Part shown: one piece after another, positions 1 through 64,000 of the stretch
Layout: every line of letters starts with the position of its first letter
How positions within the stretch are numbered: position 1 is the stretch's first letter
NCBI GenBank assembly: GCA_003255025.1
Contig: QANY01009387.1
Span: 310,001 to 374,000 of the forward strand
Direction: 5' to 3'
Origin: Datisca glomerata
Lineage: Eukaryota > Streptophyta > Magnoliopsida > Cucurbitales > Datiscaceae
Length of the DNA: 64,000 nucleotides
The notes under the pieces: model-generated
The model's database searches: none
Seen by the model: the letters and a program-made list of their open reading frames with translations, nothing else
Told to the model about the DNA's origin: nothing
Made by a program: the position numbers and the translations under genes

Positions 1-1084
1 ATTTGAAAATATCAATCAAATTAATAAAACCAAACGCAAAACATTAAACTCTCAGGATTTATATACTATCAATAAAATATGATAAGTCATAAGGCAATAT
101 TCAATAGATACATCAGAAGAAAATAGGGGAAAAGAAAAAGAAATCCAAGATTTTTATGAATCTTACTGTACCAGCTGAAAAAAAATGTTTACTCTATCGG
201 CAAATGGTACAGTCTTTGGTCCCAATTTTAACTCTCCAACCCATGTTCTGAGTCCTTCTTACAACTGCCCTATTATGTGGCTGCCAATATGGCTGAAATT
301 ACCCAAATAAGAAGAGTTCAGAGATTGATAGTAAAGCAACTACAATATAATTGTTTGGGGCAATAACTGTCAATGCAACAATAATACATATAATTACATA
401 TATAGAAACTCTTTATATGATATATTACTATCATAAATTTGCAAATCATCCCCTTCTAATATGATTGTATCTTCATTAATATCATGATTTGATCATAACA
501 TGATCAACACTTGCATCATCATCATCGTAAACTCAAAACCCATTAAAAACAATCAAAAACATAAATGCAGAAATTAACCAAACTCACCAAAGAAAGCACC
601 AATAATATAAATTCAAATGGTTCCCATTGATATTGTTTCCAGCCAACCACCCCCCACTTGCTGTAACCTTTTTAGTAGCAGCGTTCATAATCTTCACTAG
701 AATCGAACTGCAAAAATACCTAAAGCCATTGAACTCCACAGAAAGCAAGTTGATATTGACTTAAGACCCTTTGGAGAGCGATTAACAGAATTAAAAGTCC
801 TAGTATAATTGTTTGCACCACTAATGCCCCTAGAGATCAGATATACAAATACCAAAAAAGAAATCAGTCTAATATTTACATTATCCAAGTAAAGAAATCA
901 ATCTAGATCTGATTTACTTATGGAGTTTGTACTTTATCTCATGCTACACATTATCCAAGAACATAAAGAGATCAATATACAAATACCACAAAAGAAATCA
1001 GTCTAGTCTATACATATATAAAAAGAACACGGTTAAAAGCAATAAGTAAATCAGATCAGGAATAACATTCGCTTTCATTAGATC
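1..1084. other. AT-rich stretch, no gene recognised
   Basis: I see no convincing gene. It lies downstream, in the minus direction, of the CACTA ORF remnant and may be the 3' part of that transposon. A short minus-strand reading near 170-260 (containing RTWVGELKLGPKTVPFADRV) looks protein-like, but it is too short and lacks supporting splice sites or neighbours, so I leave it uncalled. Confidence 0.4.
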
Positions 1085-1971
1085 TTAATTTGTGCCTAGA
1101 TTCAGCATCCTTTTGAAACAAAATACATGAATCCTCCTTGAGCTGACACTTTTCAAGAGCCTATATAAAAAAGTCATATAATCTATGCAAATGATACGGT
1201 CTAGCACGACAAGTTGGGCAAATCTGTAAATCGTCTTGAGATCCCGTGACATATCAACAGTCGAGACATTTTTCATAAATTTCTTCTTCTTCATCGATTT
1301 CTCCTAGATATACAAAAAAACATTTCATGCACAGTCCTTACAACTTACACATAACTAACATTAAATTATATATATTAAAGTATTACCATTTTTCTATTAA
1401 TTGGATGCTCAGGCCAAGCCACGTAGGATCCAACAACTTATCCTACAGTCAACAGTTCATTACCAACTGGAGTAGGTAGGGGTGCGTCAATTATTATGGC
1501 CGAATCAATAGAGACGCACATTCCCTTCTCCAACGGGGACTCCATCAATGCTTGCATCGGGTCCATTGAGTCAATTATCAGACCATGTGCAACAATACAC
1601 AAACAATTTACATAATTTTCCCTAAAGTAATCTAACACGTCCTTAATATATGTGCGCGTATTTAAAAAGAAACTTAATAATTAAACTATACATTTTCAAA
1701 AAAAATCATGGGGATAGGCATCACATCCTTCTGTTTGGAGCAACTTGCCTTACCTGATGGAGGTGTCTCTTTCTAAGTACTTTTAAATTTCTCTTCCAAC
1801 TCTTTGTATTTTTCTTTCTACATCAGTTTATCCTCATTCGTCTCCCTCAAATTTTTTCATATTCGATCTTAGAATTTTTTTTAAGAAGTTGAAAGTATGA
1901 TGTTGGATTAATAAAACTTCTACACCTCTGACTCTGCCTCCATGCGCAGGAGTGCCCAGAGCCAAGGTAAG
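1085..1971 (-). pseudogene. CACTA (En/Spm-like) transposon ORF remnant, Transposase_24/DUF8039 type
   Basis: Broken ORF of a plant CACTA transposon, read on the minus strand. Starting at the high-coordinate edge, the translation gives LALGTPAHGGRVRGV (about 1915-1971), the glycine/arginine block typical of the plant Transposase_24 family. A charged coiled-coil stretch follows (about 1780-1850, around KEKYKELEEKFKST) and then a segment at about 1390-1640 matching the DUF8039 pattern (NCLCIVAHGLI, APLPTPVGNELLTVG, GSYVAWPEHPINRKM). A glutamine codon after LLTVG has become TAA, and other stops and a frameshift separate the blocks. A further fragment at 1085-1294 (DLKTIYRFAQLVV) may be the next domain. 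The N-terminal part is missing because the LTR of element A begins at 1972. The family is confident from motif order; the exact limits are not. Confidence 0.72.
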
Positions 1972-3223
1972 TGTTTAGGAACTAAGGGGGTGTGACCGTG
2001 ACATCATGTGAGTGGCGATAAATGAAAAGTATAGCCTATGAACGTGAAGGTTGAAATCTGACAGGGTGAAGGATGAGCACTTTGAGCCAACCTATGGAAG
2101 GTGACAAAATGCTATTGGGAGTAGAAATTTAGAGAGATTTCTCTAAGTCTAATAAGTGAAAATATGAAGCTAAAGCCAAAAAAATTCCTTTTACAATCAA
2201 AGAAAATACCTCTATTTATAGAGAAGCTACCATGTGGGGTCCGCTCTAATTAATCCATTGACTAATTGGCAATGGACCCTATTGAGGTGTCAATGTCCAG
2301 TCATTGCTTATTATAACAATAACCACGTGGGCTAGGGTATTTATGGGGAGGAATCTCATGTACGATACAATTTGTATTGCGCCATGTGTCACGTACATTG
2401 ATATTGAATTTAGGAAGGAAGAACACAAAGAGTACCCCACATTGACAAGATGGGCGATGTTTATCTGGGACCCCTCTCGAGAGGTGTCCTAAAAACTGAA
2501 TCCCTTCCCGTGATTGGGAGGATGGCACATTCACGACCCTAAAAAAGGTCATACTAGTGAGGGGATATCCCTTCCAGTACAGCTAACCTTATCCAAATCC
2601 TATCAGACCACAACCCCTAAGATATGTTCCCAAACAAGAGACTCACTTAAGTCTTTGCCACTTGACTTAGTGGTTACAAGGATATGAATGATTACATAGA
2701 AATAATAAATAATACAATAAACACTTTGTGTCCATCGATCAGTGATGTGGATTCGATAATGATGTTGAAAAGTCAAAGATGACACGTAGCAGTAATACAT
2801 AGGAGCGACATGTACCACATCAAGGAGTCGAAGTCATAATGGTCAACCATCTTATACATTTATCCCTGTACAAGTTTGATGTAGAATATGGAACTTGTAC
2901 ACAATTTTTTCATACAACCGTTGACTGTAGCAAAAATAATGGAACTGCAATCTATTTGTATCTTTGTAATTTCCCTCGCCATGAAGGATATTTTGTTTTC
3001 TCCATCATGTATTGCAATTAAGCCCCCATTTTGTATTTTATTGTAATATTCTTGCATTGTTCAAACTGTCAATTTTGTCCATGATGTAATCTTAGAACTT
3101 CTTGAATTTTACACAACTACTATAAGGATGCAATATAAGTGATATGTGTCTTCTCAATATAAGATTGTACATTATAGATTCGTTAGAGATACAATCCCTC
3201 TGTCTCCAATAATCATTATTACA
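1972..3223 (-). repeat. 3' LTR of element A
   Basis: In element direction it starts TGTAATAATG at 3223, directly after a purine-rich tract, and ends CCTAAACA at 1972, giving the TG...CA ends expected of an LTR (1252 bp). Its last 860 bp or so align by eye to the LTR at 26755-27617 and its last 270 bp to 14791-15070. Short ORFs inside it on both strands are non-coding shadows. Only the left flank (CACTA ORF) is undisturbed target DNA. Confidence 0.8.
2209..2222 (-). promoter_or_regulatory. LTR promoter TATA box (element A 3' LTR)
   Basis: On the minus strand the sequence reads CTCTATAAATAGAGG, a textbook plant TATA element about 240 bp before the LTR end. The LTR of element B has AATAAATAGAGG at the same relative place (27354-27365). 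The 5' LTR of A is cut off right at this point. Confidence 0.6.
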
Positions 3224-3237
3224 TCCCACTCCTCTCT
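3224..3237 (-). other. Polypurine tract of element A
   Basis: On the minus strand this reads AGAGAGGAGTGGGA immediately before the TG of the 3' LTR. This is where plus-strand DNA synthesis is primed in LTR retrotransposons. It fixes the 3' LTR start at 3223 and shows that the PMD gene (3.5-7.6 kb) lies inside the element, between pol and the 3' LTR. Confidence 0.7.
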
Positions 3238-3479
3238 AAAATATGTCTACTTTCATGGGAAATGAGCCAAGGAACAAAACTCATTAGGTCCTAATGAACT
3301 AGGCCTTTTTTCGGCAAAATTCTATCATTAAGCCTTCAAATATGCGTTTTTCCTATTTTAGGAAAGATTTGTTTCATCCATAACTTTTGATAGAAAATTC
3401 ATATGATCGAACCATCAATTCCGCTGCGATCTAGACATCCGGTAGTCTATCCCCACGTCTTCAGTATAAAACTTGCATT

Positions 3480-3785
3480 TTGTTTTGAAAAAATACTCAT
3501 ATTTCACAGAGTACTGAATATCAGAAGATCACGTCATGAAAACCTGTAGTTTTTTGGAAACAATATCTATTTTCAGAATCTCCAATCTTTTGGCAATGTT
3601 TCCCTTTTTGATAAATTCAGTCTTTTGGAAACCTGCCAAACTATCAACCTGTCCCTTTGCAATAAATTTGGTAATGGGAAACCTGCCAAATATCCTATCA
3701 TTCTCCCCCCATATAAAAAGCACATGTGATGAGTAGAGTTTTTCATCTCACATCATTCAGAAGAATCACCAATGTTGGGTAAGGT
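3480..3785 (+). promoter_or_regulatory. Putative promoter and 5' UTR of the antisense PMD gene (element A)
   Basis: The stretch at 3540-3700 holds several imperfect copies of a motif around TTTTGGAAACCTG spaced about 36-60 bp apart. Then come ATATAAAAAG (TATA-like, 3711-3720) and a likely short 5' UTR exon ending at AAG|GTAAAA near 3786. The same order of repeats, a weaker TATA-like site and the same splice donor occur in element B (38790-39060, minus). An ATG at 3772 in A is not conserved in B, so I treat this exon as untranslated. The next exon starts after CTCCTTTTTAG at 4196. Confidence 0.45.
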
Positions 3786-4217
3786 AAAATTTCTTCTTCA
3801 TCATCCCTTTGTCATCTTGTCCAATATTTTATGTCATCAATGATATATATATTTAACCTGCCACTGTCATAGATTACCATCGTACAAGTGAAGCTCTGTT
3901 GGGGATCAATATCAACCGTTTAGGTGATTAGTCATTGTACAACAAAAATAACATTGTAAGAATGTGATGAAGCATCCGTTGCCCGGAGTATACAATAGTA
4001 TTGGCACAACTTCGGACGCCATTACATGAGACATGCAGCGGTGTCGAATGCCATTGCTGGAATATGCAAAGGCATCCACGCCTTTGCAAGTGGAAAATGA
4101 TTGCCACACCTTTACAATTGCAAAGGCTTAATATTTTCATTTTTTTATTTTTTTTGTAAATATATATTACTAGAATTTAACTTTTCTCCTTTTTAGGGCT
4201 GAATCTTGTTGAATCTC

Positions 4218-7200
4218 ATGGAAAACTTGCAAACCATTTTTACTGCTCCAAAATCTAACATGCCACCACTTGTTCCAAATAAACCTTAGAATGCCATGAA
4301 AGATGATGCTCTCCAAGTAATTCATGATATGGAAAAGACAACAAAAGAAAACACTTTTGTAGACTATGTATCATTACTTGAGCAAGAAACTAGAAACGTG
4401 GAATACATATTTGCAGACTCAATTCCCCTTTTTAGGCATGCACGAGGTGATTTTCTCATATCTCCAATTTTTATATGCAGTCACAGTAAGGCAGCGACCG
4501 GATGGCGTGAATGGGCAAACTATATTTTTTCAGTCCCTGAGTATGTTTCAGTTTTAAAGAAAACGCTCATATTTGAGGCGCTGATGGTCAGTTCACAACT
4601 TAGTATTCTTCGTGATCCTTCAACAATACAAACTTTGTTATTGCGTTGGAGTAGACAATCACGTACTTTCATCACTGCTTAGGGTGAATTTATACCTGCT
4701 CTCGAGGACGTATACTTTTTATTGCGCCTTACTTTCTTCGACAATCATAATGTTACAACGACTAAGCTCGATCCAGATGTAAAACTCTTGGTGGACATGT
4801 TACATGGTGGTCGTCCAAATCTAATAAGAAAATGTCAACAGGAAATGATATAAGTAAAAGAGCAAACTTTTCAGGATGGCTATGTTATTTCTCCAACGAC
4901 TTCAATGCGTCCAACAATGAAAGAGGAGAGCAGCATGGATCTCATCAAAGCTTAGACTTTGAAGATAAGAAAGTGGAATTAGTTGCTTTTATTGCATTAT
5001 GGTTGTCACGACACATTTTTCAAGTTAATACACCACATTTTTCTACCTGACACTAATCTGGCCACCAATATGAATACACGAGTATTCATCATCTCATTAG
5101 GAAGACCTGATGCAATAGTGGTTATATTATAGTTGTGCAACAATCATTTGTATTACCTCCTTGATCGAATCCACTATGACTTAGAGCGATCCCTGGGACG
5201 TTATGAGATTGCAACCTTTGTCGATAATGCATTCTTACAGATGTTTTGTGGGAGCATTACCTTTGGTGTGTGTCAGCAAGGTTCAAGATCTCACCCTTTC
5301 CAGAGATTGATTATACACATAGAGCATGGTCATGGAGCTCTGTAATAACTCCTAAAGCAGTCTACTTCTCAATGAGTATTGATAGATTGGGATACTTCAA
5401 ATCTCGTCCATACATATCAGAACTTTCTGGTTACATGTTGAAGAATCAGTGGCCTGCGTTTAATAAAGACATTTATCTTGGAATAGACGAGCAAGTAATG
5501 TCGTTTCAGTGGGAGGAACAACTCATGATATCCATTCTTACACCTTCAACACTTCATATCATAATCGAGCATGAAAAAGAGAAAGATGATAACTTTTTCT
5601 ACAGTACACGTTATCAATGCAACATGGTTGCTCATAAATTCAGTTTTGATAAAGGATTTCCACGAACAAGGGAAGCCAAGTTGGGTTTTCCGACAACATC
5701 CGCATTATCAAACTATACTTCGATCATCTCGCGCTCCTGCATTTTCTAGAGGCATGAAAAGTTATTGGAGAACCTTAGTAGGGAAATGGCGGTCTTTCAT
5801 TGACTCGGACTCTAGAACTCCAGTAGAAGTAATAATTTATAAGAATGATTTAACATTGCATCCTCCCACTAAAGAAGCATGAAAGTCATGAAAAAGAGGA
5901 GCCACTGAAGTTATATCAATGAAGCCTCGCATTAAAGCATCTCCCAACGACAAAGGTAAAGGAATATCCAAGGTTCATGTTACACATCCCCGCACCAAAG
6001 CAAAGTCTAAATCTAAGATTGATGGCATAACAATTTGTGAGCCTGTTGATACTTGTGAGACACATCTTTCAAGTACTATCAGTCCAAGATTTGGAGAAGT
6101 GGTTGAGGGTTTTAATGTAAGTTAGATAATTAAATTATCATGTAGCTTAGTTGAATGGCGCATTTTACAATAACATTTTCACTTTTGTTATGTGTGTTTT
6201 CTCAGGATTCACCACATTCTCAAAGTTGATCGGTGGTACTAACAAACATCATGGACAAGGACTTGAGCAAATCTCTATTCAAGTAGGCGATACTTCTACT
6301 ACAATGTCACCTCGTCCTAGGAGGATTGTATCACAGGTTAGTATTTTAATAACAAATATCATTCAACGTCACTCTATATTATGTTGTGTAGTAGCTTTTT
6401 ATGTTCTCCCTTTTTTCATTTAGGATCCAAACATAGAGAAGGTTCTTCAGCTTGAAATACTTAGCATATCCCCTTCATCCCTTAGACAAGATCAAATTAT
6501 TGAACATGTAAAAGATACACGTGATGAAGCAACACAAAAGATGTCGTCTGCTCGCTGTGGTGTAAGTTTCTTAAAAAAAACTATTCATATATTATTATTT
6601 ATGAACATATCAATGATATATGCTGCATGACTCTTCTGGGACAATGACTACAGAAACAACAATGGTAATCAATATTGAAGCATCTTGTCATGCTTCTATA
6701 GACGCTTGAATGTTGGATGAGTAAGCTCACCCAGTGATGAACCTAACGGTCATGGCAACACTCCATGATTCATCCATGGGCTTCTTATTCCCTAGGATAA
6801 TCTAGATGACCTTAATGATGTGTTGGATTCAGTACCTCTGATAGTGGACATCTTCAATTCTACTACTAGAGTACCATCGCCCTCTCATCGTAGTCAAGGC
6901 AAAGTATTGACAAGAGTCCAAATCCAAATTACGAGTGATGTTCATGAAGATGTAAATTATGTTTCTGGCTATGACATTCATTGTTCTTTCCAAGAGGATA
7001 TATCTCAATCCCAGACACTCATGCAAGATGAATCAGATGGTGACACTTCTGAAATAGACAATGATCATTATTTTTGGCATGATGTAGATAAGTTTAAGCT
7101 ACAAATTTCTGATGAGTTGCTTAAATTTGAAGACATGTCTGTTGATAAAGATCTTCACAGTTACCTTGTGAAAATTGAAGAAGCATATCCTCAGACAGGA

Positions 7201-7592
7201 TTGAAGCACGTGCATGGGTCTAGTTGGGGTGTGCATCCACGTTAGGCGAGCTCTTATACATGATAGATCGCTTCACCATTGAAAATAATAAAATAGAGCC
7301 ATTAGAGTTGTCTGTGTGAAAGTGTTTGAAAGCCCAAAAGATTGAACTAAGTTGGTTAAGGCCTTTCATTCGTGATTGTAGACGATTTCATAAATAGCTC
7401 TTACTGATAGAAAGTCTTAATGCTCTTCGACAACAACGTCAGTACCATGTTGCAGTCATAAAGGAGTCTTCTCAACGTATTCAATCTATTGATAAAGGAA
7501 TAAAAAAACATCAATCACTTGCATTAATTACAGCTATTATTGATCGTAATCCATCTGAAAGGATTACCGGAGATCCATTCACATCACTTTAA
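4218..7592 (+). pseudogene. Plant mobile domain (PMD, aminotransferase-like) gene, antisense cargo of element A
   Basis: Decayed multi-exon gene read opposite to its retrotransposon. The start ATG (4218) begins MENLQTIFTAPKS. The first part matches the PMD core: RWSRQSRTFIT, GEF.P.LEDVYFLLRL near 4640-4740, LHGGR near 4805, then VELVAFIALWLSRHIFQ near 4975-5025, the EhxAFLxxWLSRxxF signature of PMD proteins. Further on come a WEHY...RFKISPFP segment, an MSFQWEEQL block and NMVAHKFSFDKGFPRTR (about 5620-5675), comparable to the YxPhRVARQFGxDQ region. A basic tail (about 5920-6020) could be a nuclear signal. Likely introns are 6115-6206, 6338-6424 and 6561 to about 6636. The C-terminal exon is acidic (near 7020-7060) and ends ITGDPFTSL-stop. 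Defects: TGG to TAG stops at 4287 and 4680, a frameshift near 4820, a 95-bp inversion at 5053-5147 and a deletion near 5710. PMD proteins occur as host silencing factors (MAIN/MAIL family) and in transposons; the function of this copy is unknown. Confidence 0.8.
5053..5147. other. Micro-inversion inside the PMD gene of element A
   Basis: This roughly 95-bp segment reads on the plus strand almost as 37399-37495 also reads on the plus strand, although the rest of the two PMD genes lie on opposite strands. In B the segment, in gene direction, encodes GLPNEMMNTRVFAL and leads into LAPIFLDNLYYLFD, the expected PMD order. So the inversion occurred in A and removed part of the following sequence. 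Confidence 0.7.
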
Positions 7593-7919
7593 TTCATATG
7601 TTTTTTGCTTTATGTTGAATCTGCTTTGATGTTATTATATTTTTAACCATGTAGTTGGACATCTTTTATGCTTTCATCAACTAGTCTAATTACACATCTC
7701 TTTTTTATATGCATCTTCTCCTCTCCTTTTAAGATAGAGAAAGTAATAACATTAAAGAATAACATCTAGTAATGGCATCAAGTAATAACACATGATAGCA
7801 TGAAGGCATATATAGTGTGGTAGCATCATGTCATAATATGTGATAACGTCAAAGCCATAATACTGAATGATAATATTACATATCATATCAGCATACAAGC
7901 ATATTTTAAGATTAAAAAA

Positions 7920-8560
7920 ATATCCAGTCCAAACCTATACCTCATGATAATTTGTCATTACCACGGGCATGCTTGGCAAAGTAAAATACTCATTCTAAGT
8001 GATTGTGGCGGACAACTTAGAGATGAAAAAAGTTCAATCCCAGCCTACAACTCATGATATTATGTCGTTGCCATTGGCATACTAGGCGAAGTGAAATAAT
8101 CATTCTAAGTGACCTACGACATGCAACTTAGAGATGAGAAATGTCCAGTCCCAACCTACACCTCATGATAATTTATCATTACCACAGGCGTACATGGCGA
8201 AGTTAAATACTAATCCAAGTGACATACGACAAGAAACTTTGAGATGAGAAATGTCCAGTCCCAACCTACACCTCATGATAATTTGTCATTACCACGGGCG
8301 TACCTAACGAAGTGAAATATTCATTCCAAGTGACCTATACTAGGCAACTTAGAGATGAGAGACGTCCAATCCCAGCATACACCTCATGATAATTTGTCAT
8401 TACCACGGACATGCTTGGCGAAGTGAAATATTCATTCCAAATGACTTGTACCAGGCAACTTAGAGATGAGAAACGTCTAGTCACAGCATACACCGCATGA
8501 TAGTTTTTCACTACCATGGGTATATCTGGTGAAGTGACAAACACAATGCTAAACAATCAA
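7920..8560 (-). repeat. 110-111-bp tandem repeat array in the 3' region of element A
   Basis: The marker CTCATGAT recurs at 7941, 8051, 8162, 8272, 8383 and (as CGCATGAT) 8494, giving a 110-111 bp period and about six diverged copies. Each copy also carries AATTTGTCATTACCAC and CAACTTAGAGATGA. The reverse complement of the same unit makes the array at 34020-34600 in element B. It sits between integrase and the antisense gene. Tandem repeats in this place are common in Tat-lineage elements. The 330 bp between the array and the PMD stop codon is AT-rich and also shared with B. Confidence 0.9.
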
Positions 8561-8789
8561 TGACAAATATGTTTAGTGTTGCTTAATCATAAACATAATT
8601 TTTCATAAATCGAACAAAATTTCTGAAAAAATATTCTTTCATTTTATTAGGAGAGTGTTCTAAGAACTTTTAATGTAATTTTCATTCATCTAGAACAACT
8701 TCATTATAAGTGAACAAACTAAATAGAATTCCTCTAACTACGTTTGCAACAACAACAAAAGTCTTCATAAATGATTCTCTCTTAACGAA

Positions 8790-10330
8790 TGATACTTTTT
8801 GATAAATTTAAAGTTTATTAGGTGAAGACAAGGGTTGATGAGTCATTGGATTGGCCAAATGACAATATCTGCTCTCAAAGATGAAGACATTTTATAAGGC
8901 CCTTCCTATTTGGGCATAAATTTCTGAGCATGCACACCCCGCATGATATGATCAGACGCCTTTAATACCAGGTCTCATACACTGAATGTTAGAGGTCTTA
9001 CTATTTTTTCATATGCCTTCCCCATGTGTTCCTGATACATTTGAATATTTTCTCTTGTCTTATCTCTTCTTTCACCCATCGTCTTTAAGTCACCAAGTCG
9101 TGTAGAGTGCTCGACATTTGCCAAGGATGATAACCTTGCTGATGGTATAGTTACCTCTACTGAGATAACTGCTTCAAATCTGTATACTAGTGCGAAGGGG
9201 GTCGCTTATGTTGGTGATCACTTTGAAGTTTGATAGGCCCATAATCCAAGCGATAAGAGCTCATACCAAGTATTTTGTGCATCGTGGTTCATTTCGACTA
9301 AGTACCCAAAGCAAAGACTTGTTAGTAGCTTCAGCTTGACCATTACCCTTCGAGTAATAAGGTGTGGACCTGTCATGGCGAATATTATATGCTTCGAACA
9401 ACTGAGCTACAACCTTGCTTGTAAATGCAGTGTCATTGTCTGAGATGATACGTCTTGGTATATCAAAGCGACAAAATATGTATTCCTTGATGAAATTGTA
9501 CATTTGTTCCCCTATACCTTTCTTCAATGGTATAGCCTCTACCCATGTGGTGTAACATTCTGTAACCGTTAAGATCCATATGTTTTCTCTTGAAGATGGA
9601 GATATCGAACCAATGAAATCCAATGCCCAAGTATGAAAAGGCCATGGGACTTCAGTTGGATGTAAGGGCACTGATGTTGCACGAATGACATTTCCCAAAG
9701 TCTGATAGGCATTGAATTTTTGGGAAAATTCTAATGTATCTGCCTCCATTGTTGATTAGTAATTACCAATCCATAGAGATTCTTCATACAAACGTTTGTC
9801 GCCTTGGTGCTCTCCACATGCTCTGTTATGCACCATTGATACTTTTCTTGAAAAGTTCACCATTGATGAGAAAGAAAAGCGAGCTTCTCATTCGTACAGT
9901 AGCAGCATATGTCACATCTATAGGAAATATACGTCTTTCCCATATGTAATGTAAGTTTGCCTCCAATCTATAAAAACTTCCACTAAATTAATCCTTTAGA
10001 TCGAGGATCAAATGACATTTTGCACAATTCTTCTGTAGGCTCGTAGCGTTCGTACTTATACTTGGCCAATAGAATCTCATTCTCGGCAAACGTCAATGTA
10101 AAAGTGGTCCATCAATAGAACCAAAATCAACATGAAGGCGAGTAAGATGATGATGACCTTCTTCAATGTTTATACAACGTGATAGCACTCCATCCGAACA
10201 TCTAAAGAAAAAAATTTCGTTCAATGTCATGAAATGTTTCAGCTCTTTATTGAAAGTTGTATCTCCCTTAGATACTTACTCCATAATATCGCTTCTCCAA
10301 TCCTAATGTGATTATTCAATAACTCATTCG
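8790..10330 (-). pseudogene. Integrase region of element A pol
   Basis: Minus-strand translation gives a Ty3/gypsy integrase core: WPFHTWALDFIGSISPSSR near 9630, IISDNDTAFTSKVVAQLF near 9420 and NGQAEATNKSLL near 9320. These carry the first D, the second D and the E of the catalytic DDE triad, all present. The N-terminal zinc-binding part lies at about 9800-10330 and is badly broken. A C-terminal part follows to about 8790 with stops. The integrase would insert the cDNA copy of the element. As a pol domain it should be translated with RT and RNase H, which this copy cannot do because of stops and frameshifts. Confidence 0.82.
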
Positions 10331-10379
10331 AAAATTATAGTTGCAGATTTAACTGCTATCACAACGCTAGGAATAGGCT

Positions 10380-10830
10380 CAGTGAGTGGAAGCTTCGAAG
10401 CAAGCATAGCTAAGGCATCAACGTGGCAATTGTTAGATCTCAAAATGTGCTCAAAATACTAAACAGTCAAAAGCTTCACTTATTTTCTGAACTACACGAC
10501 GGTATTGGGCTAGAGCAGGTACTTTAATAGTAAAATCTCCTTTCACTTGGCTGATGATCAAATTGGAATCCCCATTGATTTTGAGAATGTTAGCACCCTT
10601 CTCTTTGGCATAACGCAATCCCAATAAAAGAGCTTCATACTCTACCTCATTGTTCGTATATGAGAATGTTAATTTATATGCAATTGAAAAAATATTACCA
10701 AGAGGATCTTCCAAAATAAGTCTGGTTCCACCGCTAGAATGAGTAGATGATCCATCAAATATAAGAGCCCATGACGCATAATCGCAAGCATTGACTTCTT
10801 ACAACTCATCGGGTATAGCCTCATTGATAG
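10380..10830 (-). pseudogene. Archaeal-type RNase H (aRNH) of element A
   Basis: The minus-strand ORF includes GNIFSIAYKLTFSYTNNEVEYEALLL..., then GANILKINGDSNLIISQVKGDF and, after a frame break, an NNCHVDALAMLAS stretch. These match the second RNase H that sits between the standard RNase H and the integrase in Tat-lineage elements, with the NNExEYEAL and xGDSxLIxxQV blocks. Upstream, about 10715-10780 reads as the SSGG/FDGSS start. This domain is the main lineage marker for element A. Confidence 0.8.
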
Positions 10831-11476
10831 GTTCTGGTTCCCCACTTGGAATCTGAGCCAATAAATCTGCTAAAGCTCGACTCTTCTGTGCTTTTGGAGT
10901 AGTTGGACTTATATCAAATTCACTCAATAACATTGTTCATCAAGTAAGCCTCCCATTTAGTGCGGGTCTGGATAAAAGAAAACAAATTGGATTAGACTTT
11001 GTCATCTTGTAATGACGAAACTTCTATGTAGCAAATATCAATGCTAAACAATACTTCTCATGGGATGAATATCACAACTCTGTTCCACATAAAACTCTGC
11101 TTAAATAATGGATCGGTCGTTCGACCCCTTCTCGTTCTTGTGCCAGCAAAGCTGCTATGGACTTGACAGTCGAAGTAATATAGAGAAACAAAGAAAAATC
11201 ATTACGTGGGGGAACCATGGTATTTGAACATAAGAATATGTGCTTTATAGCATCATATTTGCGTTGATGCTCATCTGTCCAGAAGAAATTACAATCTTGT
11301 TTCAGTAGTGGCTGTAAACCACTTACAGATTCAGCAAGGGCAGGAATAGGTATGAAACGACGTACATACGACACTTTTTCCATGAAGGCCTTTAACTCCT
11401 TTATTGAACGAGGAGGCGACATATCTCTAATGGCTTTTAGCTTTGATTGATCAATAACTATTCCTCGCCTATCCAC
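10830..11476 (-). pseudogene. Connection and RNase H domain of element A pol
   Basis: The ORF starts DRRGIVIDQSKLKAI and continues SIKELKAFMEKVSYVRRFIP, the RT thumb/connection region, then FFWTDEHQRKYDAI and LFLYITSTVKSIAALLAQE...ERPIHYLSR, the retroviral-type RNase H start. It stops at 11072 and the remainder (SNPICFLLSRPALNG..., SRALADLLAQ) continues out of frame to about 10830. Its role is to degrade the RNA strand during cDNA synthesis. The copy is inactive by frame breaks. Confidence 0.82.
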
Positions 11477-12230
11477 ACAAAAGCCTAAGCCTACAAACTT
11501 TCCCTAGGACACACCAAAAGCACATTTCAACAGGTTCATCTTCAACTTAGAAAATCTGCATCTCTAAAAAACACGTCTCAAATGCCGTAAATGTTGTTCG
11601 GCTTTTTAGACTTTACCACCAGATCATCCACGTAATCTTCGACATAGTCGTGAATCATGTCATGAAAAATGGCCGTTATTGCACGGTGTTCGGAAGGTCA
11701 TTTTCTCAATGTCCCTAATTACCATCTTGATCTGATTGTATCCATTAAACCCATCCATGAATAAGAACATCCCATGCTCTACTGTGGCATCTACTAGGCC
11801 ATCCACGTTAGGCAAAGGAAAATCATCCTTAGGGCATGCTTTGTTTAAATCCCTAAAATAAACACAACATCGAATTTGACCATTCTTCTTCTTCATAGGC
11901 ACGATGTTTGCTAACCACGCATGATGTTTAATGGGTTTGATAAATCCCACATCAACAAGTTTCTAGATTCCCACCTTAATTTGAAGTTTAACATCGAGAC
12001 AAAAATTTTACGGTGGTTGCTGATTGGTGCGTAGCTCTCAAAAACTCCCAACCTATATATTATTAGAAGGGGATCCAATGCTGGCATATTAGTATAAGGC
12101 CATCCGAATATGTCTTCAAATTCTCTTACTAACCTCAATAACGTTTCTCTTTGTTTATTCGTTAGACTCTTAGCCAAGAAACTATATTGTTGACTGTTCC
12201 ATCTTCAAGGTGTACTTCTTCTAATTCATC
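11477..12230 (-). pseudogene. Reverse transcriptase region of element A pol
   Basis: Minus-strand blocks in order: ILKIFEDIFGWPYTNMP-like entry (about 12060-12150), MGFIKPIKHHAWLANIVPMKKKNGQIR split near 11950-11880, FRDLNKACPKDDFPLPNVD near 11840 and FLFMDGFNGYNQIKM near 11750. After the FRTP block a stretch present in B (FYYVVMPFKLKNVGVTYQR) is missing, an internal deletion of about 75-80 bp around 11683. YVEDYVDDLVVKS then follows near 11620-11650, so the catalytic YVDD is preserved. Tat-lineage by similarity of order and by its neighbours. Confidence 0.85.
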
Positions 12231-12397
12231 CTGTGAAGGTAAATGATTTTGGACGGAAGGCTGCTCTGGTAGCTCATAATTACATAAATACCATTTGACA
12301 TGCCATGTAATTTTGCAAATACTTCATCCATCATATAATCTTTCACTTTCTTTTCATCACTAGAGGGATCAAGCTGTGCAATTGACCCCGCGCACCA

Positions 12398-13010
12398 TCA
12401 AAAGCCATAGGCCTTCTTCCCATTTGGTAGTTTGACATGAGTAACTAGCTCCATCCTTACTTCCATAATTGTCTTGTCTCCACTATTTTCCCATTTCGGT
12501 AAAGTGATTGCTGTTATTTTCCTTCGTGTAGTTGTCCGTGCTACTGCCAGATTATCAAACAACACTGCTTCAGCCAAATGTGTTTCTCTTTCATCAAATG
12601 GTGCTTTTCTAGCTGCCACAGTGATAACTCTTCCTTTCCACCATGCTTTCAAACATTGATGTAATGTTGATGGCACACATTCATGATCATGAATCCATGG
12701 TCGACCCAGGAATACGTGGTACACACTCCCGGCTTCGATTACATGAAAATAATTTGTAGTCTTCATCAGACCTAGTTGGAGTTCAACATTGACATATCCC
12801 AATGTTTTCATGGCTGAGGAAGAGAATCATGTTATCATGATTGACTGTCGCACAAGTCTCTTCCCAAGAAGTCTTGCCGCTTTGAATGCGGTAATTGACA
12901 CGACATTGATTCCTGATCCACTGTCTATCAATTCTCATTTTACTTGTACACCATTCATAGTGGCTTCAATATACAAAGGGTGATTATTCCCAGTTCGCTT
13001 GACACGACGA
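12398..13010 (-). pseudogene. Retropepsin (protease) region of element A
   Basis: Minus-strand reading: HPLYIEATMNGVQVK, a stop, then LIDSGSGINVVS (about 12890-12935), the D-S-G active-site motif of an aspartic protease. A later block, HVFLGRPWIHDHECVPSTLHQ (about 12640-12720), is the conserved LGRPWL-like segment that follows the flap in plant gypsy proteases. Two in-frame stops separate the parts. It would process Gag-Pol. The spacer from 12230 to 12398 still belongs to the pol polyprotein but carries no domain I recognise. Confidence 0.8.
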
Positions 13011-13129
13011 TCTGCATTAGTAAATGTGATTTCTCCTTCTTTATTTTGCCTTATTCTACCCAGTGACGGTTGTGCAAAGAAATAACGTGTCATCATTCTA
13101 CTCTTCTCAGAAACATCCACAATGTCTGA

Positions 13130-14755
13130 GTTACTTATCTCCTCGTTATGTCATCCAATTCAAGAATGTCAAAGAAATTCTTGCAAAGCCTTGTATTCAA
13201 TAGAGGTTCTATGAATCTGGCATTCCCCTTAGACAGATTATATTCGTTGTCATCTTCTTCTATCATTGTAACATAAGAAGTCGGCGCACCATCATATGCA
13301 TTGATCATGTTTACATTCGTATGCTAAGGAAAAGGTTTTCCTTCAACATGAGGGACATCTTCCGTGATAATTTCTCCTTTTTTAGTTTCTCATTGAATAT
13401 CATCCTCAAGGTCCTGAAGTTCTTAGTCAGGTGATTCAAATTCTGGTAGAAATGGCAATACTTAGGGGATTGCCTCCCATCCCTTGTAGGGAGTTTATCA
13501 ACCCAATGACGCTTTATTTCTTAATCTTTAACCCAAGTGTCAAGCAAGGCTTCAAATTTATCAATCGAACAAGGAAATAGTGGTAGCATATCTCTTCCTT
13601 CTCTATTCCTCTTGACTCATCGGTCATATGACTGTGTCATGGCTACTCGTGTCAGTTTCAATGTATGATCTCCACACTCATTTTTCTCAGTTAGCTTTTG
13701 CCGACTTACAAAAGTGTTTTTATGTTGCGTAGCCAGTTGAAGATGTACGAAAGAAGTAATATTCATATTCTCCAAGTGCACCCTATATTCGTTGATCATA
13801 CTACTGATGCACATATTTACCAATCCTTCTTCTTTGTAATCATCCGTACATTCTATGCCTTGTCCTTGAATCATTGCACATAAGTTATCAACTCTTCGTT
13901 GGGTCTTTGTGATTCTCTCCTGAGATCTAGGATGCTCACCCTTTCTCCTAACACAAGGAACTTGGCACAAAAGATGGAAGTCATTTGTGCCCACGTCAAA
14001 ATAGACCATGGTGCTAAGTTAGCATACCACATATAAGGTCGTTCGGAAAGGGATTTTGAAAACTCTCTCAGGTGCATTGAGTTATCAAAACCATATGGTC
14101 CCAGATCATCGATGAAAAGAGTTATATGCTCATTTGCGCAACTAGTCTTCCCATTGTATTTCCAAAATTTGGGAGGCACATATTCAACGGGTATAGCTGA
14201 GTTACAAATTCTACCAGATACGGTGGTCGAAAGTCTATTACTAAGTCATTCATGGATGCCCTCATCCTCTTTACCTGGAGCATCTCTTCTAAATACTCAT
14301 GAGTGATATATTGTGAAGTGTCATGTGACTCTTGCACTGGTGGTACTTCTATCGTAGCAATATGTGTGATGATGACCGGAGATGGGTTGAATAGATTGCC
14401 CACATTTTCACTATCAGCGGTTGTAGTAGGTCGCATAACACCATTGATAATGACAGGTGCAGGTGGAGCATGAATATTAGGAGTTGAGACTTGTGGTTTC
14501 TTTGAACTTATTCGTGGCTGGCCATTTTGCATCTGGTGCAACAGTGGAGGTGCATGTGTATCAGGAAGTAATGTTGTGAGGGTACTCAGCATTGTACGAA
14601 TCTCATTATTGGAAGCATGGAGATCTCTATTGGAAATTTATAACTCCCTGATAGCTACAGCCTGATCCATTTCTGATGCAGTAGCACATGTTGCATTGGC
14701 ATTAAGTTGCTCCAGTGTGATGTTGAGTTCATTCGTTCTAGATAGAGTTGAAGAT
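13130..14755 (-). pseudogene. gag region of element A
   Basis: The gag core is clear at 13871-14179: PPKFWKYNGKTSCANEHITLF, then SKSLSERPYMWYANLAPWSI and WAQMTSIFCAKF, the retrotransposon gag fold with its WY and F..K signature. The N-terminal part (14122-14592) is a low-complexity P/T-rich linker. A degenerate zinc-knuckle-like CHFYQNLNH occurs near 13435. Stops and frameshifts break it into at least four pieces. The start codon seen in B (ATG at 27663) is CTA here. Confidence 0.8.
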
Positions 14756-14769
14756 ACAGTGACAGATCG

Positions 14770-14790
14770 GTCCCAAGCAAAGTCGTCAAA
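14770..14790 (-). other. Primer-binding/leader motif of element A
   Basis: Directly after the LTR end (TTGAACA) the minus strand reads TTTGACGACTTTGCTTGGGA. Element B has TTCGGTGACTCCGTTGGGGA in the same place. It resembles the TGGCGACTC...GGGGA type leader of Tat-lineage elements. I did not match it to a particular tRNA. Confidence 0.5.
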
Positions 14791-15070
14791 TGTTCAAGAG
14801 CTAATGGGGTGTGACCGTGACATCACGTGAGTACAGTTACAAGTGTGATCTAGTCACAATAAATGACAAGTATATCCTGAGAACGTGGAGGTTGAAATCT
14901 GATAGGGTGAAAGACAAGCACTTTGAGCCAGTATATAAAAAGGTTATAAAATGCTATTGGGAGTAGAAATTCAGAGAGAATTCTATAAGTCTAATAAGTG
15001 GAAATATGAAGTCAAGACAAAAAAAGTCATTTACAATGAAAGAAAAAGCCTTTATTTACAGAGAAGCTAT
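14791..15070 (-). repeat. 5' LTR remnant of element A (U5 end only)
   Basis: About 280 bp aligning to the last part of the LTRs at 1972-3223 and 26755-27617: GGTCACACCCC near its end, CACTTTGAGCC, and AATGCTATTGGGAGTAGAAATT. Homology stops at 15070, just where the TATA box would begin. It is therefore a truncated 5' LTR. Confidence 0.8.
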
Positions 15071-15973
15071 CAAAAATTACAAGTGTGAAGTTACAAAAAT
15101 TCTCCATTGACCTTCATTCGATTTCAATATTTCATTACTGTAATTTTGAAATTATAACAGTAATATCCATTTTCATGATTTGTTCTTTATTATATATTTT
15201 CATGCATGTTTGTAAATTATATGTTACCAACTTAATCATAACTTAAATGTCACCGAAATTTTCTTACATGGATAACTCATTGGAAGAGTAAATAGTTTAG
15301 ATAAAGAAACACACATGAATGATATGCGTAAAGACTCTAAATTGATTACTTTGAATAGAGGGTTTTACAAACTTTAAAAGTGTGGTTACAAAACAGTTAA
15401 AGTGCACATGATCTTTTGATATTGCAGGGTCTTTTCAGGTTAACCTTTTCTATGTAATAATTATAGTTATGAATAAAGTGACTAATGTATGAATTTGAAA
15501 CCTTTTAGTTTGACACCCCTAAAAAAATTTGGCCTCTCCCCTGCGTGAGATTAACTGGGAGCGTAAAAACTAGTTCAGGCACCCATAATTAAGTGAATCC
15601 CAAAGAAAAGATGGCATGTGAAAACGTCGTACCACATGTAGTTAGATCATATGAAAGTAGTCCACATGAAGTTAGATCATATTAAACTATTTTTGCAAGT
15701 TAGCAAAAAGAAAGAGTGGGGAGGAGAGAAAAAATGTACAAGTTTCTCTCCACCACACTCTTTTTGTCTCTCATTCTTTATGTTCCACTACTAGCACTAT
15801 AAAATGACTATTATTAAAAAACAATTGCGTTAATTTCACCATAATATATTGGAGGAGAGATAAAGTACACTCAATACTGTAAAATGACCTTCAGATTACT
15901 GTGAAAGGCTATATTATGTACGTTGAACAAAATATCATTACTTCTATGAGCTCAAGGTATATATGGAACTAAG
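15071..15973. other. AT-rich spacer, nothing recognised
   Basis: No coding potential or known repeat seen. It begins at the broken end of element A and ends at the target duplication of the hAT-type element. Confidence 0.5.
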
Positions 15974-17087
15974 TAGGGATGTAAGCAAAATCCAAAAAAT
16001 CACTCAAACAGATTAAATCGGACCGAACCGATACGATTAGGCTGATTTTTACATTTTTAATGGTTTGGTTTGATGGTAGCAGTTGATAGCAGTTGAAAAT
16101 AAGCTCAGTTTGGTTTGATCTCCCTCTAAAATTTACCCTAATTTTCCCTCTCCTCACAAGTCACAACTCACAGACCTAACCCCCCGCGGCTCTAATCGAA
16201 GGACAGCTTGAGGAGGAAGATCCACTGCTCGCTGCTCTCGACGACGGATTGGCTACCTGAATATGCTCGGCTTCTCTCGTCGACGAAGGACAGAGGTCTG
16301 GTTTGCTCGTGTCTCCCTCCCCCGCAAACCGAAGTTCCTCCTCCACCTTTATTCTGGATTCTGAACTCTGATTCGAAGGTTTAATTTGTTGTCTCTGCTC
16401 CCTACAAGGGAGGGTCCTAGATTCTTCTCAGATTCTATATACTTCACAATAGCAAGTTGTTTAGGAAAGTTGAAGTTGTCTACAAGTAGAAGGGTGTCGT
16501 ATTTGATCAGAAATTGGGGGTTTTGGTTGATGAAACATGGGCTTTCGGTTCAGCTTGCTGGCTTCCGGTTAGTATTGGAGTTCTATTTCTTGTTTTGATT
16601 TTTCTTCTTGAACGATTGCTGCTTTGCATATTATTTTGGACTTCTTTTCCTTCTAATATCACTCGTTAGCAAAGTTAGAAGCTTTTTACTAGTTAGCATT
16701 TATTCTTTTTTCCCTCTTCATGCTATCACTAAGTTGAAAAATTGGACGAAATGTGGTCTCCAACTTATCTTTTGAAGAAAATTTTGGGAATGGCTGTTAT
16801 TTTTGTAATACAGCATAGTCATAGGACTGTTTCTTTAAGATCCTTATATATGGAATTGTTAATGCTTTTGTGAAGCATTAAGTATAGGCTTGTTTTCTGT
16901 ATTTTTTTATGTTTTTTACCGGTCAAAATTGCAAAACCGAATCGAACCGAGCCGATTTTAAATGGTTCGGCCCGGTTTGGTTTATGTGGGATTAACGGTT
17001 TAATTTAGTTTTGATATTAGAAAAATGATACTTATTGATTTTAAAAATACCTTTAAACCGAATTGAATCGAACTAATTATACTCTTA
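15974..17087. mobile_element. Non-autonomous hAT-type element with 8-bp target duplication
   Basis: 1114 bp bounded by GAACTAAG (15966-15973) and GAACGAAG (17088-17095), a 7/8 match for an 8-bp target duplication as made by hAT transposases. The ends TAGGGATGTAAG and its imperfect inverse (ATTATACTCTTA) are followed inside by runs rich in ACCGAACCGA / GGTTTGGTTT, typical of plant hAT families. The GC-richer interior (16140-16400) looks like a 5' UTR, with CCTCCCCC and GACGACG runs. No transposase ORF is present. Confidence 0.65.
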
Positions 17088-17580
17088 GAACGAAGAGGAG
17101 TGCTAGGGTCGAACTCTTTTTCACTCTCTTCATTCACATTTGACACCTATTACATTGAGAAATTAGAAAAAATGACTTAAATAAATACTAATTTTTAGCT
17201 ACTTAATTAAAAAACTAACATCGATTCCAATCATAGTAGACTTTGTCAATCACAATAAATTTTGTTCTCAAGTTATTTTTTATGCTTATTACGTTGTTAT
17301 CTGTAAATATATATGTGTGTGATTGAATCAGGTCGTAATATATGTGTAGTGGAGAGTATCTACATATATTATCTTTCCTAATTTTCTAATTTTTTATATT
17401 GATGATTTGATTCTTACATTAGACACGTCATTTTTCACTAAACCGTAAATGAATTCAACTATGAAAAAAAACTTAATATACTATAAAAATTTAGATCATG
17501 ATAAATCTAATTTTAAACTATGACCTCTTTTTACATTTCATTTTCTAGCTAGGAATATGTAGTCAGTGATTTCTTAAATA
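17088..17580. other. AT-rich spacer
   Basis: No gene or repeat recognised between the hAT-type element and the candidate Helitron. Confidence 0.5.
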
Positions 17581-18004
17581 TCTATACTATATATAAAGCG
17601 GGCTAAGAGGGAGAACATTTTTGGACAAAAATGGTCCCAGCTAATTCATGGAATATATTAATATTTGTCTTTCATAATTTTCATTAAATATTCTAAAAAT
17701 TAAGATAACATATTTTAACATGCAGGAAATGACAACAAAAATCATGAAAAATGAAAAAAAAAAATTAGTCAAATGTAACGATCAGTTAAAAAAATAGCAT
17801 TTGAATTAACTATATATATTTGAATGATTCAAACCTAATATGCTATTATGAATTCTACAAATAGATAATGCTTTGCATCATTTTTTTTGCACATATCTTT
17901 AAACGAACTATTTTATGTATGGTCATTTTTCATCTTGGAAATACTATGTTAGCATAATTTTTATTGTTTAGTTTATTGTATATGGTACACGTGTTAGAAA
18001 CTAG
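17581..18004 (+). mobile_element. Probable small non-autonomous Helitron
   Basis: It starts TCTATACTATATATAAAGCG, the TC-plus-TATA-rich start common in plant Helitrons, preceded by A. It can end at CTAG (18001-18004) followed by T, with ACACGTGT palindrome a few bases upstream. A second possible end is CTAG at 18076, next to an AGCCT...AGGCT hairpin. Both ends agree with insertion between A and T and the absence of target duplication. No Rep/helicase is encoded. Confidence 0.45.
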
Positions 18005-18183
18005 TATTATAAAAATGAGTTGATGATGGTGAAATTAAATGACAAATGCAAGCCTAGCAGTCCTCGTAGAGGCTAGTCTTTTATATTTTTAAGTAATTAT
18101 ATTAAATAGATAAGTTTTGAAAGTTAATTTAAAAAATAGTAAGATTTTTGTCAAATTATAAATAAATAGCATATTTTTAATGT

Positions 18184-18830
18184 CATATAATCAATCAACT
18201 GCTAATGAATTTGTAATTGATGATTTTAAGTTTCATTTTATAGATTTTATAATCAAATTTGATGAGATCCTTGTATTTAATTAAATATTTTAATATTTAT
18301 TATTTTTTAATTAAAATATTATTTTTTAATCAAATTATATGATAATCAATGATTGATTCTAGTTTCATTTTAGGTGATTCTGATAAGAAAATATTCTAGT
18401 TTCAATGATTGATTCTAATTCTGATAAGGTAAATAAAGAATTTTAGTACCACCTCATCAATCAACTGTTGACGAATTTATAGTTGACGATTTTATAATTC
18501 TATTTACAGATTTCATAATCAGTTTTGGTGGGGACTTTGCATTTTATTAAATATTCCGAAATTTATTATCTTTCAATTCAAACGTTATTTTTTATTTTTA
18601 TTTTTAATTAAATTAGATGATAATCAATTATTGATTCTAGTTTATTTTTTAGCTAATTCTGATAAGGAAATATTTTAGTTTCAATTATTGATTCTAATTC
18701 TGATAAGATAAATAATAGATTTTTAGTGCCACAACATCAATCAGCTGTTGACGAATTTATAGTTGACGATTTTAAACTTCGATTTACAGATTTTATAATT
18801 AGTTTTGGTGATGTTCAGATTTTATATAAC
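18184..18830. repeat. Roughly 275-bp tandem repeat, about 2.4 copies
   Basis: Copies begin near 18184, 18455 and 18735 with CATCAATCAACTGTTGACG or variants. Each carries GATTGATTCTAATTCTGATAAG and, in the first two, an AT-rich middle. The period is 270-280 bp. Identity between the second and third copies is visibly higher than with the first. No coding content. Confidence 0.8.
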
Positions 18831-19425
18831 ATGTTATATATAGATGAGGGTCAATTTGATCCAAAATTATTGTCTAATTAGAAAACCTAATATATACCTA
18901 AACTATTGAAAATATGCTATTTTTAATGCACCTCTTAAAGTTGTCTATTATGCATAATTTTCCTATATTTTTTTAAATTAACCCAGTAGTAAAAAATTTC
19001 GATGCCTTATGACCCCAAAAATTTAATAATTTTAGTACTGAAAACTCACAACGTCTCTCTAAATCTTATCACATGTTTTAAAAGTTAATATTTTTATTTT
19101 TATTATCTGATTATAGAGAATGCATAAACTCTTATATCACACCACAAAAATTATATTTATCATTTCATAATTATGAAAACATACTAAATTTTCCGTAATT
19201 CAAGATACTAATAATTTATTATGTAGGACAGTTACGGAAATTATTTCCATCAAATTAACAACTAGGTTTCTTTTTCGTAAGCTTTATTTAGTGACATGAT
19301 AGAAGGGTAAGCCAGCTTAATAGGCATTATTACTTTGTTCACGCCTATTTCTAATCCAAGCCTGATGTGTTGACTGAGAGCGGTCTAGTCATCGAGAAAG
19401 CTTTGAAAATATGGAGAGCTAGCAC
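18831..19425. other. AT-rich spacer
   Basis: No recognisable gene or repeat. Confidence 0.4.
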
Positions 19426-19745
19426 ATGAGGAGGAGCTTTAATGAGCCTAGACGTGAGAACCACCAGCAAAAGAACCTCCTTAGGGTTGCTTACGGGTAT
19501 TACCTATGGTGGTTGTGAAACCCCATAATGTGAGAGAGTTGAATTTGAATGTGTGTGAGAGAGAGATAGAGTAATGAGGGAATGTGTATGGCCCCCATTT
19601 TTGAAGGAGGGGTGAGTCACTTTATATAAAAAAAGGAGGGGAAATTTATCCTAGGTGACCAATGGGTGATTACCACACATGCTAGTGTCAAAGTTAATCC
19701 AACTTATCAAACGATGTTGTGTGTCTCTACGGTCATCCTCCAAGA
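19426..19745 (-). repeat. LTR-like fragment, same family as 26461-26754
   Basis: Shares with 26461-26754 the order GGTGGTTGTGAAAC, a GAGAGAGAGATAGAG run, TGAATGTG.ATATG, and a minus-strand TATATAAAGTGA/GTATAAAGAGA box followed by CCAATG.GTGA. I read both as parts of LTRs lying on the minus strand. The ends are not determined. Confidence 0.45.
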
Positions 19746-20099
19746 GAAGAAGACGTGTCTAAAACTATTAAGGAGGTCATGACAGCAGACTGACATGACG
19801 AACCTCATCTTAATCATATATCAAGTCATATGCCTCTAATGTTTTTTCAACGTAGTAAAGTCCATCCAATCTCTTATCACATGACCTAAATAGTTACGGG
19901 CATCAGGTCAGATGTAGCAATGGTTGCGGGACCTATGGCAACAATGCCCATGGGGACGGCAAGGAGATACACCCACTATCAAGGGAGAATAAGCAGTAGT
20001 GCCTATGTAGAGGTTCATCCTTGAGCTCCCATGATGGAGGACCACAACATAGTGGTGCGTTCTCATGCGGAAAGACATCATATGGGTGGCACATAGTAG

Positions 20100-20690
20100 A
20101 GTTAAAGGCTAGCACTCCCATTCTGGTGGACATCACAAGGGTGGTATAGCATTGGGTGCCTGCATTAGGGCGCATGCTAGCGCTTCTATGAATGACACAT
20201 CATAAGGGCAGTAAGCGCTTCTATGAATGAAGCATCACAAGAGCAGCGAAAGCGTCTATAAGGGATGCATGATGAGAGTGAAAAGCACTCCTTTGATGGT
20301 GGCATGACAAAGGCAACAAGCACTCTTAGAAGAGATGCATCACAAGGGCAACAAGTTCTTATATGATTAAGGAATCATAAGATCGGCAAGCATGGAGTGT
20401 GACGTAGGCTAGTGCTCCTACGATGGAGGCAGTATGAGGGTGACAAGCATGGAGTGTGATGTAGGCTAAAGCTTCTATGAAAAAGGTATTACAAGGACAA
20501 CTACAGAGTTGATGCAGGCCACTGCTTATATTATAGAGGCCCGATAAGGGTGGTAACCCTAGAGCGTGATGTAGGCTAGTGCCCCTATGATGGAAGCATC
20601 ACATGGGCAACAATGATAGAGTGTGATGTAGGCTAGCACTTTTATGATGTGATGTAGGCGTTATAGGGGCGTCATAACATGATCAACGGA
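20100..20690. repeat. Degenerate minisatellite with 37- and 56-bp units
   Basis: The right half has units of about 54-57 bp starting GTGATGTAGGCTAGTGC at 20398 (GTGACGTAGG), 20455, 20509, 20565 and 20622. The left half repeats a shorter unit of about 37-39 bp (CTTCTATGAATGA.GCATCACAAGGGCA). The long unit looks like the short unit plus an inserted CATGGAGTGTGATGTAGGC. No ORF of interest. Confidence 0.75.
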
Positions 20691-20699
20691 GGTGATAGT

Positions 20700-21282
20700 A
20701 ACAGAAATCATCTTGATCTTTAATCGATAAATTAAACAACCTAATTTATGCTACAGGATCGAATCTAGGTACTTTTGACATGTGAATCTAAAAAATTCTT
20801 CTTTTGCACGTCAAGATCCAAACAATGAACTTCGCACCAATCATCGTCGTCCACACTGACATGTTAAGCCATCATTCATCATCTAATTGATAAAATCATG
20901 TGAATACTGATACCTTATGATCTTACTTGGATCACCAACCACTTTTGATCTTACTTGTATCACCTACCAATCACAAGAGTGTGGGCACTCGAGAACAAGG
21001 AAATATTTCTCTTTTCTCTCTCTCTTAAATTTCAGCTAGTTAAGGTATTCTCTAGGGTTCCTCTTCTCTGAACTAATGATGTCAAAAGACTTAACCCTAG
21101 ACTAAGAAACATCATTAATTGAAAGTAACATCCAACGGCTAGGATTAAGGAATCAATCAGCTAAAAATTATATGCTTAATTGAAATTAATTTATAATTCT
21201 CATTTTTTAAAATAAGATCAAATTAATTTAAATGGTTGCTATTAAGATTCCATGTCATGCTTATTAGTTATTCGTCCCAACA
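20700..21282 (-). repeat. Possible minus-strand LTR and leader of an unassigned retroelement
   Basis: On the minus strand it starts TGTTGGGACGAATAAC (21282) and contains CTAGGGTTAAG, a CTCTAGGG/AGAGAGAGA run and a duplicated GTGATCCAAGTAAGATC (about 20935-20965). This resembles the U3-R-U5 and leader of a copia-type element, but no pol is adjacent and neither end is confirmed by a duplication. Confidence 0.25.
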
Positions 21283-21390
21283 ATATCCAAAATACATAGG
21301 TTAGTGCAGGGATCACCAGGATAAAAATACTTGTAGTTAAATAATTAATAAACTCAATTAATCAAAACCTTGATTAGATATATTATTTAG

Positions 21391-23224
21391 GGAAAATTAT
21401 TGATTTGGCCATCGTAGTTAAGCACTTTATGTTTAACGGGTATGCTGACGTGACACGTTAAGTGATGACATGACAATCATGAGATCTACATATGCATTAA
21501 AATATATTTTTTCTTTCCAACACATGTATTATACATTTTTACTTTATTAATTTTTTTTACTTTTAACTATTTCTCTCTCCCTCATCCCTCGTCTCTCCCA
21601 ATCTCCATTGAAGCCTGCTTCATCTTTCTCTCGATCTCCATTGAAGCCTTCAACGAAGCAACATGTTGTTGCAGTTTCATTTCTCCTCTTTGAAAATTAA
21701 TTATCTTCTCTCTCAACTACACCTGGATCTAAAAAGATAATCAATATATTCTAAAGTTCAGACTCACAAACCATACTTATCCATTTGAATTGCAAGAAAA
21801 AGACTAACCCATTTGACAGAAACTACAATGATATTGAAAATTTCTCTTTTTTTAATCCTTTAATCTGCCAAGCTAAGTATAAATCGAGCTTAACCCAAGT
21901 TGATAAACCAAAACCCAAAACCACAAAGAAAACCTCAATACAACATAATTAAGATGAATGGATGGTTTTCGAGTTAGGGAAATGATGGTTTTCGGGTTTA
22001 GGGTTTTCATAAGAATGAAGAAAATGAAGAAGGAAGAGAAAGGGAGAAGGAGAAGGGCTAAAATCGTTTCTCCTCCTCTGAAGGTTGTTGCTTCGTTGAA
22101 GGCTTTGATTCTTCTCAATCTTTCTCACTGATTTTTTTCTTCATTTCGTTCATCCTTCTCCTTCTTTTTCTTCATTTTTGTTCATTCGTCAGCTCCCTTT
22201 CGAAGCACCTGAAGCTAGTGGTGTGGAAACGACAAAATCGAAGGTTGTTCTCCTCAGGTCCTCGGCTCAAAATCGACAAAATCAAAGGGTGTAAAACTGA
22301 CATCTGAAAAACAATTTCTATAAAAACTAAACCACAAAACAAAATACTTAATAGCATGGCGATACATTTATACAAAACTTCTACCCCGAGCACACGCAAT
22401 GGAGCCATAGACAGTCAAGTGAAATCCAATCCACGAAATAATTTGTTCCATGGACAGTATCATTGTGGTAAAGGTCGTAATGCCAGATGAATCATTACCG
22501 TAGGGCATAGAGGGGGAGGTCATAAGCATCTATACCGTAAAATCAATTTTCGACGGAATGAAAAAGACATATATGGTAGAATCGTAACCATAGAATACGA
22601 CCCTAATCGAAATGCATACATTTGTCTCATACACTATGGGGATGGTGAGAAAAGATATATTTTTAATCCCAGAGGGGCTATAATTGGAGATACCATTTTC
22701 TTTTCTTTTTAAAATTTGATCTCTTCTATCTCCTGTAAAAGGATTATATTTCCCATTGTTAACCAAATCCCTCAATCCGACTCGCGATCCATGTTTCCCA
22801 TCGCCTTCAATCCGACTCGTTCGAGATTGCTGAGCCAAAGCGCTAAGAGAGATGAGGGAAATATGGTTTTCGTTCTGTAGAGATGAGGGAGAGATGGTTT
22901 TTTTGGTTCATGAGAGATGAGGGGGAGAGGAGATGGGATTTTTTACATATTTTTTATAAAATAAAAATATATAATACAGTTGGAAAATATAAAATAATAT
23001 TTTAATATCATGTCATGACTTAACTTACCAAGTCATCACTTAACGTGTCATGTCAGCGTGTCCGTTAATGGAGGGTGACAGAAGGACCATATTGAAACGT
23101 TAAGCAAACTAGGATGACCAAATTCAGACTTTTTAAACTACGATGATCAAATTGAAAACATGTGTAAACTACGATGACCAAATTGAAAACATGTGTAAAC
23201 TACGATGGCCAAATTAGTATAATT
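21391..23224. mobile_element. Non-autonomous Mutator-like element with long terminal inverted repeats
   Basis: The left end contains GATTTGGCCATCGTAGTT and ACACGTTAAGTGATGACATG. The right end carries the same blocks inverted, AACTACGATGGCCAAATT and CACTTAACGTGTCATGTCAGC, over about 130-180 bp. The right arm holds three copies of a unit ending TGTGTAAACTACGATG.CCAAATTG. ATTAGATAT before the left end and ATTAGATGA after the right end may be a decayed 9-bp target duplication. Inside are purine/pyrimidine-rich stretches and a repeated CATTGAAGCCT, but no transposase. ORFs at 21873-22838 have no recognisable product; a captured gene fragment is possible but unproven. Confidence 0.6.
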
Positions 23225-24418
23225 AGATGAAGTGTTATCGAATAAATTTATACATCTCTCATATCCTTAAGTTTCAAATCTTATTCTACGATCAACCATC
23301 ATACTTGCTGCACCGATAAATTATCAAATTTCTAATGATCTATTAGAGATACTAAATATTTAGTTTACTATAATCATATGTTCAGATTCTGTTATGTGAT
23401 ACTATGTCATTTAATTAAAAGTGTCTATGAACTTTACTATTGATAATCTATACATCCTCACTATCTACCAACTCAATTATCCAACCTACATAGTGTTGAC
23501 CCATAGAGTCTCAATCATAATAGATCAAAAGAACTAAGATATTAGATATGAGTTCATAACATTTTCATGATTAAGAGCATTCATAATATAATAGCAAGGA
23601 ATCATGACTTTTTTAAGATAATACTTTTTTTCTTAAATCATTTATTAGTTCTTTTAATGCACTATTATATTAACTGAGTAAAGTATATTAATTGGATACT
23701 TCACCTAGTGATTAAGGTGAGTAAAAATATGTATATGGTTATTGCACTATGATCTTTTTTAATAAAGTGTCCAACGCCACTAGAGTGAAAATAAGTATCT
23801 CAATTCATAAAGAACGATTAGCTAAATACAACTTTCCTATGAGCTAAACTCAATATGACTAATAAATCAAGTATTAAATGACTGTGGACCTTTTTTTTTC
23901 ATGTAATATAAGAATAATCATTTTATTATTGTTCAAAGTAAATGTCTCCATCAAAGAAATATAGAATTCACGTGATTTAAGGGCACAATTCCAACAACTT
24001 GCAGGTGTCAGTCTCAGCAACGACGAGTCAACGTAGTAATAGTCAAACATCATATACACATTTGAATCAACTTATTCTCTTATGAACAGTAGAGAGCGAG
24101 TCGTTGTCTGTTTCGATGAGAAAGTTTTTTTTACGCCTAGAGTACTGAATATTCAGTACTCATTCATATCATCAATTGAAACGTGTCTTGAAATATTATA
24201 TTTATTCAGATTTTGAGGAGAGAATAAATAGTTTTTTGAAATTTAAAAAAAAGGTGTACACCTATCTCATCAAAAAAAATTAAGAAAATTTGTTTGTTTT
24301 CTTTATTTTACTATTTGTATTGAGTGTTTAGTTTATTTAAACCATCTAAAATAAATTAGACAACCCAGATCATTAGAACGACCCTATGACATTCTCGAAA
24401 GAGTTGATGACGACGACG
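23225..24418. other. AT-rich spacer
   Basis: No gene recognised. Parts could be decayed LTR DNA; nothing specific supports that. Confidence 0.4.
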
Positions 24419-24545
24419 ATGCCAGTTTACCCATCGTGTAGACTACACGAGGCCAGTGTAGCCATCGTGTAGTCTACATTATACCAGCGTAACCAATGTG
24501 TAGTTTACATAATGCTAGTATAGTCATCGTATAGTCTACACGATA
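24419..24545. repeat. 31-bp minisatellite built on a GTGTAGTCTACAC palindrome
   Basis: Four 31-bp units start near 24420, 24451, 24482 and 24513. Each holds CCAGTGTAGCCATCGTGTAG or a variant followed by TCTACA. The GTGTAGTCTACAC core is nearly perfectly self-complementary, so each unit can form a small hairpin. Confidence 0.75.
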
Positions 24546-24689
24546 GATACATGACGCTAGTGTACCACCATGAATGACACTCCAAAAATAAAATGTCGAA
24601 GGATTAAAATAAAGTAAAATGTCGAAAAAGAACTAGAAGAAGGAATCGTTGTCCAATAATGCATAAAACCCAATTTTTAGATTTGATTT

Positions 24690-24975
24690 GTAGCTAGATA
24701 TGGTTCAGATCTTTAAAAATGGTAAAAACTCATTTTCAGATCTGGGTTGTTGTCAGATCTTCTGGTTCAGATCTGTAAAAATGGGTGAAAACTCATTTTC
24801 AGAAAAAAAAAAATTCTCAGAAAATTCATGAACATGAATAGGAAAATAAATAAATATTTTGTTGTTGCATGAAGAAGTAAGAAGGATGAAGAAGAAGACG
24901 AAGAAGAAAACGAAGAAGAAGACGGAGAAGAAAATGAAGAACAAGTGGAAAAAATGAAAAAAGAAGAAGGAGAAA
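24690..24975. repeat. Short direct repeat plus GAA-rich microsatellite
   Basis: TTCAGATCTGTAAAAATGG and ACTCATTTTCAGA occur twice about 65 bp apart (24700-24803). They are followed by a (GAA/GAC)n run at 24880-24970. ORFs on the minus strand here are serine/phenylalanine-rich artefacts of the microsatellite. Confidence 0.65.
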
Positions 24976-26460
24976 TGAGGTGAAGGGTAAACATGTAACT
25001 TTATAAATATATTTTGAGTGGAATATGAGTCAGATGCCAGGAGAAACATAAATTAGTGTATGAGTCAATTTCTGTAAAGTGATTAATCTAGGGGTCCAAT
25101 TTAGCAAAAACCCGATTTTTTTTCCAATTCCTTGTAGTTCAATGGATTTCAGCTTTTTGGACTTTATCTTAAAACACGTTGCAGAGATTAATGTAAATTC
25201 ATAATGCTAATCAATGTAACGTGTCTAATAATAATCATAAATTAAAGTGTAAAACTTAATATGTGAAGGACATTGTAGTTTAAAAAAATTTCTCAAATTT
25301 TGATACTTTTGTATTTGTTATAGATTAATGCTATGTAATTTCTAATCTTCTTTGTATGGTAACAAATATTGTTCTTTTTTTATAATTTTTTAAGGCATAT
25401 GACTATTCATTTTTCTCATTTTATATTTGCCTCCTATTAAAATAATAAATATATTTAATTAAATTAATAAGTTAATCTATAATAAATATATTTAAATAAA
25501 TTTACATTAAATAACTTGTAGAGTGTTAGTGTTTTTAGAATTTAATTGAATAAATATATTTAAAAATATTTCTTCCTTTAAACTTCGTTTAGAAGTAATA
25601 ATGTGATAGTGATTTCTTATAGTATTTTGACATTAATCCTTGACACAATAAATTTGAAAATAAACTTCAAAATTTTCGAGGAATCTTAGATCAGATATGG
25701 AGATGTGCTTGTTTTTTATGTTCGAAAAGGAGACGAGGACAGCAAAATCCCAGCATGGATTACTAGGTTGATTCTCCTTCTGTAATGAAGGATGTAGGGG
25801 GAATTGACAGTGATTTGATTATTTCTTTCTTTTCTTCTTTTTGTTGACAAGTACTGTTTATTTTCTTGTTTAACTTGGGTTTAGCTTTCCAGACAAAACT
25901 TAATAAATTCTGATTCGGAATAGGAATAGGAATTGATGTGCTTACGTATGAAATGTTTCTAGTTAACTTATTTTTTATTTTCTTAGAAACCTAGAATTTC
26001 TTTCAATATTTTATTTCCAAAATGTTTCTTAGAAACCTATAATTTCTCTCAATACAAGTCCTTTTTCCTTTAGTCGACCCCTCTGTTGTCAATAATTGTA
26101 CTTTATTCACAATCAGATTTGACAAGTACATACAAAACCCCTCATAATTGCGAAAACAACCACTAATTATTACGTAGTTATAACTGCTGCCACGGGTAAA
26201 TAAACGTATATTTTTTGTTCTTTTCTAAAATTATGAGTTATGAACCATCATTCCTAACTCTCCTAATTTACTCCATTAACTTAACCTCTTTGTAAATACA
26301 TTAAATACAGTTAAGTTCACTTTTTTACTCCCCAACTTAGATCTGAGAATCAGATTTGGTAGGTATGAAGAGTCGTCTAATCAACCGGAGAAATTTTGGA
26401 AATATAAATATCTAGCATGGAGAAAAGTATTAGCATTCTTGAGGAACTAGATAGAGACAA
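24976..26460. other. AT-rich intergenic DNA
   Basis: No gene or defined repeat seen on either strand. Confidence 0.4.
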
Positions 26461-26754
26461 TCACAGGTAATAGTACCTACTTAAGGTTCAAAGGGGCGGT
26501 AGTGATGGTAATTTGTGGTGGCAGTGAAACATGAATTATATAGTGCTGGATAAACATGTATGTAATATGTTCCACAAACGAGAGGGAGATAGAGAGAGAA
26601 AATGATTTATAGTGAATGTGAATATGTTTAGCTTCCTCAACATGAGTGTCTAAGTCTCTTTATACAGAGAGAGATATAAACTCCATTTAATAATGGCCAA
26701 TGAGTGAGTGACAGATATCTTAGTGCCAATGTAGGCTAACGTATGATGTGTCTC
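26461..26754 (-). repeat. LTR-like fragment abutting element B
   Basis: Similar to 19426-19745, with a minus-strand TATA-like CTGTATAAAGAGAC near 26665. It ends where homology to the element A LTR begins (ATGATGGTTGACC at about 26760). The 5' LTR of B is therefore truncated or recombined at this point. Confidence 0.45.
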
Positions 26755-27617
26755 TCTATATGATGGTTGACCGTTATGACTTCGACTCGCTGATGTGTCA
26801 CATGTCGCTCTTATGAACTACTGTCAAGTGTCAGCTTTGACTGTTCAACGTGATTCCTGGATCCATGTCAGTTACTGACCGACGACATAAAGTGCATATT
26901 GTATTATATATTCTTTCTATGTAATCATTTATATCCTTATAACCACTAAGTCAAGTGACAAAGACTTAAGTGAGCCTTTTGCCTTAGAACAATTCTGGAG
27001 GTTATAATCTGGTAGGATTTGGATGATGTTCACTATATTGGAAAGTGTATCCCTTCACCAGTATGACCTCTATAAGTGTTATGGATGTGCCAACTTCCCA
27101 TTTACGGGAAGTGATTTAGGTTTTAAGGCACCCCAACGTAATGACATTTATCTCGTCGATGTGGCACGCTCTCTGTGTTCTTCCTTCTCAGATTTATTGT
27201 CACTGCACGTGATGCATGGCGCAATGTGAAACGTAGCGTACATGAGAATCCTCCCTATAGATACCCTAACGAGCTTGTTGATGTGTCATTACGTTGTGTC
27301 CACTGCCAATTAATCAAATGATTAATTAGAGTGGACCTCACATGGAAGCTTCTCAATAAATAGAGGCATTCCCTTTCATTTAGAGGACTTTTACTTTTGC
27401 TTCATATTTTCTACTTACTAGACTTGAAGAATTCTCTCTTAATTCCTCATCCCAAGAGCATTTCGTCACCTCCATATGTTGGCACAAAGTGATCGTCATT
27501 CACCCTTCAGATCCTAACCTTCACGTTCACATGCTATATTTATCATTTATTATGACTAGATCATACCTGTAATTACACCCATGTGACATCATGGTCACAC
27601 CCCCTTAGCTCTGAACA
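26755..27617 (+). repeat. 5' LTR of element B (3' 860 bp)
   Basis: Aligns along its length to the 3' LTR of element A (reverse strand, about 1972-2850), from GATGGTTGACCGTTATGACTT to the terminal CTCTGAACA. It contains AATAAATAGAGG (27354-27365) as a TATA-like element. The first 390 bp or so present in the A LTR are absent. Confidence 0.75.
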
Positions 27618-27637
27618 TTCGGTGACTCCGTTGGGGA
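27618..27637 (+). other. Primer-binding/leader motif of element B
   Basis: TTCGGTGACTCCGTTGGGGA directly follows the LTR end and precedes gag by 25 bp. It corresponds to the motif at 14770-14790 in element A. Confidence 0.5.
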
Positions 27638-27662
27638 GTGATCTGTCACTGTAACTTCAACT

Positions 27663-29150
27663 ATGTCGGGAACAGATGAAATCACCACCACACTGGAGCA
27701 ACCTAATGTCGATGCAATAGCTGCTACTGCATCAAGAATGGATCATGCTGCAGCTATTAGAGAGTTGAAAATTTCCAACAATGATCTCTATGCTTCCAAT
27801 AATGAGATTCGGGCAATGTTGAGTACTTTCACAACATTACTCTAAGGGCCTTCCACACAAAATTCACATGCACCTCCACAATTGCACCTGACGCAAAACG
27901 GCCAGTCACGAATAAGCTCAGAGCAACCATAAGTCTCAACTCCTAATATTCACGCTCCACATGCACTTATCACTGTCAATGGTGTCTTGAGACCTATTAC
28001 AACCACCAACAATGAAAATGTAGACAATCCATCCAACCCTTCTCTTGTCGTCATCACACCCACTGTCATGATGCAAGTATCGCTAGTGTAAGAGACGCAG
28101 TGTGCTTCAAAATATATCCTTCATGAGTATTTGGAAAAGATGTTCTAGGTAGATAGGATGAGAACATCCATGAACGACTCAGTCATAGACTTTCAACCAC
28201 CGTATCTGGTAGAATTTGCAAGCCAACCATACCCCGTTGAATATGTGCCTCCCAGATTTCAGAAATACAATGGGAAGACTAGTTGTGCAAAAGAGCTTAT
28301 AACTCGATTCATTGACGGTTTAGGGCCATATGGTTATGATAACTCTATGCGCCTGAGGAAATTTTCTAAATCACTTATTGAACGGGCTCATACATGGTAT
28401 GATAACTTAGAACAAGGATCTACTTTGACATGGGCACAAATGACTTCCATCAATTGTGCAAAATTCTTTGTGTCAGGAGAAAATGTGAGCATCCTAGATC
28501 TCGAGAGAGAATCACAAGGACCCAATAAAGAGTTGACCGTTTATGTACAATGATTCAAGGACAAGGTGATGGAATGTACACATGATTACAAAGAAAATAG
28601 ATTGGTAAATATGTGCATCGGTGGTATGATCAACGAATATAAGGTGCATTTGGAGAAATCTAAATATTACTTCTTTCGCACGTCTTCAATTGGCTGCACA
28701 CTGTACAAGCACTTCTGTAATTAGGCAAAAGCTGACAGAGCGAAATGAGCGTGGTGACCGTACATGGAAGTTGATGTCACGCTATACATCATAAGTAGCC
28801 ATGGCACAGTCACATGGTCGAGGGGTAAGAAGGGAATACAGATGACAGATATATGCTACCACATTTCCCCTGTTCAATTGATAAAGTTGAAGCCTTACTT
28901 GACGCTTGGGTTAAAGATAAAGAAATCAAGCTTCCATGTGTTGTTACACTCCCTATAAGAGATGAGAGGCAATCCCCTAAGTATTGTCATTTCCACCAAA
29001 GTTTGAATCACCCGACTAAGGATTACAGGACTTTCAGGAGGATATTTGATGAGAAACTAGAAAAGGATAAATTATCACGGAAGATGTCGCTCTTGTTGAA
29101 GAATAACCTTTTCCTCAGCATGCTAAAGTAAACATGATCAGTGCATATGG
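27663..29150 (+). pseudogene. gag region of element B
   Basis: It starts ATG at 27663 (MSGTDEITTTLEQPN), placed just after the leader. The conserved core (28158-28553) contains KYNGKTSCAKELITRF, SLIERAHTWYDNLEQG and TWAQMTSINCAKFF, followed by a stop. A decayed zinc knuckle appears at about 28980-29030 (YCHFHQSLNHPTKDY, with Y where the last C is expected). In-frame stops and shifts occur at 27843, 28551 and later. Confidence 0.8.
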
Positions 29151-29439
29151 TGGTCCTTCATCTTCTTATGTAACAATGATAGAGGATGACAACGAAGAAA
29201 ATCCATCTGAGGGGAATGCCAAATTCATAGAATCTCTACTGAACACAAGGCTTTGCAAGAATTTTTTTTGATACTAATGAATTAGACGACATAGCAAGGT
29301 GATAAGTAACTCAGACATTGGTGGATGATTTTTAGCATAGTAGTATGAGGACGCACTATTTCTTTGTACAACTGCCACTGGGCAGAATAAGGCAAAACGA
29401 AGAAGGAACAATCACATTCACCAATGGAGACCATCGTGT

Positions 29440-30027
29440 CAAGAGAACTGGGCATAATCACCCTCTATATATCGAAGCTACTGTGATTGGTGTGCAAGTA
29501 AAATGAGCATTGATAGACAGTGGATCAGGAATCAATGCAATGTCAAATTCCATATTTAGAGCGGCATGGATTCTTGAGAAGAGACTTGTGCGACAGTCAA
29601 TCATGATAACAAGATTCTCTTCAGCAGCCGTAAAACATTGGGTTACGTCAATGTTGAACTCCAAGTGGGTCCGATGAAGACTATGAATTATTTTCATGTG
29701 ATTGAAGCTAAGACTATGTACCACATACTCCTAGGCTAGCCATGGATTCATGATCATGAATATGTGTCGTCAACATTACATCAATGTTTGAAAGCATGGT
29801 GGAAAGGAAGAGTTGTCACTGTGGCAGTTAGCAAAGCTCCATTTGATTTGGCTGAAGTAGTGATGTTTGATAATCTGGTAGTAGCAGGGACAACTGGACC
29901 AAGAAAAATCATAGCAATCACTTTAGAAAAATGGGAAAATAGTGGAGACAAGACAATTATGAAAACATGGACAAAGCTAGTTACTCCCGTCAAACTACTA
30001 AATGGAAAGAAAGCATATCGCTTATGA
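29440..30027 (+). pseudogene. Retropepsin region of element B
   Basis: HPLYIEATVIGVQVK, then a stop and LIDSGSGINAM (about 29507-29540), is the aspartic protease active site. YHILLG-like and HEYVSSTLHQCLKAWWKGR (29755-29820) correspond to the block after the flap. The downstream part to 30027 is a K/T-rich linker that matches element A. Confidence 0.75.
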
Positions 30028-31160
30028 TGGTGCGCGAGGCAACGCACACAGCTTGATCCCTCTAGTGACAAAAGGGAAGTGGAAGATTTTATGATGGAGG
30101 AAGCATTTGAAAAACTACATGGTCTATCAAATGGTATATATGTAATGAATTGTGAACTACTAGAGCATCCTTCGGTCAAGAATCCTTTACCGCCACAGGA
30201 TGAATCAGAAGAAGTCCAACTTGAAGATGGAACAGTCAACAAGCTAATCTTCTTGGCTAAGAGTCTAATGAATTAACAAAGGTAAGCATTACTAAGGTTG
30301 CTGAAAGAGTTTGAAGATGTATTCAGATGGTCTTATACTGATATGCTAAGGCTGGATCCCACCCTGGTAACACATAGATTGGGAGTTTCTAAGAGTTACA
30401 CGCCAATCAAACAGCCACCGTGAAATTTTCGTCCCGATGTTGAACTTAAAATTAAGGTAGAAATCTAGAAACTCATTGAAGTGGGATTTATCAAACCCAT
30501 CAAACATCTTATATGATTAGCGAACATTGTCCCCGTGAAGAAGAAGAATGATTAAATTCGATGTTGTGTTGATTTTAGAGATTTAAACAAAGCATGTCCT
30601 AAGGATGATTTTCCTTTATCCATGTAGATGCCCTGGTAGATGCCATAGCAAAGCATGAAATATTTTCATTCATGGATGGATTTAGTGGATACAATCAGAT
30701 CATGATGGCAATGGGGGATGCTGAGAAAATGGCCTTCCGAACACCGTTTAAGAATTTCTACTATGTTGTGATGCCATTTAAACTAAAGAATGTTGGGGTA
30801 ACCTATCAACGGGAAATGACGGCCATTTTTCATGATATGATACACGACTATGTTGAAGATTACGTAGATGCTCTGGTGGTAAAGTCTAAGAAAGTTGAAC
30901 ACAATTTAAGGCATTTGAGAAGTGTTTTTGAGAGATGCATGTTTTATAAGTTGAAGATAAACCCATTGAAATGTGCTTTTGGTGTGTCTTGGGAAACGTT
31001 CTCAGGCTTCTGTGTGCATAAGTGAGGAATAGATATTGACCAATCAAAGGTAAAAGCCATCATAGATATGCCACCTCTGCATTCAATAAAGGAATTAAAG
31101 GTCTTCATGGGAAAAGTGTCATATGTAAGTTGTTTCATAACTGCCCTTGACGAATCTTTG
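30028..31160 (+). pseudogene. Linker and reverse transcriptase of element B
   Basis: A linker ORF (30079-30276) leads into RT: DLNKACPKDDFPLS near 30580-30620, FMDGFSGYNQIMMAMGDAEKMAF (two pieces, 30672-30740) and FYYVVMPFKLKNVGVTYQ near 30755-30810. The catalytic motif reads YVDA (30861-30872) instead of YVDD, so the second aspartate is lost. The thumb and connection continue to 31160 with a stop at 31023. Confidence 0.85.
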
Positions 31161-31715
31161 AGTGATTTACAATCATTGCTGAAACAAGATTGTGATTTCT
31201 TCTAGACGGATGAACACCAACGTAAATATGATGCTATAAAGAATATATTCTTAGGTTCTACTACCATGGTACCCCCACGTAATGATTTACCCTTTTTACT
31301 TTACATTACATCGAATTCCAAGTCTATATGAGTTGTGTTGGCACAACAATGAGAAGAGGTAGAACGACCGGTCTATTATTTGAGTAGGGTTTTGTGTGGA
31401 GATGAGTTGAGATATTCACCCCATGAAAAACATTGTTTAGCACTGATTTTTGTCACATAGAAGTTTCACCATTACATGATGGGGAATAAAGTTCACTTGA
31501 CGATAAAATCTAATCCAATTCATTTTCTTTTATCCAGACCCACACTAAATGGGAAGCTTACTCAATGGACGATGTTATTGAGTGAATTCGATATAACTCC
31601 AATTACTCTAAAGGCGCAGAAGAGTCAAGCTTTGACAGATTTACTGGCTCAATTTCTTAGTGGGATACCAGAACCTATCAGTGAGGCCATACTCGATGAG
31701 TTACACGAAGTCAAT
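31161..31715 (+). pseudogene. RNase H domain of element B
   Basis: It covers the C.FF.TDEHQRKYDAIK block near 31195-31240, LLYITS near 31300, and the ORF from 31476 (VHLTIKSNPIHFLLSRPTLNG, SEFDITPITLKAQKSQALTD). Order and sequence match element A. Stops at 31204, 31329 and elsewhere. Confidence 0.8.
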
Positions 31716-32160
31716 GTTTGCAATAATGCATCATGGACTCTTACGTTTGATGGATCATCTACTCATTCTAGTCATGGCGCATGACTTATTTTAGAATATC
31801 CTCTTGGTAATATTTTCTCAAGGGAATACAAATTAACATTCCCGTGTACGAACAATGAGGCAGAGTATGATACTCTTTTATTGGGATTTTGTTATGCCAA
31901 TGAGAATTGTGCTAATATTATGAAAGTCAAAGGAGATTCCAATTTGATCATCAGCCAAGTGAAATTATATTTTGATGTTAAAGAAACGGCTTTAGCCAAT
32001 CCATCATGAAGTTCAGAAAATGATTGAAGCGTTTGATTGTTTAGTCTTTGAGCATGCTTCGAGATCTAACAATCACCACGTTGATGCCTTAACCATGCTT
32101 GCTTCAGAGCTTCCACTCATCGAGCCTATTCTAAGCATTGAGATATCACTTAAATCTACA
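31716..32160 (+). pseudogene. Archaeal-type RNase H of element B
   Basis: It begins WTLTFDGSSTHSSHGA near 31733, followed after a stop by CTNNEAEYDTLLLGF (31850-31890) and KGDSNLIISQVK (31930-31970). A frameshifted tail includes NNHHVDALTMLAS (32070-32105). It is the same lineage-defining second RNase H as in element A. Confidence 0.78.
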
Positions 32161-32199
32161 ACTATGATTTCTGAATGAGGTATTGAGCAATCACTTCAA

Positions 32200-33860
32200 G
32201 ATTGGGAAGCGATATTAAGGAGGAATTATCCAAGGGAGATGTAACTTTGAACAAAGAGCTAAAACATTTCATGATATTGAATGTAATTCTTTTCTTCAAA
32301 GGTTCAGATGGAGTACTGTCACGTTGTGTAAACATTAAAGAAGGTCACTGTCATCTTACTCACCTCCATGATGACTTTTGTTCTATGGAGGGACCACCTT
32401 TACATCGTTGTTTGCAGAGAATGGGATTATATTGGCCAAGTATGAGTAGAGATGCTACAAGCCTATAAAAGAACTATGGAAAATGTCAATTGATCCCTGA
32501 TCCAAAGGAAGTTAATTTATTGGAAGCTGTTACAGATTGGTAACAACCTAACATTACATACCTGAACGAGCGCATGCTCCATATAGATGCGATAGTTGCT
32601 GCTATTGTACAAATGAAAAGCTCACGTTTCTTTCTCATCAATGGTGAACTCTTCAAGAAAAATATCAATGGTTGTCCTCTGAAATGTTTAGGTTTAGATG
32701 ATAAAAATACCATAATAGAGGAAGTGCATAGTGGAGCGTGTGGAGAGCACCAAGGTGGCAAACGTCTATATGAAGAATTACTATGGATTGGTTATTACTG
32801 GCTAACAATAGAGGTAAATACGTTATAATTTTCCCAAAAATGCTATGCTTGTCAAACTTTAGGAAATTTCATTCATGCGCCAACAATACCCTTACATTTG
32901 ACTGAAGTCTCGTAGCATTTTCATACTTGGGCATTGGATTTCATTGGTCCTATATCTCCATCTTCAAGAGGAAATATATGATTCTTAACTGCTATAGATT
33001 ATTACACTAAGCGGGTATAAGAGGTATAAGCCATACCACTGAAGGAAGGTACATGGGAACAAGTATACAATTTCATAGAGGAATACATAATTTGCCGCTT
33101 CGGTATTACCAAGACGCATTATCTCAGATTGCATTGCATTTACAAGCAGGGTTGTAGCTTAATTATTCAAAGCATACGATATCCGCCATGACGGGTCCAC
33201 TCCTTATCACTCAAAGGAAATGGTCCAGTTGAAGATACTAACAAGACTTTGCTTTGGATACTTAGTCAAATCATCCACGATGTACAAAATACTTGTCATG
33301 AGCTCTTACTGCTTTCATTATGGGCATACCAAACTTCAAAGTCATCATAAACACTAGCGATCCCTTTCACAATAATATACGGATATGAGGCAATTATCCC
33401 AACAGAGGTAGATGTACCTTCGGCATGGTTATCATCTGTGGCAAGTGTTGAACATTGTGCACACCTTGCTGACCTAGAGGCGATGGATGAAAGAAAAGAT
33501 AAGGCAAGAGAAAATATTCAGATGTATCAGGAACGCATGGGTAAAACTTGTGATAAAATAATGAGACCTCGAACATTTGGCATTGGACACCTAGTATTAA
33601 ATGTGACAAATCATATCATGAGAGGGGTGCATGCTTAGAAATTCACAACCAAATGGGAAGGGCCTTATGAAATTTTCTCCATCGTTGAAAGTGAGTATGT
33701 CGCTTGGCTAATTAGAGGACTCATTGCCCCTTGTCGTCACCTATAAACTTTAAGTTTATCAAGAAATATCATCCATGAGGATGGAGTCGTTTATGAAGAT
33801 TTTTTATTGCAAAAGCAGTTAGAGGAATCTCAAATTAGTTTGTCTACTTGTAATAAATGA
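32200..33860 (+). pseudogene. Integrase region of element B
   Basis: The N-terminal HHCC-like part is at 32340-32860: HLHDDFCSMEGPPLHRCLQRMGLYWPSM split by a stop, then EVHSGACGEHQGGKRLYEELL. The core begins FHTWALDFIGPISPSSR (32918-32975). The later catalytic parts are frame-shifted (33110-33260), and the DN pair reads as a broken LRLHC region. The C-terminal part is open at 33438-33638 (DERKDKARENIQMYQERMGK) and the KFTTKWEGPYEIFSIVE segment follows (33640-33690). No chromodomain is visible, as expected for the Tat lineage. Confidence 0.8.
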
Positions 33861-34019
33861 GTTCTGGACGACTAAAAGTTATAGTCAGAGTTCTTAGAAC
33901 ACTCTTCTAATGAAATGAAAGAGTGGTTATTTAAAAATTTTATTCGGTTTATGAAAAATTTGATTTACGACCAAACAAGACTAAACATATATGTCATAGA
34001 TTGTTTAGCATTGTGTTTG

Positions 34020-34600
34020 TCACTTTGCTAGGTACGCCCGTGGTAACAATAAATTATCATGAGGTGAATGCTAGGACTGAACGTCTCTCATCTCTAACTT
34101 ACGTGTCACAGGTCTCTTGGAATGTGTATTTCACTTCGCTAGGTACGCCTGTGATAACGACAAATTATCACTAGGTGTATGCCAGGACTGGATGTTTTTC
34201 ATCTCCAAGTTACCTGTCACATAACACTTGGAATGAGTATTTCATTTCACCAGGTACGCCAGTGGTAACGATAAATTATCACAAGGTGTAAGCTGGAACT
34301 AGACGTTACTCATCTCTAATTGTGCTTACCACATATCACTTGGAATGAGTGTTTTGCTTCGCCATGTATACATGTGGTAAGGATAAATTATCATGACGTA
34401 TAGGTTGGGACATGATGTTTCTCATCTCTAAGTATGCCTGTTACAGGTCTTTGGGAATGAGTGTTTCACTTTATCAAGTACACTTGTAGTAATGACAAAT
34501 TATTACGACGTGTATATTGAGATTGGATGTATTACATCTTTGAAATATAATTCGTCAGATACATTTGTGTTAATAAAAATTGTTATAGGATGTAGACTAA
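34020..34600 (+). repeat. 111-bp tandem repeat array of element B
   Basis: GGTACGCC marks units at 34031, 34142 and 34253, with diverged copies at 34364 and 34477 and a partial one near 34557. Each has GGTAACGATAAATTATCA and CATCTCTAA. It is the reverse complement of the array at 7920-8560. Period and position (between integrase and antisense gene) are the same in both elements. Confidence 0.9.
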
Positions 34601-34987
34601 GATTGAATGTAAAATAATTACTAAGGGATGCTTAATGGAAAATAACTTAGGCTATCTTAATTGTGCCAATATGATATTTGATTTTATTATTTAATAGTAT
34701 GACTTTGATATTATCATGTACTGTTACCTGATACTACTACACTATATGCGCCTTGATCATAATACTATGATACTATATACGCCTTGATGCTATCATATGC
34801 TATTGCATGATGCCATTACTTGATATTATTGTTTAATGTTATCACTTTCTTTTATCTTAAAAAGAGGGGAGATGGTGCATACAAAAAAAGGTAGTGTATT
34901 AATAGAATAGCTAATGAAAGTATAAAAGATGTCCAACTACATGGTAAAAAAATGAACGCAAAGCAAATTCAACACAACAAAAATGAA

Positions 34988-37900
34988 TTAACGTGTTGTG
35001 AATGGATCTCTGGTAAACTTATCAGATGGATTAAGATCAACAATAGGATTCTTTGTTATAGCTATTTGATGCTTTCTTATTGGTTTGTCAATCGATTGAA
35101 TACGTTGAGAAGACTCATTTATAACTGCAAGATGGTGTCGAAGTTCTCGTCAAAGAACATTAAGATTTTTTGTCCGTACGAGCTGTTTATGAAATCATCT
35201 ACATTCACGAACGAACGGCCTTAACCAACTTAGCTCAATATTTTGAGCCTTCAAACTTTTCCACACAAACAACATATAAAGCTAATGGCTCTATTTTAGA
35301 TCTTTCAATAGTGAAGTAATCTATCATACACAAGAGCTCGCCTAACATATATGCACACTCTAACCAGACCGAATATGTGGCACACGTGTGTTTCAATCCT
35401 GTCTGAGGATATACCTCCTCCATTTTCACAAGGTAATCACGAAGATCTTTGTCTACATGCAAATTTAAGTAGCTCGCCAGAAAGCCGTAGCTTAAACTTG
35501 TTAGCATCATGCCAAAAATAATGATCATCGTCCATCTCAAAAGTGTCACCATCTGATTCATCTTGCACGGGCATCTGAGGTCGAGACGTATCCTCTTGGA
35601 AAGGACTTTGAATGTCGCAGTTAGAATCATAATCTACATCATCATGAACATCACTCGAACTTAGGACTTTGATTCCTGTTAATACTTTGCCTTGACTATG
35701 ATGAAGGGGCAATGGTACTCCAGTAGTATAATCGAAGATATCCACTGTCAGAGGTACTAAATCCAAAACAACATTAAGGTCATCTAGATTATCCGAGGGA
35801 ATGAGAAGTGCAATGAATGAATCATGGGGGATCGCCACGACAATTAGGTCCATCATCGACTGAGCTTGTCATTCAACATTTGAGCGTCTGTAGGATCAAG
35901 ACCATAAGCTTAAATATTGATCGGCACTGTTGTTTCCATAGGCATTGTTCCAGAAGAGTTCTGCACCGGATAATATTAAAATGTTCATAAATAAGAATAT
36001 ATGAATAAATTAAAAAAAAAGTACACCACGACGAGCAGAGGACATCTGGTATGTTGCTCCATCATGTGTATCTTTCACATGTTCAACAATTTGATCTTGC
36101 CTTGGGGATGAAAGGGATATGCTAAGTATTTCAGGCCCAAGAACCTTCTCTATGATTCTATCCTAAAAAGGGAAGCATAAGCAGCTATTACACAAAATTA
36201 ATACATAGTGATGTTGAATGACAATTGTTATTAAAATAATAAATTGAGATATAATCCTCCTGGAATGAGGTGAACTGTAGTAGAAGTATCACCTACTCTA
36301 ACAAAGATTTGCTCAAGTCCTTGCCCATGGCGTTTGTTAGTACCACCAAGTGACTTTGAGGCCGTGGCAAAGCCCTGAGAAAACACACATAATATAAGTG
36401 ACAATGTTATTGCAAAATGCGCAACTCAACAAAGCTACATGATAGTTGATTTATTTGACTTACATCAGAACCCCTAACCACTTCTTCAAATCTTGGACTG
36501 ATCGTGCTTGAAAGACGTGTCTGGCAAGACTCAACTGACTCATAAATTGTTATGTTAGCAATCTTAGATTTAGACTTCGCTTTGTTGCGGGGATGTGTAA
36601 CATGAACCTTGGATATTCCTTTACCTTTGTTAATGGCAGATACTTTAACACGAGGCTTCGTCGATATAACTTCAGTAGCTTCTCTTTTTCATGATTTCTG
36701 TGCTTCTTTAGTGGGAGGACGCAATGTTAAGTCATTCTCATAAATGACTAACTCTGTTGGAGTCCTTGAGTCCGAGTCAATGAAAGACCGCCACTTCCCT
36801 GCTAAGGTTCTCCAATAAATTTTCATGCTTCTGGAAAATGCAGGAGCACGAGATGATCGAGGTATGGGAATCATATGAGAAACGTTGTTTAAATAATTTT
36901 TTCCTTCCATCCACAATGCAAATGTTACCAAAAAACCTAGCCTACCTTGCCTTGGTCTTGTAACTCCCTAATCAAAACCAAATTGATGAGGAAACATGTT
37001 GCATTGATAATGTGTACTATAGAAAAAGTTACCTTATTTCTCCTTTTCATGCTCAACTATGAGAGGTAGTGTTGAAGGAAGAAGAATGGCTATCATGAGT
37101 TGTTCCTCCCATCGAAGTGACATCACTTGCCCGTTAGTTTCAAGGTCAATATCTTTATTACAGAGCTTCATGACCATGCACTAAGTGGATGATCAATATT
37201 TGGAAAAGTTGAGATCTTGACCCTTGTTGGAGCACATCGAGGGTAATGTTCCCACATAAACATCTGTAAGAATGCACTATTACCAAAGGTTTCAATCTCA
37301 TAACGTCCTAGCGATCGCTCTAAGTCATAGTGGATTCAATCAAAGAGGTAGTACAAATTATCCAAGAATATTGGAGCTAAGGTGATTTTTGACTTGACGA
37401 TAATCTGGCCGTCAATGCAAATACACGAGTATTCATCATCTCGTTAGGAAGACCTAATGCAATAATTGTTATATTATAGTTGTGCAACAATCATCTGACA
37501 ATAACATATTATCATTGGGATTAAAAAATGTGTTGATATTACCTTGAAAAATACGTCGTGATAGCCATAATGCAATAAAAGCAGCTAATTCCACATTCTT
37601 ATCTTCAGAGACTAGGCCTTGCTGTGATTTATGTTGCTCTTCTCCTTCTTTGTTGGAAGCATTGACGTCTTTGAAGAAATAAAATAATCACCCAAAAAAA
37701 TTTGCTCCTTTACTTATATCATTTCCCATGAATGGTTTCTTATAAGATCTAGAACGACCACCGTGTAACATGTCCACTAAGAGTTTCACATCTGGCTCGA
37801 GCTTAGTTGTTGTAACATTGTGATCGCCGAAGAAAGGAAGGCGCAACAAAAAATATACGTCCTCAAGAGTAAGTGTAAATTCACCCCAAGAAATGATGAA

Positions 37901-38348
37901 AGTGTGTGACTGTCCACTCCAATGCAATAACAAAGTTTGTATTGTTGATGGATCATGAAGAATAGTAAGTCATGAACTAGCCATCAAAGCCTCAAATATG
38001 CCCACTTTCTTCAAAATTGAAACATACTCAGGGACTGGAAAATGTAGTTTTCCCATTCACACCATCTAGTTGTTGCCTTAGTGTGATTGTAGATAATAAT
38101 TGGAGATATAGGAAAATCACCCTGTACATACCTAAAAAGGGGAATTAAGTATGCAGATATACATTCCACGTTTCTACTTTCTAGCCCAGGCAATGAAATC
38201 GAGTCTGCATAAGTTTGCTCCTCATTCATCTTTTCGGTGTCATGAATTACTTGAAGAGCATTATCTTTCATGACATTCCAAGGTTTATTTAGAACTGGTG
38301 GATGCATGTCAGATTTTGGAGTAGTAAAATGGTTTGCAAGTTTTTCAT
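34988..38348 (-). pseudogene. Plant mobile domain gene, antisense cargo of element B
   Basis: Second copy of the gene at 4218-7592. It keeps W codons where A has stops (PWNV near 38281; SWGEFTLTLEDVYFLLRLPFFGDHN in the ORF at 37688-37933, long motif split here). Then come VELAAFIALWLSRRIFQ near 37545-37595, LAPIFLDNLYYLFD near 37345-37385, and SRAPAFSRSMKIYWRTL near 36800-36860. The acidic exon is open at 35437-35856 (SDGDTFEMDDDHYFWHDANK). Introns match those of A (for example donor near 36460 and acceptor near 36370). B lost about 120 bp of the core near 37158, between TAATAA repeats, and has a one-base loss after the start (CATTTTACT). As in A the gene runs opposite to the element. It is not functional as it stands. 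Confidence 0.78.
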
Positions 38349-38789
38349 GAGAACAACGAGATTTGGCCCTAAAAATGATGAGAAATCAAATTCTAATATT
38401 AGAAACAAAGGTTTGATAAATTAAATTGTTTAAAAAAATAAATATATAAATAAGACAGCCTTTTTGCATGCCACATGCAAAGGCGTTTAACACGATGTTA
38501 TATGTTCGATGTAATGGCATCCGACGCTGTTGTATGTCCCATGTAATGGTGTCTGACATTGTTCCGATACTATTATACATTTCGTGCAGCCGGTGCTCCA
38601 TCATGTTCTTACTATGTTATTCTTGTCTTACTATGATTAATTACTTGAACGGTTGATATACGAGATTGATCCGCGATAGAGCTTCACTTGTACAATAGTA
38701 ATCTATGACGATGACTATTTATAAAAAAAATATCATTGACGGCACAAAATATTTGACGATAAGACAAAGACATGATGTAAAAGAAATTT

Positions 38790-39070
38790 TACCTTACTCA
38801 ATAGTGGTGATTCTTTTGAATGATGTGAAGTGAAAAACTCTACTCATCACAGATTCTCTCTAATATAAGGGGAGAATGATTGGAAGGCTTGACAGGTTTC
38901 CCAAAAGACTGAATTTATCACAAAGAGAAAGGTTGATGTTTGACAGGTTTCCAAAAGATTGAATTTATAAAAAATGGAAACGTTGCCAAAAGACTATAGT
39001 TTATGAAATAGGAAACGTTTCCAAAAGACTGTGAATATATGGATTTTTTTCCAAAAAAATGTAATTTTCA
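38790..39070 (-). promoter_or_regulatory. Upstream region of the PMD gene in element B
   Basis: Contains five imperfect copies of a CCAAAAGACTG/GGAAACG motif (about 38895-39060), the counterpart of the repeats at 3540-3700. Next come a weak TATA-like TTATATTAGAG (about 38868) and the conserved GATGAGTAGAGTTTTTCA block. Conservation in both elements suggests the gene moved with its own promoter. Confidence 0.4.
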
Positions 39071-39222
39071 TACTAACGGCGTGGGGATAGATTACTAGAT
39101 GTCAAGATCGCAACGCCATTGAGGGTTCGATAATATGAGTATTCTATCAAAAGTTATGGATACAAAACTTTTTTAAAATGAAAAAAACATATATTTGAAG
39201 GGCTAAATGATATATGGGTGAT

Positions 39223-39811
39223 CCCGTGGCGGGTTGACACATGACAAGCGGAAATACTCATCTACATTAGCCCCTTTGGGCTGCTTCTTGGGTCAAAATG
39301 CGGGTCATAAACGAGGATATCGGGTCGAGACAGGGAGCAAGTGGGAATGTGATGTGTATATCAGATGGGATCACACAAAACGGGTTGCACGCGGTTCATT
39401 TATGGGTCCATGTGTCACGCTTGTTAATGGCGCATAGTATTGGTAGATGGAGTTTCGGGTCAAACACGAGTCACGTGAGGCTCCTCGTGGTGGGCTGCTT
39501 TTGCAAGGGAAGGTCGAGCCATTGCCATGTCCTAGGCCGCATTTGTGTCTGCTACGCTGTGCACTTGAATTACTTAAGTCGTGGGCCACTTTAAAAAAAA
39601 TTCATAAAAGATGGTCATAGGTATCAGATTAAAAAAAAAGGGAATTTTAAAGTAGGCTGCGCTTCCTCACGAAAGTTTGGCGTGTAAAAAAAGTTTGGCA
39701 AAAAGAAGCGACCAGCCAAAAAGGCGTTCTTTAATCCATTATTGTCTTGTTGTTGCTATGTGAGATGGTAGTGGAGGATTGTTTGATACTTAGTTCATGA
39801 AGTTCTTTTAG
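39223..39811. other. GC-richer unassigned segment
   Basis: From 39223 homology with element A stops abruptly. The next 370 bp are GC-richer than the surroundings (CGGGTTGACACATGACAAGC, GGGTCAAAATGCGGGTC, CCTAGGCCGC). ORFs on both strands are not recognisable. It may be part of another mobile element. Confidence 0.3.
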
Positions 39812-40150
39812 GCACTTCTTGATGCTGGGTGTTATCAATCAAAAGTGGAGTATTCACTCTTTGTTCAATCAAATGGTAATTCAGTCACTACTGTGTTGCT
39901 TCATGTGCAGATGAACTTGGAAATCATTATTTCTATCAAACATATCTTAACTTTTTTCAAAATCAAATACCTTGAAAATCTAAAATATTTTTTAGCGATT
40001 GAAGTTGCGAGATTGAGTAAATGAACTTATTTGTCTCAAAGAAAATATGCACATGAGATCCTTAATGACACAGGCCACCTCTGTGCAAGACCAGCGAAAT
40101 TTTGTATGGAACCAAACCTCAAGCTTGATTATATAGGATCAAACGTTAAC
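39812..40150 (+). pseudogene. Ty1/copia reverse transcriptase fragment
   Basis: The plus-strand translation reads ALLDAGCYQSKVEYSLFV, then FFKIKYLENLKYFLAIEVAR, a stop, and TYLSQRKYAHEILNDTGH followed by MEPNLKL. This is the C-terminal half of a copia RT (FKIKDLGxLxYFLGIEVARS, LSQRKYALDIL, PMEPNLKL in intact members). The YVDD segment is missing, replaced by a short LLHVQMNLEII stretch. No LTRs are seen nearby. Confidence 0.8.
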
Positions 40151-40524
40151 TAAAAGTTATAATTTGTAGTTAATTAGTTAGCATTCAAACACTCGTCTTT
40201 AGGTTTCGATTGTGATTTAGCCACATCAAACCTCCACCTCGTGGTAGTAGGATGATGGCCTACCTATTATCAATCCCCCATTAGCACTTACCCACAAACA
40301 CAACATATTCCAAGAAAGTCTAACTTTTAACCACTAAATTTAGTACTAATTATATGATTAAGCACTCACTGTCGAACTAAAAGCTATAGTTTGTAATGAA
40401 GATACAACTTTATTTTTTTTTGTTTAGTTTAAACATTTGTGCTCAAGTTTCGACTATGACTTCACCCCTCAAGCTTCCGTTAAGTGGCAATGTGCTACCA
40501 CCTGCCAAGGAATTCTACCGATGG

Positions 40525-41510
40525 AAGAACGCGTTTGACTCCGCTTAAACTTTTAAGTTGTAACTTATTTAAGTTTACCTTTAACTTATAAGTTAAACAT
40601 GTTCAGCCCAGTTTATTTTTATTAACTTTAAGATATAACTTATGTTAAATTGTTGTTTGGTAAATAAGTTAATAATTATATCATTTTAATTAAAATTATT
40701 TTAATATCCCTCTTAACGAGATAGTTTGCATTTAGCTCATTTTTTTAGTATCCATCTTTTTTCAAATAGTTAATCTAAACGAGAATCGTTCCGTCAAATA
40801 ATTGTATCGCGAAAGTACCGTGTATCGTAACACACGCGTTCATAGTCTCTCCACATTGTTCTCCCAATTTTTTTACAATTTCCCTTTGATTTGTGGATAT
40901 ATCTTCCACTTACGTTTTTGTTTGCAATGGATAGGAGAAGAGAGATTTATTGGCATGGGATTCATTCGAAGGATAGTGGGGAGAGAGACGACGGTGAGGT
41001 GCTTTTTTCCTTTAGGAGTTTAGGGTTTTGTTTAAGGAGATTTAATAGTAATAATAATAATATAGTTTGGTTCGTTCGGTTCGAACCGATTACTTTTTTA
41101 AGGAAAAGAAAATCGAACCGAAAATTTAGTTACCGAATTTCGTTGAACCGAATCACTAGAACTAAAGAAATCGATTGAACTGAGTTGGTTCGGTTCGATT
41201 CGATTCGGTTACTTTGATTCGTCGGTTACCTGCACACCCTACTAATTTCATAGATATGTCTTGAAGAATAGAATTATTGTTTGTATAGTTTTTCAGAAAG
41301 ATGTAGGTAAATTTAGAGATGTGAAGAAATTAAAAGAATTTAAATTTAAATTTTTAGATTAGTTTAACATAAAACTTATTAATTTTTTAGCTTAAATAAA
41401 ATGCTAGTTTATTTCAATCAGCTTTATTAAATGTACTCTTAAAAATAAATTATTAATTTATTTAAACTATAAGTCATAAGCTGCAACTTATATATAACCG
41501 AATTTCTTAT
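40525..41510. mobile_element. MITE-like element with an hAT-like piece inside
   Basis: The outer ends carry inverted similarities: ACTTTTAAGTTGTAACTTATT (about 40548) and, inverted, AAGCTGCAACTTATATATAA (about 41480), with A/T-rich arms rich in AACTTATAAG. In the middle, 41060-41240, lie clustered GGTTCGGTTCG / GAACCGAA repeats ending TGCACACCCTACTA, like the terminus of hAT-type elements, with a 5'UTR-like stretch at 40920-41030. Boundaries are uncertain. Confidence 0.35.
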
Positions 41511-42553
41511 AAGATCCCAGTTATGGGCCTCATATCATGTATTTTTCGTAAGCCAAGAGCCAATTTTTGGAAAAACCGAAAGAACCACATCTTAATAAAT
41601 TAAGATAATAATTGTGTATGTAACTTGCAACTAATACTATATAATGGATAATTATCAAACTTTAAAACTATCACTGTTATGCTTAAAAGAATCTATGACA
41701 TTTAAATATTTAAAATGATCAATCTTACATATAATAAATATAGAGTTATTTTTACATGTAAAACTCTTAGAATGAACTATACATTAAAATTCCGATTTTC
41801 TCTCTTATGTTGGCATGTTTATGCCGTTAGCCTATAGCTTGTTTTATGAACTGAGATTGTCTCTTGTTTTGGTGAACATCAGGCAATTTGTTAGCCAATC
41901 CTCCAAATTATTTTCAACGGCTTAAATCGGATAAAAGTAAAAAAAAAAATTAATTTTTCCTTGTTTTGCACACCAAGTTAATCTGGTCATTTATTAAGTT
42001 TTAATGATCCTAATTTTTAATTCATCTCATATATATTTTAACCCAAACCAAAAATAGTAGGAAGAACTGCAAAAATAATCCATTTTCTAGTTCAAGTTGT
42101 AAAAATGTCCATATTTGTTTTTTACAAAAACAGCCGAATTATGGTAAACAATATATATCACCAATGTGTAATTTTGGTAAATATATTATTTACTACGGTC
42201 ATATTTCGGCCATTTTTATAAATAAATTTTTTTTTAACTATTTTTGCAACCCCACCCAAAAACCTGTCTTTTCCTGCTATTTTTCTAAAATACTAGCATT
42301 CTAATAGTTGAATTGTAAAAGACTTAAATGAGTATTATATTACTATATGTATAACAATACTTTTTTAGTTTTATAATATCAAAATAGGAAGTTAAACCAT
42401 TCTCTACCTAGAGAAAAGTGGAAGGACTTAAACGACTAAGCCAATTTGTGCCTGACCTCACACCTCATATTACAGTGATGCTTCAATCACTCAAAATTTA
42501 AAGATATTCATCTCCTGGTACCATATCACGAGTAGAACAACTATACTAATATC
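41511..42553. other. AT-rich spacer
   Basis: No gene recognised. Confidence 0.4.
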
Positions 42554-43328
42554 TAGAGGTAGTAAGTGGTCCGATTCAGCCCGCGGAACCGGTTGAACCG
42601 GCCTGTTAAAGTACGGACCAGCCCGGCCTGTTAAAGCACAGACTGGCCCGAGGCATTCTCCATGTATCTAAAAATATAAAAAATTGTGCATGTAGTGGAG
42701 TTTGAACCAATGACCTCTCATTTACAACCCACACTCATTATCAATAAATCAAGTACTTCTTGTTGAATATTATGTATCTTAATATATATTAATATGTTAT
42801 TGATTATAAATGGGTATTAAATAAAAGAATATTAAGTTTTCGACGATGTGATTACTCTCACACATGTAAAATGATTATAAATGGGTGTTAAATAAAAGAA
42901 TATCATAACTTTTTGTTCAAATGAATATTTTATTGGGATGTACTTAATTTATAGTGATGTAACTACTTAACTCAATGAATAAAATAATTATTTTACTTAA
43001 TATGACAAGTTTTTCTATTGAGATCCTAAAGTAAGAAATGAAAATTATTAAAAGAAAAGTAATATTACTTCTATATAATTTAGTGGTAATTCTTATACTT
43101 TATCTATTCCCCACCAAGGTTCAACTCTCTTCATCTACAATTTTTAGATTTACATCACAATAAAATGAACGAACACGAGCCGATCCAGTCATTTAATCGG
43201 GATTGGCTAGTGAACTGGCCCGGCCCGTGTGGTTCAACGGGTCATTCCGAACCTTCTTAAATTTCAGTGACACGACCCGTGAACCACCTAAAAAGGTGCG
43301 GGCCGGCCACGCCTGGTTGCCACCTCTA
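42554..43328. mobile_element. 775-bp non-autonomous hAT-type element
   Basis: The ends are TAGAGGTAGTAAG and, inverted at the right, TAGAGGTGGCAACC. They are flanked by CTAATATC (42546-42553) and CCAATACC (43329-43336), a 6/8 match for an 8-bp target duplication. Both arms are GC-rich with AACCGG / GGCCCGG runs (GGTTGAACCGGCCTG, CCCGGCCCGTG), and the middle is AT-rich. No transposase is present. Confidence 0.6.
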
Positions 43329-43920
43329 CCAATACCTCTCATATCACAGGCAGGTAAAAAGTTTTTGGACATTCATCCAAATTATTTAAAGAGAAGACCC
43401 TCAAATGAAAAAACTGCATCCTCTTCGATTCTTTCTACCTTCTACTACAAATTTTTTTAGTCTTTTGACACCGTAAAAGAAACTAAATCAAAAGAATGGC
43501 CGTATAGCACTAGAAAACAAAATAAAGAATAACGAGAGAATCAAAATTCACAAAGACTAATTGAAAATGAACAAAAGAAATGATCATTATTAGTTGTACA
43601 TACCATCAGTAAATATCTCCAACAAAACAAAGGAACTCAAGGAACTATCACTAATTTTGGATTGAATCTTTGAATAAATATGTAACTATGGGTAGAGGCC
43701 AGGTTTAGGTAACTACACCGCTCTCGGTCTCTTCCAGTTTAAAAAAAATAGTTAAGTTATTGAAATTGTACTCAAGAGACTAATTCAATTCAAACCTAAG
43801 ATACAGCTTGAAGCTCCGGAGCTACATCTTGCTAATAACAAATGCCGCGGACGAGCTTCCTTCTACGTGCTCATGCTTTATGGAAAATTGAATAACCGTA
43901 TACATCTAGTTCTCCTTTTC
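43329..43920. other. Downstream region of the EAR-motif gene
   Basis: No separate gene is seen. The part next to 43920 should contain the 3' UTR and polyadenylation site of the minus-strand gene. Confidence 0.4.
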
Positions 43921-46900
43921 TCAGCTCATGCCAGAGATGCCGAAGTCCTCTTGAAAAGGAAGATTTAGATCAGGTAGCAAAAATGAGGTACTTGAGCTTT
44001 CGATGTCCCGTAGTCTGCAAGAAACATTTGATGGACGTAGATGGTGTACAGCATCAACATCATTGCAATGAACAACTGCTGATGTGTTGGGTCTGCTTTC
44101 ATATACTGTCTCCGTATTCTGAGGCCGAGGTTGGTCGGAGATAGTTTCCTCGGAAGCAGTAGACGTTGTAGCAGTTTTTAGTCTCTGCTGTGACTGCAAA
44201 CCAAGCTGTGTAAAACAGAGAACTACTGTGAGATACTCTCTCATCGATCTACATACTACCGCGGGAACAAAATAACAACAAATACTAGTTTACATGTTTC
44301 TTTCTGCAGCAGTAATTGTCTCAGAGAAGTAGTACCTACAGTAACATAAACCCCTAGCAATTGTCAAGAACTGTCATGTTTTGTTTTAAGCGACAAATGC
44401 ATTTTTCAGTCCTCTATCATGTTAAGACTGTTCCAACATAAAACGTAACTAAGGAGCTGTTATTAAAACAAGACATATTTAATTCACACATTTCTACAGT
44501 AGATAGTTTCTTCATTAGCTTACTCCACTTTATTGGCCGACTCAATACTCTAGAGTCTAGAACATGAGTTGGGTCAACCAAATGAAAAAGTTATGACCTG
44601 ATTTAAACAACAAAACACCAAACGAAAATCACAGAACAGGGGACTGACCTTCATTCTTTTCAGACATTCATTCGTGGCTCTGTGTTTCTCTACAGATAGG
44701 CGTAATGTTTCCAGTGTCTGCTTAAAACGCAAAACAGAACTTGAGTCTTCTAATATAAAGTACATACAAAAAGGAAGATCTAGAACCAGAAAAAAGAAAA
44801 CCAAAACGGAAGTCGAAGGCGCACATACATTATTGATATCTCTCCGTTCCTTTAATAGCAAACTCTCCTCCTCTTTAAGTTCAGCTAACGTCTGCTACCA
44901 GCCAAGAACCGTGATATTAAATTAAATAATATAAACTAAGAAACTGCTGGAATTTATTGCTTCAAATTTCTTATACATTTAGTTCATTATTCTGTTGAGA
45001 TAGTTAAAATAAAATATTATGGTGATAATTAGCATCAAATGATATTTCTATTTTGAATAGAAAATTCATTATTGTTTTGATGAAAAAAAATTAGGGGTGT
45101 GCAAGTTATCCAAAAGAACCATCTCGGTGAAACCGTTCCATACCGAGTGGAACGGGATGTTTTTTTATCATTGGCGGGACAGGATGGTTTTTTCATCATT
45201 GATGAGACCGGTCGTGTCATTTTTGTAGTATGTAATGACAATGATAATAAAAAAATCGTGGATGGTTTATGACGCTTAGGTATGACATAAATAAATGCCA
45301 GAATGAGTATAAATTATTAATAGAGTTAACGAGGTTGAAACCTTTTTCCTTCTTGGTCTTTTCAACGTTGGTGTTGCTGCTGTTTCATTCTGAACTATAA
45401 TCTGCATAGAGATGCACCCAAAAAACCTGTCAGCAAGTTTTAAGTAATTTAACAAATATTAAAAACTGATCAAAGTCAAACAGTGAGAACAAATATTTTT
45501 TAATAATAAAGTAGGAATCCCACACACTTAACCCCCAAGGTGGAGCATCCAATGTGGAAGTTATTTTTGGTCCATGATGCATGTCAAGTCCCTAAAAGGG
45601 CACGATGGGGTCGCTTGGGATTGAATGTTTTAGAATTTTATTCACACTTGATTGACCCATTCCAGATAGGCATAAAAGCCTAGTGCACACCCAATCAATG
45701 GAATTTCCTTTCTCCTCTTTACCCTTTGTCACGTTCTTAAAAAGGAAGGGTTACGATCAAGCTATCATGCCCAGCCACATAACGCTTACTTTTTGTCCTC
45801 TTTTTTTTTTTACCCTTCCCCCATGATTTTTTCAAACAGTGCGTCCGCAGGAAACGCCAAAGTGCGGCCACAAACACCGAATCACTTTTTTTTTCCTCCC
45901 AAAGCAAAGCAACATAAAAAGGACATAAATAACCACTACAACGCCACACCAAACTACAAGCCGTCCTCTACTTGCCACGCCAAGATGCCACTTATTAAGC
46001 AGGTCCCACTTAGTTCAATTACACAAAGGCCCTTAAAATTTTGGCTATATAACTTTGACTTTAGGCTTGGAGGATATCAGTAAAAATTAAAAGCTAACAG
46101 GGGAGTTGACTCCGGCATCCAATTGCTTGTGGATTATTTTGATGGGATTTTTCTAAATTGACCAAAATATCCTTTCTTAGAAGAATACTTTTGGTATTTA
46201 AAAAATTAGGGACACAACGAGAGAAAGGGAGATGACAGGTCTTTGTAGTTCTGCTTCGGCGTTTTGACTCTGTACGTTGAATGAGAGTCACCTATTTTCT
46301 CTGGTACAAATTAAATTAAATATATATCTTGGTCAGAGTGGTTAAAATGGCAAACGACAACTGCGCTTTCTGGCCGACGAGTAAATCTTCCGGCCGTCGA
46401 AATGTCGGGATTATCTCCCCGGGGCCCGGAGACATCGAATATTCACATGAAAAAAGGATAAACCGGAATTAAAAGGCTTAATTTAGTTTATTTTTATTTA
46501 TGTCAAAATTAAAAAAATTTACCTTATGGGGCCTGAACTTTAAACCTATAATGAAAGTGAGATTTAATTCGCAGTTTCTAGCTCACTCCAACCAGTACAC
46601 ATTCAGAACGGACCCATACTGTGGTAATTATCAGGCTTCAGAGAGGGTAGTTTCGTCAATCAAAGAAACTGACATCCCAGCCGATGCTCAAAGCAAGTCG
46701 GTCAGCTAAGCCTAAACAGGCATAGCCTCACCCACCGGCTCAGAATACCCAGCAAACGGAGCGGAGAAATATATTTAAAACGATAAGCCGACAAACCTCA
46801 GATCTAAAGCAGTCTGACGTTTTGACGAGTCTGCTGGACTCCTCTGACCCATCGACGGCCCCGGCCCCGCCACTTACAGAGGTGGGGCCGCTCCAAGAGA

Positions 46901-47123
46901 GAGGGGTCGTTGGGCTGGCCCTGGTCAGTTCAGTTTTCTTCTTGGCATCCACAAGCCTGGGAACCGCCTTGGAACGGCGCTGGCGAACGATCCACTCAAC
47001 GTGAATAGCCGGTGTGAGCATCTTAGCCACTTGCGGCTGCGGAACCTGGTTAAGGCGAAGTAATAGCTTCGCGACCAGTAAGTCGTCCGCCATAGCCACC
47101 GTGACCCAGTCTTCGTCGGACAT
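43921..47123 (-). CDS. Conserved plant nuclear-type protein with coiled coil and C-terminal DLNLP (EAR-like) motif
   Basis: The only gene here that looks intact. Proposed exons (minus): 46797-47123, 45342-45401, 44829-44891, 44649-44720 and 43921-44205. All have GT donors and AG acceptors, every junction is in phase 0, and the product is about 268 residues. Exon 1 starts MSDEDWVTVAMADDLLVAKL and contains SPTTPLSWSGPTSVSGGAG, a block I associate with a conserved, poorly characterised plant family. Exon 2 has a basic KRPRRKK stretch that could be a nuclear signal. Exons 3-5 form a coiled coil (LAELKEEESLLLKERRDINN, LRLSVEKHRATNECLKRMK, LGLQSQQRL). The C-terminus has LLPDLNLPFQED, an EAR-like repressor motif, then the stop. 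I infer a nuclear regulator; this is not proven. The acceptor of exon 4 could be three bases later. Repeat DNA sits only in introns. Confidence 0.75.
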
Positions 47124-47155
47124 ATTAACACGCTTTGTATAAACGTACGTTAGCG

Positions 47156-47160
<5 letters not shown>

Positions 47161-47210
<50 letters not shown>
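47161..47210. repeat. (AG)25 dinucleotide microsatellite
   Basis: Perfect AG run of 50 bp. It lies 38 bp upstream of the start codon of the minus-strand gene, so in the transcript it is a CT run in the 5' leader. CT/GA microsatellites in plant 5' UTRs are common and can bind GAGA-type factors; its length probably varies between individuals. Confidence 0.95.
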
Positions 47211-47214
<4 letters not shown>

Positions 47215-47254
47215 GTGGCGATGGAGGAAAAATATTGACGTAGAAGGGGGTGAG

Positions 47255-47290
47255 GGGTACTTTATAATACATGGGAAATGTGTGAAAGTG
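47255..47290 (-). promoter_or_regulatory. Possible TATA box of the EAR-motif gene
   Basis: On the minus strand TATTATAAAGTACC lies about 135 bp upstream of the ATG at 47123, at a sensible distance if transcription starts just before the CT microsatellite. The same core (CTTTATAATACAT) occurs again at about 47312. Confidence 0.3.
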
Positions 47291-47489
47291 GATGGCATTG
47301 TTGACAACTCCTTTATAATACATACTCTCTTTTCCTGTACAATCGTGGGGACGCGTGGCACTGACTTCTTAGGAATTTTCTGCAGTTCAGAGATTAAAAT
47401 CTCGTTATTTAGTGCAAGGGTAAGACCAGCCCCCCCCAAGGCAATTTTGGGCCGTTGGATGAAAATTTTCAGAGATACAATCTGAACAG

Positions 47490-48655
47490 TTGATTGTCAG
47501 CCGGTTAACCTTTTGCTTTTTACTTTTTTGTAAAATCTATTTTAACCATCTTAAGGTAGTCAAAACTTTTGATTTTTTACCTCTTAAGTCATATTAAATA
47601 TAATATAGATTAAGTTTTTATGATTATTTAATTCTTTTATATTTTTTTCATCAATTATTCTTTTATAAATATTTTAATTATTATTTTATTAAAAATTTGA
47701 ATGCTCATATACACTATTTAGAGATATATTTATCCCATGAACATTTTTTTAATTAAAAACAATGAATTATTGAATGTTTGCAAAATTGTTTTTATATGTT
47801 GGTATCGGTGAATGTACTTTTATTTAGTTTTTTAATTTTAATGTAATAACTTTTAATGTTCATTATTCATTATAAAATAGTTTGTAAGACTATATTTTCT
47901 CTTCTCAAATAATTTTTTTCATCTTCTCGGATAAACGCTTTTTATTAGTTTCTTTTCATCTCATCTTACGATATACATATGTTAGAATTTTACATTCTTA
48001 AATTGAAATTTTTTTTGTAGATAATTTATAGTCTTCAGATGATGCATGACTTATTCAAATTTTTTTCTATTTCTAATAGTCTAATTCTAAGTATATCATC
48101 TTCAAGTGATACACGACATATTCAAATCTTTTTATATCGATAATAATTATTTGAAATCTGAGAAAATATTATAATTATTATTATTATTTTAATTTTATTT
48201 TAGGTTTACAACAACTTTGAAAGATAATATATTATTTCAATATTAATATTTCTTTTAAAACTTATTTTATAATATTAAAATACTTCAACACATACGAATT
48301 ACGTTCTTCTCAACTAGTTTCTACATTCTTCTCAACTAGTTTCTAATTAAATGTAGTTAAAATTTTACTCATTTCTAATTAAAATTATATATTGAACTTA
48401 AAAAAATGTAATTTAAATGGAAATAAACCCACATAAATAATTAAAATAAACGTAAGTGAAACTATTTAAAATGTCAATGAAAAATTTACTTAATGAATAA
48501 TTGTATCATTATTTATAAATCATCTATGTTTTAATGGTTGATGTTTTTGCATCACTTATATCTATATTTTAACGTAAACGATCATTTTTAATAATAATCC
48601 AAGCGTAGTTATTTGAGAATAATGTGAAAGTAGACAAAATAATGTTAACATTAGA
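47490..48655. other. Very AT-rich intergenic DNA
   Basis: Long A/T runs. CTTCTCAACTAGTTTCTA is directly duplicated near 48305-48345. No gene. Confidence 0.5.
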
Positions 48656-49346
48656 TACTAATTATTCTAAACTTTGAAGCCTAAATAAATAAAAAATCCT
48701 AAACCCTAACACTAATTATTTCATCACATAAATTATCCTCTCGTGTTTGCTCAAAACATGAAAGAAGAATAATCCAAAAATAGTCATTTGAGAAGTGTGT
48801 GAGAGTGAATAAGAATTTGAACTCTAAAACCATAAAGCCTGAATCATAAATTCTAAAGCAAAAACCCTAAAGCCCTATATCTATTACACTCAAGCATTGA
48901 TCATGTCCCAAAACGCTCGATTCGGATATGAATCAGCACCCACCAAATGCAACCAGATATGAGTCGGTTTGATATTGAAAAAGATTGCCATTGTCAAGTT
49001 AATAATAAAAGTCACCTAAATATAACTCGGTTGACTATTGGTTTGAACTGGCTCATGTCTGGTTAACAATAAAAGTCACCCGAACATAACTCAATTGACA
49101 ATTGGTTTAAACTGACCTATGTCCGGTTGTAACTTCGGATCACCAGATTTTGGTCAGTATGTTATGTTTTCAAACCGAACATGGTTCAGTTACTCGTAAA
49201 AGCTACACGGACATATACCAGTTGTCATTCAGGTCACCGGATTAAAGGTCAGGCAGTTATTTCTGTCAACCGAACTTGTTTCGCTTGCTAGTAAAATCCA
49301 CAAAGACATACCCTGGTTGACATTTATATCAAAACGCACATGCACA
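48656..49346 (+). repeat. Interspersed repeat, copy 1
   Basis: Contains ATCATGTCCCAAAACG.TC, CACCCACCAAATGCAACC, then a loose 60-65-bp periodicity of GGTTGACTATTGGTTTGAACTGG and related pieces. The reverse complements of the same blocks occur at 59880-60560 and 60650-61180. Family not identified. Confidence 0.45.
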
Positions 49347-49623
49347 CACTACTAGAAACATGAGTTTTTATGATAAAAGTTGATTTGTCAGTAAAAGATA
49401 TACTTTTATCAACCAATTTATTATTTCATCGGTAAAAGCCCAAAAATCTTCCGCCTGCACACTTTTTCCTTAGCTGGAAATTATTTAGTGACGAATATAT
49501 ATGTCATCACAATATGTGTCTTTTAGCGACCAAACTTTTATGTGGTCGTTAAAAATAGACTTATAGCGATGATTTTTTTTGTCGCTAAAAGTCTCATCCC
49601 TAAAACTCCAGTTTCTTGTAATG
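49347..49623. mobile_element. 277-bp CACTA MITE
   Basis: The left end CACTACTAGAAACATGAGTT and the inverted right end CATTACAAGAAACTGGAGTT share about 18 of 24 terminal bases. The interior holds subterminal inverted repeats: GATAAAAGTTGAT/ATCAACC, and TTTTAGCGACCAAA with GTGGTCGTTAAAA and GTCGCTAAAAG. This is typical of non-autonomous CACTA elements. The flanking triplets are ACA and ATA, a 2/3 match for the 3-bp duplication. Confidence 0.75.
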
Positions 49624-49629
49624 ATAGTC

Positions 49630-50450
49630 CAGATATAGACCTTAACTCTAAACCCTACATACTAATTGAACATGTAAAAAATATACACTGCCACGTGGAC
49701 AAGAGGGGCCTACCTAAGGGTTTGCGAAAAGTAGTCAAAAAGCATAAACGGGTTACAAGACTGAAGTCGCGAGGCACCCATAAACGAGATGATCAATACC
49801 TCAAGGACGGGACCCGCACCGCAAGAATGGGGATCATCACTTCAAGAACGGGAAAATACTAAGGGGGCCCACTCCTCCAGAAAAAGGATGTCGAGACTCG
49901 GAGAACTTCCCTGAACGGGTAAAGCGCTCGTTATACTGTGCAAGAGCAGGAAGAGGACAATCAGAAGAAGAACGAGAATGGATGAAAGGAATCCGGAATG
50001 ACAATCAAGTGACATGATTGATTAGGTAGTTGAATGACTCAGATGAGACAAGATGGCAGGCCACCAAGTGACCACGCCGGACTGGCTAGAACCACAAGAA
50101 ATCACCAAGTGACTATGATTGATTGGTGGCTAAGAAAGACGAAGAAAATGATAGGTAAGAAAGGGAATGAGGGTCATACTTGACAGGAACATCGACCCCT
50201 TTTTTAATTATTATTACTACTCCAATTAATTCATGTAAGTTAGGAAGTTTATATAATGCCAGTGTACTAAGTGAAACTCAGACATTCAATACAACTCAAG
50301 CATAGATAACACAAAGCATTTACCCATTACAATCTCTTGTTCCTAAACTCTCCATCTCTCTCATTAATACTCATATAAGTCTACCATTATCAATACTTTT
50401 TTTCTTTAATCCTTGATTAGTGGAAAAAATATTTTACATTTTGGTTCTCT
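49630..50450 (+). repeat. Probable 5' LTR of element C
   Basis: Non-coding, GC-richer than the surroundings, with a TATA-like TTTATATAATGCC at 50248-50260 followed by AACTCAGACATTCAATAC-type leader DNA. This is typical of LTR U3-R-U5. The exact ends are not seen because no second LTR copy is present. ORFs here are not coding. Confidence 0.45.
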
Positions 50451-50502
50451 CATTGAGAGTTGAGAGAAAAGCTCAAAAGGCCCACCTTACATAGTAATAA
50501 AC

Positions 50503-51980
50503 ATGTTTAGAACCAGATCCAATGCAGCTCTAAATGGAGACAACATGCCGAGAAATGAAGATGAGAACGTAGATCAACCAAGCCCACCCACAAAAATGCT
50601 ACAGACAATCCTAAACAGGATGTATGAGATGGAACAGAGGAAAATTGAAGCAATGTATAATGCATGGCAGAATATGTAAGATCATATCAACACACTACAA
50701 CAAGAATTCGCGAAAACGTGAGTAGAGGTCAGCCAGCGGTCGAATGATGACGAATGGGAAAACAACGATGAACAAGAAACCCACTCCGGGGGTAACCATC
50801 AAGACAGAAGGCAAGGGATCACGAGAACAGTAGAAACATACGTTGGGAAGAAGAAGTCCAGTCTTAAAATCTTGTGAATGATGCTATGGGAGAACCTCGA
50901 CAATCCCGAGTCATATCAAAGGAAGTGATAGAAGAATTGTTCGGCCAAAAGATGATAAAGATAAGGAATCTCGAGAGTACGAGAAAAACTAACCTTGAAT
51001 CTTTTATCCGGACGCCATTAGGCCCATAAGTCCTAGTATCTCCCATACCTAAAACATTTGTTGCGCCCAGGTTCAAATGTTACGAAGGAAAGTCTGATCC
51101 CATAGACCATCTTCAATGATTCAGACAATATGTCACTGTACCCACACAATGACAAGTTGATGTACAAAATATTCCCCACCAGTCTAGATAGGGCAGCTTT
51201 GGAGTGGTACCACATCTTACCGATGCACTCGATCACGAGCTTCACTATTATGTCCTCTGTTTTCATAGAACAATACTCAACAAACCGTACCGTCATGGAA
51301 GACTCAGATCACCTAATGATAATCTCTACCAAGGAAGGGGAGTCCCTACGGGAGTACATTCATCGCTTCAAAAATGAAATGGCCAAGGTTGAGAACTGCG
51401 ACGACCGATTCGCCAGACTACCCTTTCGATGAGGTCTGGACCAAGGGTCACCCTTTTTCGAGGATTTGTTCAAGATGAAGCCCCTTTCTATGGCGGAGAT
51501 TTTCCAACAGGCGCAGGCCTATATTACCTTGGAGGAAGAGAACAGGAGTATGTTAGGAACGGTTGAACGAAAAAAAAGAAGAATCCTGGAAATGGGAAAG
51601 AAGTGTAAGACCTAAAAGAAGGAATCATGATGAAGTAGAAGAACAAATGGGAGGAAAGTCTAATAAGACAAGAATATCCACCGGAGGTGAGATTTTGACA
51701 GAGTTCACCCGAGGGACAGGGTATACACACCGTTGACCATCTCGATCAACCATATACTAGAAAAAAAAAATTAAAGACAAAACCTTGGCAGAAAAGACCG
51801 CCCCCGTTCACCAAGGAACCTAGCTACAAAGATAAAGATAAATATTGCTCCTATCATAAGAGCAACGTGTATTACACGCAAGACTGTTTTCAGTTCAAAG
51901 ACTATGTTGAGCAGATGATCGAAGAAGGATACTTAGCCCATTTGTGAAAGAAGATGAACAGAAACACAAGACTAAGAAAG
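50503..51980 (+). pseudogene. gag region of element C
   Basis: Start ATG 50503 (MFRTRSNAALNGDNMPRNED) after the LTR leader. The conserved core runs PRFKCYEGKSDPIDHLQ (51070-51120), LYPHNDKLMYKIFPTSLDR...EWYHILP (51136-51230) and SLREYIHRFKNEMAKVE (51340-51400). The zinc-knuckle-like YCSYHKSNVYYTQDCFQFKD is at about 51843-51905. Stops occur at 50678 and 51429, with frame changes between blocks. Confidence 0.82.
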
Positions 51981-52159
51981 ACATTCGAGAAGAAGACATG
52001 ATAGATGAGGGAAAGTAGCCCCTCCGCATCGTCAACACGGTTATAGCATTAACCGAATAAGAGGGGACGACAAGAAAGGAAAGGAAGATATACTGCAAGA
52101 ATCCAACATTAGAAAGACATCAGTAAAAGTCCTCAAACAGAAATGGGGATTCACCACTA

Positions 52160-52663
52160 GTGTTCAACGGCTCCGATCTGGAACATGACGGACACCACAA
52201 CGATGCCCTTGTCATTCTAATACAAGTTGGCAACAGCTTATTGAGGAGGGTCTTGGTGGACGATGGGAGCGTAGTGAACTTCGAGGACCGTGGAGAAAAT
52301 GTCCATGGGAGGTCAAAAGTTACAAGGAACTTTGCAACCGTAATCGGTTTCAATGGAGGCATCAACTACTCAGAAGGAACTCTGAGTCTCCTGGTGAGCG
52401 CGAATCCGTTTAACTATATAATCGAGTTCATGGTACTAGGAACAGCTTCCCCGTACAACGTAATCCTTGGGAGGACCTGGCTCCATAAAATGAAGGTTGT
52501 ACCCTCAACACTCTACCAAGTGTTGAAGTACTCGTCACCAAAGAGAGTGAAAAGAATAAGAGGCGACCAGGCCGTGGCTCGCATATGTTCAGTGGCCGCT
52601 TTAGAATCTGCAAAGAAAAAGGCTACGGAGAAGGCCGAAGGAAAAAGACCTGTGGATCTATAG
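52160..52663 (+). pseudogene. Retropepsin region of element C
   Basis: A 167-codon open stretch. HNDALVILIQVGNSLLRRVL leads to VDDGSVVNF (about 52255-52280), the aspartic protease site with D-D-G-S where D-x-G-S/T is expected. ATVIGFNGGINYSEGTLSL and SPYNVILGRTWLHKMKVVPS (52450-52510) are the flap-side and LGR blocks. RGDQAVAR near the end is also typical of Tat proteases. It is preceded and followed by stops. Confidence 0.8.
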
Positions 52664-52769
52664 CAATCATAGAAAATATACAAAATGGCTCGAGGTACGA
52701 AGCAGGAGAAGAAACGGAGCCTATATGTTTGGAAGAAGGCACCTAGAAAATAACCAACGTTGGCGCCCA

Positions 52770-53630
52770 TTTAGAGGAAAATGAGAAAAATAAGTTGATA
52801 GAATTTCTAAAGGAAAACAGAGATATATTTACAGCGACAACACAAGAGATGCCTGGTATTCCAGAAAAGATCATCAGCCACAGGTTAAACACGGAGCCCT
52901 TAAAACCTGTGAAACAAAGGAAGAGAAGCTTCGCTCCTGAGCAGAATTAAATGATCAAAGAGAAGGTTGAGAAGCTCTTGGCAGTATATTTCATCAGAGA
53001 AGTAAACTACCCTGAATGGATAGCTAAAATAGTGATGGTACGAAAGAAGAACGGGAAGTGAAGGATCTGCGTCGACTTCACTAACCTGAACAAGGCATGC
53101 CCCAAAGACGAATACCCCTTGCCAAGGATAGATTAAGTGGTGGATGCCACTTCAGGGCACGAACTTCCCAGCTTCATGGATGCTTACTCAAGTTACAATC
53201 AGATGAAAATGTTCCAACCCGATCAGGAAAAAACCTCTTTCACTACTAAGTATGACGTCTATTGCTAGAAAATCATGCACTTTGGTTTAAAGAATGCAGG
53301 TGTAACCTATCAAAGGCTGGTGAACAAGGCCTTCCGTAAGCAGATCGGAAAGAATATGGAAGCCTATGTTGATGACATGTTGGTCAAAAGTAAGAAGCGG
53401 GAAGACCACATTCAGAACCTTAAAGAAGCCTTCTATGTTCTAAGGTGAAATTCCATTAGGCTGAACCCGCAGAAGTGCGCTTTTGAAGTGGCGACGGGAA
53501 AGTTACTTGGACACCTAATTATGCAACGAAGAATTGAAGTAAACTCGGACCAGGTGAACGCAATCACAGAAATGAGGTCCTCGTGGAACCTAAAAAAAAT
53601 CTAAGGGTTAACGGAAAGACTGGCCACCCT
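52770..53630 (+). pseudogene. Reverse transcriptase of element C
   Basis: It includes VRKKNGK then a stop (TGA for W), RICVDFTNLNKACPKDEYPL (53065-53120), SFMDAYSSYNQMKMF, MHFGLKNAGVTYQRLVNKAF (53280-53330), YVDDMLVKSKK (53364-53397, catalytic YVDD intact), and LNPQKCAFEVATGKLLGH (53460-53515). The frame is nearly continuous, with point stops only (about 52948, 53059, 53134, 53266, 53446), so this domain is the best preserved of the three elements. Confidence 0.87.
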
Positions 53631-53639
53631 AAAAAGGTT

Positions 53640-54140
53640 AATGTCCATATCAACGGACAGATGAAAGAGATTGCAAAAAAACTCCGCGAGCGGCTGGAAT
53701 GAAGACTGCGAAGAAGCCTTTGACAAAGTTAAAGAGTACCTAACGGCTTCCTCTTACTCTCCAAATCTACTCCCGGTGAGCAGCTTATGTTATACGTAGC
53801 CGTCTCCATGGGGGAAGTCAGTGCAGTACTCATCAAAGAAGAGAAATGGAAATATAAACCAATATACTTCATGAGTAAAAGTCTAGTAGCGGTGGAGACA
53901 AGATATAAACGAATGGAGAAATTAGTACTGGCCATTGTAATTGTGGCACGAAAACTAAGACCTTATTTGCAAGCGACAACATCAAGGTATTAACTGATTC
54001 TTCCATTAAAAGCCTTCTACACTCGACGAATGCAAGCGGGAGAATAAAAAAATGGTCAATTGAGCTAAGCCTGTAGGACATAAGTTACGAGCCCCAAACT
54101 TCAATAAAAGGGCAGGCGTTAGCAGATTTTGTAGCAGACT
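53640..54140 (+). pseudogene. RNase H domain of element C
   Basis: NEDCEEAFDKVKEYLT near 53700, LMLYVAVSMGEVSAVLIKEE (53787-53845) and KPIYFMSKSLVAVETRYKRM (53858-53915) are the RNase H entry blocks. A frame shift near 53990 is followed by SSIKSLLHSTNASGRIKKW and QALADFVADF (54110-54145). Confidence 0.82.
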
Positions 54141-54149
54141 TCACGAAAA

Positions 54150-54640
54150 AGGAAGTCAAACAGGAAACCCACCAAACGGGAGAAGATGGAACTTGGAAAC
54201 TCTTTGTTGATAGTGCTTCAAATATTAAATGAGCAGGAGTAGGGGTTGTAATAGAAACTCTCTTCAGAGAAATATTAAAACACTCAATCTCCTTCTAATT
54301 CAATGCTTCAAATAATGAAGCAGAGTATGAAACGCTGATCGTGGGAGTATCCCTGCTGCTCAAATATGAGGTGACTAATGTTAAAATTTTCTGTGATTCC
54401 ATGTTGATTGTGAAACAGGTCACGAGGGAATATGTAGCAAAAGATGAACAGATGGTGAATTATTTACAACGAGTAAAGGATAACCTCAGCACGATAAAAG
54501 AATATGAGATCCAAAAATTTCTAAGAACTGAGAACGGGCACGCTGATGCCCTGGAAAATCTGGGATCTTCATTACGCTTCCCCTACAAAAGGATCGCCCC
54601 CGTAGAAATTCTGAAGAAGTCAAGCATCTGACTCCCGTGG
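54150..54640 (+). pseudogene. Archaeal-type RNase H of element C
   Basis: WKLFVDSASNIK, a stop, AGVGVVIET, then NASNNEAEYETLIVGVSLLL (54302-54360), VKIFCDSMLIVKQV (54380-54420) and ENGHADALENLGSS (54532-54570). Active-site acidic residues (D of FVDS, E of AEYE, D of CDS, D of HADAL) are visible. This domain assigns C to the Tat lineage. Confidence 0.82.
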
Positions 54641-54699
54641 AGTAACGTGGCTGATGTAGAAATTGAATGGGAACCCAGTAGGCAGGATGTCATAATCCT

Positions 54700-55880
54700 T
54701 CACTTGAAGAAAAAATGCTTCCAAAAGACAAACTACTTGCCAAAAGGTGCAGTAACGAGGTTCCAAGTATACGATGTTTAACGGGGTATTGTATAAGAAA
54801 ATGTTTGCAGGACCGTACCAGAAGTGTCTATGAGAAAATGAGACACAGTATTTGTCAGTAGAAATTTACGAAGACATATGCGAAAACCAGACTGGGGGCA
54901 GATGACTAGCCCATAAGTCATGAATGAATGATACCACTGGCCCTGAATGTATCAGGATGCCAAACAACATGTGAAAAGGTGTGAGAAGTGTCAGCGTTTC
55001 ACACCCGTAGCAAAGATGGCCCTCGAAGAACTTTAAACTGTGGCTAGTCCTGGGTCGTTCATATAGTGAGGCCTTGACATTATTAAGCCACTCCCCATGG
55101 CACCTGCCCAGAAGCATTTTTTATTGGTAGCAACAGAATTATTTTACTAAGTGGATTGAGGTTCAAGCTTTTGCCAGAATCTGTGAGGAAGAAGTAAAAT
55201 GGTTCCTATGAAAAAACTTGGTGTGCAGGTATGGGATCCCCCAGATCTTGATATTTGACAACGGGCTTCAGTTCACCGGAAACTTAGTAAAAACATTTTG
55301 TGAAGATCTGAAGATCATGATTCACTTCTCCACGCCTTACTACCGCATGGGAATGGGCAAGCAGAAAGAGCAAGTCGGGTCATACTTAACAACCTGAAGA
55401 AATGGCTGGAATTCGCCAAAGGAAAATGGGTGGAAGAGCTATTTGTAGTCTTATGGGTATACAGAACGACCCTAAGAGAGACAACATGAGAAACCCCGTT
55501 CGCATTTGCATACAGAGCACAAGCGGTCATTCCCGTAGAAATTGGAAGCCCTGCCATCAGATCTGAGTTAAATGAACAACAAAATGGAGAACTCATAAGA
55601 AACGGTCTTGATGAACTAGAGGGAAGAAGGGAAGCGTCCCTAATCAGAATGGCTCGTTACAATCAGAAAATCAGATCTTATTTCCAGAAGAATGTGAGAT
55701 ATGGGAATTCCAAACAGGAGACCTAGTCCTCAGAAAAATCTTCCAAATGGAAGGGAAGTTCTTGCCATCCTGAGAGGGACTACATCATCAGTGAAATTGG
55801 AGGAAACGGATACTACCACTTGGAAATGAAGAGGGAACGAAATTACAGAAACCATGGAGCACGATTCATCTGAAAAAATA
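54700..55880 (+). pseudogene. Integrase region of element C
   Basis: Heavily broken. The HHCC remnant includes CEKCQRFTP (54990-55015). Core pieces are TKWIEVQAFARICEEEV (55147-55195), YGIPQILIFDNGLQFTGN (55230-55285, holding the second catalytic D) and STPYYRMGMG (55330-55360), after which the GQ.E motif is frameshifted. The C-terminal part (55440-55880) has RTTLRETT- and DLVLRKIFQ-like blocks of gypsy integrases. Confidence 0.78.
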
Positions 55881-55999
55881 TTTTATGTAATGAATGTAAG
55901 AAATTTATTATAATGAGACACTTTCTCGTGGTTTTTTCCTACAAGGGTATTCCATGTAAAAATAGTGGCGCCAATCCTCTCTCCTCAGCTGAATCACTA

Positions 56000-56385
56000 T
56001 TGAAAAGGAACAAGGGCATGAAAAGTCTTTGGGAGGGGCAGTTCATAAGTTCTACTCTCAGAAAAAACTAAGGGCATAAAAAGTACCTGGAAAAGATAGT
56101 TTATAAGTCCTACTCCCAAATGGAACTAAAGGGATAAAAAAGTCATTGGGAGCATCATTTTATAAGTCCTACTCTCAGAAGAAACTAAGGACATAAAAAA
56201 GTCTTTAGAAGGGGCAATTTATAAATTATACTCCCAGAATGAACTAAGGGCATAAAAAGTCCTTGGGAGGGCAGTTCATAAGTCTTACTCTCTGAAGGAA
56301 CTAAGGAAATACAAATTTCATATGAGGGGCAATTCATAAGTGCTACTCCCAAAAAAACTAGGGGCATGAAAAACGCTTAAGCCCT
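56000..56385 (+). repeat. 59-bp tandem repeats in the 3' region of element C
   Basis: AAGGGCATAAAAAGTC or a variant recurs at about 56013, 56071, 56128, 56188, 56247, 56303 and 56361. Each is followed by GGGAGGGGCAGTTCATAAGT and CTACTCTCAGAA. There are seven copies at a 57-60 bp spacing. This is unrelated in sequence to the 111-bp arrays of A and B but at the equivalent place, after integrase. Confidence 0.88.
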
Positions 56386-56549
56386 ATTTTCAAAAGGAAA
56401 TATAATTGAAAAAGGAGAAACCATGGAACCAAGCGATTCCAACAGGCCCGCTGCAATAAACAAGAAGGGAACTTCAGTCTCAATGGATGAAAAGTAGAAA
56501 TAATCAAAACGGATAAACATACTTTTACCTAGGCATTCCTTGATTCAAG

Positions 56550-58029
56550 TGTTTAAAGGACTAAGTGTGTAATTGAATTTATATGTGTTATCCTCATCAG
56601 CTTTAATTGTCTATAAGCATGTTACTTTCAAAAATATGTTTGGGTAAATTGACTTATATAACGATGTGACTCTGATGTTATAATTGTATCATGTATTTGT
56701 TATATGTTTAACCATTTTTTCGATAATTATTATATTTGGTTAACACTTTGGTAATTGATTTCTGTTCAGTTATTGATGTGATTATCATGAGATAAAATGT
56801 CAGAGTATGACTGATTCTGCGTAGTATGCTATCATGTTTGATTCTGTTATATGTATCAGTATGCATTATATGATTAATTATTGTCATACGTTGGATTCTG
56901 CAAGTTATGAGGTTAATTTATTCAAGTCGTATTTAAGCAAAATATGAACTTAAGCATGACCTTTAGTTAACAAGAAATCAGGATTGTTCACGTTATGTTA
57001 TGTTCAACGAATGGGGTTTCATTTGTTCATGCTTCGTCACACATAGGGTGTATTCTGTTCATGTTTTGGTCATTCATTGGGTGTCATCTGTCAATATTTT
57101 CCGTCACTCATGAGGTGTCATCTATTCATGCTTTTCGTCACCTATGAGTGGCATCTATTCTATCTCCCAATGATTGTCATCTGTTTCGTCGCTCGATGTG
57201 TGCCATTCATTTCGTTGCCCAATTCGTCATGATGTGTTTCAATTAACGTGTGATGATTAAGTTATAAACTAGAGGATATGACAAGCCAAGATATGATTAA
57301 AATTGTTAAATGATTCTCTTTGAGACACTGTTATCTTCATGCTATGTTAAGTCATGTCATGATCAAGTACGTTACTTTATTTCATTTATGTTATATGTCA
57401 AGTTCAGTTATGTTATGTCATGGTCAAGTACGTTACTTTATTTCATTTATGTTATATGTCAAGTTCAGTTATGTTATGTCATAATTGTATTTATGACATG
57501 TGGAGTGCATGTTATTATGTGAGTTTGCTTACTGAGTATTTTAAAATACTCATTCCCCCACAGTTAATTATGATGCAGGTGGTGATGGCGAGCAACATGA
57601 GTGAGAGACTGTCATAACCAGTTAGATAAGATGAATTTATGTTTTCAGTTTATGTTTTGATTTAAAACTAGGAAAACATTTTCTGTTAAAATTGGTTGTT
57701 CAAGTAGTTTATTTTACGATATGATGAGTGAAAGTTTCATGAATTATGGATTTCAAGTTTTGACTTTATTTTAGAATATAATTCAGTTTTTTTAGGTTTT
57801 ATTAATTATGCATTTAAGACAATTTATCGCTTCCTCTATTTTATGATTAAGATTCCAATCATGGATAAGTTTAATGCTTCCGCTATTTAAGGTTAGGGGT
57901 TTTCCATCATGGGTAAATTAGTAATTTTTAATTTGGGAATTTTTTCAAAATTAGGGTTTGTTTCAAATTGAAGATTTCAAAATTATGAAATTACACGTAT
58001 GTTTAACCCTCGGGGATCGGGGTGTCACA
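56550..58029 (+). repeat. Chromovirus (Tekay/Del)-like LTR, possibly solo
   Basis: A non-coding, T-rich 1.5-kb block ending CGGGGATCGGGGTGTCACA, like the 3' ends of Tekay/Del LTRs (GGGGTGTTACA in intact members). It contains a perfect 61-bp direct duplication at 57361-57482 and a set of TTCATGCTT.CGTCAC.CATGAG.TGTCATCT repeats at 57010-57200. A CACTA ORF starts immediately after it, so no retroelement interior follows. The left end is approximate. Confidence 0.55.
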
Positions 58030-58360
58030 ATTAGGTCCAGAGCATCCTGGACAAGTTCGTTCATTAGGACTCGTGGTAACTCCATCTCAAGTGTTCTCGC
58101 ATTATCGTGGGGAATCGTCCACGCAAGATTCTACCCGTTTATCAATTGAGCTAGAATCCCAACGTGCATGAGTAGTTGAGTTGAAAGCTCAATGCGCATG
58201 GGTGCCTCAGTTAGAGGCTGAATGTTCAGAGATGCGTGAGAAGTATGATCAGGCGCAGGCTGAATGTTTAGAGATACGCTCCCAGCTAAATTTAATTATA
58301 AAGTTAATGCAATACTTTCGTAAAGACTATGACAACCTTTTGTTGTTTAACGTTATTTAA
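58030..58360 (+). pseudogene. Second CACTA (Transposase_24) ORF fragment
   Basis: Directly after the LTR, the plus strand reads LGPEHPGQVRSLGLVVTPSQ, the Transposase_24 block also seen at 1915-1971. The sequence continues STRLSIELESQRA, a stop, and a coiled coil (VVELKAQ, LEAECSEMREKYDQAQAE, LEIRSQL), ending near 58360. The N-terminal part is missing beyond the LTR. Confidence 0.7.
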
Positions 58361-58589
58361 TAGTACTTTTGAAATATTTTGTTATTTCTAATTTTCATAC
58401 TTTGAACTCATTAAATAATTTATATTAATAATCTATTATAGTTTTGAATATCTAATTAATGATTTAATGTTTTATAATTATGTGCTTTGTAAATATATAT
58501 AATGATACTGCTCTGACCATTGTGGAAATATATACCATAATAAATTTTGTGTTAATATGCTGGAATTTTCGGGAATTAGCAGAAATATG

Positions 58590-58960
58590 AAGGAACATGT
58601 GAAATCAATATTTTTTGCGACGGTTCCTAAACCGTCGCAAAAAATTGGACTAGGACAAATTCGCGATGGTTCTACAACCATCGCAATAAGATTACCTATT
58701 TCGCGACGGTTGTAGAACCGTTGTTATATATACAATTTGCGACCATTCTAGAAACCGTCGCGGTATATTAAATTTAACGACGCTTGCAAACCGTCGCCAA
58801 TTATCAAAATAACCGTCACTTTAGAGTCTCTATCGTGACGTTCCTCCAACGGTTGTCAAAACCGTCAATGATTTAATCCTGACAGCGGCGATCCTGACTG
58901 TTCTCCAATCATCGCCGTATCGATTCCGACGGTTAAAAACATGGTTGGCGTTTTATTTCT
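58590..58960. repeat. CACTA subterminal inverted repeats
   Basis: Many copies of GCGACGGTT and its inverse AACCGTCGC, arranged head to head: TTTTTGCGACGGTTCCTAAA against ACCGTCGCAAAAAATT, then CGCGATGGTT/AACCATCGC, GCGACGGTTGTAGAACCG and others. Arrays like this are the transposase-binding ends of plant CACTA elements, and here they follow the CACTA ORF end. The terminal CACTA motif itself is not seen. Confidence 0.75.
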
Positions 58961-59114
58961 CATATGGATTTGTTGGTATCCAGAGTCTTCAATGCGAAGT
59001 ATCAGAGAAATTTCTCGCTCTTTTGGGTGACTTGAAGAAGGGGTCTTCCGTTACGTAGCTGAGCATTATTGGGGGTAGAACTTTTTTCTAAGGGTCTCAT
59101 GTGGAGAGTTGGGA

Positions 59115-59665
59115 ATGGCTCAATGTAAAACATGTACATATGAATGTAAAATGCGTGCAAGTTTAGTCATGAGCATAACAGCCCTACTGTTCTTATGGAA
59201 AGAAGAACCTATGATTGGCTTTTCAAGAAATTTTCAAATGAACAATTTTAATGATATCTTTCAATTTCTTATTTTAGTATGTTCAACTCTATGTATTCCT
59301 CTATTTGTATAGTACATCGAATGTACAAAAATGACCATTTTGTTATTCACGTAAACGGGTACATCCAAACGTAAAATGCGTATATTTAATTTTGTTCGAT
59401 GTAAAACATGTACACCCTAATGTAAAACCCGTACATTTTTTTTTCATTATAAACGTGTACATCCTTCGTAAAACATGTACATTTTATTTTTTCAACATAA
59501 AACATACCCGAATGTAAAATATGTATATTTTATTTTTTTAATGTGAAAACATGTACACTCGGCAAAACCCATATATTTTATTTTTCAACGTAAACGTGTA
59601 CGTCTAAATTGAAAACATGTACATTCTATTTTTCCTCTTAAATCCTATACGTCCAAACCAAACCG
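59115..59665. repeat. Minisatellite of GTAAAACATGTACA units
   Basis: Short units with GTAAAAC.TGTACA or AACGTGTACATC recur at 59126, 59143 and then about every 25-30 bp from 59345 to 59645. They are often separated by TTTTATTTTTT.AA. ATGTACAT and ACATGT are palindromes. The array is interrupted at 59165-59340. Confidence 0.65.
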
Positions 59666-59879
59666 TTGATACTTACAATTTTAAATTGATTAAATTTTTT
59701 CTATTGTTATTTATGATTTATTAAAAGCTTAATTCTAATTTATTTTTCTTACTCAACACTAATAACAAAATGAATGAATTGTTATTTAATATTTTTTAAA
59801 TATAATATATTATTCCAATACTACAACTCAATTATTGTTGAATTAATTTTCACCTTTTTCTGTATTTTTAAAAACTTAC

Positions 59880-60560
59880 ATCTTTGTGACCCGGATTATG
59901 TTCCGGTGGATATTCCTGCCAACCGTACAATTTCCGCATTGATATTAGTGTCAATTGGACAGTGTCCACGTGAATACTCACGTCAACCGGATGATGTTCG
60001 TGTAACCGAGTAGGGAAACCGACCCATCCTGGTTTGTTTTGGTGCCCCCATCCATGTCTATTCTGAACATTTTGGGATATGATCCATGTCCAAATGCAAT
60101 ATATAAAATTCTTCCCATCTAACTAAAGTTTAATTAGTATTCCTCATATTGAAGTAAATATGAAAGGATATTTTGATTAAATAATTAGTGTTTAGGGTGT
60201 ATGGTTTACGGTATTGTGTCAAGGGTTTTATTTTTTAGAATTTATAACTTGTCACATTCATATACTTCTTAAGTGAATACAGTTTACTTATTTTGTTCTT
60301 GACGTTTGAAGTAAACATAAAAGTGATCATTACGTGATGAAGTAATTAGTGTTTTGGGTCTAGCTAGTGTCTTGGTTTAAGGCTTCTTGGTTTACCTTTT
60401 TTCACTTTCACATACTTCTCATCTAACTAAGGTTGAATTATTATTCCCTCATGTTTGAAGTAAATAGGAGAGCTTCATCGTGTGTTTAAATAATTAGTCA
60501 TAGGTTTTAGAGTTTAAGGTTTAGAAGCTAGGGTTTTAGTGACTTTGTGTTGGAATTCAA
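59880..60560 (-). repeat. Interspersed repeat, copy 2
   Basis: The reverse complement of blocks from 48656-49346: CCGGATGATGTTCGTGTAACC, TTTTGGGATATGATCCATGTCC, and TTAGTGTTTAGGGT. It has internal repeats of GTCCACGTGAATACTCACGTCA-like pieces. Confidence 0.45.
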
Positions 60561-60649
60561 TAAATTATAATAACCAAATCCTCTAGTCAATAGATACATT
60601 GAATACAAGTTAGATATACAAAAATAACATATCTGACATATTGGTTAAT

Positions 60650-61181
60650 GACTGGGCGTTTTTTTATAATTATTTGCATATAGTCCTCTTGGCTATTCAT
60701 GTCAACAAGACCATGTCCACGTGAGTATTCATGCAAACTGGATTATGTCTGCGTGTATGTTCATGTCATTCGGGCTGTGTCTGCATGGATATTGATATCA
60801 ACCGGATGATGTTCGTGTAACCACGTAGAGAACCCAACCCATGTCTAGTTTCCTTTGGTGCATCCTCATTCACGTCCATTCTAATGTCTTGGGATATGAT
60901 CCATGTCAAAATGATATATATATATTTGTGGGTACAATAATAACTAGGTTAGGAGTCTGTGACCATGATCAGAGAAGACTCAATGCTAGTTAACATTACT
61001 GTTTTCCTCACATTCTTCCCATCTAAAGCATGAAGACTATATATAAACCTTAAACCATAATCATTAGCTAGACACTAAACACTAACTATTTCATCACATA
61101 ATTATCCTGTATGTTTACTTCAAACGTTAGGGAAGAAGTAATCCACATGAGAGTATGTAAATGTGACAAACTATAAACCCT
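60650..61181 (-). repeat. Interspersed repeat, copy 3
   Basis: Tandem with copy 2: GTCCACGTGAGTATTCATGC, ACCGGATGATGTTCGTGTAACC and TTGGGATATGATCCATGTC recur in the same order about 780 bp further on. It ends at a CACTACAAAAAA site at 61182. Confidence 0.45.
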
Positions 61182-61430
61182 CACTACAAAAAATATGACA
61201 TTCGGCGGATATCCCTGTAAAAAGTAATTGACAAGGATCATGCAACACTTGTGACAACTCCTCATATTAAAAGTCCGTATTTTTCACGAGACGCAATGCC
61301 TCCCGTGTAGAACCCTTTGATATCTCACTTTTTATCAGATTTTTTGACTCATGTAGAATGTTGTTTAATGAGGTTTTACGTCTCCTGTTGAATATATTTA
61401 ACATGTATTTTTAATTCTTGTGTATTAATA
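61182..61430 (+). mobile_element. Possible CACTA element terminus
   Basis: CACTACAAAAAATATGACA begins at 61182, followed by short inverted subterminal-like pieces (TTCACGAGACGC, CCTCCCGTGTAGAA, TTTTACGTCTCC). The right-hand terminus is not found before 64000. Suggestive only. Confidence 0.35.
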
Positions 61431-63052
61431 TTCACAGATTTTGTGTCTTAGTAAATCAGATACCATAAGATTTTTTTAATATCATTGATATAGTTTTTAT
61501 TATAAATATATTTTCTTGGCATTTTATAAATGCTATTTTTTGTAGTCAGTTTACATATTTAACACATTAAAAATTATATAACATCAATGAAACGTTTAAT
61601 AACATTATTATTTTATTTCATTTTTACAAAAGTACAATACGAAACTAAAAAATATCTAAAAGTCCCATCACTAAGTCTAATCATCCACGTATCATCATCA
61701 TTTGTTCTAAAAATTAAAAGCATCTAAATGTTTTACCAAATACTACAAAATTCTCAAAAAAATTCACTAAAATATCATATAAAGCGTAATGTCTAATTCT
61801 TCAAACTTTGAACGCCCATGTTCAATAGGCTCAAGTCATTGCAGGTCTTGCATTATAAAGTGAACTTAGTTACAAATATTGAACTAAGTTAGCACATTAA
61901 ATATTAATGCTAGCTAATCAAATTCATACCAATAACCAAATAAGCATATAAATAGCATAATTACTCATAATCTTATGTAAATATGTAAGTAGTATAAGTA
62001 CTCACACTTACGATGTAAATACCCTAATTTGCAAAAAATCATAGCAATTCAAAAGATAAAATAGAAACCCATACGATCTTCATAAGAAGGTACCAAATTT
62101 ACTGAAAATCAAAGCAATTCAGAAGGCTAACTACTCAATTTACCCGATTAAGCATTGAACAATAATAGATGGATCTTTCAGCCCTAAAAATAAGAAAATA
62201 ATTTTCAGGATCACAGATAGGTGGAAATTTTGAAATGGGTACCTCAGATTTGGTGATAGTTGAGACGAATCTATGTTTTGAATCAGTAGAGTGCTTGATA
62301 TAAATGTTTCAATCTCTGCTATTCGAAGAAGAATCAACTTTCCCTTTCGATGATCCATCTTGGTTGCTGGGCTTGACCTTAACTACACAAGTATTAGTCT
62401 CTATAGCCATGGAAACAAAGCTATGATAAACTTTTCTCTATAATTGCTAACAGAAGCATTACCAAACTCATCAGTAATCACAGATAATTTGAATATGAAT
62501 ACGCATGAAGAGGGAGAGAGAATCCAAGAACCTCGGTCCTCAAACTCCAAAAGCACTTTACGTATGGACAAAATTATATTATTACTCTGAAAACTCAGAC
62601 TATCTCTGTCGTATCTTTTGAGCCTCTTCACGTAAAGAACAGTAGGGATGTACCTCTCACTAAAGCTTGGAAATATTGTCTGACAAATTAACATGTATGA
62701 CAGAGAGTTGGGTATACAGTTAAGCAAAAAAGCATTAACGAACGTAAACTAAATATGAAACACAATCTTTGAATTTTGTAAAATTAGATAAGAAAATGAG
62801 AAATATAAATTAATGATTGGTAAATAATGATTGCCCAATAACTCAAATAAACATCAGCTAAAGTGTTCTTTATAGAACGTCAATCGCTAATTTCAAGTAA
62901 ATTCTATCAAAATTAGAAGCCAAGCCTAGCCTTTTGATTTACTGACTTTCCTGCCTCATAAAAAACTATCTTCCAAGTATCAGTAACATAACTAGCAGAT
63001 ATAATTGCTAATAAAGATGGACAAGAACAGGATTGCATTTACTTCATGTAGT
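61431..63052. other. AT-rich DNA with unassigned ORFs
   Basis: Minus-strand ORFs at 62140-62358 and 62401-62727 do not match any family I know. A minus reading near 62290-62410 (MAIETNTCVVKVKPSNQDGS) looks protein-like. It could be the beginning of a CACTA ORF belonging to the terminus at 61182, or chance. Confidence 0.25.
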
Positions 63053-63673
63053 TTATTTTGCTTGAGAGTTGTTAGATGCTAACATTTTGGCAATTTTTTC
63101 CCTTGACTCCCTCAAAAAGCAAACCTGAAGGCTAGTTCTCTTTCAAAGAAGATCTTTTTAGAAATACATGAAAAAAAATGTTATATCTTACTACTGATGA
63201 AAAAAGTATAGAAAAGGGAAAAGAAGCTATTGCAAAATAAATACAACAGTAGAGAAAGTGACAGTCAACTTAAGGAGAACTCTGAATTCAAAAATCACCA
63301 TATAAATGTGCATTACAAAATAATTCATAACATAAAAATAATTAGAGAATTAAGATTATAATAGACTAAAAATGCATTGAATATCAACAGCTAGAAATCT
63401 TTTCTCGAAGAGATTTTTCTATATGCATATTTTTGTTTTGTCTTTTTCGTAGTCGTTACCTTCATTACTTCATCGAGCAAGTTAACATCCATAATGCAGG
63501 AAACATAACCTGCATCAACTATTATTAGAACCAAGTAGTTTGCAAGTTACCTTCCCAACCAAAACTGGCTCTTGGAGATGATTTTTACTAAATTGTAAAA
63601 GATAAAATACAAAGTCATTCACATGATTTTCTCCTGATATTACACTCTTATTTGCAGGTTCTACACCAACTAC
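63053..63673 (-). other. Putative terminal exons of an unidentified minus-strand gene
   Basis: Three splice-bounded open pieces: 63551-63673 (SGENHVNDFVFYLLQFSKN, 41 codons, AG before and GTAACT after), 63460-63509 (YVSCIMDVNLLDEVMK, GTAACG after) and 63053-63124 (VCFLRESREKIAKMLASNNS then QAK-stop). The last two join in phase. The first does not join in phase with the second, so either an exon or splice site is wrong or this is a decayed gene. No family recognised. Confidence 0.3.
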
Positions 63674-64000
63674 CTACGAAATAAAAATTATAAAAAATAA
63701 AATAAAAGGATAAAAATATGTAAATCGCTAAATTAAAAAGTAAAACAAAGGAAGTAGTGGCAACAAGATTTATTTTAATGAACTAAATGAGAAAGTGGCT
63801 TTGTGCTTTGCCTTATTTCCATCGATTCCATGTGAAATCATTAACATGTATTTGCTAATTCTCTTTCACATCTGGTTATATTTCTTCAATTCTCTGTTTC
63901 CTCAAGGCTCATCTAGTGAAAATATGAGGAGACTGACATTGTATGTGCTTGTACAAGAGTGCCAATATCTTCTTTGTCATTTTTTTTAAATCAGGAGAAG

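Follow-up and report, generated by a model that had tools for sequence, protein, structure and literature searches.

Structure of the Element in the Window

The window, meaning the whole stretch of 64,000 nucleotides analysed from contig QANY01009387.1 of Datisca glomerata, contains a decayed Tat-lineage Ty3/gypsy element on its minus strand at 1972–15072 (copy A). Between the integrase and the 3′ LTR of copy A, the plus strand carries a gene of several exons that resembles plant mobile domain (PMD) genes. A second copy of the same family, copy B, was located at about 26757–39230, with pol on the plus strand and the PMD gene on the minus strand. Long blocks of copy B were 75–82% identical to copy A, and no 3′ LTR match was found for copy B. 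Both copies are decayed, a point absent from an earlier sequence-only reading of this DNA.

The 3′ LTR of copy A (1972–3223, minus strand, 1252 bp) has TG/CA ends, with CA at 1972, and adjoins a polypurine tract with one internal T (3224–3237, minus strand). The minus strand at this border reads AGAGAGGAGTGGGA, then TGTAATAATG at 3223. The sole remnant of the 5′ LTR is its inner part (14791–15072, minus strand), a direct repeat of the 3′ LTR; the outer part is missing, and with it any readable target-site duplication. The two LTR parts showed 78% identity by BLAST (284 columns including gaps) and 83.2% identity at ungapped sites, with a K2P distance of 0.195 over 262 sites. The LTR limits of the sequence-only reading, 3223 and 1972, are thus borne out by the ends, the purine tract and the repeat partner. 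That reading had also named a misplaced 3′ LTR or polypurine tract as the finding that would overturn it; the junction aligned in the sister copy L049 with 82.6% identity over 138 columns.

All gag and pol pieces of copy A were found on the minus strand. The integrase core (rve, 9261–9755; Pfam 52.5 bits, 6.4e-14), the RT-linked RNase H (RT_RNaseH_2, 11072–11503; 40.0 bits, 4.1e-10) and, between them, a second RNase H (RVT_3, 10451–10798; 46.2 bits, 5.2e-12) were each above the cut-off. The reverse transcriptase piece (RVT_1, 11660–11962) and the gag piece (13871–14245) reached 21.0 and 18.0 bits, under their cut-offs of 29.6 and 24.1, while the corresponding pieces of copy B passed with 50.7 and 28.6 bits. 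RVT_3, which we take to be the archaeal-type RNase H, lies in the place characteristic of the Tat clade, as had been proposed, and copy A can be assigned to this clade by domain order rather than by a tree with reference elements. A putative primer binding site resembling tRNA-Arg was placed at 14769–14789 (minus strand); that of copy B reads GGTGACTCCGTTGGGGAG and presumably also resembles tRNA-Arg. No tRNA gene was found in the 64-kb window. Tandem repeats of 110 bp occupy 7918–8555, in the interval from the PMD gene to pol.

Gene Model and Splice Sites of the PMD Gene

Two PMD-like pieces were recognized on the plus strand of copy A, 4290–4682 and 5228–5749, opposite to pol. The gene model built around them lies entirely on the plus strand. 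A TATA-like box upstream of the gene (3711–3719) was TATA-like, by eye, in 9 of 13 aligned rows, copy A included, and the other four rows had no BLAST cover there. A 5′ UTR intron (3784–4196) is followed by the first half of the PMD exon (4197–5038), which carries stops and frameshifts in copy A, although its equivalent in copy B matches PF10536. The next stretch (5039–5150) spans an intron of phase 1 within the PMD (the PMD-core intron); its orientation in copy A is the reverse of that in copy B and L049, which the sequence-only reading did not mention. The second half of the PMD exon (5151–6116) contains the piece 5228–5749, which had at least 150 matches in the genome, including itself and copy B. 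Then follow intron 2 (6117–6205), tail exon a (6206–6336), intron 3 (6337–6423), tail exon b (6424–6561), intron 4 (6562–6628) and the last exon, which encodes the C-terminal tail (6629–7592). The tail piece 6796–7245 had 74 matches in the genome, including itself and copy B. Read by eye, the phases are 1 for the PMD-core intron and 0 for the three introns that come after it, ahead of the C-terminal tail. Intron 4 has AT as its acceptor in copy A, and the place of this acceptor was set by eye from L049; a longer version of this last intron, 6562–6795, was dropped, as the comparison with L049 puts its end at 6628.

GT–AG introns are visible in the PMD gene, in agreement with the sequence-only reading, and they were compared across sister copies. 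The donor GT was present in 12/12 sister copies spanning the 5′ UTR intron, 17/21 for intron 2, 18/19 for intron 3 and 15/16 for intron 4, and the acceptor AG in 12/19, 13/19, 12/16 and 9/16, respectively. Acceptor AG was kept in 46 of 70 cases (37 of 54 minus intron 4) versus 177 of 295 in the intron background, which is little above background. The PMD-core intron of copy B was read from the sequence at 37454–37542 (minus strand), with borders CAAG/GTAATA and CATTAG/GTCTTCC.

In the PF10536 check that had been suggested, piece 37688–37969 of copy B reached 40.3 bits against a cut-off of 34.9, and the sister copies L049 (35.1) and L051 (35.4) also passed, but no match was found among the single ORFs of copy A that were scanned. 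Pieces after the PMD-core intron stayed under the cut-off in L051 (26.0), L049 (16.1) and L053 (15.0), and the Pfam scan gave no PF10536 match for that of L052. The PMD gene and its antisense position, as put forward by the sequence-only reading, are supported.

Sister Copies and Linkage to the Integrase

The sequence-only reading would have been contradicted by relatives without the gene; the sister copies carry it. In L049 the gene lies between the integrase and the 3′ LTR and polypurine tract, as in copy A, and pol is opposite in strand to the PMD gene in L049, L051 and L052. One of the four stretches fetched, L050, contained a PMD piece and LTR pieces, with no match to the pol queries. At E 1e-3, a search of L052 (family II) with the tail piece of the window family (family I) found nothing. 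Weak tail matches were seen near copies of other families, for example at C1234:21631 (E 4.6e-6).

Among the 150 integrase matches listed, 36 had a PMD match within 10 kb, 35 of these antisense and 3′, where random placement expects 0.66. With tail matches included, 42 of the 150 listed were linked within 10 kb, 40 of them antisense and 3′; at the two remaining loci the PMD or tail was on the integrase strand. Presence of the PMD gene in every element does not follow from these counts, because 108 of the 150 integrase matches listed had none of the listed PMD or tail matches within 10 kb.

A PF10536 search of the genome gave 156 matches, from which loci L001–L018 were examined. L001 and L002 are intact, genic-looking PMD ORFs, and L009, L010 and L012, the last presumably MULE-like, also match PF10536. 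These five frames share the PF10536 match with the element PMD but are open across the place of the PMD-core intron. In the elements, in contrast, a phase-1 intron was found at the identical place inside the PMD in three families, two of which have only about 30–41% protein identity to the window family. The ten 10-kb stretches L009–L018 had no match to the pol or PMD pieces of the window at E 1e-4. In the reverse direction, ORFs of L001, L002 and L005 matched PMD regions of the window (E 2e-12 to 9e-5). The element PMD pieces were only 22–36% identical to L001 and L002, so recent capture of these two is unlikely. A protein search found one relative among 243 candidates in a collection that appears to be poor in plant proteins, and a PDB search gave three matches with E of only 0.27 to 1.4.

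Selection on the PMD Frame

Rate tests were performed on 24 copies, namely A, B, L049 and 21 of the 29 sister loci L020–L048. L025, L028, L042, L046 and L048 were excluded for poor cover or membership of another family, L044 because it overlaps L043, L047 because it is copy B and L020 because it is at the same place as L049. Several nodes of the 24-copy tree have low support. On this tree, the values for codon positions 1, 2 and 3 of the PMD exon were 0.129, 0.121 and 0.284 on internal branches and 2.070, 1.995 and 1.611 on terminal branches, so that positions 1 and 2 are constrained on the former and not on the latter. The normalized ratio of the PMD exon was 0.35 (0.25–0.50), and none of the 200 bootstraps reached 1; an earlier run with 770 codons and 60 bootstraps gave 0.43 (0.31–0.60). 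The tail exons alone showed no significant constraint, with a normalized ratio of 0.80 (0.50–1.20) and a value of 1 or more in 21 of 200 bootstraps.

Differences between copies A and B were nearly equal at the three codon positions (137/862, 149/856 and 153/858), and the NG86 Ka/Ks of this pair was 0.56 over 838 codons, a value that is uninformative on selection for the pair alone. The shortest terminal branch was 0.059, so no young copy is present among those studied. Purifying selection acted on the PMD part during element copying, and constraint on internal but not terminal branches indicates that the protein was important while the elements were mobile.

Proposed Role of the Antisense Gene

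Copy A is most probably an old, decayed Tat-lineage (Ogre-like) Ty3/gypsy copy in which the antisense PMD gene belongs to the usual gene complement. That a host PMD gene merely stands beside a truncated element and looks internal has hardly any probability: the incomplete 5′ LTR of copy A and the unreadable target-site duplication would allow it, but the gene lies between the integrase and the 3′ LTR and polypurine tract in both copy A and L049, and this reading was rejected on the recurring order, found at 40 of the 42 linked loci among the matches listed. A neutral passenger, acquired by host capture or nested insertion and without a role for the element, is improbable. Two broken copies with almost equal A–B differences at the three codon positions speak for it, yet it is largely refuted by the constraint on the internal branches of the 24 copies; the position and orientation recur at those same 40 of 42 listed loci, and the low identity to L001 and L002 speaks against their recent capture. 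The antisense transcript rather than the protein might matter, say by restraining the element itself or by acting as a buffer, and antisense RNAs of yeast Ty1 do limit Ty1 transposition according to the relevant part of a 2025 review. We give this little credence, since codon-position constraint, together with a PMD recognizable across families at about 30–41% protein identity, shows that the protein is selected.

For the selected protein, a nuclear counterpart of MAIN/MAIL1 that weakens PMD-dependent silencing of the element is a tentative suggestion. In the cell, PMD proteins are known to act in TE silencing and transcription control, as covered in parts of Ikeda 2017 (PMC5418596) and Nicolau 2020; this points to interference with silencing and argues against a function in the element's own cycle, such as transcription, nuclear entry or integration targeting. 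Such a function is nonetheless possible, short of being probable: passages of Vicient and Casacuberta 2020 and Vicient 2025 (PMC11963269) consider nuclear or DNA-binding functions for the antisense proteins of Grande and Retand, and a C-terminal tail follows the PMD, by eye, in families I and II.

Introns of a sense-strand gene of a retrotransposon are expected to be lost on copying. The antisense PMD gene would have a promoter of its own driving its transcription, and its RNA would be spliced in the manner of a host mRNA; the genomic RNA of the element would hand the introns on, unspliced, from copy to copy. The sequence-only reading had argued that introns persist because the gene is antisense to this genomic RNA; the argument is a matter of logic, and the copies seen fit it. 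It is rather doubtful that the introns are themselves a trick, in which a host-like mRNA, with splicing-coupled export and less siRNA, would let an anti-silencing PMD be made while the element is silenced. An antisense gene that keeps its PMD-core intron in three families, with a PMD exon selected while the elements moved, makes the role of element-encoded PMD proteins relative to the host PMD silencing pathway testable. The direction of descent between genic and element PMDs can now also be tested, with the PMD-core intron as a usable marker.

Comparison with Known Elements

The sequence-only reading considered a PMD cargo possibly new, which does not hold. The consulted part of Neumann et al. 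2019 (PMC6317226) reports that 57% of Ogre elements have a PMD (pfam10536) in their eORFs, and sections of Ikeda et al. 2017 (PMC5418596) describe two clades, PMD-A1 and PMD-A2, whose members come exclusively from Gypsy elements. A passage of a 2021 review already puts forward that PMDs encoded by TEs act against silencing. Because these genes and this idea have been published, the PMD gene is an old component of the lineage and not a new cargo.

Only the conserved introns seem undescribed, and this part of the claim stands for the literature searched, although the likeliest source lies outside that search. The section of a 2025 review on intron exceptions names Ogre of Medicago and EVADE, and neither PMD nor intron occurs in the available portion of the Sunflower paper of 2024.

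The same part of Neumann 2019 defines Tat by a second (archaeal-type) RNase H, which Ogre and Retand carry between RH and INT, and an excerpt of an orchid paper (2022) gives the Ogre primer binding site as antisense to tRNA-Arg. PF10536 matches above the cut-off in copy B, L049 and L051 are an Ogre-like trait; since only 57% of Ogre elements have a PMD, this supports Ogre membership without defining it. Ogre/Tat elements with PMD eORFs share with the window element the Tat-type pol, the second RNase H between RH and INT and the extra PMD gene. The orientation and introns of the PMD eORF are not given in that part of PMC6317226, where both uses of "intron" refer to the gag-pol intron, whereas the gene described here is antisense and has five introns. 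PMD-A1 and PMD-A2 are likewise Gypsy-borne; the sequence of the element PMD is far from those of the genome's genic-looking PMDs, a comparison of identities rather than a clade tree, and the word "intron" has 0 occurrences in the main text of Ikeda et al. 2017. Retand with antisense TRP28, as described in part of Vicient 2025, shares the Tat lineage, a long stretch from pol to the 3′ LTR, an antisense gene and tandem repeats. Its antisense protein is TRP28, while that of the window element differs, with no match to TRP28 (PF04195) among the pieces scanned from copies A, B and the sisters, and carries a PMD instead.

Structure of the Element and Its Antisense Gene

Copy A, a decayed Ty3/gypsy element on the minus strand of the window (1972–15072), was recognised by its LTRs and pol pieces. 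Its 3' LTR (1972–3223, minus) has TG/CA ends and adjoins a purine tract; the inner 5' LTR lies at 14791–15072 (minus), and the outer 5' LTR is gone. The pol pieces are integrase, a second RNase H and the RT-linked RNase H, while RT and gag pieces were below the cut-off. Judged from sequence, the second RNase H places copy A in the Tat lineage, and the plant mobile domain (PMD) gene would make the element Ogre-like. A candidate primer binding site at 14769–14789 (minus) may be tRNA-Arg-like. Divergence between the two LTRs is K2P 0.195 (262 ungapped sites), which at an assumed rate of 1.3e-8 per site and year would correspond to about 7.5 million years. Copy B, decayed and of the same family (family I), lies ~11.7 kb away in the opposite orientation (~26757–39230); none of its sequence could be matched to a 3' LTR.

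In the antisense gene of copy A (3711–7592, plus), a PMD exon follows a TATA-like box and an intron in the 5' UTR, and a tail exon encodes the C-terminal part. One intron, the PMD-core intron, lies in the middle of the PMD exon, and three more precede the tail exon. The gene is disrupted by stops, frameshifts and one inverted stretch (5039–5150, 112 bp; inverted relative to copy B and to L049, a sister copy elsewhere in the genome) that spans the PMD-core intron. Among the ORFs scanned in copy A, none matched PF10536; the cut-off of 34.9 bits was passed by copy B (40.3), L049 (35.1) and L051, a locus of another family (35.4).

Tandem repeats of ~110 bp separate the PMD gene from pol in family I (window 7918–8555; L049 5259–6264), and L052, of family II, carries repeats of ~60 bp, a size inferred from BLAST offsets, downstream of its PMD gene and likewise before pol. 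The window also holds three imperfect AT-rich direct repeats spaced ~270–280 bp apart (18171–18810) and a minus-strand ORF (43921–44289), possibly a host gene piece, with an LPDLNLP motif that is presumably EAR-like.

Linkage of the PMD Gene to the Element

The antisense PMD gene is part of the element. Protein searches of the same genome gave at least 150 matches for the PMD piece (150 of 651 candidates scored), at least 151 for integrase (150 of 7432 scored) and 74 for the tail; linkage was counted over 150 of the listed integrase matches. Among the matches listed, a PMD match lay within 10 kb of integrase in 36/150 cases, against 0.66 expected under random placement, and was antisense and 3' in 35 of the 36; within 15 kb the counts were 38/150 and 36/38. 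When PMD or tail matches were accepted, 42/150 were linked within 10 kb, 40 of them antisense and 3', and the two exceptions had PMD or tail on the same strand as integrase. The other 108/150 had neither among the matches listed, which does not imply absence of the gene.

Four 10-kb stretches were compared. L049 is arranged like copy A, and its LTR/PPT junction aligns with that of copy A; in L051 and L052, both of another family, pol and PMD are on opposite strands. L050 gave no pol match in its 10 kb, with a PMD piece and LTR pieces present; at 1847–3241 the PMD piece directly adjoins LTR pieces of family I, and the locus looks like a rearranged fragment.

Selection on the PMD Protein

Rates were estimated on a tree of 24 family I copies, in which terminal branches represent mostly post-insertion time and internal branches copying time. 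Changes at codon positions 1 and 2 were depleted on internal branches and not on terminal ones: over the PMD exon (573 codons), positions 1/2/3 gave 2.070/1.995/1.611 on terminal and 0.129/0.121/0.284 on internal branches. The PMD protein was therefore maintained while the elements moved. The normalised ratio was 0.35 (0.25–0.50) for the PMD exon, with 0/200 bootstraps at or above 1, and 0.42 (0.30–0.56; 0/300) for the whole gene (837 codons). For the tail exons (264 codons, 18 copies) it was 0.80 (0.50–1.20; 21/200), which is not significant. Bootstraps were run on a fixed topology with low support at several nodes. Intron columns in 22 copies gave 0.371 on internal and 2.345 on terminal branches; internal codon positions 1/2/3 in the same copies gave 0.128/0.112/0.221.

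Conservation of the Introns

Donor GT was kept in 62/68 site-copy cases, against 299/493 for other GTs inside introns. The acceptor signal is weak, since AG was kept in 46/70 cases (37/54 without intron 4, whose acceptor in copy A itself reads AT) against a background of 177/295. By eye, the PMD-core intron has its donor GT in 19/20 aligned copies (three more gapped, one shifted by a base) and its acceptor AG in 19/22 (one more gapped). Also by eye, all copies of families II (5/5) and III (3/3) have GT and AG at this place in phase 1; these eight loci are 32–39% identical to the window PMD piece. Family I and family II tails are alignable by eye, though a search with the tail query gave no match in L052.

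Element pieces starting 3' of the PMD-core intron match PF10536 from about position 147 (L051). At L001, L002, L009, L010 and L012, other PMD loci of the genome, frames are open across the intron place, and the PF10536 match is unbroken through profile position 181 or further. L001 and L002 (G000:C873:2137370-2182172) are two genic-looking open ORFs of 623 and 641 aa; they lie on opposite strands, separated by ~43 kb that includes a PMD fragment. At L012, L013 and L018 the PMD adjoins ORFs that we take to resemble MULE transposase N-termini; the L012 ORF, the one scanned, had no Pfam match.

Proposed Function and Comparison with Known Elements

The gene would be transcribed from its own promoter, and the transcript spliced like that of a host gene and then translated. 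The genomic RNA would be the complement of the gene, so the introns would survive copying, as the sequence-only reading had argued; this logic is established and fits the copies seen. The product most likely works in one of two ways: in the nucleus, where it would oppose or replace host PMD proteins, or in the element's own cycle. Taken singly, each is a tentative proposal, and neither is favoured over the other.

In the literature searched, which did not extend to Steinbauerova 2011, where such a description would be most expected, introns of the PMD gene are not mentioned. The earlier suggestion that a PMD cargo may be new is not supported, since PMD in Gypsy elements is already published, according to Neumann 2019 (PMC6317226) and Ikeda 2017 (PMC5418596). 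The idea that an element PMD counters silencing is likewise in print, in a 2021 review, and antisense extra genes in Tat elements are described in Vicient 2025 (PMC11963269).
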